IMG/VR virus record: IMGVR_UViG_3300017613_000539 | Coordinates: 1-34,125 of that record | Reading direction: 5' to 3' (one strand) | Origin: a virus | Length of the DNA stretch: 34,125 nucleotides | Shown here: positions 1 to 34,125 of the stretch, one piece after another | Numbering within the stretch: position 1 is the first letter of the stretch | Layout: each line of letters starts with the position of its first letter | Position numbers and translations under genes: made by a program | The notes under the pieces: model-generated | Databases searched by the model: none | The model's input: the letters and a program-made list of their open reading frames with translations, nothing else | Told to the model about the DNA's origin: nothing

Positions 1-174
1 ACCGGAGATGTTATATATTCTCGTATAAGTACTCAGTGCAGAATCAAACAGAATTTATTTGCCAGGGTAAAGGGAAGATTAATTGCTGAAAGTAAGTTAC
101 ACTTATCAGCTACAATCACGAACCACTTACATTCTACTGTCAAAAGAACACTAGGAGCCACAATATGTCCATGA
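1..174 (+). CDS. 3' end of an unidentified phage gene (partial)
   Basis: The first forward frame is open from the window edge to a TGA at 172-174, giving 57 codons. The stop overlaps the start of the next gene (ATG 165) by 10 bases, a typical phage arrangement. The tail is basic, with alternating short hydrophobic and polar residues around RVKGRLIAESKLHLSATI, which looks like beta-strand or short-repeat structure. I do not recognise the family. Position next to tail and adaptor genes suggests a small structural or tail-completion protein, which is inference only. The start lies outside the window. The support is the open frame, sensible codons and the tight overlap with the next gene. Confidence 0.55.
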   Translation, partial: TGDVIYSRISTQCRIKQNLFARVKGRLIAESKLHLSATITNHLHSTVKRTLGATICP

Positions 175-500
175 CAGCTACATTAGTTCCCGGAGATGAT
201 ACTTCTTTTCCTGTAGAACTTGAAAAAGATCATGCTGCTTTTCTCATTAATGGCTCTGCCACTATCCTTGCAGCGGTAACAACCAAGAATAAGAACAAAG
301 TATTGATACCAGCAACAGCAGTTGTAGAGGCTGCTCCTGGTTCTGATTGGGCAAATAGTCTTGTTGTAGTAGAATTTACAGAAGCACAAACAGAATTAGT
401 CACTCACTTTGGTTCAGCATTACTTGAAATACAGGTGGATGATGGCGGTAAAACTACTTGGTTTGCGCCAATAACTATTATCAAGGGGACCATAGCATAA
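165..500 (+). CDS. Small beta-rich virion protein (111 aa), tail-associated
   Basis: The start at ATG 165 is supported by an AGGAG ribosome binding site at 153-157, seven bases upstream. The protein begins with a GDD-containing strand and alternates hydrophobic and polar residues throughout. It contains a DW near the middle and ends with a QVDDGGKTTWF strand followed by a short hydrophobic strand and KG. This pattern resembles the small beta-sandwich N-terminal domains of phage baseplate or tail-fibre proteins (BppU-like), but that is pattern recognition, not a search result. No signal peptide or membrane segment is seen. The stop TAA (498-500) overlaps the next ATG at 500, implying translational coupling to the adaptor-like protein. 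It probably sits at the tail, but its exact role is unknown. Confidence 0.75.
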   Translation: MSMTATLVPGDDTSFPVELEKDHAAFLINGSATILAAVTTKNKNKVLIPATAVVEAAPGSDWANSLVVVEFTEAQTELVTHFGSALLEIQVDDGGKTTWFAPITIIKGTIA

Positions 501-1207
501 TGTTATTATCTCAAATATTTGATCATCTTACTTATGGCGAGCTCTCTCAATTATCAATGGGAGGAGCACACGAATCAGGAATAGTTGATGAATCCTATCC
601 TGCAGTAGTCTCACATCTTAATCTTGGTTTAATTGAACTATACAAACGATTTCCTATTAAAGTTAAAACAATCGATATTCAGCAATATGCTGCTATTGAT
701 ACATATATTCTTGCTGCTGATTATGGACAAGCTGGTTCACAAGGAACACTATATCTTTTGGATGCAGCAGATCCTTTTGTGGATACTGTTCTTAAAATTG
801 AAAGCATTACTGATGATAAAGAAGAAACTGATGGTAAAGATTTACCCTTAAATGATTTTAATGATGAAGACAGCCTTCATACTGTTGCATATAATTCTTT
901 TAAAGTTCCAGAACCTGATGATATAACTATAATGACAGCCTCATTTAGAGCAGCACACGATATTATATCTGCTACGGATTTAGATCCAACAGTTGTAGAA
1001 GTACATATTCCTTACAGTTTATTAGAGGCTCTTATTTATTTTATGGCTAGTAGAGCTCATTCATCTGTCCCTTTGCTTGATGGACAAAATGAAGGTAATG
1101 TTTATTTACAAAAATTTGAAGCAAGTTGTAAAAAGGTTGAAGAATTGAGCCTTATTACTAATGACAATACTTCTAATGTAAGACCTTGGGTTAATGGATG
1201 GGTTTAA
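500..1207 (+). CDS. Head-tail or tail completion protein (235 aa)
   Basis: I place the start at ATG 500 rather than at an upstream in-frame ATG at 458. The 500 start gives a TAATG overlap with the preceding gene and has AAGGGGA about ten bases upstream, while the 458 start would add a tail overlapping conserved coding sequence. The N-terminus runs LLSQIFDHLTYGELSQLSMGG, then a YP and an alpha-helical LNLGLIELYKRFPIK stretch. This pattern occurs in head-tail completion or tail-tube adaptor proteins of large podoviruses, including N4-like and crAss-like phages (family recollection). The middle is acidic and the C-terminus is helical. It lies directly before the tail fibre with no gap, fitting a role in the portal-tail junction. 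N4 gp67 or a neighbour is the likely functional counterpart, but I cannot assign one firmly. Confidence 0.7.
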   Translation: MLLSQIFDHLTYGELSQLSMGGAHESGIVDESYPAVVSHLNLGLIELYKRFPIKVKTIDIQQYAAIDTYILAADYGQAGSQGTLYLLDAADPFVDTVLKIESITDDKEETDGKDLPLNDFNDEDSLHTVAYNSFKVPEPDDITIMTASFRAAHDIISATDLDPTVVEVHIPYSLLEALIYFMASRAHSSVPLLDGQNEGNVYLQKFEASCKKVEELSLITNDNTSNVRPWVNGWV

Positions 1208-4200
1208 ATGGGTACTAAAGGTGATACAGGTCCAGTAGGTCCTCGAGGATATCCTGGTCCCAGAGGTTTACCTCAAGTTGGTTCCAAAGGTGATACTGGT
1301 AACTCAGGGATAGTCTTAACAGACAATCTGGATGGTACTTTTACAATAAGTACCACTAATCCTCCTCAATCAATAACATTTTCTAATGGTGCTGCCGGAA
1401 ACACTCCAATATTGGGTGTGGATTACTTTGATGCTAATTCTGGTTCTTTTGTTTCTTATGTATATTGCCAAGTATTAAAAGGAGCAACAGCCCCCACTAT
1501 TACTAATGATACTGGTAGTTTTGATGGTACTACAGAAGTTATGCCTACTGGTCCTGGTGTTACATGGACTGATAACCCTGTATTTACAGAAGGATATACT
1601 ACATATGTATCCAAAAATAGATATATACATGATGCTACAACAGGTGGTGATGGTAGTTGGGCTTTAAAGAACTCAGCCTGGTCTACTCCTGTTATCTACA
1701 TTAATCCTCTTACAGATCCTCAAGTTAAGTTTACTTCTTATGCATTTATAAGAGCCACTACAGTACCAACTACACCTGAAGGCGGTGATTATATATCACC
1801 AACACCAACTACACCTGGTTGGTCAGATGGTGTTCCTGTAGGAATTGAGCCACTGTATATGAGTAAGCGTCTGTTTACATCAGATGGTTTAACTCCACAA
1901 GAAACTGGTTGGCATCCACCCGAATTGGTAGGACAATCTGGTTCTGGTACTAAACATCAATTTGGTCCTTCTAATACAGGTCCTTGGGATGATATACCTG
2001 AAAGTACTGATTCCTGGATGATTGTATGTACACAACAAGTCGATGGAACTTGGGTGTGTGATACAGGCAATCCTATACAAATTAAAGGAGAAACTGGATC
2101 ACAACTACAAGGAATGTTTAAAGCATATGCATTTAAACGATCAGAAACTGTATTAAATGAAAGACCAGAAGGAGGGTCTTTTTTAGCTCCTGCTCCTGTA
2201 GATAATATAGTTGTAGGATGGACAGAGAATATTCCAATAGGAACAGCAGATTTATATGTAAGTACTCGTTTATTTACTTCTGATGGGGCAGCCCCACAAG
2301 ATAGTCAATGGTCTATATCTCAATTATTTTCTGGTGAAGGAGGGGTAACTTATCGTATTGATGTAGATTCTCATGTTTTCTCTTTTGATGAAAATGATGC
2401 AAACCCTTTTCCAACTGAAATAAATCTTAGTGTTTTTAGGCAAAATGTAGCAGGTACTGTTGTATGGACTACTGTTCCAGCAGGTGTAGCCGCTACATTA
2501 ACACTATCTGGTACAGATGATGAAAATGCAGTATTAGATGCAACAGCTTTTGGTGTAAACCAAACAGTTAAATTAACAGCAACTACTGGAGTATATTCAG
2601 ATTCTGTCACAATAGTAAGAGTTAAAGATGGATTACAAGGTCCTGCCGGAGCAGCTACAGAAATACGTGAAGTAAGATTCGAATATGCCCCTGATGTTGC
2701 TGGCTCACCTGGTACTTGGCATGCTAAACCATTACTTGGTACTGATGTATGGATGAGAGAAGGTACTTTTTATGATGGTGTTCTTCAGGGATCATGGTCT
2801 GCAGGTACTCAAATAGTAGGTGATGATGGTACTGATGTTTGGACTGAGTTTCAATTTAGTGATAATGATAGTGATTGGCATTCTACCCAATTAGCTGATG
2901 ATGTTTATTTACAATCCAGGACAGTAACAGATGGAACTCCTGGCTCTTGGAGTGCAACAGTACACATTAGAGGTGATGATGGTGTAGATGGTAAGTATTT
3001 TGAAACATTATTTGCTAAAAGTCCTGTTGGAACTGCTCCTGTACATGATGCAACAAGTCCTGTATTTCCTGATTATGATAGAACAGTAGAAGATCCTGTA
3101 GGTTGGTCCACTGATCCTAATATCACTTTAACTGGTGATGAAGTAGTTTGGGCTATAAGTACTACTAAAAATCATGATGGAACATTAGATGTTAATTGGC
3201 CTGCTGTTGCTGTTCAATGGGGTGCTTTAACTCCTCAGAAAGGAACAGATTATACTGATGGTTTAGCAGGTGTGCATGTCAGTAAAATGTATAAATCAGG
3301 AGCTACAGCAGGAACATTACCTGCTGGTGGTTCATATACAGCTGCAGGTGGAGAAACAGGTGTAACAGCTAATGGTTGGTCTGATGATCCAATGTCTCCT
3401 CAAGCTGCTGGTGATTATATATGGGAAACTTTGCAGATCTATACTGCTTCTTTGGATGGAAATGGTGAGAATGTATATGCAGTTACAACTGCATGGACTA
3501 CTGCTATTAAATACGCATATATTCCTTCTCTTGGTACAGATTACTTTAATGGTGATACTGGTAATGAAGGTGATGGTCAATTTACCTCTTTTGTATTTAG
3601 AAATAGACCCAGAGGGATAGTTCCTTCAGCCCCTACCGGAGGATCTTATAATGGTGTTACTGAAACACTACCTACTAACTGGACAGATGATCCTCAAACA
3701 CCTGCGGGTGATGAAGTAACTTGGGTTTCCAAGCGTTTATACACATCAATAGATGGTGTATGGCAAACACCCCCAGCTTGGGGAACACCATCTATGTTTT
3801 CAGCAATGACTACTTTTACTGGTTATTTAACTAATGAAGCCTTCTTAGCACCTGCTGAATGGGATGGTTCTGCCCCTGTTCTAACTGGTTCTGGTGGTGG
3901 TTTTGAAACTTGGTATGGAGATGAAGAAGCAACAACTAATACAACATTCACAGTATCTGGTGGTAGTGTTAATGGTAGTTACCATGATTTAACTACTAAT
4001 GGTTTAACCATGCGTATTAATCAAACCACTGGTATATACCAGTTAATTGATAATGGTTGGACAGATGCAAGAGATAGTGAAGTTTTTGTATTAATGGCTA
4101 CTCATAATGATACTGGAGATATAGTTACTCTTAAGTATGTTATAGCTAAAGCTAAGCAAGGTTTTCAAGGAAATCCTGGTGCTGATGGCACTGACGGTGC

Positions 4201-6541
4201 AGATGCCACTACTTATTACACTTGGATTAAATATGCAGATGACGCAGCTGGTGCTGGTATAACTGATAGTCCTACTGGTAAGGCCTATTTAGGTATTGCT
4301 ACTAATAAAACATCACCAACAGAAAGTAATAATCCAGCAGATTATACTTGGCAAAAGTCTTTAGGTGATGATGGTGGACAAGGCATTCCTGGGGATGACG
4401 GAGCTGATGGTACAACTACTTATACTTGGGTTAAGTATGCTACTAATGCTACTGGGACTGCTGGTTTTAGTGATAATCCTACTGGTAGAGATTATATTGG
4501 ATTAGCATTTAATAAGACTACCCCAACTGAAAGCAATACCCCAGGTGATTATACTTGGAGTTTATATGTAGGTGCTGATGGTGTTCCGGGTGCTGATGGA
4601 TCTGATGGTAATGATGGTAATACTGTTGCTCAATTAACTATTTATCGAAGAGCTACCTCTACACCTTCCACTCCCAGTGGTGGTTCATATAATTTTGATA
4701 CAAATGTTTGTACAGCTCCCACAAATTGGTCTTCTACAATTCCTGGTGGAACTAACCCAATTTATGCCTGTATTGGTTTAGCTTCTATTGTAGGTACTTC
4801 AGGTACAGATTCCTCTATTCCATGGGGATCTCCAGAAGTAATTGTTCAGAATGGGGTTGATGGTGATACAGGAGCAGCAGGTAAATCGGTATTTCAAGCT
4901 ACTGTATTTAAGCGAGCTGCTTCAGCTCCGGGAACTCCTACAGGTGGTTCTTACAACTTTACAGCAAACACATTAACACCTCCTTCTACTTGGTTTATAG
5001 CACCTCCAGCAGGTACAGATCCTCTATATCAAGCACAAGGTACATTTGAAATAATAGGTACAACAGGAACAGATAGTACTACTACATGGTCTACTCCTGT
5101 TTTGTTTGTACAAGATGGTACTGATGGTGATGATGGTGATGATGGTACTAATGGTTCTGATGGTCTTGATGGGTCTGATGGTTTAAGTACTTATATGCCT
5201 ATCATATTTAGACGTTCTGTATCGCAACCAGCCACGCCTACAGGTGGTTCGTTTAATTTTGGTACGAATGTATTAAGTGTTCCTACTAATTGGTATGAGG
5301 AGCCTCCTGCAGGTACTGACCCTATGTATGCTTCAAGTGCTTTGGCTTCTATTGTAGGAGATACAGGCATAGATAGCTCATTGACATGGTCTACTCCTAA
5401 AATATTTACAGAACACGGAGATGATGGTATCGATGGAGAGCCTGGTGCTGATGCATTGACTATTCTTAATTATCATCAGAGTCATAACTTCCCTGCTGAT
5501 TCTAATGAAAATGTTACTGATTATTCTAACTCAGGTACAACCATTGAAGTATGGGAAGGAGAAACACAGTTACTTTATGATGGATCAGGTTCTTCAGCTA
5601 GTCGATGGGATGTAGGTGTTATTTCTGATGTAAATATTACTGTTGGCTCAGTTACAGATGGTGGTGCAGTTGCTAATGTAGGAAATCATAGCAATATAAC
5701 AGCGTTAACTGCTTTCATCACTTATCCTATTTATGGTAAAAGAGGAGATGGTACTGATTTCAGTGCTACTGTTACTCAGGTATTTAGTAAAGCTATTCAA
5801 GGACCTGCTGGAACATCACCTATTAATGTTACTTTAGCTGTAGATAATTCAAATATTTCTACTGATTCTGATGGTAATAATGGTGATTATACTCAAGCCA
5901 ATAATCTTATATTGGTTTATGTAGGTGCAGCTCAGATTGGTTATGATGGGGTAGGTACTGCTGATGGTAGTTTTAAAGTAACCCCTACTGGTACTAGTAT
6001 AACCTCTGGAGCTGTAAGTGATGGTGGATTATCAGCAATAGTAGCTGATCCAAGCAACATGACAGCAGATACGGCTAATATCAGCTTTCTCATTGAAGGA
6101 ACAGATCCTGATGGTAATACTTTTTCACTGACTAAAGTACAGCAATTTGTTAAAGTAAAAGCACCTCCTGGTCCACTAACATTTGCACATACTGCAAATA
6201 TTGGTGTTGATTTAGTTGTTACTTCTGAAGGAGGATCAATTACTATTAGATGGTATGCAGCAAGGGCTGCTTCAGGATGGTCTGGTAGTCCAGATCTCCC
6301 AGGTACATCATGTGAAGCTAATTTAAGAAGAAACGGTACAATAATAGAAACTATGCCATTAACTTTATTTACAGAGTCAGAACCAGGCTTTTGGACATGG
6401 AGTTTGAGTATGGCTACAGATACTTACGTAGACACACCAGGATCAGGTACTTGGAATTATGATATAACTATTACAAATTATAGTTCTGGTGATAGTTTAC
6501 ATACAAATAAGAGCTATATTAGTACAAGTGAACCAAGGTAG
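1208..6541 (+). CDS. Giant modular tail fibre / receptor-binding protein with collagen-like linkers (1777 aa)
   Basis: ATG 1208 follows the previous stop immediately. No strong ribosome binding site is visible, so reinitiation is likely. The N-terminal 35 residues are Gly-X-Y repeats (GDTGPVGPRGYPGPRG). A string of beta modules follows, each about 70-110 residues and most separated by short Gly-Asp linkers. There are repeated YxFxRxxxxPxxPxGGxY modules from about 1448 to 3820, Ig-like domains around 2350-2655 and 3830-4180, two tandem copies of a YTWxKYA module, and three tandem copies of a PTGGSYNF module. Two further Ig-like domains span 5450-6180, and a distinct C-terminal beta domain begins at about 6180. 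This is typical of phage host-range fibres. N4 gp65, the tail sheath and receptor-binding protein, occupies an equivalent part of the genome, but homology is not shown here. It probably binds the cell surface. Confidence 0.85.
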   Translation: MGTKGDTGPVGPRGYPGPRGLPQVGSKGDTGNSGIVLTDNLDGTFTISTTNPPQSITFSNGAAGNTPILGVDYFDANSGSFVSYVYCQVLKGATAPTITNDTGSFDGTTEVMPTGPGVTWTDNPVFTEGYTTYVSKNRYIHDATTGGDGSWALKNSAWSTPVIYINPLTDPQVKFTSYAFIRATTVPTTPEGGDYISPTPTTPGWSDGVPVGIEPLYMSKRLFTSDGLTPQETGWHPPELVGQSGSGTKHQFGPSNTGPWDDIPESTDSWMIVCTQQVDGTWVCDTGNPIQIKGETGSQLQGMFKAYAFKRSETVLNERPEGGSFLAPAPVDNIVVGWTENIPIGTADLYVSTRLFTSDGAAPQDSQWSISQLFSGEGGVTYRIDVDSHVFSFDENDANPFPTEINLSVFRQNVAGTVVWTTVPAGVAATLTLSGTDDENAVLDATAFGVNQTVKLTATTGVYSDSVTIVRVKDGLQGPAGAATEIREVRFEYAPDVAGSPGTWHAKPLLGTDVWMREGTFYDGVLQGSWSAGTQIVGDDGTDVWTEFQFSDNDSDWHSTQLADDVYLQSRTVTDGTPGSWSATVHIRGDDGVDGKYFETLFAKSPVGTAPVHDATSPVFPDYDRTVEDPVGWSTDPNITLTGDEVVWAISTTKNHDGTLDVNWPAVAVQWGALTPQKGTDYTDGLAGVHVSKMYKSGATAGTLPAGGSYTAAGGETGVTANGWSDDPMSPQAAGDYIWETLQIYTASLDGNGENVYAVTTAWTTAIKYAYIPSLGTDYFNGDTGNEGDGQFTSFVFRNRPRGIVPSAPTGGSYNGVTETLPTNWTDDPQTPAGDEVTWVSKRLYTSIDGVWQTPPAWGTPSMFSAMTTFTGYLTNEAFLAPAEWDGSAPVLTGSGGGFETWYGDEEATTNTTFTVSGGSVNGSYHDLTTNGLTMRINQTTGIYQLIDNGWTDARDSEVFVLMATHNDTGDIVTLKYVIAKAKQGFQGNPGADGTDGADATTYYTWIKYADDAAGAGITDSPTGKAYLGIATNKTSPTESNNPADYTWQKSLGDDGGQGIPGDDGADGTTTYTWVKYATNATGTAGFSDNPTGRDYIGLAFNKTTPTESNTPGDYTWSLYVGADGVPGADGSDGNDGNTVAQLTIYRRATSTPSTPSGGSYNFDTNVCTAPTNWSSTIPGGTNPIYACIGLASIVGTSGTDSSIPWGSPEVIVQNGVDGDTGAAGKSVFQATVFKRAASAPGTPTGGSYNFTANTLTPPSTWFIAPPAGTDPLYQAQGTFEIIGTTGTDSTTTWSTPVLFVQDGTDGDDGDDGTNGSDGLDGSDGLSTYMPIIFRRSVSQPATPTGGSFNFGTNVLSVPTNWYEEPPAGTDPMYASSALASIVGDTGIDSSLTWSTPKIFTEHGDDGIDGEPGADALTILNYHQSHNFPADSNENVTDYSNSGTTIEVWEGETQLLYDGSGSSASRWDVGVISDVNITVGSVTDGGAVANVGNHSNITALTAFITYPIYGKRGDGTDFSATVTQVFSKAIQGPAGTSPINVTLAVDNSNISTDSDGNNGDYTQANNLILVYVGAAQIGYDGVGTADGSFKVTPTGTSITSGAVSDGGLSAIVADPSNMTADTANISFLIEGTDPDGNTFSLTKVQQFVKVKAPPGPLTFAHTANIGVDLVVTSEGGSITIRWYAARAASGWSGSPDLPGTSCEANLRRNGTIIETMPLTLFTESEPGFWTWSLSMATDTYVDTPGSGTWNYDITITNYSSGDSLHTNKSYISTSEPR
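4211..4618 (+). repeat. Two tandem 204-bp fibre modules (YTWxKYA type)
   Basis: Two copies of 68 codons (4211-4414 and 4415-4618) each run from YTW(I/V)KYA through SPTG or NPTG, then NKTxPTESNxPxDYTW, to a Gly-Asp linker. The second copy starts exactly 204 bases after the first. The copies are clearly related but diverged, so this is an old in-frame duplication inside the fibre gene. Similar YTWIKYA domains occur in other phage fibres. Confidence 0.85.
4619..5449 (+). repeat. Three tandem fibre modules (PxGGSYNF type)
   Basis: Three successive modules start at about 4619, 4883 and 5183. Each has a basic-aromatic strand (YRRA, FKRA or FRRS), then P(S/T)GGS(Y/F)NF, a TxW, PPAGTDPxY or an equivalent, GxxGxDS, and WSTP or WGSP, ending in a Gly-Asp linker of varying length. 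More diverged relatives of the module lie further upstream in the same gene. The pattern points to growth of the fibre by in-frame module duplication. Confidence 0.85.
5114..5182 (+). repeat. GATGGT-rich collagen-like linker tract
   Basis: The stretch encodes 23 residues made almost entirely of Asp-Gly-X triplets, with GAT GGT or GAT GGG codons repeated. It is the longest of the Gly-Asp linkers in the fibre gene. Simple codon repeats like this are prone to slippage, so its length may vary between isolates. The same triplets appear in shorter form at most module boundaries. Confidence 0.8.
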
Positions 6542-6595
6542 TGTTATTTACTAATTTTAATGTATACTTAGCAACAATCAATTATAGGTAGGTTT

Positions 6596-8734
6596 ATGGA
6601 AACTATTAATCATCCAGAAGAAGAACGTAAAGAATCAGAAGTAGAGACTTCTCGTTTAACTGAATGGGCTAAAGAGCCAACAGTAGCTGAACTTAAACAA
6701 GACTATACTGATGCTAAAAGCGATGTAGATGAGCATATAGCCAAAGTTGATGTTTGGTTGGATAACCTCAATGTAACTGGTGCAGCTAAGCGTAAAAAAA
6801 CAAAAAAGAGATCAGCTATAGTTCCTAAATTAATCCGTAAACAAGCAGAATGGCGTTATGCTTCCTTATCAGAACCTTTTCTTAGTACAGAAGATATATT
6901 TAATGCAGATCCTATTACTTTTGAAGACAAAAAAGCAGCAATACAAAATGGTTTAGTATTAAATAACCAATTTAACACAAAAATCAATAAGATCGCTTTT
7001 ATCGATGAATACGTAAGAACCGCTGTAGACGAAGGAACCGTAATAGTCCGTGTTGGTTGGGACTTTCAAGAAGCAGAAGTAGAAGTTCCCAGTTTTGTAA
7101 TGCAACCTGTACAAGATCCTCAAGTATTTGAACAGCTCCAACAAGAAATAATGAAATCTCAGGAAATGGGTGTACCACTAACTCCTGAAGTAGATGAAGC
7201 AATTCAAATAAGCATGCAAACAGGTGTTCCACATATACCAGTGCAACAAGGTACTCATATGGAACTAAAGACAATCAAAAATTGTCCTACTGTTGAAGTA
7301 TGTGATTATAAAAGTATGAGTATTGACCCATTATGTAAAGGGGATATATCTAAAGCTGGTTTCGTTATATATGACTTTGAAACATCATTAGCTGAATTAC
7401 AAAAAGCAAGTAAATACCATAATTTAGATCAAATCAATTTTGAAGAAAACAATATACTTGCTGCCCCAGATCATGAAGAAGAAAGTGACTTTAATTTTAA
7501 AGATAAGCCCAGGAAGAAATTTGTAGCGCATGAATATTGGGGATATAGAGATATTGATGGAAACGGGATGGTTAAACCCATTGTAGCCACATATGTTGGT
7601 AATACAATGATTCGATTAGAAGAAAACCCCTTCCCTGACCAAGAACATCCTTTTGTAACTGTACAATACCTACCTGTAAGGAAATCTGTATATGGCGAAC
7701 CTGATGGTGAGCTGCTTGAAGATAATCAACAAATTATTGGAGCAGTTACTCGAGGTATGATTGATATCATGGCTCGTAGTGCTAATGGACAAACAGGTAT
7801 TCGTAAAGATGCTTTAGACCTTACTAATAAGCGTAAATACGATAAGGGAGAAGACTATGAGTTCAACGCCCAGGTTGACCCGAGACAAGCTTTTTTCATG
7901 CACACTTTCCCTGAAATACCTCGTTCCGCTGAATTTATGCTTGGAATGCAGAACGCAGAAGCAGAATCTATGTCGGGAGTTAAGGCCTTTACGGGAAATG
8001 AAGGAATCAACGGTAGAGCTCTTGGAGCAACAGCCACAGGGATCAAATCAGCTTTAGATGCTACTTCTAAGCGTGAGTTAGGCATTCTCAGACGATTAGC
8101 TGAAGGCATAAAGAAGATAGGTCGTAAAGTTGTCAGTATGAATGGTGAATTCCTGGATGAAGAAGAAGTAATCCGAATTACTAATGATGAGTTTGTAAAA
8201 GTACGCAGAGATGATTTAGAAGGTAATTTTGATCTTCGACTTACTATCTCAACGGCTGAAGCCGACAACCAAAAAGCAGAAGAACTTGCTTTTATGTTGC
8301 AAACTACTGGTCAAACAATGGGACCGGAGTTCGCACAAATAATTCTTTCAGATATAGCCAAGTTACGTAAAATGCCTGACCTGGCTAAAAGAATAGAACA
8401 ATATCAACCACAACCTGACCCAATTGAACAACAAATGAAAATGCTTGAGATGGAAAAAATCAAAGCAGAAATTGCTAAGTTATACTCTGATGCTAAAGAA
8501 AATGAAGCTGAAGCTGTACTCGATATGGCTAAAGCAGGTACTGAGCAAGCAAGAACAGCTAACTTAACAAGTGATACTGATTTAAAGAATTTAGACTTCG
8601 TGGAACAGGAATCTGGAGTTACTCAAGAAAGAGAACTACAGCAACACGGAGCTCAAGCCGAAGCCAATAAGGATCTAAAAGTTTTAGACCATATGCTAAA
8701 GGCCAATGAAAAACCGCCAGCTGCAAAAGTGTAG
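6596..8734 (+). CDS. Portal protein, N4 gp59-like (712 aa)
   Basis: The portal is the ring at one capsid vertex through which DNA is packaged and leaves. The call rests on length (N4's is about 763 residues), on its place ahead of scaffold and capsid genes, and on sequence features: a basic stretch KRKKTKKRSAIVPKLIRKQAEWR near residues 65-85, VKPIVATYVGNTMIRLEENPF with PFVTVQYLPV in the central region, and NGRALGATATGI with a following long helix in the crown or stem region. The last 120 residues are a Glu-, Lys- and Gln-rich helix resembling a portal barrel. AGGTAGG at 6586-6592 is the ribosome binding site. The gene starts a new block after a 54-base gap that may hold a promoter. No odd truncation is seen. 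Confidence 0.88.
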   Translation: METINHPEEERKESEVETSRLTEWAKEPTVAELKQDYTDAKSDVDEHIAKVDVWLDNLNVTGAAKRKKTKKRSAIVPKLIRKQAEWRYASLSEPFLSTEDIFNADPITFEDKKAAIQNGLVLNNQFNTKINKIAFIDEYVRTAVDEGTVIVRVGWDFQEAEVEVPSFVMQPVQDPQVFEQLQQEIMKSQEMGVPLTPEVDEAIQISMQTGVPHIPVQQGTHMELKTIKNCPTVEVCDYKSMSIDPLCKGDISKAGFVIYDFETSLAELQKASKYHNLDQINFEENNILAAPDHEEESDFNFKDKPRKKFVAHEYWGYRDIDGNGMVKPIVATYVGNTMIRLEENPFPDQEHPFVTVQYLPVRKSVYGEPDGELLEDNQQIIGAVTRGMIDIMARSANGQTGIRKDALDLTNKRKYDKGEDYEFNAQVDPRQAFFMHTFPEIPRSAEFMLGMQNAEAESMSGVKAFTGNEGINGRALGATATGIKSALDATSKRELGILRRLAEGIKKIGRKVVSMNGEFLDEEEVIRITNDEFVKVRRDDLEGNFDLRLTISTAEADNQKAEELAFMLQTTGQTMGPEFAQIILSDIAKLRKMPDLAKRIEQYQPQPDPIEQQMKMLEMEKIKAEIAKLYSDAKENEAEAVLDMAKAGTEQARTANLTSDTDLKNLDFVEQESGVTQERELQQHGAQAEANKDLKVLDHMLKANEKPPAAKV

Positions 8735-8805
8735 TTGGCACAATCCTGAGCACATAAGCTCTACTATTCTACAGGTAATGCTGGGAGACACACGAGGAAG
8801 ATAAA

Positions 8806-9150
8806 ATGAGTGAACAAGACATAGAAACTATTGAATTGGGTATTGATCAAGCCCGTAATCAAATTAACAATATGGAAGCATTCCATAGATTGGCTCAAAA
8901 TACTGATTTCAAAACAGTTATTGAAAAAGGTTATTTTGAAAAAGAAGCCAGTAGGCTCGTCTTACTTAAAGCAGATTCAAACCTGCAAGAAGACGTACAC
9001 CAAAAGGCTATTATGTATTCAATAGATGCTATTGGGCATTTTCGTCAATACCTAATGACTATAAACCAGTTAGGACAAATGGCTACTAAGGCATTAGCAG
9101 ATGATGAGGCTACTCGAGAAGCCCTTCTTGCAGAAGATATGGTGAACTAA
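8806..9150 (+). CDS. Small conserved helical protein between portal and scaffold (114 aa)
   Basis: GAGGAAG at 8794-8800 is a strong ribosome binding site five bases before ATG 8806. The protein is largely alpha-helical, with FHRLAQNTDFKTVIEKGYF followed by EASRLVLLKAD in the middle. This is a recognisable pattern in small proteins coded next to portal and scaffold genes of several podovirus groups. No enzyme motif or membrane segment is present. Its position matches N4 gp58, whose function I do not know. The stop is one base from the start of the scaffold gene, so the two are probably co-translated. A 71-base gap separates it from the portal. Confidence 0.75.
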   Translation: MSEQDIETIELGIDQARNQINNMEAFHRLAQNTDFKTVIEKGYFEKEASRLVLLKADSNLQEDVHQKAIMYSIDAIGHFRQYLMTINQLGQMATKALADDEATREALLAEDMVN

Positions 9151-9151
9151 G

Positions 9152-10279
9152 ATGAGTGAAGAAAACACCAATATCGAGGAAGAAGACGTTCCTGTAAACC
9201 CATTAGAGCTCTCTGATGAAGAAATCATGAATATGCCTCCACCGGAAGACCCGGTGGAAGATCCTGTTGATGAAGACACTGATGAGGAAGATACAGAAGA
9301 AGAAACTACTGAAGAAGACGATGAGGAAGAAGAATCCACAACCGAAGATGAGGTAGATGAAACTAATGTTGAAGACACACAGCAAAAACCGGAACCTGTT
9401 AAAGCAGAGAAAGAAGACCTCTCTGAAGAAACAGACTCTACTGAGAAGTCGGAAGAAGCATCCAGCATAAACTTCGAAGAAGAGTATAATAAGTTGTTAG
9501 CACCTTTTAAAGCATCAGGAAAAGAGATGTCTGTAAACAATACAGATGAAGCTCTTAGACTTATGAAAATGGGTGTTGATTATCATAATAAGATGCATGG
9601 GTTGAAACCTAACCTGAAATTGCTTAAAATGTTAGACAATAACGGTTTACTTGATGAAGGTAAATTAAGTTATTTGATAGATCTGGATAAGAAGAACCCA
9701 GAAGCTATTGCTAAACTTCTAAAGGATTCTGAAATAGATCCATTAGATGTTGATGTAAATACCGAAACTGAATATCAGCCTAATGCTTACACTGTAAGTG
9801 ATAAAGAGGTGGAATTAGATCAAGTACTGGAGAAAATACAAGACTCTGATACTTTTCCTAACACAATCGATGTCATAAGCAATAAGTGGGACGAATCCAG
9901 TAAGAAAGTATTGTTAGAACAGCCAGCTATTATAGAAATTATCAATGATCATATGGCTTCAGGCATATATGACCAAATACAAGGTGTAATAGCTAAGAAA
10001 GAATTGTTAGGTGAACTAACAGGACTATCCAACTTGGAAGCATATAAGCAAGTTGGTGATGAATTGCAAGCAGTAGGTGCTTTCGCTACACAACAGCAAA
10101 CACCGCCTCCTGTCAATGTAGATTCAACACCATCAGCCAATGTAGCCGACCCCAAGCTTAAAGATCGAAAGAGAGCTGCAAGCTCTACGAAGTCAGCACC
10201 GATCAAGAAGGCTAAGCAAAAATTTAATCCGCTTGCCTTATCAGACGAAGAGTTTGAGAAGATTAGTGCTCCACTATAA
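9152..10279 (+). CDS. Capsid scaffolding protein, N4 gp57-like position (375 aa)
   Basis: The gene sits between the small portal-linked protein and the major capsid protein, the usual place for a scaffold. The first 100 residues are extremely acidic, with long Glu, Asp and Thr runs, and are probably disordered. The central part is mixed helical. The C-terminal 50 residues turn basic (SSTKSAPIKKAKQKF), as in scaffolds whose C-terminus contacts the capsid protein. A short motif, NPLxLSDEE, occurs at both ends of the protein (residues 16-24 and near 362-370). ATG 9152 is one base after the previous stop. No protease motif is visible, so whether it is cleaved or leaves intact is unknown. Confidence 0.78.
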   Translation: MSEENTNIEEEDVPVNPLELSDEEIMNMPPPEDPVEDPVDEDTDEEDTEEETTEEDDEEEESTTEDEVDETNVEDTQQKPEPVKAEKEDLSEETDSTEKSEEASSINFEEEYNKLLAPFKASGKEMSVNNTDEALRLMKMGVDYHNKMHGLKPNLKLLKMLDNNGLLDEGKLSYLIDLDKKNPEAIAKLLKDSEIDPLDVDVNTETEYQPNAYTVSDKEVELDQVLEKIQDSDTFPNTIDVISNKWDESSKKVLLEQPAIIEIINDHMASGIYDQIQGVIAKKELLGELTGLSNLEAYKQVGDELQAVGAFATQQQTPPPVNVDSTPSANVADPKLKDRKRAASSTKSAPIKKAKQKFNPLALSDEEFEKISAPL

Positions 10280-10303
10280 CTTTATTGATACAGGAGCCAA
10301 CTA

Positions 10304-11806
10304 ATGGCTAATGAACGCATATATAATGACCCGGCTGGGGGTTCTCAATCCAGTGTAGGTGATGTTCAGTTTAATGAATTTTACTGGCAGAAAAAAGCTC
10401 TTATTGAAGCACAAAAAGAGCAATATTTTGGTCAGATGGCTGATACAGTCTCAATGCCGAAGCATTTCGGTAAAACAATCAAAAAGTACCATTACTTACC
10501 TTTGTTAGATGATTCAAACATCAACGACCAGGGTATTGATGCTGCTGGTGCAATCACAGAGTTTAAAGCTACTGTTGCACTTCAACCACCAGAAGGTGTT
10601 CTCGCCACTTCCGGTGCTAATGTAATCTTTATTACTGCTTATGGTACTGGTGCTGCTGCTGCAACTGCTGCTGCAGAAACTCAGGCTAATCTTGAAAGTG
10701 CTGTAATGAAGGCTGGTCTTACTGTAGTTACTTGGGATACTAACTGGGCTACTACAATCGCTGATTATATTACAGCTGGTTGGAAAGTATCTGATAGTCG
10801 TACTACTGATGCTGATTTTGTTGCTACATTCCCAGCTCAGATGGTTCCAGTATATGATGGTGGTAACTTGTATGGTTCGTCTAAAGACGTTGGAACCATC
10901 TCAGGTAAAATGCCAGCATTGACTGAAACTGGTGGTCGTAAGAACCGTGTTGGTTTCAGACGAGTTCAGTTAGAAGGTTCTCTCGAGAAATTTGGTTTCT
11001 TCGATGAGTACACTCAAGAGTCTCTGGACTTTGATACTGATGCAGAGCTATCCATGCATATCAATCGTGAGATGATTCGTGGTGCTAATGAGATCACTGA
11101 AGATGCTCTTCAGATTGACCTTTTGAATGCTGCTGGTGTTATCCGCTTCGGTGGTGATGCTACTGCAACAGCTGAAGTAACTGGAGCCAATGGTTCTACT
11201 GCTTCTGTACCTACTTATACTGACCTGATGAAGTTGAGTATTGACCTGGATAACAACCGTTGCCCTAAGTCTACTAAGCTGATTACTGGTTCTCGTATGG
11301 TAGACACCAAGACTGTTAATGGTGCTCGTTATATGTATATTGGATCAGAATTGATTCCAACAGTACGTAAAATGACTGACATTAGTGGTTCAGGTGTTGG
11401 TAGTGGATTCATCTCTATTGAGAAGTATGCTGCTGCTGGTACGATTGCTCGAGGTGAAATCGGACAGGTAGATCAGTTCAAGATCATTGTTGTACCTGAA
11501 ATGATGCACTGGGCAGGTGATGGTGCTGTTGAAGGTACTAATGATGGATACCGTTCTACTGGTGGTAACTATGACGTATTCCCAATGTTGGTTGTTGGTT
11601 CTGAGTCATTTACTACTATTGGTTTCCAGACCAACGGTAAGAGTGTCAAGTTTAGCATCAAGCATGTTAAGCCTGGTTCTACCCAATCTTATAACTTCCA
11701 AGATCCCTACGGTGAGCTCGGATTTATGAGTATCAAATGGTACTATGGTTTCATGGTACTACGACCAGAGCGTATTGCTTTGATCAAATGTGTAGCTGAG
11801 TGGTAA
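10304..11806 (+). CDS. Major capsid protein, N4 gp56-like (500 aa)
   Basis: AGGAG at 10292-10296 lies seven bases before ATG 10304. The sequence carries hallmarks of N4-type capsid proteins: NLYGSSKDVGTISGKMPALTE near residue 190, then GGRKNRVGFRRVQLEGSLEKFGFF, an ITGSRM stretch, and a C-terminus of DPYGELGFMSIKWYYGFMVL followed by ERIA. The fold should be HK97-like (family knowledge). It is longer than N4 gp56 (about 400 residues). The extra length includes an Ala- and Thr-rich stretch, roughly residues 95-185, just before the conserved NLYGSS. Codon use is rich in GCT and GGT, as expected for a highly expressed protein. A strong terminator follows immediately. Confidence 0.93.
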   Translation: MANERIYNDPAGGSQSSVGDVQFNEFYWQKKALIEAQKEQYFGQMADTVSMPKHFGKTIKKYHYLPLLDDSNINDQGIDAAGAITEFKATVALQPPEGVLATSGANVIFITAYGTGAAAATAAAETQANLESAVMKAGLTVVTWDTNWATTIADYITAGWKVSDSRTTDADFVATFPAQMVPVYDGGNLYGSSKDVGTISGKMPALTETGGRKNRVGFRRVQLEGSLEKFGFFDEYTQESLDFDTDAELSMHINREMIRGANEITEDALQIDLLNAAGVIRFGGDATATAEVTGANGSTASVPTYTDLMKLSIDLDNNRCPKSTKLITGSRMVDTKTVNGARYMYIGSELIPTVRKMTDISGSGVGSGFISIEKYAAAGTIARGEIGQVDQFKIIVVPEMMHWAGDGAVEGTNDGYRSTGGNYDVFPMLVVGSESFTTIGFQTNGKSVKFSIKHVKPGSTQSYNFQDPYGELGFMSIKWYYGFMVLRPERIALIKCVAEW

Positions 11807-11825
11807 TCACTAGTTACTAACCCTT

Positions 11826-11855
11826 AAAAGGCTCCCCATTAGCGGGGGCCTTTTT
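11826..11855 (+). terminator. Rho-independent terminator after the capsid gene
   Basis: An 11-base-pair stem pairs AAAAGGCTCCC with GGGGGCCTTTT, with one G-T pair and a seven-base loop. The 3' arm runs on into a run of five T. It lies 20 bases after the capsid stop codon and 21 before the next start. It would end or attenuate transcripts carrying the capsid gene, raising capsid over downstream internal proteins. Confidence 0.9.
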
Positions 11856-11876
11856 CTAATACAGAGAGATATTATT

Positions 11877-12476
11877 ATGTCTAAATCAGACCAAACAGCA
11901 GTAACAACTGAGCCTGCAATTGATATGGAACTTGTCGAGTTAAAAGAAAGATCCACTCAGTTAGGCATGCCTTTTCATCCCAGCATAGGGAAAGAAAATT
12001 TAAAAAAGAAACTCAAAGCTTTTATTAAAAAACAACAAAAAGCTGCTAAAAAAGTACAACCACAGACAGTAGAACCTACTAATGTGACACCTATAGTTCC
12101 TCCTAAAACACAAGAACAACTCATTGCTGAAAAAGTTAAAGCAGCAAATCGTCTTATACGTTGCAGAGTTACTTGTATGGACCCAAATAAGAAAGATTGG
12201 GAAGGTGAGATCATTACTGTAAGTAATTCTATTGTACCTACTATTAAAAAATATATATCTTTTACTGCTGATGCATGGCATATTCCTCAAATGATTCTCA
12301 ATGTCATGAAGGAAAAGAAGTGTACAGTGTTTAAAACTGTAAAAGGTCCCAGAGGCGAGAAAATCAGGAAAGGGTATCAAGTTGCTGCCTATAATATTGA
12401 GATGCTCGATCCTCTTACTGAAGATGAACTTGATGAGCTCGCCAAGCAACAAGCTCTAGCAGGTAACATAGGATAA
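11877..12476 (+). CDS. Conserved virion-operon protein with an HeH/SAP-like N-terminal motif (199 aa)
   Basis: The N-terminal third contains LVELKERSTQLGMPFHPSIG followed by a basic helix. This matches the helix-extended loop-helix or SAP-like small motif seen in several podovirus proteins and may bind nucleic acid or protein (family knowledge; function uncertain). A Lys-, Gln- and Pro-rich linker follows. The C-terminal domain has RLIRCRVTCMDPNKKDWEGE, then PxxKKYISF and a basic GPRGEKIRKGYQV stretch. The position after the capsid gene corresponds to N4 gp55. It is the first gene after the terminator, with only AGAGAGA as a weak ribosome binding site. No promoter is evident in the 70-base gap, so it may depend on read-through. 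Confidence 0.7.
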   Translation: MSKSDQTAVTTEPAIDMELVELKERSTQLGMPFHPSIGKENLKKKLKAFIKKQQKAAKKVQPQTVEPTNVTPIVPPKTQEQLIAEKVKAANRLIRCRVTCMDPNKKDWEGEIITVSNSIVPTIKKYISFTADAWHIPQMILNVMKEKKCTVFKTVKGPRGEKIRKGYQVAAYNIEMLDPLTEDELDELAKQQALAGNIG

Positions 12477-12480
12477 TATT

Positions 12481-12831
12481 ATGATTGTCAACGGCTCTAC
12501 TGTATTACTTGATTGGGTATTAACAGCCAATCCCTCTTATGCTTCACATATCGAAGATTTCTTTGATATTCAAATTACTGACCCGGATGGAGTAGCAACT
12601 TATCTTGAAGGTGGTGATACTAATGATAATTGGGCTACTTTATTTACTCAACCGGGTGATGAAGGTGGAGCCGATGGGCAAGTTACCTATAACTATACCT
12701 TTACGAAGACAGGTGTTTACACCATTATTCTTTGTACTGGGGGTGCAGCTAACTTCACAATACTTGATACTGTATTGGCTCTCGTTGTAGATCAAGATAC
12801 AACAATACCAAACACCGTAACACTATCATAA
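12481..12831 (+). CDS. Small Ig-like beta-sandwich protein (116 aa)
   Basis: AGGA at 12470-12473, inside the end of the previous gene, precedes ATG 12481 by seven bases. The sequence shows alternating beta-strand segments: VLLDWVLT, FFDIQITDPDG, then VTYNYTFTKTGVYTIIL and a final hydrophobic strand. Together they look like an Ig-like or PKD-like sandwich. No membrane segment, signal or catalytic residue is seen. It could be a capsid decoration or tail-associated protein; N4 has an Ig-like decoration protein (gp17) elsewhere in its genome. It appears to be an extra gene compared with N4, which has five genes between polymerase and capsid where this phage has six. Function is not established. 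Confidence 0.65.
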   Translation: MIVNGSTVLLDWVLTANPSYASHIEDFFDIQITDPDGVATYLEGGDTNDNWATLFTQPGDEGGADGQVTYNYTFTKTGVYTIILCTGGAANFTILDTVLALVVDQDTTIPNTVTLS

Positions 12832-12840
12832 GGAATTCTG

Positions 12841-14706
12841 ATGGCTGAAATACTTGTAGATGAAATTACCTCCAATGAAGTTGAAGGTACGGGTGTCTTT
12901 GATGAATTAATGTCCACAATCCAAACTCGTTTAGAAAATGAGTTTAAGAAAGGACGAATCAAAGGACCTGATTACGCTAAAGTATATTTGGGAGCCATGG
13001 AATCAACCATAGCTCAATCCATTGGTTTTGTATTAGGAAAGCAGCAAGCTGATAAACAAGCCGAATTAATAGCAGAACAAACCCTTAATGCTACAAAAGA
13101 GGGTGTTTTACTCGATGAACAATTATTAAAACTACAAGCTGATAAAGCTTTAGTTAATCAACAGTTACTCAATGCTCAGGCTGAACAAGCTAAAACTGAA
13201 GCAGAAACACTCATCATACCTAAGCAAGGAGCTCTCCTGGACGCTCAGGAGCTCAATACTGATGCTGAGACTAATTTGGTTAACCAGAAGGTATCAAACC
13301 TCTCTGCAGAGGCTCTGAACATACCTAAAGAAGGTATTGTACTGGATAATCAATCCAGCAAGCTTTTACAAGAAATTGATTTAAGTACTCAGCAGGAAGC
13401 TAATTTAGCAGCAGAAGCCTTGAATATACCTAAACAAGGTACATTAATTGATAACCAGGCTGCTAAAGTCATTGCTGATACTAATTTACTTGCACAGGAA
13501 GAACTGAACATGGTTCAGGAAGTCCTCTTATCACAAGCTAAAGTACGTGATATGGAAGAACAAGTTAAATTGACTATAGCTCAAGCTGCAAAAGCTATCC
13601 AAGATACTAATCTGAGTAAGAAACAAGGACTCAAATTAGATCAAGATATTTTGGTTGCACAGCAAGAAGTACTGAATGCTGTTCAAGAAGTTGCATTCTC
13701 CAAAGCTAAAGTTAAACAAATGGAAGAGCAGGTTCAGCTTACTATTGCTCAAGTACATAAAGCTATCGGAGAAGGTAAACTTACCGAAAAAGAAATTGAG
13801 AAAATGTCTCAAGAGATCCTGGTTGCTGTACAAGAGGTTCTTTATTCTCAAGCTAAAGTATCTCAAATGAATGAAGAAGCATTACTTACAGCAGCTAAGG
13901 TTAAAGCCACAGAGCAACAGGTAATTAATACTACCATTGAAGGCCAGGTGCTTATGGGACAGGCTGACAAGATGGAGCAAGAGGTGTTAGTAGCTCAGCA
14001 GGAAGTACTTAATATGACACAGCAAGTGCTGAAATCTGCTGCTGAAGTATCAATGCTTGGAGTTGAAGAACTAAAAGTAGGTTCTGAAAAGACCTTGTTG
14101 GATAATAAAGCTCTTACTGAAGTGGCTATAGAACTTAAAACAGATCAAGAAACTGCATTACTTACTCAGAAAATACTCAATATGGTTACTGAGGAATTAA
14201 AGCTAGATGGTGAAATTGCCTTGATGGTTAAAGAAGGCCTCAAGGTCGATCAAGACATTGCCTGGAGCCAACAGAAAGTTACTAATTTGGTTTCTGAAGA
14301 ACTTAAGATTGATCAGGAAACTGCTCATATTACACAGAAGACAGCCAATGCAGTTATTGAAGGTACAGTGCTTACAGCTCAAGAGCTGAAAATAGATTCT
14401 GAAACATTGTTATTGGGTCAAAAGACCAAGACTGAAGAAGCTCAAATTAAAGATACTGTAGATGCAGTAGCTGTTGTTGGTGTAGTTGGAGATCAAAGAT
14501 TATTATACCAAGCTCAAACTGCTGGTTTTGCTAGAGATGCTGAACAGAAACTTGCTAAGATTCTTGCAGATACATGGAATATTCGTAAATCTGCAGTACC
14601 TGATACTACTTCTGCTGATTTCACCAACCATCTTGGTGATGTTAATATAGGTCAGGTAATATCTAAAGCAATGGAAGGCATCAATGTTACTCCTTCTCAT
14701 ACATAA
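12841..14706 (+). CDS. Long heptad-repeat coiled-coil virion protein, N4 gp54-like position (621 aa)
   Basis: AGGAA at 12831-12835 lies five bases before ATG 12841. Residues about 60-545 are almost wholly helical, rich in Ala, Gln, Glu, Leu and Lys, with very little Pro or Gly. Short motifs recur: IPK(Q/E)G at 127, 162 and 197 (Pro positions); a VQEV...AKV motif starting at 225, 281, 330 and 393; and LKxD with Asp at 435, 456, 470, 491 and 519. Every spacing is a multiple of seven, as in a canonical coiled coil. A short non-repetitive end follows. The position between capsid and ejection-protein genes suggests an internal core, tail-tube or ejection-channel part. Coiled-coil proteins from this region are known in N4-like phages, but the role here is inference. 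Confidence 0.78.
   Translation: MAEILVDEITSNEVEGTGVFDELMSTIQTRLENEFKKGRIKGPDYAKVYLGAMESTIAQSIGFVLGKQQADKQAELIAEQTLNATKEGVLLDEQLLKLQADKALVNQQLLNAQAEQAKTEAETLIIPKQGALLDAQELNTDAETNLVNQKVSNLSAEALNIPKEGIVLDNQSSKLLQEIDLSTQQEANLAAEALNIPKQGTLIDNQAAKVIADTNLLAQEELNMVQEVLLSQAKVRDMEEQVKLTIAQAAKAIQDTNLSKKQGLKLDQDILVAQQEVLNAVQEVAFSKAKVKQMEEQVQLTIAQVHKAIGEGKLTEKEIEKMSQEILVAVQEVLYSQAKVSQMNEEALLTAAKVKATEQQVINTTIEGQVLMGQADKMEQEVLVAQQEVLNMTQQVLKSAAEVSMLGVEELKVGSEKTLLDNKALTEVAIELKTDQETALLTQKILNMVTEELKLDGEIALMVKEGLKVDQDIAWSQQKVTNLVSEELKIDQETAHITQKTANAVIEGTVLTAQELKIDSETLLLGQKTKTEEAQIKDTVDAVAVVGVVGDQRLLYQAQTAGFARDAEQKLAKILADTWNIRKSAVPDTTSADFTNHLGDVNIGQVISKAMEGINVTPSHT
13213..13461 (+). repeat. 35-residue repeats (IPKxG) in the coiled-coil gene
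   Basis: Three related units have their conserved Pro at residues 127, 162 and 197, an exact 35-residue (105-base) period. Each reads IPK(Q/E)G followed by a hydrophobic pair and LD or ID and an Asn, Ala or Gln stretch. The spacing equals five heptads. The units are diverged at DNA level, so the duplication is not recent. Confidence 0.8.
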
Positions 14707-14708
14707 AT

Positions 14709-17075
14709 ATGAGTTATCGTTTACATGGTGCTGTTTCCTCTTCAAAAATATTAGATGCTGATAATGTACCCAATTCATTATTAGCAGCAGTATTACGAGC
14801 TGTAAAAAATAATGAAGCCCCTTCTGCAAGCATAAGATATCCAATAGCTAATTTGGCTGATTACATAGCCATGAGCTATAAAAGTCGGTTAGAAGAAAAA
14901 ATAGATGATTTTTATGCTTATGGTAGAGATCATCATCCAGATGGCTTACCAAAAACAGTAAGATATTCTGGTGTACCTCCTGTTGAATGGTTTCCCAGTA
15001 ATTATACTAATAATGATCAAATACCTCCTATGGCAGAAGATACTCAAGCTGTAAGAGTTATTATTGAAGAAATAGAAGGAACACCCATCAGGTTTATTGG
15101 GTATGAATACAATAGACCAAATCCAACTGTATTAGCTGTTAAATGGATTAAAGACCACTCTGGGTATGCTATTCAACCTTATACTGATCAATTTTATGAT
15201 CAAGATGAAGGTGGTAATACTCCCATGCCTTTATTAATGTGGAAACATGGAAATGATTGGTGTGCAATGAAAAACTCTACTTATAGTGGCACTACCCTAA
15301 CTATTAAGTATGGAACCTCTAAAGGCGTGTATGGTCGATGGGGTCCTCCTGGACAATTTGAAATTCGAGGTACAGATGAATATGGACAACCAAATGTAGT
15401 TATTGGTTATGAATGGCGATATTACACTATTCCTAATTTTGATACCTTAGAACCATATGTTACATCAACAGAGTTTATACGACAGGCCTTATATTATTTG
15501 GATACAACCAATGCGCTTGGTGTTTTCTTATATAATCCTAATTTAGATAATACTTATCCTACCCTGGAAGAACCATCTTATGACACATTACAAACTTGTT
15601 ACCCGTTTGTGATGTTTTATGATAACTCTAAAAGTGTTGTTGATGGTTTTTTGGGAGATAAGCTTATAGCAGAAAATACTGCTTTATTAAAAAAGATTGG
15701 TATTGATTTTAAGGATTTTGCTGCAGGACTACATGACCCGGATGATCCATCTGCTATTACTAAAGTAACTGATGCCTTTATGGTTTTTGCTGTAGATATT
15801 AATACAGATACTCAAGAAGGTTTAGCTTACCTCTATGAAGCATTCAGACAAATGCATTATGAAGTACAACTAAATACCCAGGCTGATTGGATTGCGAATG
15901 GAGATAGCGGAACAGATACTAATTGGTATTTCTTTGGTAATCATAGAGCAGAGTTTACTATCCGTTACCAATTTAGCATGATAGAGGTTAAGACTGGAGA
16001 TGTTACAGACAGTCAAACAGAGCCTGACATAGATACATTAATTATTGATGGAGCTGAAATAGACCCTACTAATGATGGTTCTACCACAGATGTTAATGGT
16101 GTATTAGTAGGTAAAGTAACTTCTCAAATATATATAGGTACTGAAAGTGATGAATATGTTCATGGACACAATTCTCATAAACTTGTTTTGAGAAAACAAC
16201 TTACAGAAACCACCTTTGTAGAGCTTACTATTTATGGATTGGATCATTGGACTAAAATCAGAGCATATAGCAAGAAGGATGTGTATAAAGGAACTACTTC
16301 CGTTATCTCCACCTTAGCTAGTGGAGACTTAACCAATGGAAAGCTTTTTCTTCCTTTAGTCTACGAAAAAGTAGCCGTTCTTCATGATTCAGTGATGCCA
16401 GCTTTGGTTTATGATTCCTTACTATTCGTAGCCCATGCTGTAGAAATCCAATATATCAAATGGTATGAGCATACTGGATTCTGGAACATGATCCGAGTTG
16501 TATTATTCGTAGCTACCTTTGGTAGTAGTGAAACATGGATAGAGCTGCTTTATGAATTGGTTCTCAATTATATTATTAATATTGCTATTTCTGCTTTATT
16601 CCAAGTACTTGTAGAAGCTATTGGTGGTGAAGCAGCACTAATATTAGCTGCAATAGCAGCCGTATACTCTTTCTATATGGGTGATGATGGTGATTTATTA
16701 TTTGAATTAATAGATGCAGAGACATTAATGCAAGCAGCTACCTATATGATTGGTGCTGTTAATGCAGTTACAGCAGATAACTTCAAACAGTTACAACGAA
16801 ATATAGAAGAACACACAGAGTTACAAGAGAGTAGACAGGAAGAATTAGAAGCTATGGAGGATTTATTAGGCCCTCCAGGAACTACTCTTGAAGTATATGA
16901 ACTTATATCCAATGAATTTAAAATAGATACTTATGAAACACCAGAACAGTTCTTTAATAGGAGTTGTCACATTACTAACCCTGGTGTATTATCGTTAGAT
17001 ACTATAGATAGTTATATTGGAAATAACTTAACCTTGCCCAAAATGGAGAATAATCCATTACACAGAGCAGCTTAA
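14709..17075 (+). CDS. Large internal virion protein with hydrophobic C-terminal segments, N4 gp53-like position (788 aa)
   Basis: ATG 14709 follows the preceding TAA by two bases. No good ribosome binding site is visible, so translation is probably coupled. Residues 1-580 are soluble and aromatic-rich, with YRLHGAVSSSKILDADNVP at the start and many acidic residues. Residues 591-605 and 611-658 are strongly hydrophobic (VVLFVATFG; LNYIINIAISALFQVLV; AALILAAIAAVYSFYMG), suggesting two or three membrane-interacting helices. A Glu- and Gln-rich coiled coil follows at about 695-725. The protein ends PLHRAA, echoing the last residues of the giant polymerase. It lies in the ejection-protein block, so a role in crossing the cell envelope during infection is plausible but inferred. 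The C-terminal hydrophobic segment is unlikely to be an ordinary secretion signal. Confidence 0.72.
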   Translation: MSYRLHGAVSSSKILDADNVPNSLLAAVLRAVKNNEAPSASIRYPIANLADYIAMSYKSRLEEKIDDFYAYGRDHHPDGLPKTVRYSGVPPVEWFPSNYTNNDQIPPMAEDTQAVRVIIEEIEGTPIRFIGYEYNRPNPTVLAVKWIKDHSGYAIQPYTDQFYDQDEGGNTPMPLLMWKHGNDWCAMKNSTYSGTTLTIKYGTSKGVYGRWGPPGQFEIRGTDEYGQPNVVIGYEWRYYTIPNFDTLEPYVTSTEFIRQALYYLDTTNALGVFLYNPNLDNTYPTLEEPSYDTLQTCYPFVMFYDNSKSVVDGFLGDKLIAENTALLKKIGIDFKDFAAGLHDPDDPSAITKVTDAFMVFAVDINTDTQEGLAYLYEAFRQMHYEVQLNTQADWIANGDSGTDTNWYFFGNHRAEFTIRYQFSMIEVKTGDVTDSQTEPDIDTLIIDGAEIDPTNDGSTTDVNGVLVGKVTSQIYIGTESDEYVHGHNSHKLVLRKQLTETTFVELTIYGLDHWTKIRAYSKKDVYKGTTSVISTLASGDLTNGKLFLPLVYEKVAVLHDSVMPALVYDSLLFVAHAVEIQYIKWYEHTGFWNMIRVVLFVATFGSSETWIELLYELVLNYIINIAISALFQVLVEAIGGEAALILAAIAAVYSFYMGDDGDLLFELIDAETLMQAATYMIGAVNAVTADNFKQLQRNIEEHTELQESRQEELEAMEDLLGPPGTTLEVYELISNEFKIDTYETPEQFFNRSCHITNPGVLSLDTIDSYIGNNLTLPKMENNPLHRAA

Positions 17076-17087
17076 TTGGAGCTAAGA

Positions 17088-17564
17088 ATGAGCTTTTTAG
17101 ACAACAAACAGACGTATGGTACAAGCTTTCCCACTTCAGCAGCAAATACTGTAGGACAAGATTGGTTAGGTATGACCAACTATGATACTGGAGGTGTAGA
17201 TGCTTTTACAAATCTAAATATGTCTTTAGACTCTGAGTATAAAGGACTAGGTGCGAAAGGAATGCTTGACCTTAATAAAGGAGATTATAACGCATCTGAT
17301 GGTAATGGTTGGCTTAATATGGATAATTGGGCAAAAGGTACTCAAGCATTTACTAATCTTATGGGTGCTTATTTTGGTATGAAGCAATATGGCTTAGCCA
17401 AGAAAGGATTAAACCATCAAATAGGTTTAGATAAAGCTAACTTTGAAAATCAAAGAGCTCTATTACAAGAACGATTAAGTAATCAGCATACTCTACGACA
17501 ACATGAACGTCCCGATCTCTGGGGCAACCAAGCCCAGACCCAGTTACAATCCTATGGAGGATAA
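17088..17564 (+). CDS. Small internal virion protein (158 aa), N4 gp52/51-like position
   Basis: I choose ATG 17088 because GGAG at 17078-17081 is six bases upstream. An in-frame TTG at 17076 would add four residues and covers that ribosome binding site. The N-terminal half is rich in Asn, Gly and Asp. The C-terminal half is one long helix beginning FGMKQYGLAKKGLNHQIGLD and continuing through an Asn-, Gln- and Arg-rich stretch. This resembles the helix of small internal core proteins of T7-like and other podoviruses, such as T7 gp14-type proteins with GLA...F..N..N patterns. It is packed between two other internal-protein genes with two-base spacing to the next. A role in the ejected core is likely, by context. 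Confidence 0.68.
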   Translation: MSFLDNKQTYGTSFPTSAANTVGQDWLGMTNYDTGGVDAFTNLNMSLDSEYKGLGAKGMLDLNKGDYNASDGNGWLNMDNWAKGTQAFTNLMGAYFGMKQYGLAKKGLNHQIGLDKANFENQRALLQERLSNQHTLRQHERPDLWGNQAQTQLQSYGG

Positions 17565-17566
17565 TC

Positions 17567-19612
17567 ATGGCCTCACCTCTTACCTGGCGTAATGTAGGCT
17601 CCTCTCTTGATATAAGAGGAATAGGGCGTGCAATGGAAGGAGCAAGTAACCAGCTCCGTAAAAGTGGTACTGGGATACAAAATATATTCCAAGATATTGC
17701 TAATGAACAAGCTGATGCTCGCTCCCTACAAGCCAATGAATTAATTAATAATCTCAAAACTGTAGAAGGTTTTGATAATGCAGGTCTTACGTTATCTGGG
17801 TTAGAAAAACAATTAGGTGGTAGGCTTAATAAAGATGTAGCTACTAATTTAGCTGGACAACGACAAGAAGCACAGGACCTATTTCTATCTAATCAAGCCT
17901 TTGCAGATAAAAAGCAGGATATAGCAGATCGTCCACTTCTTGCTGGGCATCGTAATACATTAAGCCAAATGACTGATGCCGGAGCTGTAAAAGATTACCT
18001 ATCTGGTATTACTGACGTTTCTCAGAGAGGTATGATAGGACTTAATAAAGACTTTGGTTTACCTTACCAAGATAAGCTTACAGTTCGTAGTGATCGTCTT
18101 GATGCACAGGCAGATGATGCAAACACAAGTAATTATTTTGCCAACATGTTTCAAAAGAATAAAGAGAGAACTACTGCTGGTAATCTTATTGCACATCAAG
18201 AAACAGCTGCAAAACTGGGCTATAAACATTTATTAGATAACAATGGGCAACTGAATTTAACCAACTTAACTTCTGATAAGCGCAAAGAAGCAGAGAGTTT
18301 ACTTATGTCTAATCCTAATTGGGAAGAGACAGGTAATATAGCTGCAATGACAGAGAATTTTAAGAAAAGCTCTGCCTACACAGGTTGGGAAACTGGTGCA
18401 GAAAGGGATAAGGCTCTTGAACGCTTTAACCAAAAATTAGATGGTCACTTTAATTTAGACAAACAACAGCAGTTTGCTCTTGATAATACTATTGCAGATG
18501 GTAATGCTGCGTTTGATAACCAACTCGGTATTGCTAAAACACAATTAGCTTATCTGGAAGAAATGAATCCTCTTGATCCCAAAGAGAATTACAGAAGAGA
18601 GCAAATGACTATGGCTACAGTCTTCAAGAAAGCCAGAGAATTAGCTCCTGATGGTTCTGTAGCTGACTTGCTTACTTTTAGTGACCGTGAAGGTGGAACA
18701 GATCTAACCAAAGGATTAGCTGCATTAGAAGGACAAGGTGTTGTAGATCATAATGGACAACCTGTATTAGATAAAAATGGTGAACAAATTACATTAAAGC
18801 CCTGGCACATAGAGAATGTGTTGTTATCTCAGATACAAACACCAGAAGAAACTTCTTTTTGGAATGATCCCACAGGAAGTGTCAATGACATAAAAACAGC
18901 TGCCATGTTAGTAGCAGCAGATCCAACTGATAGACACGCCAGGGAAAATATTGAAAGAGCTAAAGGTAAAATTGGTAATTTAGTAGCTTCAGAACATGAT
19001 ATAAAGAAGCAAATTTCCTACAATGCTCATCTCAGAGCAAAGGATATGACTGATAGCCAAAGACGTATGCTACGTCAACGAATGAATGTCAATACGAACA
19101 AAAATGCAGATGATCGTATGAATGCTGCTGTCAGTAAAGCTCAGGCTGCTGTGCAAAGATTACAGAGTGGTCAAAAAAGACCAAGTAAAACTACTACTAC
19201 CACAGATACAAGTGGTAATAAGATGGATACTACTAATTTATCTGATAAAGAAAAAACAATTTTACAAAGAGCAATTGCTACTAAAGACACGACTGTACCT
19301 AAAGTTGATAAAGATTTAGGTAACTTTCTTGGTTTTGCTAAAGAATATAGTACTGATGGTATAAAAGGAATTGTTAGAGGTGCTAACTATGTTACGAGTG
19401 GGCAAGGATTAGAAGATCTTATTAGCCATAGCTTTGATAGAATGAAAAAGGGAGCTAGTCGAGGAGCAGCAGCTAGTTCTTTCGAAGGAATAAGATCAGG
19501 TATTAAAAAAGTAATGTCTCAAACTACTGATCCACAAGAACTTGTCAAGCTTCAACAAAAATTGGAAAATGCACATAAAAGATACAAAGCATTAATGAAA
19601 AAATATAATTAA
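17567..19612 (+). CDS. Internal virion / DNA-ejection protein (681 aa)
   Basis: GGAGG at about 17555-17559 precedes ATG 17567. The N-terminus, MASPLTWRNVGSS then RAMEGASNQL, matches a start common to internal virion proteins of podoviruses (an MAxPxTWRNV opening followed by a helix with AM and A residues). The rest is almost entirely helical with many Gln, Lys and Asp residues. A low-complexity segment rich in Lys and Thr occurs near residues 535-560, and a basic C-terminus ends in KKYN. No lytic transglycosylase or other catalytic motif is evident. N4 ejects gp50 with gp51 and gp52, and this gene stands immediately before the polymerase gene, so it is probably one of the equivalents. The exact counterpart is not certain. 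Confidence 0.72.
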   Translation: MASPLTWRNVGSSLDIRGIGRAMEGASNQLRKSGTGIQNIFQDIANEQADARSLQANELINNLKTVEGFDNAGLTLSGLEKQLGGRLNKDVATNLAGQRQEAQDLFLSNQAFADKKQDIADRPLLAGHRNTLSQMTDAGAVKDYLSGITDVSQRGMIGLNKDFGLPYQDKLTVRSDRLDAQADDANTSNYFANMFQKNKERTTAGNLIAHQETAAKLGYKHLLDNNGQLNLTNLTSDKRKEAESLLMSNPNWEETGNIAAMTENFKKSSAYTGWETGAERDKALERFNQKLDGHFNLDKQQQFALDNTIADGNAAFDNQLGIAKTQLAYLEEMNPLDPKENYRREQMTMATVFKKARELAPDGSVADLLTFSDREGGTDLTKGLAALEGQGVVDHNGQPVLDKNGEQITLKPWHIENVLLSQIQTPEETSFWNDPTGSVNDIKTAAMLVAADPTDRHARENIERAKGKIGNLVASEHDIKKQISYNAHLRAKDMTDSQRRMLRQRMNVNTNKNADDRMNAAVSKAQAAVQRLQSGQKRPSKTTTTTDTSGNKMDTTNLSDKEKTILQRAIATKDTTVPKVDKDLGNFLGFAKEYSTDGIKGIVRGANYVTSGQGLEDLISHSFDRMKKGASRGAAASSFEGIRSGIKKVMSQTTDPQELVKLQQKLENAHKRYKALMKKYN

Positions 19613-19620
19613 GGATCATT

Positions 19621-22600
19621 ATGGCAGATCGCAACCCTATCTTTACTGATCCATTAGAAGGAACCGGATTAGGTTCCTTTTCTTCTAATACCCTTTTAGG
19701 TCCAGAAGCTAAACAACAACAGATTGAAGAAGCCTCTCATCGTAAGCGTCAAGCTTTGGAGATGAAGCAATTCAAAGAAAACCTGCAAGGTGGTTATTAC
19801 AGCAATCAAAGCCGTGATAGAACTGCCGCTGAATTAGCTCAAGATTTCAAAGTAGCCTTACACGGTGGCGGTAACTTATTAGCTACTGGTTTATATGGTG
19901 CTGCTAATCTTGCTGGTGCTCCTATCACAGCCCTACAAGAAGCCATGACAGGTGAACATGTACCTAGTGTTGATGAAGCTCTTACACAAATGAGTGGTGG
20001 TGAGTTAGGTTTCCAGGCTCTTGCTGATAACAGATCAAATTATATAGAAGAACATGGTTCAGATGTCCTTAAGGCTGCTTTACAACAAGAAGCTCAAGCT
20101 GATGCTCAATGGGATGCACAAGAAGAAGCTCGTATGGCAGAGCGTGAAGCTGCTGGTAAAGGTTGGTTAAGAAGCAATATAGAGGAAATAGCAGGTGATG
20201 TAGCCCATACAGCTACCCAAGCCTATGAAAACCCTGTAGCAACCACACATGCAGCCCTAGAGTCCATTCCTACTATGATTGGTGCAGGTCTTGTAGGTAA
20301 AATGAGCCAAGGAGTGTTACAAGCAAATCTTGCTAAAAAGGCCAGTAAAGCTGCTGCAGATCGTTTTCTTAAGACTGAAGCAGGAAAAGCTGCTATCAGA
20401 AAGACAGGTGAGAAAGGTGCTATTGGATTTAATGCAGCTCTTGAAGGTCTTACAGCCGGAGCTGATGCCCGTCTTGATATATTAAATACTCCAGTAGAAG
20501 AATTACGTGAAGGTTCTCCTTACTTCCAGGAATTGGAAGCAGAACATGGTACAGAAGTAGCCCGCCAAAAATTGGCTGATAAAGGTATGTACATTGCTAC
20601 TGCTATTGCAGCAACCACTGGTGGTGTAGCTACTAAAATTTCCGGGGCAGGAAAACTTGAAGGTAACTTCTTTAATAAAGATAGTGCTTTTGGAAATATG
20701 TTCCTGACTCGAATACTCAAAGGAACTGCAGTAGGTATTAAAGATGAAGCTCAAGAAGAAGCTATGCAAGGAGCAGGTGGTCAATTTGCTGCTAATGTTG
20801 CAGCCAAATATACTAAAGACCCAGACCAGGCATTAGGTGAAGGTGTTACCCGAGCTACAACTAAGGGAGCTATTATTGGTGGTCTTGCTGGTGGTGGTAT
20901 GGCTGCTGTTACTGAAGTACCCAAACAAGCTGCTAAATCTGTTGTAGATAACAAAGGTATTGTTCAGAAGACCAAGGACAAAATTGCTAACTATAAAGAT
21001 AGTAAAGTTGCCAATGAGAAAGTAAAGGCAGCAGTTAAAGCTAAAGATTTCCGTGAGATTACTGATGATAGTCGTGATGACTTCAATAGAGAAGATGCTA
21101 TCCAGGCTCTTTTAGATCCTAAAGGCTTACCTGAAGAAGGTGAGGCTCAAGAAGAACACCTCAATGAACTCGAATATCATATTGAAAAAGCTCATCATGA
21201 TGCAGTTGTAGCTGTAGATAAGCTTGAAGAAAAAGAGGATGCTTCCCCTGAAGCTCTCAAAGAAGCTAAGAAGAATCTTGCACTAGCTACAAAGAAGCGT
21301 ACTCGCCAGTACAGAGCCTTTCAGGAACTACAAGGTCTTAACGAGAAAGAACGTGTAGATGAGCGTCTACAAGCTGCTGAGAGCCTAATAACAGCAGAAA
21401 AGGATGGTAACGAGGAATTAGCACAGAAAAGCCTTAAAGTCCTTAATAGAAGCTTCTATAACAGCCCTGATGGTCTGACTGAGAAAGAAGCTACAGCCTT
21501 ATATAAAAGTAAGTCAGCTAGTCCAGGAATGAAAGCTCTAGCTAAGCAACGATTGGATATTCTCAAAAATATCGATGAAGTAAGTAACGATATCCGTAAG
21601 GGTAAAGGTAACTTCATTGGTGTTGATGTGATGCGTAAACGTGCTATGGCTGCTGTTGTACAAGGACATCAAGCCAAAGCCATAGGCAGAGTAAAAGATA
21701 TTGTTGATTTTGGTGGTCAGCAGGTTGATCGTCATAATACGATGAAAGAAGGTTATGCAGCTTGGAAGAAGCTTCGTGGTCTTAAGAGCAAAAACACCAA
21801 AACAGCCAAAGCTTTAAAGAAAACGGTTGATGCTTCAATTGAAACCCTGTCTGAGAATAGTGGTAGAAAATTCTATTTCAGTAATGGTACACAAAAAATT
21901 ATTGACCAGGCAGTTAATGATATTGCATATATTGATAAGGTAGCTAAAGAAGCAGCAGCTGCTCATGACCATGGCTTCTCTGATAAATATGACGGGCCAA
22001 CAAGCATATCTAGCTCTGTGCGTGGGCAGCAAGCCCAAAGCACAGATGTTACTGACAATCCAGAAATAAGAGAATTACAGTCAAAAACCTCTAAAGCAAT
22101 TATTCAACATGGTGAAGATAAACAAGCAATTAGAGTAGAAGAAATGGGTAAAAAAGGTATAAAAAACCCATCTGATGTCAGTGTGTATTCAAAGAAAGAT
22201 GCAGCTAAAGCTAGTATGGCTACACAATTCATAGGGGAAGGTGGTGAAGGAACCTCTACTAAAGCTTATCAAGAAATTTATGATGATAAAGCTAATACTG
22301 GAACATATGAAAAAGGAGATGCTGTATTTATCTCAGTCAATGGAGGAAATAGCAAGACTAAAGTAAATGCTCTTAAAGATGGTAAATTAGCAGGTGTATA
22401 TGAAAACATAGATAAAGCTATGGCTGCTGGTGCTACATTAATTACAGATACTGAAAAACACCGTAATAGGTCTTATAACCAGCCAGGTGAAGGAGCTATT
22501 GCTAAATATATACAGAATAGTCCTCATAAATATCATTATAAAGAAGTTACCAAAAATGGAGAAAAAGTTGGTACATGGATTCCTGTTACCTCATATACAA

Positions 22601-25600
22601 AAGCACAGTCTAAAGGTAAAACCAAAGCATGGGGTTTTCATGCTAAACGTCCTAATGAATTACCAGAAGGAACTGAAGGTTACGAAGTATCTAGTAAAGC
22701 TAGTATGGCTAAAGATAATTTACCTATTACTGAAGGTGATCATCGCTTCAGTGCTTTCAAAGCTAAATTAGCTAATGGTAAAACTATTGAAGAAACATAC
22801 CAAACTACCATCAAAGGCTTCAAAACCTTAAAAGAAGGTAAGGGTAAAAAACCAACCATTGCTTATTCTGAGCAAGACAGTAAAGACTTATATAAAGCTT
22901 TGTGGAGACAGTACCTTAATGAAAACCCCACATTACTTGATGAGCTAAGAGCCAATGCTCAAGGTAAAATACTTACTGATGCTTATTGGAAGAAAGGTGC
23001 TGTTGTAAACCAAGCCCAAACTCTTTCAGAACTTCTCAATGAAAAGCCTAAAGATACTGAGAAAGCCAATAAAAGATTACCATATGATTTAACACATATA
23101 GAAAATTACTCCTCTGTACTTGAGAAAGCTAAGGCAGATGAAAATATATCTGGTAAAGCTATTCAATCATTGGAGACACTTCCAAATAGTACTGCTGCTC
23201 GCTTCTTTGTACAAAAATATGAAAGTCTGGAAGGTGACTCACAAGGTATAGCAACACAAGACGAACACCTTATTAAAGCACTTAAAGATCATAAGAAAAG
23301 CGTAAAAGATTATAGTGATAAAACACCACCTACTACTAATGACCGTAAATTAGATTATTTGGTTCAAATCGCTGAGAAGTATATTCCTGAAGACCCTACT
23401 CTAACTAATATTAAGAAGAGGATGGAAGCCAGAGATACTTTTACTTATGAAGATGTAACTGCTCTCTCTGCAAGTTTATTAACTAAACTTTCTAAAACTA
23501 TTACTCAACAACGCAGAATAGATGCTAAAGGCAAAGATAAAATAATAAAAGATCCTAACTTTATTTTAGCTAAAGAAGTTCTTACTAAACGTCTAAGTTC
23601 TGCTGCTAAAACAGTACATCCAGTACAACAAAAAGATCCAGAAGGTAATTTATACTCACCAGAACCTTATGAAGTAACTGCTATTGATAACGTAATATCT
23701 ACATTATTTGATGCTATAGACTTAGATCCAAAAACGACTAATTTACTGCAAAGACATAATAATTTCTTTGAAGCATTAGAAGCAAACCCTGCTTTATTGG
23801 ATTCTGCTGAGTTAACAGAAGCTGATCAAATAGCTATACCTGTTATTACTGAATTTCAGGCAAAATTTTTAGAAGAACTAACCCAAAGTTTAAAGCCAGA
23901 AAATCCTCAATTCATGGAGAATAGTCCTTTCCTTTATTTCTTTGGAGATTATTCTGCAGCTACAAAAGAGAAGCTTAAAGCACAATATAATTTAATCAAT
24001 AAAATTAGACCAAAAATAGAAGAAACTACTCGTCCTGATTTGGCTAAAAGAATTGATTTAACTAAAAGATTAAATTACTTGAAGAAAAATGATCCTAAAA
24101 ACGAGGAAGAAATTGCTTCAGTAGAGAAAACCAGAGCTAAATTAAATAAGAGGATTACTGAAGCACGACAACCAATGACAGATGCAAGAGCTATTATTGA
24201 TGACATTATTGGGGAACAAAACCCAAACCTAGATGCCAATCTTATGAGTAGTATTGCAATGGTTGCTCTTAATTTTATTGGTACTGGTGGTAGAAAAACA
24301 ATTAAGAACACAGAAGTAGGTATTAACATGCTACTCCAGCATAAAGACTCAAAAAGAAGAGTCGAAGGTGCAGAGTGGCAGATGTTTGGGGAAATTGGTA
24401 TTACACGCTCCGGTGCTGTTACTGCTATGGGTGCTGAAGTTCTCAAAATGTTAGGAATCAAATTTAATAAAGATGCAGACGGTCGTTTTGAAACTCTAAT
24501 AGAAAATCATATTGGTGGCTTAATAGTAGGTACATTACAAAATATGGATATATTAAGAGCCCAAACTGTTACTGCAAAACAAATGCAGCCTTTCCTTGAG
24601 CACCTTGGAGAAACCAATGAGAACCAGGGATCTACAGAATTCATTCGTATTTATACTGAAGATGTTTACCGTGAGACAAAAGAAGGTAAGTTTGAGGAGT
24701 TTCCTGAGCCTAGAAGAGATATTGCAGAAATCATAGAAGCAATACGTAATTCCGATGATGTATTAAGTAAGTTATTTAAATTAAAATCAAAGATAATTAA
24801 GCCTAAGAAGGAACGCCCTAAAACAACTGAACTTGTCGATGGTAAGCTTAAGAACCGTAAGATTAAGCGAGGTACAGATAATAAAGAATCTCAAGAGCAA
24901 CAGAAGATCCGTGAAAAACATAGCCAGCAGGAGCTAGGATTCAAGCAGACCATGGAAATATATGAATGGTTTGATCCAGAACAAGCATGGGAGCTTGCTG
25001 GTTTAGTTACTGACTATGAAACTACTGAACACATTACTGAACATGCTGGTTTTAAGGGACGTAACGATGCTCTCAAACGTAGCCATGAAAATACTATGGA
25101 ATGGTTCAGAGAGATAGGTCCTAATTCTACTTTCTATGCAACGCATAAAACAGCCAAGAATAACCGTGTACATCAAGAAGCTAATCTTATTGATACTCAA
25201 GGTGATACTACTCAAAAACATTTGGTAGGTATTAAAAGCCATCTTGTTACCGTAGATCCTAAAAACAAAGCACACATGAACCAGTTCTTATCAGCAGTAG
25301 CTGAATCACTTGGTTTAAGTGGGGATAAGGAATTAACTCATGTCCTCAAAGATCAATTAGAAGAATTATTTAATCCGGCTGAAGATGCCACAGAAGAAGC
25401 CAAAGAAAATGCGGCTAAACTTAATGCAGGTATCGAAGCTATACTTGCTTTTGATAAAGATAAGTTTGCTAACAAAGAAGCCAATCAGAGAGCCATACTG
25501 GACGCTGCTGCTGTTGGTGGAGAGAATGCCTGGTCTTTAGATGGTTTACGTGCCTACGCTAACTACAAGAAGGCTGATGGCGGTAAATTTAAGACTGACC

Positions 25601-28600
25601 TATTCAGAGAAATTGATGGTGTCACTAATGGTGTTGCTATTGGTATGCTTGAATTAGCTGCTGCCCCTGATTTTGCAACTATGAAAACCATGTTAGAAAG
25701 AACTGGTATGTTCATGGAACATGAAGAAGGTGAAGTATATAAAGATTATGGTTCTTACATAGCAAATCCACGTAACAATGACTCATATAAAGATATGGGT
25801 ATTGAATGGAGTAAGCAATTAGAAGAACACCGTAAAGGGCTTAAACCAAATCAAGCTAAATGGTTAAAGGGATTGGATTCTTTCGTTAATCCTATGACTG
25901 AGAAAAACTATGTAGACGGCTTCTATTTAGAGCAAGCTACTAGTATAGGCCGTACTTTATCTAAAGATCCAGTAATGATTACTAACTATGGTGCTGCTAT
26001 AAAGAAAGTAGTGGCTGCATTTGGTGACAAGATTATTCGTAATATCTATAAAGATATAGCAAAAGCTAAGGTGGACATGGATCAAGATGCTCTTGATCAA
26101 ATCCACAAGACTTTAACTCTTATTGTTAATAATGGAAATACTAAAGCTTACTTTAAAGATAAAAAACCAGAGTTTACTGAAAAAGATTTTAAATGGACAA
26201 AAGTTCCAAAATATAAAAAGAAAGATGGTAAATATTCTACTCATAAAAAAGTTTATAATGCTGCGGCTCAAAAAAGACTTGATGCTTGGAGTAAGAAGAA
26301 GCAAACAGCTCAAGATAAGATGATCACTTTACCAGAACTTACTGTTGAAAACGCCATAAATTGGAGCCTACCAAAAGGCAGTAGAGATAATATAACCAAA
26401 AAAATTGGACAATCTTATGGTAAAGCTCTCGGTATTGCTATTGATTCAAGGTTTGCTACATTTATAGCTAAACGCCAGGAATTAGTGGAAGCATCTAGAA
26501 TAGCTTATGAGGGTTTCAAACTTATATATGATGCTGAGCTTGAAAAACAAATGATGTTAAAAGCTAAAGCTCATAATCCAAAGGCTGTATATGGGATGGA
26601 ACTATCTAGGGTTGAACTTAAAGAATTAGCGGAACAGCTAATTAAGTTTCAACCAATATTTAGACCCTTCTTTGCAACTACTGAGGACACTAAAAAAGAT
26701 CCATTAAGTACTAATACATTAGATGAAGGTATTCTTACAGCTAAGTTAGAGAATAAGAGACAAATTAATCGTCCACCTTTTGAGGTTAGTGTTAAGTTTA
26801 ATAAACCATTAGTAACTAATATAGCTAAAGAAGATGCAAAGGGTAAAATAACACGTAATAAGAAAGGGCATGCTGACTTTTTCCAAAAAAGTAAAGATAG
26901 TATGTCTCTCTGGGGTTCCAGAAGAGAATTTACAGATGGTGGTGTAAGTGGTCCTATTCTAGGCATACATGCCATTGACTCTGCAGTTATGATGAGTGTA
27001 TTAAAAGAGTTTGAAGCTCTTAACATACATGATGCTGCGGCTTTCTCTATACATGATGTAATGAAAGGTACTGAGAAGCTTAATGAATCTTTCCATAATG
27101 TCACTACAAATTATTCTTTACGTCAATCATTTGAGGATATGTTATTAAGAGTTACAGAGAATCTGAAAACATATGATACTGAGAATGGTACTGCTTTCTA
27201 TGATCAATTAGATGCTATGCTTATCACAAGAAAGAGTGAGCAAAAAGATACTGCTGGTGACAGAGAAAATGCAGCCAATAACTATATGGGAATTACTTTT
27301 GATGGTTGGGTTCCATTAACACCACATGATGATATTACAGCTTTTAAAACCAGACGAACTAATGTTAATAAAGACAAAACGTGGCTACCTGCTAAATGGG
27401 TAGATGAAAAATATATTATAGGTGAAGACCAGAATCGTTTGGATGCATATGTTGAGAATTTCAAAGCTACAACTACTCAAGATGAATTATTCCGACAGGA
27501 AGTAATCAAAGCTATTACTCACTGGCATCAGTATAGTTCAGGACAGGGTGGTGTATTTGAAACACCCAATGAAGGCTACAAGTTTAATAGAGATTTATTC
27601 AAGACACCTGCCGAACGCTTAGCTGAAGAAACCCTTACTCAAATAAAAGAAGAAGCAGCAGCTGAAGAAGCTGAAGATGGTTTATACAGATTACTTAATT
27701 CTGTAGGACGTACTCAAACTGGTGAGATTGATGGTAGATCTAAGCGAAGATTATGGAAATATGCTGAAGAAAAAAATCTAACAAAACATTTACAAGAGAT
27801 CCTTGATGGTAATATCAAAGGACAGGAAGCTGCTGACAGACAGCGTGACCATATTGTTAAATATTTGGCTTCTCTGGCTTCTGAACCTGACTATGAACAG
27901 TTTGCAGTAGCTTATATTGTTGCTCTGAGTAACCCGGAGGAATATCCAGACCCGGACTCTCAGAAAGAATATGTAAAAGCGAATACTCGAGTAGATCCAA
28001 ATAGAAAGAATATTATTGATCGATTGTTTAAAAATGTAGAACGTAAGTTCTCCAGACAAGAACGCTTTGAGAACCTCTTTGGTAAGGTACGTCAAGCTGA
28101 TATTGAATCTGATTTAGTCAGTGATTATACAACTAATGATGTCCTTGCATATATTGAAGCCTATGTTAATGAAGGTAATGCTAAAGATATAGCTAAAGAG
28201 AAGAATGAAAAGAAAAACAAAAGTCTTGTATTCCAAGGTAGAGTTGCTGATCGTCTTGTACGATTAGTTAAAACAGCTAAAAGAAAAAGAACATTCCCTG
28301 AAGCACTAAAAGAAATTGATGCTTGGGCTAAGAAGGAACGTGGTGTAAAGAATCCCCATACTCCTACTGTTAACCAACACAGTGCTATTAATGTTTATCT
28401 TGGTAGGTTACGTACTAAGTTCCCTACTCTGGATACTGACACCTTTACATTTAAAGAAGCTGATACCAAGCAGACTACTGATGATCTACTTGACCAAGCC
28501 AAAGACCAGACAATTGATACTGCTGCTTGGGTTGATAGTATTGCTGATCAAATCAATGATACTGATAATACTGCTAAAAAGAAGCAGTTAAATGAGATAC

Positions 28601-31600
28601 ACACAGTAGCTAAAAAGATACATGAAGATGTGACTGAAAGAGGTGCTAAACCCGAAGAAGCTATCAAACGACAGTTGGATGAAGGTAACAAGAAAGCCTC
28701 TGAAAATGCATTACAAGATTATGTAGACTTCCCAGGTAAAACTCTTGGTTCTTCCTCAAAGAAAGTTAAGGGCAAATTCAATGATAAATTTACCAGAAAC
28801 CTTAGCGGGGCAAATGTTAAAACAATCTATGAGGAGATGGGTCCTCTCGGTAATGTTATTGATAGTACTGAACATGACGAGCATCTTCGCTCCATTGTTG
28901 GTGATGTCATTGCAAAAGTAATTGATCCAATAGCTGATAGACAACAAGAACATGTTAAGTTGCTTCGTAGAAATGAAGGTGATGAAACATTTGGTGAGGT
29001 TGGTGAAGATGGAAATGTATATTTAGTTACAGCTCTGGGAACACAACATCTGAGTACCAAGATGAGTGCCAGAGAGACATACGTACATGAATTAATACAC
29101 GTAGTAACCAAAGAAGCTGTAGATAGTGATACCTGGGCAGCTAGGGAATTAAAGAAGCTATATGAAAGTGTACGCACTCATACAACTGATGGTAAACCAA
29201 CTATTGCTCCTGAAGATTTCCTTCGAGAAGGAATCAAGAAAGGTGATAATAATTATGCTGAAGAAATGAAGTTAGCCAAGCAACGCTATAACTATATCTT
29301 CGGTGATCAGATTAAAGTTAATACCCATACTTATAAAGATTCTTATGATAAGAATCAAACTTCCCGTACTCATAATGCTCATCATGAATTCTTGGCTTCT
29401 GGATTATCCAATGCAGCCTTTAAGAAAGCACTGAAGAAAATTGATGGTGTAACAAAACTTATAGCTGAAGAAGATGCTTCTATTCTTGATAAACTGGTTA
29501 CATTCTTCAAGAACATGCTGAATAGATATTCAGATCGTATCACTGGCACTTCCAATATGAAGGCTGATGAGAAGCTTGATAGGTTATTCAAAATACTTTC
29601 TGGTTTGGAGCAAGAGAAGAAATCTACACTTTATAATACTTATGAGAATGCAATCACCCCAATATCCTTTGCTGTTAACGCTGTACTCAAAGGAGCCTTG
29701 CTCCCTGTGAAAGTTCTGATAGATTCCCCACTCATACAGAAAAGTAAGTACAAGGCTGTGCGTGAATTAGGTAATATTGCTAAAAAAGCGCATAAAAGTA
29801 AGTATGAAATTTATTTTGAGCATCTTGATAAAATAATAGGACAGTTTAAAACTGATAAATATACCTGGTTAGAAGGAACCATGGATGAACTCCGTGGTAA
29901 CACTGATGCAAATAACTATGCACAGAAACTTGGTAGAAGATCCAATATGGTTATTGATCAGCAACGTAAACAAATTGAAAATAATGTGATGAGTCACCTG
30001 GTTGAAATGTTTGATGATATCACTCGAGATGAAAAGATCGCTCTTACCAAAGCAATCCTTAAACCAGATTTCCAAATATTCCATGAAAGAGGAGTGGAAG
30101 GTGACGGTAACTTCAGACCTGCGAAATACAATCCAAAAGAAATTGTTAAACTCTTTGAGAAAAACAGTCCTTTCTTACAGAAAGAAATTGATAGCCTGGT
30201 CAACAGAATCAGAAAGAACTATCCGGCTGGCAAGCATTGGTATAGTCGTATGGCTATTAATCTTGGTACTTGGATGGCTACTGGGAATACCACAGAAGAT
30301 TTTACTCTTCTTAACGCCCACAATATAGCTACTGCTCATGTCACTGACCTTAAGGTTAGTAAGAAAGACCTACCCAAGATTACAGAGTTAATCGAGGAAT
30401 TGGCTTCTTTACAAGCTATTAAATCTACTGCTGATGTACATAAGCGAGCAATAGTCCCAGTAATAGAACGTGAGTTTGCTAAACCAGAAGATCAAAACGG
30501 CTTCCTGTTTGCTCTTGCTATGCATAAGCGATTACGTGAACGTGCTAAAGATGAAATCTTTAATGGTAGTCCTACCCAAATGATTAAGGGTTACACTAAA
30601 GAAATATTTAATCCAAATATTACATTCATTATGGCTCCTGCTTCTGGTAAAGAGGATCTCAAGACCCTTGGTTTTACTCAGGGTGATATAGTCCAGAAAG
30701 ATGATGCTGATCCTAATGAAGAAACCCTTCATATGTATGTCAATAAGCAAGGACTCACTCGTTCTATGATGGCAGGTGTGATGTCTTACACGAGCGATAG
30801 ACAAAAGGGTGCAACACTTTTGGATATCCATGCCCAACTTGGTCATATTAATCCTGCTCTTGCAGAGAACCTGGATTTAAAAGATGTTGAACGTGCCAAG
30901 GCTAAAGCCATTAGGAATATTGTTGCTGGTAAAGCAACCGACAAGAAGACCACAGATATAAGTCTGATACCTGTTATTGATGAAAATGGTAATCCCGGAA
31001 CCTATCGTTACATGATGAATGAAATCAACCGTGACACTATCCTGGAAAAAGATAATGATGCTTTCAGAATCCTTGGTTCCATGGAAGGTGCAATCATCGA
31101 CAAACGTGAATCAAAGATTATTAATGATGATATGGTGCAAGCTCTTTATGATGATTACCAAAAGAATTATAAAAAACATAAAGATGCTGGTTATTTCCAG
31201 ATTGGTCCACATGTTACCAACAAACGTTGGAGAGAAGCCTATCAAATGCTTCCATCGCATACTCGCCAAACAATTCGAGATGTTTGGGGATCTGATAATA
31301 TGTTTGTACCTCGGAGCATAGCTCCGACCATCTTCGGATTTAGGAAACTTGGTTTTAGTGGTTTACACAAGACTGAGAACCCAACCAAGACCCCTGGTAT
31401 GAAGATGATAAGTGAGATGCTTAATGATTTATTCGCATTCATGCTCAATAGGCCTATACCTGTCTTTATGGAGCAGGTATGGCAAGAGTCCGTCAAGTAC
31501 ATCAAAAACGCCATTGTAATCAAATCAGGAGCTATCCTGGCAGGAAATATCATTAGTAATGCCATCATACTTAAAGTACACGGCTTATCATGGCGTGAGA

Positions 31601-32394
31601 TTGTCAAGTATCACGCTGAGGCTCTTATTCACGCTAAAGCATACAAACGTAATGCTAAAGAAATAGACCGCTTACAACGCAATCTAGAGCTTATTCCATC
31701 CCTTAAAGATAAGGCTGATGTTAAACGTCAAATTATCATGTTGGAAGATGAGAATGCTAATAACCCTGTCCGTGAATTAATTGAGGAAGGTATTCATCAA
31801 ACCATTACTGAAGACATTGATCTTAAGGAAGATAATTTCTCTTATCGTGCTAAATTACTTGATAAGATTGAAGACAATGATTTTACTCGTAAACTTATTG
31901 GTGGCATACCTAAACCCATTAAGAAAGTAGGTATGGAACTCTTTATGACTGATGATTCTGCCTGGTATCAGTTTATGAAAGATACTACTCAAATGAGTGA
32001 CTTTGCTTCACGTTATGCAATGCATAAATATAATATGAAGAAAGGTGATATGAAATATGATGATTCCATACGTCAAATAGTTAAGTTCTTTGTTAACTAT
32101 GATTTACCTACACATGAGGTAACTCAGTATCTTAATGACATGGGTGTATTTATGTTCTCCAAATTCTTCTTCAGAATACAAGCTGTTATGTTAAATCAAG
32201 CTGTGGAGAACCCAGAGAAGGTATTAGGGTTGTTGTTACTGCAGAACTTATTGGGAGTGGATGTTGAGGATATATTTGATTCAGTAGGTACTCCACAACA
32301 CTTGATGAACAAGGTTAACTTCAATATGTGGGAATTGTTTGAAAATCTATGGAAAGCCCCATTATTTACTGGAGCAATCCATAGAGCGGCTTAA
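19621..32394 (+). CDS. Giant virion RNA polymerase, N4 gp50-like (4257 aa)
   Basis: This is a T7-family single-subunit RNA polymerase packaged in the virion and ejected to transcribe early genes (N4 knowledge). Motif A is EIDGVTNG (Asp1999); motif B is RTLSKDPVMITNYG, with Arg2111, Lys2115 and Tyr2123 spaced exactly as in T7 and N4; motif C is SIHDV (Asp2479), preceded by HAID at 2450-2453. The Arg of a degenerate T/DxxGR motif is probably Arg1849 (AKNNR). Residues 1-450 hold Gly- and Ala-rich hydrophobic stretches (81-105, 216-226, 323-337, 416-430) and an EAQEEAMQ segment typical of phage polyvalent proteins. A conserved-looking module lies at about 866-1000, and HELIH at 3156-3160. The C-terminal 950 residues are helical and end IHRAA. 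AAGGA precedes the ATG. N4's protein is about 3500 residues. Confidence 0.92.
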   Translation: MADRNPIFTDPLEGTGLGSFSSNTLLGPEAKQQQIEEASHRKRQALEMKQFKENLQGGYYSNQSRDRTAAELAQDFKVALHGGGNLLATGLYGAANLAGAPITALQEAMTGEHVPSVDEALTQMSGGELGFQALADNRSNYIEEHGSDVLKAALQQEAQADAQWDAQEEARMAEREAAGKGWLRSNIEEIAGDVAHTATQAYENPVATTHAALESIPTMIGAGLVGKMSQGVLQANLAKKASKAAADRFLKTEAGKAAIRKTGEKGAIGFNAALEGLTAGADARLDILNTPVEELREGSPYFQELEAEHGTEVARQKLADKGMYIATAIAATTGGVATKISGAGKLEGNFFNKDSAFGNMFLTRILKGTAVGIKDEAQEEAMQGAGGQFAANVAAKYTKDPDQALGEGVTRATTKGAIIGGLAGGGMAAVTEVPKQAAKSVVDNKGIVQKTKDKIANYKDSKVANEKVKAAVKAKDFREITDDSRDDFNREDAIQALLDPKGLPEEGEAQEEHLNELEYHIEKAHHDAVVAVDKLEEKEDASPEALKEAKKNLALATKKRTRQYRAFQELQGLNEKERVDERLQAAESLITAEKDGNEELAQKSLKVLNRSFYNSPDGLTEKEATALYKSKSASPGMKALAKQRLDILKNIDEVSNDIRKGKGNFIGVDVMRKRAMAAVVQGHQAKAIGRVKDIVDFGGQQVDRHNTMKEGYAAWKKLRGLKSKNTKTAKALKKTVDASIETLSENSGRKFYFSNGTQKIIDQAVNDIAYIDKVAKEAAAAHDHGFSDKYDGPTSISSSVRGQQAQSTDVTDNPEIRELQSKTSKAIIQHGEDKQAIRVEEMGKKGIKNPSDVSVYSKKDAAKASMATQFIGEGGEGTSTKAYQEIYDDKANTGTYEKGDAVFISVNGGNSKTKVNALKDGKLAGVYENIDKAMAAGATLITDTEKHRNRSYNQPGEGAIAKYIQNSPHKYHYKEVTKNGEKVGTWIPVTSYTKAQSKGKTKAWGFHAKRPNELPEGTEGYEVSSKASMAKDNLPITEGDHRFSAFKAKLANGKTIEETYQTTIKGFKTLKEGKGKKPTIAYSEQDSKDLYKALWRQYLNENPTLLDELRANAQGKILTDAYWKKGAVVNQAQTLSELLNEKPKDTEKANKRLPYDLTHIENYSSVLEKAKADENISGKAIQSLETLPNSTAARFFVQKYESLEGDSQGIATQDEHLIKALKDHKKSVKDYSDKTPPTTNDRKLDYLVQIAEKYIPEDPTLTNIKKRMEARDTFTYEDVTALSASLLTKLSKTITQQRRIDAKGKDKIIKDPNFILAKEVLTKRLSSAAKTVHPVQQKDPEGNLYSPEPYEVTAIDNVISTLFDAIDLDPKTTNLLQRHNNFFEALEANPALLDSAELTEADQIAIPVITEFQAKFLEELTQSLKPENPQFMENSPFLYFFGDYSAATKEKLKAQYNLINKIRPKIEETTRPDLAKRIDLTKRLNYLKKNDPKNEEEIASVEKTRAKLNKRITEARQPMTDARAIIDDIIGEQNPNLDANLMSSIAMVALNFIGTGGRKTIKNTEVGINMLLQHKDSKRRVEGAEWQMFGEIGITRSGAVTAMGAEVLKMLGIKFNKDADGRFETLIENHIGGLIVGTLQNMDILRAQTVTAKQMQPFLEHLGETNENQGSTEFIRIYTEDVYRETKEGKFEEFPEPRRDIAEIIEAIRNSDDVLSKLFKLKSKIIKPKKERPKTTELVDGKLKNRKIKRGTDNKESQEQQKIREKHSQQELGFKQTMEIYEWFDPEQAWELAGLVTDYETTEHITEHAGFKGRNDALKRSHENTMEWFREIGPNSTFYATHKTAKNNRVHQEANLIDTQGDTTQKHLVGIKSHLVTVDPKNKAHMNQFLSAVAESLGLSGDKELTHVLKDQLEELFNPAEDATEEAKENAAKLNAGIEAILAFDKDKFANKEANQRAILDAAAVGGENAWSLDGLRAYANYKKADGGKFKTDLFREIDGVTNGVAIGMLELAAAPDFATMKTMLERTGMFMEHEEGEVYKDYGSYIANPRNNDSYKDMGIEWSKQLEEHRKGLKPNQAKWLKGLDSFVNPMTEKNYVDGFYLEQATSIGRTLSKDPVMITNYGAAIKKVVAAFGDKIIRNIYKDIAKAKVDMDQDALDQIHKTLTLIVNNGNTKAYFKDKKPEFTEKDFKWTKVPKYKKKDGKYSTHKKVYNAAAQKRLDAWSKKKQTAQDKMITLPELTVENAINWSLPKGSRDNITKKIGQSYGKALGIAIDSRFATFIAKRQELVEASRIAYEGFKLIYDAELEKQMMLKAKAHNPKAVYGMELSRVELKELAEQLIKFQPIFRPFFATTEDTKKDPLSTNTLDEGILTAKLENKRQINRPPFEVSVKFNKPLVTNIAKEDAKGKITRNKKGHADFFQKSKDSMSLWGSRREFTDGGVSGPILGIHAIDSAVMMSVLKEFEALNIHDAAAFSIHDVMKGTEKLNESFHNVTTNYSLRQSFEDMLLRVTENLKTYDTENGTAFYDQLDAMLITRKSEQKDTAGDRENAANNYMGITFDGWVPLTPHDDITAFKTRRTNVNKDKTWLPAKWVDEKYIIGEDQNRLDAYVENFKATTTQDELFRQEVIKAITHWHQYSSGQGGVFETPNEGYKFNRDLFKTPAERLAEETLTQIKEEAAAEEAEDGLYRLLNSVGRTQTGEIDGRSKRRLWKYAEEKNLTKHLQEILDGNIKGQEAADRQRDHIVKYLASLASEPDYEQFAVAYIVALSNPEEYPDPDSQKEYVKANTRVDPNRKNIIDRLFKNVERKFSRQERFENLFGKVRQADIESDLVSDYTTNDVLAYIEAYVNEGNAKDIAKEKNEKKNKSLVFQGRVADRLVRLVKTAKRKRTFPEALKEIDAWAKKERGVKNPHTPTVNQHSAINVYLGRLRTKFPTLDTDTFTFKEADTKQTTDDLLDQAKDQTIDTAAWVDSIADQINDTDNTAKKKQLNEIHTVAKKIHEDVTERGAKPEEAIKRQLDEGNKKASENALQDYVDFPGKTLGSSSKKVKGKFNDKFTRNLSGANVKTIYEEMGPLGNVIDSTEHDEHLRSIVGDVIAKVIDPIADRQQEHVKLLRRNEGDETFGEVGEDGNVYLVTALGTQHLSTKMSARETYVHELIHVVTKEAVDSDTWAARELKKLYESVRTHTTDGKPTIAPEDFLREGIKKGDNNYAEEMKLAKQRYNYIFGDQIKVNTHTYKDSYDKNQTSRTHNAHHEFLASGLSNAAFKKALKKIDGVTKLIAEEDASILDKLVTFFKNMLNRYSDRITGTSNMKADEKLDRLFKILSGLEQEKKSTLYNTYENAITPISFAVNAVLKGALLPVKVLIDSPLIQKSKYKAVRELGNIAKKAHKSKYEIYFEHLDKIIGQFKTDKYTWLEGTMDELRGNTDANNYAQKLGRRSNMVIDQQRKQIENNVMSHLVEMFDDITRDEKIALTKAILKPDFQIFHERGVEGDGNFRPAKYNPKEIVKLFEKNSPFLQKEIDSLVNRIRKNYPAGKHWYSRMAINLGTWMATGNTTEDFTLLNAHNIATAHVTDLKVSKKDLPKITELIEELASLQAIKSTADVHKRAIVPVIEREFAKPEDQNGFLFALAMHKRLRERAKDEIFNGSPTQMIKGYTKEIFNPNITFIMAPASGKEDLKTLGFTQGDIVQKDDADPNEETLHMYVNKQGLTRSMMAGVMSYTSDRQKGATLLDIHAQLGHINPALAENLDLKDVERAKAKAIRNIVAGKATDKKTTDISLIPVIDENGNPGTYRYMMNEINRDTILEKDNDAFRILGSMEGAIIDKRESKIINDDMVQALYDDYQKNYKKHKDAGYFQIGPHVTNKRWREAYQMLPSHTRQTIRDVWGSDNMFVPRSIAPTIFGFRKLGFSGLHKTENPTKTPGMKMISEMLNDLFAFMLNRPIPVFMEQVWQESVKYIKNAIVIKSGAILAGNIISNAIILKVHGLSWREIVKYHAEALIHAKAYKRNAKEIDRLQRNLELIPSLKDKADVKRQIIMLEDENANNPVRELIEEGIHQTITEDIDLKEDNFSYRAKLLDKIEDNDFTRKLIGGIPKPIKKVGMELFMTDDSAWYQFMKDTTQMSDFASRYAMHKYNMKKGDMKYDDSIRQIVKFFVNYDLPTHEVTQYLNDMGVFMFSKFFFRIQAVMLNQAVENPEKVLGLLLLQNLLGVDVEDIFDSVGTPQHLMNKVNFNMWELFENLWKAPLFTGAIHRAA
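22216..22620 (+). other. Module of unknown function inside the polymerase gene (residues about 866-1000)
   Basis: The stretch begins MATQFIGEGGEGTSTKAYQ and continues with a Tyr, KGDAVFISVNGG, an AGATLITD strand, RNRSYNQPGEG and a YI/Y-rich end. I recall small stand-alone phage proteins and polyvalent-protein segments with the same order: ATQFIG.G, SST or TST, VFxSxxG, AGAT..TD, R..YN.GE. I cannot name a function. The alternating alpha/beta pattern suggests a compact Rossmann-like or similar domain embedded in the larger protein. Confidence 0.5.
25165..27057 (+). other. RNA polymerase catalytic core within the giant gene (Arg1849 to motif C)
   Basis: The span covers the probable T/DxxGR Arg1849, motif A Asp1999, motif B Arg2111/Lys2115/Tyr2123 and motif C Asp2479. 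The order and the Rx3Kx7YG spacing agree with T7 (Arg425, Asp537, Arg627/Lys631/Tyr639, Asp812) and N4 (Arg424, Asp559, Arg666/Lys670/Tyr678, Asp951 in mini-vRNAP numbering). The Tyr-to-motif C distance (356) is longer than in N4 (273) and T7 (173), so an insertion lies between motifs B and C. By analogy the full domain probably extends over residues 1440-2630. Confidence 0.85.
29086..29388 (+). other. HExxH metallopeptidase-like motif in the polymerase gene
   Basis: HELIH at residues 3156-3160 is followed 100 residues after the first His by HHEFLASGL, whose Glu3256 could be the third zinc ligand. Zincin-like domains fused into giant phage polyvalent proteins have this layout (family knowledge). 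The surrounding region is a mixed alpha/beta stretch with acidic loops. Activity is not shown. A chance HExxH in a 4257-residue protein is possible, but the flanking ETYV strand and downstream EFLA make a true domain more likely. Confidence 0.6.
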
Positions 32395-32573
32395 TCATCG
32401 TCCTCTTCTTTTTCTTCTTTATAGAGTCTGAAGTCTTGATAAAGGAAATAGAAGAGCATTAACAGAGCTAAGAAAGCTAATATAGTACCTAAAATCGGTA
32501 TTGCAGTTAGCATAGCTCCTATAATAATGATTAAACTAATTAATTTGAGTGTATCAAAGATGAATTGAAACAT
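32391..32573 (-). CDS. Small two-helix membrane protein (60 aa)
   Basis: On the minus strand, ATG 32573 starts MFQFIFDTLKLISLIIIIGA. A TTG at 32585 would add four residues and overlap the end of the upstream gene, and either start is possible. A weak GAG lies seven bases before the ATG. Residues about 10-25 and 28-46 are hydrophobic with a Pro between them, giving two probable transmembrane helices. The tail is charged (KEEKEEDDD). No known family is recognised. Two membrane passes and a charged tail fit a holin-like or other inner-membrane protein, but no endolysin lies nearby, so this is weak. The gene is last in the minus-strand cluster and its stop overlaps the polymerase stop. Confidence 0.65.
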   Translation of the reverse strand: MFQFIFDTLKLISLIIIIGAMLTAIPILGTILAFLALLMLFYFLYQDFRLYKEEKEEDDD

Positions 32574-32577
32574 CTTT

Positions 32578-32808
32578 TTACTCAAATACTAACTTGTCAT
32601 CAGCTGGTTCTGTACCATCTTCTGTGGTCTTTTCTACAACAGGATCTCGTGGACTATCATGGATTTCAACTGTTGCTGTATATCCATTAGGTCCTCTACC
32701 TGCGGTAAGACGAACTTCGACTGATTTGCCTTTTAGATCCAAACCTTTAGCAGCTACATGATCTACTAATGCTTGTTCTATATCAGCATTTTCTAAAATG
32801 ATTTTCAT
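32578..32808 (-). CDS. Conserved-looking 76-aa protein of unknown function
   Basis: GAGGTGA, overlapping the TGA of the RuvC-like gene, is a good ribosome binding site for ATG 32808. The protein starts MKIILENADIEQALVDHVAA and has a KSVEVRLTAGRGPNGYTATVEI beta segment; the last 20 residues are acidic. The pattern, an N-terminal helix then strands around AGRGPNG, looks like a compact alpha/beta fold. I recall similar small proteins in podovirus replication clusters but cannot name a function. It is closely packed downstream of SSB and the RuvC-like gene, so a replication or repair accessory role is possible. No membrane segment or metal site is seen. Confidence 0.7.
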   Translation of the reverse strand: MKIILENADIEQALVDHVAAKGLDLKGKSVEVRLTAGRGPNGYTATVEIHDSPRDPVVEKTTEDGTEPADDKLVFE

Positions 32809-32816
32809 TAATCACC

Positions 32817-33299
32817 TCACTTGTTTATATGAAAAGTTTGACTTGCGTAATGAGCTATCATTAGTGCATCGCTTTTTCCATCCTGTAAACCACCTTTGGG
32901 TCCTCGAATGGACACGGAAGGATATAGACGATCACAAATGGCTGCAACATCTTTTTTAATGCTTGGACCCTTGGATCGTACTCCTACGTGTTTCTGCCAT
33001 ACTTTAGGTGTTACCCTATCTACTGATTGCCCAGACGCTAAAGCAAGGGTATTAACCACTCCTACGTTGTAACCAAAATTAAAATTTGATTTAGCTGACA
33101 TTCCAAATAAGGAATGTACATTCTCAATCATGATTACTGCTATTGGGTTTAATGCACTAATAGTATTAATCCACTCAAGAATAGCCATAGGTTTATCACT
33201 AGCAGCCATAAAGGCTACTTGTTTAGTATCAGGAACTAAGACACACAATTGTCCCTTAGCTCCCGGATCAATACCTATATATGCTAATGGATTAGCCAT
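32817..33299 (-). CDS. RuvC-like Holliday junction resolvase (160 aa)
   Basis: The enzyme would cut four-way and branched DNA junctions in a Mg2+-dependent way, helping to clear replication intermediates before packaging. The RNase H-fold catalytic acids are visible: Asp11 in YIGIDPGAKG, Glu59 in IMIENVH, and Asp140 and Asp144 in DGKSDALMIA near the C-terminus. Length (160) is normal for RuvC-type resolvases. SNFNFGYNVGVV near residue 72 and a TPKVWQK segment near residue 97 are typical of phage members. ATG 33299 overlaps the SSB stop (TAATG), so the two are translationally coupled. A generic RNase H-like nuclease would be the alternative. No truncation is seen. Confidence 0.88.
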   Translation of the reverse strand: MANPLAYIGIDPGAKGQLCVLVPDTKQVAFMAASDKPMAILEWINTISALNPIAVIMIENVHSLFGMSAKSNFNFGYNVGVVNTLALASGQSVDRVTPKVWQKHVGVRSKGPSIKKDVAAICDRLYPSVSIRGPKGGLQDGKSDALMIAHYASQTFHINK

Positions 33300-34024
33300 T
33301 AGTCAAATATACTTGTAGCTGCTTCACCTGTGTTAGCTGCTGCTGCCGCAGGTGCTCCTGGTTTGGCTGCTGTTTTAGTAGATTTATCTACCACAACTCC
33401 ATCCCACTTCTTTTTCCACTGATCGATAAATACAGGGGCATCTAAACCACCTTCACGTTCAGCTACAGTGAAACCTTCAGAGTCAAAGAGCTTATTGATC
33501 TCATTCTCCTCTCGAGTATCACCTGATGGGACATAGTTACCAGCATCATTCTTGACATTCTTGTCAACAACTCGCTTTACCATACCTGCTATGATTGGTT
33601 TATTAACCATATCAATAAGCATTTCAACTTTGGTATCAACCTCTTTACCCTGACCGAAATCATAGAGTTTGATAATTTTTTCCTCAGTCGCAGCTCCCAT
33701 TACATTTTTACCCAATCCAAGTAGCTGAGTTAAATGATTGGCTTGACTGAAGCCTGGTAAGTTTTGCTTCTTACCATCTTGACCAGTAAAGTAGGTTTTA
33801 TTGCCTTTAGCTTTACCGGATTTAATCCAGAGTTGCTGACGTACAAAGCTTCCTTCACCTTTCAAATGAAGGTTCAATGCAACTGCTCCAGAGTTAGCTT
33901 GGCTCAAAAAAGCCACATCTATCACCATCGGATGAGCACCTGAATCGACAACAAATACATTACCACCAAGGGTATCTTTGTTCTCTTCTGCAACGTCTTG
34001 GGTCATTCCATCTAATAAAGACAT
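33299..34024 (-). CDS. Single-stranded DNA-binding protein, N4 gp45-like (241 aa)
   Basis: AAGGAG lies shortly upstream of ATG 34024. The call rests on length (N4 gp45 is about 265 residues), on location facing the virion polymerase gene as in N4, and on sequence: GGNVFVVDSGAHPMVIDVAF then SGAVALNLHLKGEG and FVRQQLWIKSGKAKGNKTYF early, DGKKQNLPGFSQANHLTQLL mid-protein, and a WKKKWDG near the C-terminus. The end is an Ala- and Pro-rich flexible linker finishing in SIFD, an acidic-aromatic tip like the protein-binding tail of bacterial SSBs. In N4, SSB covers single-stranded DNA during replication and recombination and also activates host RNA polymerase at late promoters. Whether that second role holds here is inference. 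Confidence 0.85.
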   Translation of the reverse strand: MSLLDGMTQDVAEENKDTLGGNVFVVDSGAHPMVIDVAFLSQANSGAVALNLHLKGEGSFVRQQLWIKSGKAKGNKTYFTGQDGKKQNLPGFSQANHLTQLLGLGKNVMGAATEEKIIKLYDFGQGKEVDTKVEMLIDMVNKPIIAGMVKRVVDKNVKNDAGNYVPSGDTREENEINKLFDSEGFTVAEREGGLDAPVFIDQWKKKWDGVVVDKSTKTAAKPGAPAAAAANTGEAATSIFD

Positions 34025-34034
34025 TTATGTCTCC

Positions 34035-34125
34035 TTATTTGTAGTATTGATGCAATCTATCGATTACATGTTGAACATCATTATCAATATAGGATTCTTT
34101 CGTTTCCCACATACCTAAGCTACTG
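34035..34125 (-). CDS. 3' end of an upstream gene on the minus strand (partial)
   Basis: The minus-strand frame is open from the window edge to a TAA (34035-34037), reading LGMWETKESYIDNDVQHVID and ending HQYYK. It stops ten bases before the SSB start, with the SSB ribosome binding site in the gap. Thirty codons are visible, too few to name a family. In N4 the gene next to SSB (gp45) is gp44, a conserved protein of the replication cluster; whether this is its counterpart cannot be decided here. Confidence 0.6.
   Translation of the reverse strand, partial: SSLGMWETKESYIDNDVQHVIDRLHQYYK

Follow-up and report, generated by a model that had tools for sequence, protein, structure and literature searches.

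Heptad-stepped rod lengths in the tail tube protein of N4-like phages

Tail tubes of N4-like phages and their homologue in the window

Siphophage tails contain many stacked tube rings, and their length is set by these rings and a separate ruler, the tape measure protein; phage tail length is usually ascribed to such a separate tape measure. The closest described relatives of the protein analyzed here are the tail tubes of N4-like phages. In DEV, gp75 forms a dodecameric tube of about 330 Å in length with an outer diameter of 63 Å and an inner diameter of 36 Å. Residues 2-157 of DEV gp75 are resolved near the adaptor and residues 158-321 distally, and its N-terminal helix-turn-helix touches the adaptor (PMC10925440). 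About 200 helical residues at 1.5 Å each, compared with 330 Å, suggest that the DEV tube fits a single pass and not a hairpin. The distal end of the N4 tube is closed by gp53 (DEV gp74) as a plug (PMC12633501; PMC12892993). The tubes of B2 gp34 and Moo19 gp71 have been resolved in C12-symmetrised maps (PMC11654681).

The window, the whole stretch of 34,125 nucleotides that was analyzed (IMG/VR record IMGVR_UViG_3300017613_000539), encodes a long member of this family together with several other N4-like virion genes:

500-1207, + strand: head-to-tail adaptor, to which the tube binds (PDB 9d83_B, B2 adaptor, E 2.6e-31; 9bgm_b, DEV gp83, 2e-15)
6596-8734, + strand: portal protein (PHROG 1216, E 1.4e-247; Pfam SU10_portal, 5e-141)
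10304-11806, + strand: major capsid protein, N4 family (PDB 9bgn_C, DEV gp77, E 1e-145)
12841-14706, + strand: tail tube protein, 621 aa, long variant (N4 gp54 / DEV gp75 homologue; PHROG 2050 and PDB sequence matches)
12841-13038, + strand: conserved N-terminal module of the tube, residues 1-66 (cross-homologue HMM; aligned to DEV gp75 6-119)
14389-14703, + strand: conserved C-terminal module of the tube, residues 517-621 (HMM C module; aligned to DEV gp75 222-320)
14709-17075, + strand: plug-like protein (N4 gp53 / DEV gp74-like), 788 aa, next gene after the tube (PHROG 2220, E 1.4e-51)
19621-32394, + strand: giant virion RNA polymerase (vRNAP) homologue, 4257 aa (PDB 11gp, N4 vRNAP, E 4.6e-22, residues 3781-4199)

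The 621-residue protein matched PHROG 2050 (E 2.2e-51) and the tail tubes of DEV (gp75, PDB 9bgm, E 1e-30), B2 (gp34, PDB 9d83, E 3e-28), N4 (gp54, PDB 9lc0, E 2e-19) and Moo19 (PDB 9d80, E 4e-18). All matches were to PHROG 2050 (virion structural) or to tail tube structures, and no homology to tape measure or head-core proteins was seen. Its N module aligns to the DEV, B2, N4 and Moo19 tubes, with matches that continue into the rod. At the other end the matches span about residues 514-616, and residues 514-615 align to DEV gp75 222-320 with a domain i-E of 1e-17; the C module carries the motif QxxLYxxQxxGFxRDAEQKxAK. By homology, the N module would be the adaptor-facing end and the C module the distal, plug-facing end. 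We assign the protein as a tail tube because both of its ends are homologous to solved tubes and because its gene precedes a plug-like gene as in N4. Judged by sequence, it belongs to the known tail tube family of the Schitoviridae (N4-like phages), as an extreme-length variant.

The order capsid, gp55, tube, plug and vRNAP is that of N4. The tube gene sits between gp55-like and gp53-type plug genes, and one extra small gene (12481-12831) precedes it. This small gene, in the interval between the gp55-like gene and the tube, encodes a 116-aa protein that lacks a PHROG or Pfam match and was found at only 8 other loci with at most 44% identity. The plug-like protein had no match in the PDB sequence search, and its assignment therefore rests on PHROG 2220 and synteny; it shares 34% identity with the protein encoded after the tube gene in the nearest complete relative, L028.

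For comparison we define rod length as the distance between a conserved N-module residue and the C-module TExA|Q motif, which gives 471 residues for the window protein. DEV gp75 (PDB 9bgm; PMC10925440) shares with it both modules, the gene position and the 2 mod 7 class of rod length. However, DEV gp75 has 321 residues compared to 621 here, and its rod is shorter by 294 residues (42 heptads), being taken as 177 residues from the LUZ7 and PS28 homologues, which are equal in protein length to DEV gp75. N4 gp54 (PDB 9lc0, 9yf4; PMC12633501) likewise has the two end modules and is encoded in synteny with the plug gene gp53, but differs in its 299 residues, its rod of 108 (3 mod 7, one residue above the main class) and a 47-residue N-terminal extension. 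B2 gp34 and Moo19 gp71 (PDB 9d83, 9d80; PMC11654681) also share both end modules, while at 206 and 279 aa they have much shorter rods.

Heptad register and predicted course of the rod

Between its end modules the protein is dominated by a heptad pattern with the following features:

13039-14442, + strand: heptad rod, residues 67-534, about 67 heptads in a single unbroken register (autocorrelation, Viterbi; mostly helix in AF2)
13216-13440, + strand: three IPKxG repeats at an exact spacing of 35 residues, in the rod register (motif positions; DNA copies 66-71% identical)
13513-13879, + strand: three VQEV...AKV repeats, spacings 56 and 49 (motif positions)

The first-pass annotation had placed three repeat families at multiples of seven residues, and the motif positions bear this out. 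IPKxG starts at residues 126, 161 and 196, giving the claimed spacings of 35 and 35, and Pro 127, 162 and 197 occupy an identical heptad position. LKxD starts at residues 264, 432, 453, 467, 488 and 516; the spacings of 21, 14, 21 and 28 were correct, and the copy at 264, which had been missed, also lies at a multiple of seven (168). VQEV starts at residues 225, 281 and 330, so that 56 and 49 are exact, while the third claimed spacing, 63, depends on TQQV at 393, a degenerate version of the motif. Chance as the source of the heptad spacing is excluded by the autocorrelation and by the lags of short repeats over residues 70-530. The top 25 of 200 autocorrelation lags are all multiples of seven; the mean z is 6.6 for the 0 mod 7 class and does not exceed 0.14 in any other. 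Among short repeats, 48 of the 52 exact 4-mers and 161 of the 179 near-exact 5-mers recur at a lag of 0 mod 7. Of the 66 residues at position 3 mod 7, 65 are E, Q, K or D, compared to 38% overall (binomial 1e-26).

A Viterbi fit that penalised register shifts, with the window protein left out of the profile, finds one register across residues 67-534 without stutter or skip. The strong constraint on the register that had been proposed over about 400 residues hence holds over more than 460, and is stronger than claimed. The proposed coiled coil stands with respect to its register, but the pattern is unlike a classical one-stripe rope. Harmonic 2 or 3 dominates in all 53 heptad homologues, while the GCN4 control gives harmonic 1, and the single hydrophobic a/d stripe per helix of a classical two- or three-stranded rope is dominant in 0/53. 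This stripe test is weak evidence, because a de novo helical-barrel control also gave one stripe (harmonic 1).

The AlphaFold (AF2) monomer consists of long helices modelled with low confidence (mean pLDDT 61.6, pTM 0.26). The confidence is weakest at the IPK repeats, where the model breaks, and is low at residues 121-202 and 409-462; within the C module a turn at 539-546 is followed by a helix at 548-585. The continuous helix of about 70 nm suggested earlier remains the best reading of the sequence, although the confidence of the model is low.

We consider it likely, with a probability of roughly 0.75, that the protein is an N4-like tail tube subunit whose single-pass rod sets the tail length by its heptad count. 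The observations behind this reading are the homology, the gene order, the unbroken register and the mod-7 rule described below. The dodecamer, the tube dimensions and the contacts to adaptor and plug are carried over from the DEV and N4 papers, and by this analogy twelve copies would assemble into a hollow tube with a single layer of helices. The N module would dock beneath the head-to-tail adaptor, the rod would run down the whole tail once, a single pass that we infer for this long member, and the C module would form the distal tip, closed by the plug. Each helix would probably touch two neighbours along the whole tube. If each subunit spans the full tail, tail length equals rod length, and neither a tape measure nor stacked rings would be needed. 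Like siphophage tails, the proposed tube would be a long non-contractile DNA conduit; unlike in those tails, each subunit would span the whole tube.

Assuming one pass and calibrated on DEV only, tube length is predicted as 330 Å + 1.48 Å x (rod - 177). This gives about 9 nm for Vibrio phage JA-1, 23 nm for N4, 61 nm for Alteromonas phage A5 (rod 366), 76 nm for the window protein and 118 nm for the homologue L031; no solved tube is as long as the one predicted here. The published tail of nACB1 (rod 385) measures 7 ± 1 nm (PMC10057805), compared to a prediction of more than 60 nm, and thus contradicts the formula, while the 60 ± 5 nm reported for R22Y (rod 253) agrees with a long tail. Further reported tails are 37.8 nm for PS28 (rod 177), 20 nm for VL1, whose 321-aa tube is homologous to the DEV tube that measures 33 nm by cryo-EM, 24 nm for CB1 (near relative Possum, rod 107) and 22 nm for JWAlpha (near relative Axy24, rod 108). 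Tail lengths from negative-stain TEM are noisy and too inconsistent to decide how rod and tail are related.

The short nACB1 tail in spite of a 385-residue rod would fit a tail tube whose additional rod residues, in long members, turn back into a second layer or build bundles on the outside, with tail length no longer proportional to rod length. The low AF2 confidence at residues 121-202 and 409-462 and the Pro-Gly motifs every 35 residues, which could be bends, are compatible with such a fold. However, a turn is expected to break the register, and the register is unbroken over the whole rod here, including the middle, the expected place for a hairpin turn, as well as throughout the 748-residue rod of L031 (both by Viterbi). 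The long R22Y tail at a rod of only 253 residues also speaks against folding back, and we regard it as rather unlikely.

Rod lengths across homologues

Homologues were gathered from viral contigs and annotated phages. They share conserved end modules and differ in the rod between the anchors, which is shortest in Vibrio JA-1 (16 residues) and longest in L158 (780). In a first set of 57 non-redundant homologues, 28 rods were 2 mod 7, on a ladder of 16, 23, 30, 65, 72, 86, 93, 100, 107, 135, 149, 177 and so on up to 751 residues. A soil clade (L081, L085-L088, L090, L091) was inspected and then excluded from the later tests owing to a C anchor that fails to align; without it the first count is 28 of 51. 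L003 and L005 were left out of the length tests; their tube genes consist of two ORFs in different frames, probably through assembly errors or frameshifts. The rule was replicated in 44 new non-redundant homologues that had not been used to find it, where 33 rods were 2 mod 7 (p 2e-19 before correction for relatedness) and six were 3 mod 7. Among the pooled 95 homologues, 61 belong to the main class and 17 more to the next one, and class 4 is empty. In nature the rod thus occurs in over 50 different lengths, quantised by the heptad.

Since simple p-values ignore relatedness, a tree of the end modules was used. It contains 73 length changes with 25 changes of the mod-7 class, where the null expects 54 ± 3. 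Disjoint sister pairs with differing lengths differ by a multiple of seven in 21 of 39 cases (p 8e-9), and 34 of the 39 differences lie within one residue of such a multiple; for the first set alone this strict test was weak (7/23, p 0.037). Two control segments, the C-terminal tail and the loop that follows the rod, gave no mod-7 effect in the tree-aware test. Shared ancestry as the cause is rejected by the tree-aware parsimony, the sister pairs and these controls. An artefact of the HMM alignment is likewise rejected, as motif anchors alone, without the HMM, place 53 of 78 homologues in one class. A hendecad or other repeat was considered and rejected: moduli 4-6 and 8-13 had no effect on homologue rod lengths in the tree-aware test, and autocorrelation of the window rod gave no signal at period 11. 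The significance of modulus 14 follows from its being twice seven. Even and odd heptad counts are equally frequent (31 vs 30), which identifies the step as seven residues and rejects double-heptad steps.

As the first-pass annotation expected, homologues hence differ in length by multiples of seven, except that some clades carry +1 skips and two lack heptads. The main class leaves out 11 of the 44 new homologues and, among the 51 of the first set that can be aligned, 23; 17 of these 34 lie one residue above it. Many off-class homologues carry a single +1 skip; L028, with a rod of 591, differs from the window protein by 120 residues (17x7+1) and has one skip. In the roseophages and the marine clade L010/L014/L021 the heptad pattern was looked for and none was seen. 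The Acinetobacter phages nACB1 (L093) and Presley (L094) have rods of 385 and 412 residues with 9-10 prolines and about five successive register shifts, mostly +1, in contrast to a single unbroken register, a solution that differs from that of the strict heptad rods.

Under the single-pass reading, gain or loss of whole heptads would change the tube by about 1 nm while keeping the helix-helix contacts and the orientation of tip to top. Other insertions or deletions would break the seams or rotate the tip against the top, and would mostly be lost. We infer this as the reason for the heptad lock. The multiples of seven might instead be a mutational by-product of unequal recombination between heptad repeats, without selection for register. 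The rods do hold internal repeats, and in-register exchange between them is possible. However, the DNA copies of the repeats in the window are only 66-71% identical, so that recent slippage is not visible, and the rule persists over deep divergence. Moreover, off-register changes are uneven, both in the sister pairs and in the empty class 4, as a structural constraint predicts, and we therefore consider a by-product unlikely.

The protein family was already known and the length rule is the new part. It appears unreported: a targeted search of open-licence PMC papers found no report of a heptad-quantised tube length, and earlier reports elsewhere are possible.

Tail length as a probable sequence property and further genes of the window

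Taken across the family, we somewhat favour the view that the tube subunit acts as a digital ruler. It would span the tail, and tail length would evolve heptad by heptad, in steps of about 1 nm, from about 9 to more than 115 nm, with twelve parallel chains and no tape measure. Some nominal podoviruses, including that of the window at about 76 nm, would then have tails of siphovirus length. A rule that places length in the subunit itself is testable, and would make tail length quantitatively predictable from sequence for a large and common phage family. For nanotube design the homologues also offer a natural library of helical tubes with rods of 16-780 residues, and they illustrate clearly how a coiled-coil register can constrain the evolution of length.

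The first-pass annotation had instead suggested a coiled-coil rod or internal core protein spanning or folded within the head, in view of a single-helix length close to the head diameter. The position of the gene near the ejection-protein cassette also speaks for this reading, but it is very improbable and was rejected, because both ends are homologous to the dodecameric N4, DEV, B2 and Moo19 tail tubes outside the head, the N4 inner proteins gp50-gp52 (PMC12633501) are encoded further downstream, and the one-stripe rope pattern (weak evidence, as noted) dominates in none of the 53 heptad homologues.

The capsid protein (10304-11806) has 500 aa, compared to about 400 in N4-family structures, and matches these in two stretches, the main one from residue 186, which suggests an insertion of about 100 residues. 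The vRNAP homologue has 4257 aa compared to 3500 in N4, and its phmmer match to the solved N4 vRNAP covers only residues 3781-4199. A 1777-aa tail protein at 1208-6541 contains collagen-like GxY stretches and several long internal repeats, and matches tail protein PHROGs. The gene at 9152-10279 belongs to PHROG 2120, like N4 gp57 in its record, and is labelled as a tail length tape measure protein. It directly precedes the capsid protein gene, where a scaffold is expected, and the tape-measure label looks doubtful.

Follow-up and report, generated by a model that had tools for sequence, protein, structure and literature searches.

Does the HExxH motif in the C-terminal half of a giant phage polymerase mark an active metallopeptidase, and how does it relate to the site known from phage N4? 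The gene lies in IMG/VR virus record IMGVR_UViG_3300017613_000539, and the entire stretch of 34,125 nucleotides analysed here is referred to as the window. A sequence-only reading of the window had proposed a zincin-like site in the virion RNA polymerase (vRNAP) and had supposed that no description of such a site existed for N4 gp50. The latter supposition is wrong. For N4 gp50 and related proteins, a zincin-like metallopeptidase domain was reported by Iyer et al. in 2017 (PMC5512222), a review from 2021 repeats the zincin-like domain for Pectobacterium phage CB1 (PMC8472413), and a cryo-EM preprint on N4 from 2025 locates an HExxH motif in subdomain C1, residues 2124-2375 (PMC12633501). A zincin-like domain in vRNAPs is thus already published, and the claim of novelty falls. 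What the large C-terminal part does in N4-type vRNAPs is posed as an open question in the same preprint, which also reports the 'C2' region to be devoid of a structural homologue (PMC12633501). What appears to be new is (i) that there are two tandem zincin positions, (ii) that the intact site is swapped between the two paralogues, and (iii) that N4 C2 contains a dead zincin; the swap and the dead zincin were not found in the literature searched, which comprised openly accessible papers and is no proof of novelty.

The vRNAP gene and its neighbourhood

The open reading frame at 19621-32394 on the plus strand, on which all vRNAP features described below are likewise located, encodes a protein of 4257 residues, of which residues 43-4247 match PHROG 2206 'virion RNA polymerase' (E = 0). 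Full-length similarity, along with neighbouring structural, head and tail genes, identifies the product as a vRNAP of N4-like phages (Schitoviridae type), homologous to N4 gp50. The gene order is as in N4-like phages, with portal, major head, virion structural and tape-measure-like genes upstream, and genes for a Holliday junction resolvase and a single-strand DNA binding protein downstream on the other strand. Two of the upstream products seem to be enlarged. The major head protein (10304-11806, 500 residues) aligns end to end with a family in PHROG that has 356 positions, and thus seemingly carries about 140 extra residues, while the entire length of a virion structural protein (12841-14706, 621 residues) is matched to about 250 positions of PHROG 2050, which seemingly indicates a large insertion as well.

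Within the vRNAP, a pattern search points to His2478-Asp2479 (27052-27057) as the probable motif C (HD) of a T7-type polymerase domain, so that the zincin would lie downstream of the polymerase domain. The motif is followed by an inter-domain segment (residues 2641-3045; 27541-28755), by a zincin-like domain designated M2 (residues 3061-3300; 28801-29520), delineated by profile matches and AlphaFold2 models, and by the remainder of the C-terminal region (29521-32391), which corresponds to N4 C2 beyond the segment homologous to M2 and was delineated by tblastn and a tree. A tblastn search with the C-terminal region (29872-32391) yielded matches in 468 phage records.

A conserved metal site in M2

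As the sequence-only reading had stated, translation places both HELIH (residues 3156-3160; 29086-29100) and Glu3256 (29386-29388) in this vRNAP. The two histidines of HELIH are predicted metal ligands and Glu3157 is the predicted general base, while Glu3256, located in a later conserved helix, is the predicted third ligand. HELIH is the sole HExxH in the 4257 residues, and the other large plus-strand open reading frames of the window, which lie between 165 and 19612, contain none. One may ask if the motif arose by chance. For a protein of this composition about 0.16 HExxH motifs are expected, and shuffling the sequence yields one in 14.7% of copies; with a chance probability of about 0.15 the motif by itself is weak evidence. 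The wider pattern, with a Glu four residues ahead and HEF at the right distance downstream, was encountered in 0 of 2000 shuffles.

It is conservation that decides. Among 30 phage vRNAP records collected by overall similarity, 29 contain HExxH in the region examined. In an alignment of 27 intact M2 copies, with overall identities of 20-30%, both histidines, the glutamate between them and Glu3256 are invariant (27/27). Since these copies were chosen by HExxH and not by the third Glu, the invariance of Glu3256 lends good support to its proposed role as third ligand. Glu3152 (29074-29076), four residues ahead of HExxH, is likewise present in 27/27, and Asn3264 (29410-29412) is invariant in the alignment of intact copies. 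In contrast, dead M2 copies have retained the first His in 0/112 and the third Glu in 0/112 cases. Because relatives as distant as 20-30% identity keep the motif together with the correlated third Glu, a chance origin is rejected, and we consider its probability negligible.

Predicted fold and structural matches

AlphaFold2 models of the window M2 domain were computed from 8 and 16 sequences (pLDDT 79.2 and 78.8; pTM 0.77 and 0.81, respectively). Both place HExxH and Glu3256 on helices adjoining a three-stranded segment, that is, in a zincin-type fold. In model numbering, an N-terminal helix (44-69) precedes strands 74-79, 85-88 and 94-98, the HExxH helix (111-129) and the Glu helix (213-224), so that the features of a zincin-like MPTase domain are predicted to be present: a conserved HExxH helix and later-helix Glu, and three strands with an N-terminal helix.

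The best match among solved structures is N4 gp50 residues 2377-2595, both for the first model (Z-score 11.0-11.1; r.m.s.d. 3.5-4.4; 174-183 residues) and for the second (Z-score 9.2; r.m.s.d. 4.2; 175 residues). It is followed by the zincin domain of anthrax lethal factor (Z-scores 7.7 and 6.4 for the two models) and then by PPEP proteases (5.7 and 5.5). These Z-scores of 5 to 8 over 130-154 residues are moderate, and values below 8 call for caution; they were obtained by alignment-based comparison, while a Foldseek search of the PDB had lethal factor at a high rank but no match with E below 0.001. A search of a viral library ranked other vRNAPs first; polyvalent proteins came further down, as did a crAss-like 'RNAP associated protein fused to zincin protease'. 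Taken together, the invariance of the metal-site residues, the helices in both models and zincins as best solved matches after N4 support the proposal of the sequence-only reading that the domain is zincin-like with Glu3256 as third ligand.

HExxH also occurs in enzymes other than peptidases, and an alpha-ketoglutarate-dependent HExxH oxygenase might be considered, as this family is cited beside zincins in the N4 preprint (PMC12633501) and the oxygenase domain 8s5f was matched by the first model with a Z-score of 3.6. However, higher Z-scores (5 to 8) were obtained for lethal factor and the PPEPs, and the matches listed for the second model do not include the oxygenase. A non-peptidase enzyme thus appears very improbable to us, and fold and motif combined make a zinc peptidase the likeliest chemistry.

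Two tandem zincin positions

Separate profiles constructed from N4-type (M1) and Vibrio-type (M2) copies revealed two adjoining positions in vRNAPs, with M2 directly downstream of M1. HELIH of the window is located at the M2 position, and M1 corresponds to N4 C1. Intact and dead M2 copies are homologous over their full length (hhalign, E = 3.7e-34). Intact M2 and M1 are related as well, in a profile-profile match that spans the region from HExxH to the third Glu and further (E = 8e-13) and ties the window domain to the zincin domain described in N4. A Pfam search with the window M2 domain gave no match above cut-off, and the link to the polyvalent/vRNAP zincin was established by this profile-profile comparison with M1. 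Searching the PDB with a profile of the window domain yielded N4 as the sole significant match, and a scan of viral_contigs with the single sequence of the domain had zero matches.

An intact-M2 profile built without N4 matched N4 residues 2441-2604 (E about 5e-11) and gave the HExxH-bearing domain of N4 a score of only 5 bits, so that the window site corresponds to an N4 segment free of metal residues. A direct orthology of window HELIH and N4 HELVH is therefore ruled out, since profile and models match N4 2441-2604 and 2377-2595, and not 2124-2375. The dead M2 of N4 comprises about residues 2379-2588, within C2. As the M2 models match N4 2377-2595 best, it appears from the alignment that N4 C2 begins with a dead zincin, which would account for its first ~210 residues and supply a fold for them. 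In the solved structure the dead M2 keeps the fold (Z-scores of 11 and 9.2 to 2377-2595).

Judging from the sequence profiles, the vRNAPs of N4-like phages have, or once had, two adjacent zincin-like domains, located after the polymerase domain and ahead of the C-terminal region. In the window phage it is M2 that is intact, and M1 escapes detection. Its inter-domain segment occupies the place of M1 in N4-type vRNAPs; a degenerate M1 was rejected, as the M1 profile finds none there. For this segment of ~400 residues, neither tblastn nor a search of viral_contigs identified a relative, and Pfam gave nothing above cut-off.

Which copy is intact

A survey of 143 loci revealed M1 alone intact in 115, M2 alone in 22, both in 5 and neither in 1. 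One of the 22 M2-only loci (L026) ends just before M2, so that its M1 cannot be judged, and the single 'neither' case has to be read with the reservation that viral_contigs loci were found with motif-derived patterns and such cases are hence under-sampled there. When counted as clusters at 70% identity, the corresponding numbers are 75/20/4/1. At least one intact copy is thus retained in 142/143 loci. All intact M1 copies exhibit His, Glu, His and Glu at the metal site (120/120). The sequence-only reading had regarded loss of HExxH in close homologues as speaking against the site: the motif is indeed lost at the orthologous position in N4 and most relatives, but each of these keeps an intact copy about 200 residues upstream.

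In a tree of the region downstream of M2, every M1-only locus falls on one side of a branch (support 91/95). Within the M2-intact group, the M2-only state requires six changes, of which five are forced by well-supported branches (counts including L026). These changes presumably represent repeated loss, rather than gain, of M1, which would have occurred only where M2 is intact. The Vibrio phages phi 1 (L140) and VCO139 (L141) differ in the clean in-frame presence or absence of the ~230-residue M1, with flanks that are about 90% identical. Together with the M2-only loci, this pair indicates that M1 is dispensable where M2 is intact, and natural pairs of this kind, in which one phage has M1 and the other lacks it, lend themselves to direct comparison. 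Absence of M1 along with a dead M2 was never seen among the surveyed loci, with the exception of Alteromonas phage AD45-P3 (L025), in which M2 reads EEVVH: the first His is replaced by Glu, and the third Glu is kept. This is the sole vRNAP without HExxH in the fetched stretch, and its record is flagged as possibly frameshifted. Separately, one vRNAP-like open reading frame (L032) contains an extra HExxH (HEMGH) at residue 1096, which precedes the M2 HExxH of that protein by about 1370 residues and lies far outside the M1/M2 region. The one-or-the-other pattern of intactness suggests that one intact site is apparently maintained by selection.

Likely function

Dead copies keep the fold, and one HExxH copy is retained in 142/143 loci; hence, folding does not require the metal residues, and metal-dependent chemistry is indicated. 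Neither zinc nor enzymatic activity was reported for any vRNAP in the literature searched. A metal bound for structure, or for contacts to DNA or the ejectosome, would be compatible with the absence of a reported activity and with N4, where the domain of dead M2 is retained without the site. Yet a structural site would require the ligands only, the fold persists without it, and the general-base Glu is present in 147/147 intact copies (these were chosen by HExxH, and 29/30 phages is the fairer figure). We regard a non-catalytic metal as distinctly improbable.

From these computed features we infer that M2 is an intact second zincin and probably a one-zinc endopeptidase. One zinc ion would be held by His3156, His3160 and Glu3256, and Glu3157 would act as general base. 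The enzyme would work once the polymerase is ejected, during or after ejection, and its substrate would be a protein of the host or of the ejection apparatus (ejectosome), rather than the vRNAP itself in a constitutive self-cleavage. The latter point needs to be weighed against self-processing, in which the zincin would cut the vRNAP after ejection and thereby free the polymerase from an inhibitory C-terminal region. Autoprocessing was proposed for polyvalent proteins by Iyer et al. (PMC5512222), and the C-terminal region of N4 inhibits transcription by the polymerase (PMC12633501), so that a cut near M1/M2 would be activating. However, N4 vRNAP is packaged unprocessed (PMC5512222) and recombinant gp50 gave no evidence of degradation (PMC12633501), which makes constitutive self-cleavage unlikely, and ejection proteins without a polymerase annotation are matched by M1-type zincins as well, which favours an ejection-linked action on a host or ejectosome protein. 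Self-processing is thus rather unlikely in our judgement, and we prefer a protease acting on a host or ejectosome protein. If M2 is indeed a protease, phages would introduce a protease and a polymerase as a single chain, with the substrate as a novel contact point to the host.

It is tempting to speculate more broadly, albeit with less than even confidence, that the zincin module of vRNAPs has two positions and that catalytic integrity must be preserved in at least one copy, that the intact site has switched between the paralogues, that N4 C2 starts with the inactivated zincin, and that the activity is that of a required co-ejected protease, shared as a module with the ejection proteins of other podophages. 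The swap pattern itself indicates that selection maintains a metal-site activity in the C-terminal part, with His2228, Glu2229 and His2232 as its candidate residues in N4.

Comparison with known systems

The zincin domain of anthrax lethal factor (M34) and PPEP/Zmp1 have HExxH and a later-helix Glu in common with window M2, and may resemble it in the overall predicted fold. In contrast, no sequence similarity was detected in the searches run, and Z-scores are moderate.

The vRNAP M1 profile matches zincin-like segments of podophage ejection proteins, namely the internal virion protein 9sfn_G (E = 1e-14), PhiM1 gp48 (8vb2_A; 7e-7) and gp10 (23sg_S; 1e-4), of which 9sfn_G keeps HEAVH and the Glu. 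They comprise about 1240-1340 residues, are annotated as internal or ejection proteins and not as RNA polymerases, and match M1 but not M2. A protease is not mentioned in the paper on the PhiM1 ejectosome, nor is protease processing of the tape-fused polymerase of P23-45 mentioned in its paper.

In N4 gp50 (9pnr, 9pnt; PMC12633501), residues 2377-2595, the best match of the window M2 model (Z 9 to 11), are part of C2 and contain neither HExxH nor the third Glu, while HELVH (2228-2232) is located in C1, that is, in M1. The MPTase domain of Iyer et al. (PMC5512222) shares with window M2 the HExxH helix, the later-helix Glu and the three-stranded sheet, and likewise belongs to an ejected giant protein, in which it is flanked by the polymerase and by the C-terminal domain. 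However, the N4 domain delineated there (about 2130-2448) is centred on M1, whereas the intact site of the window phage resides in the paralogous M2 of a vRNAP with undetectable M1.
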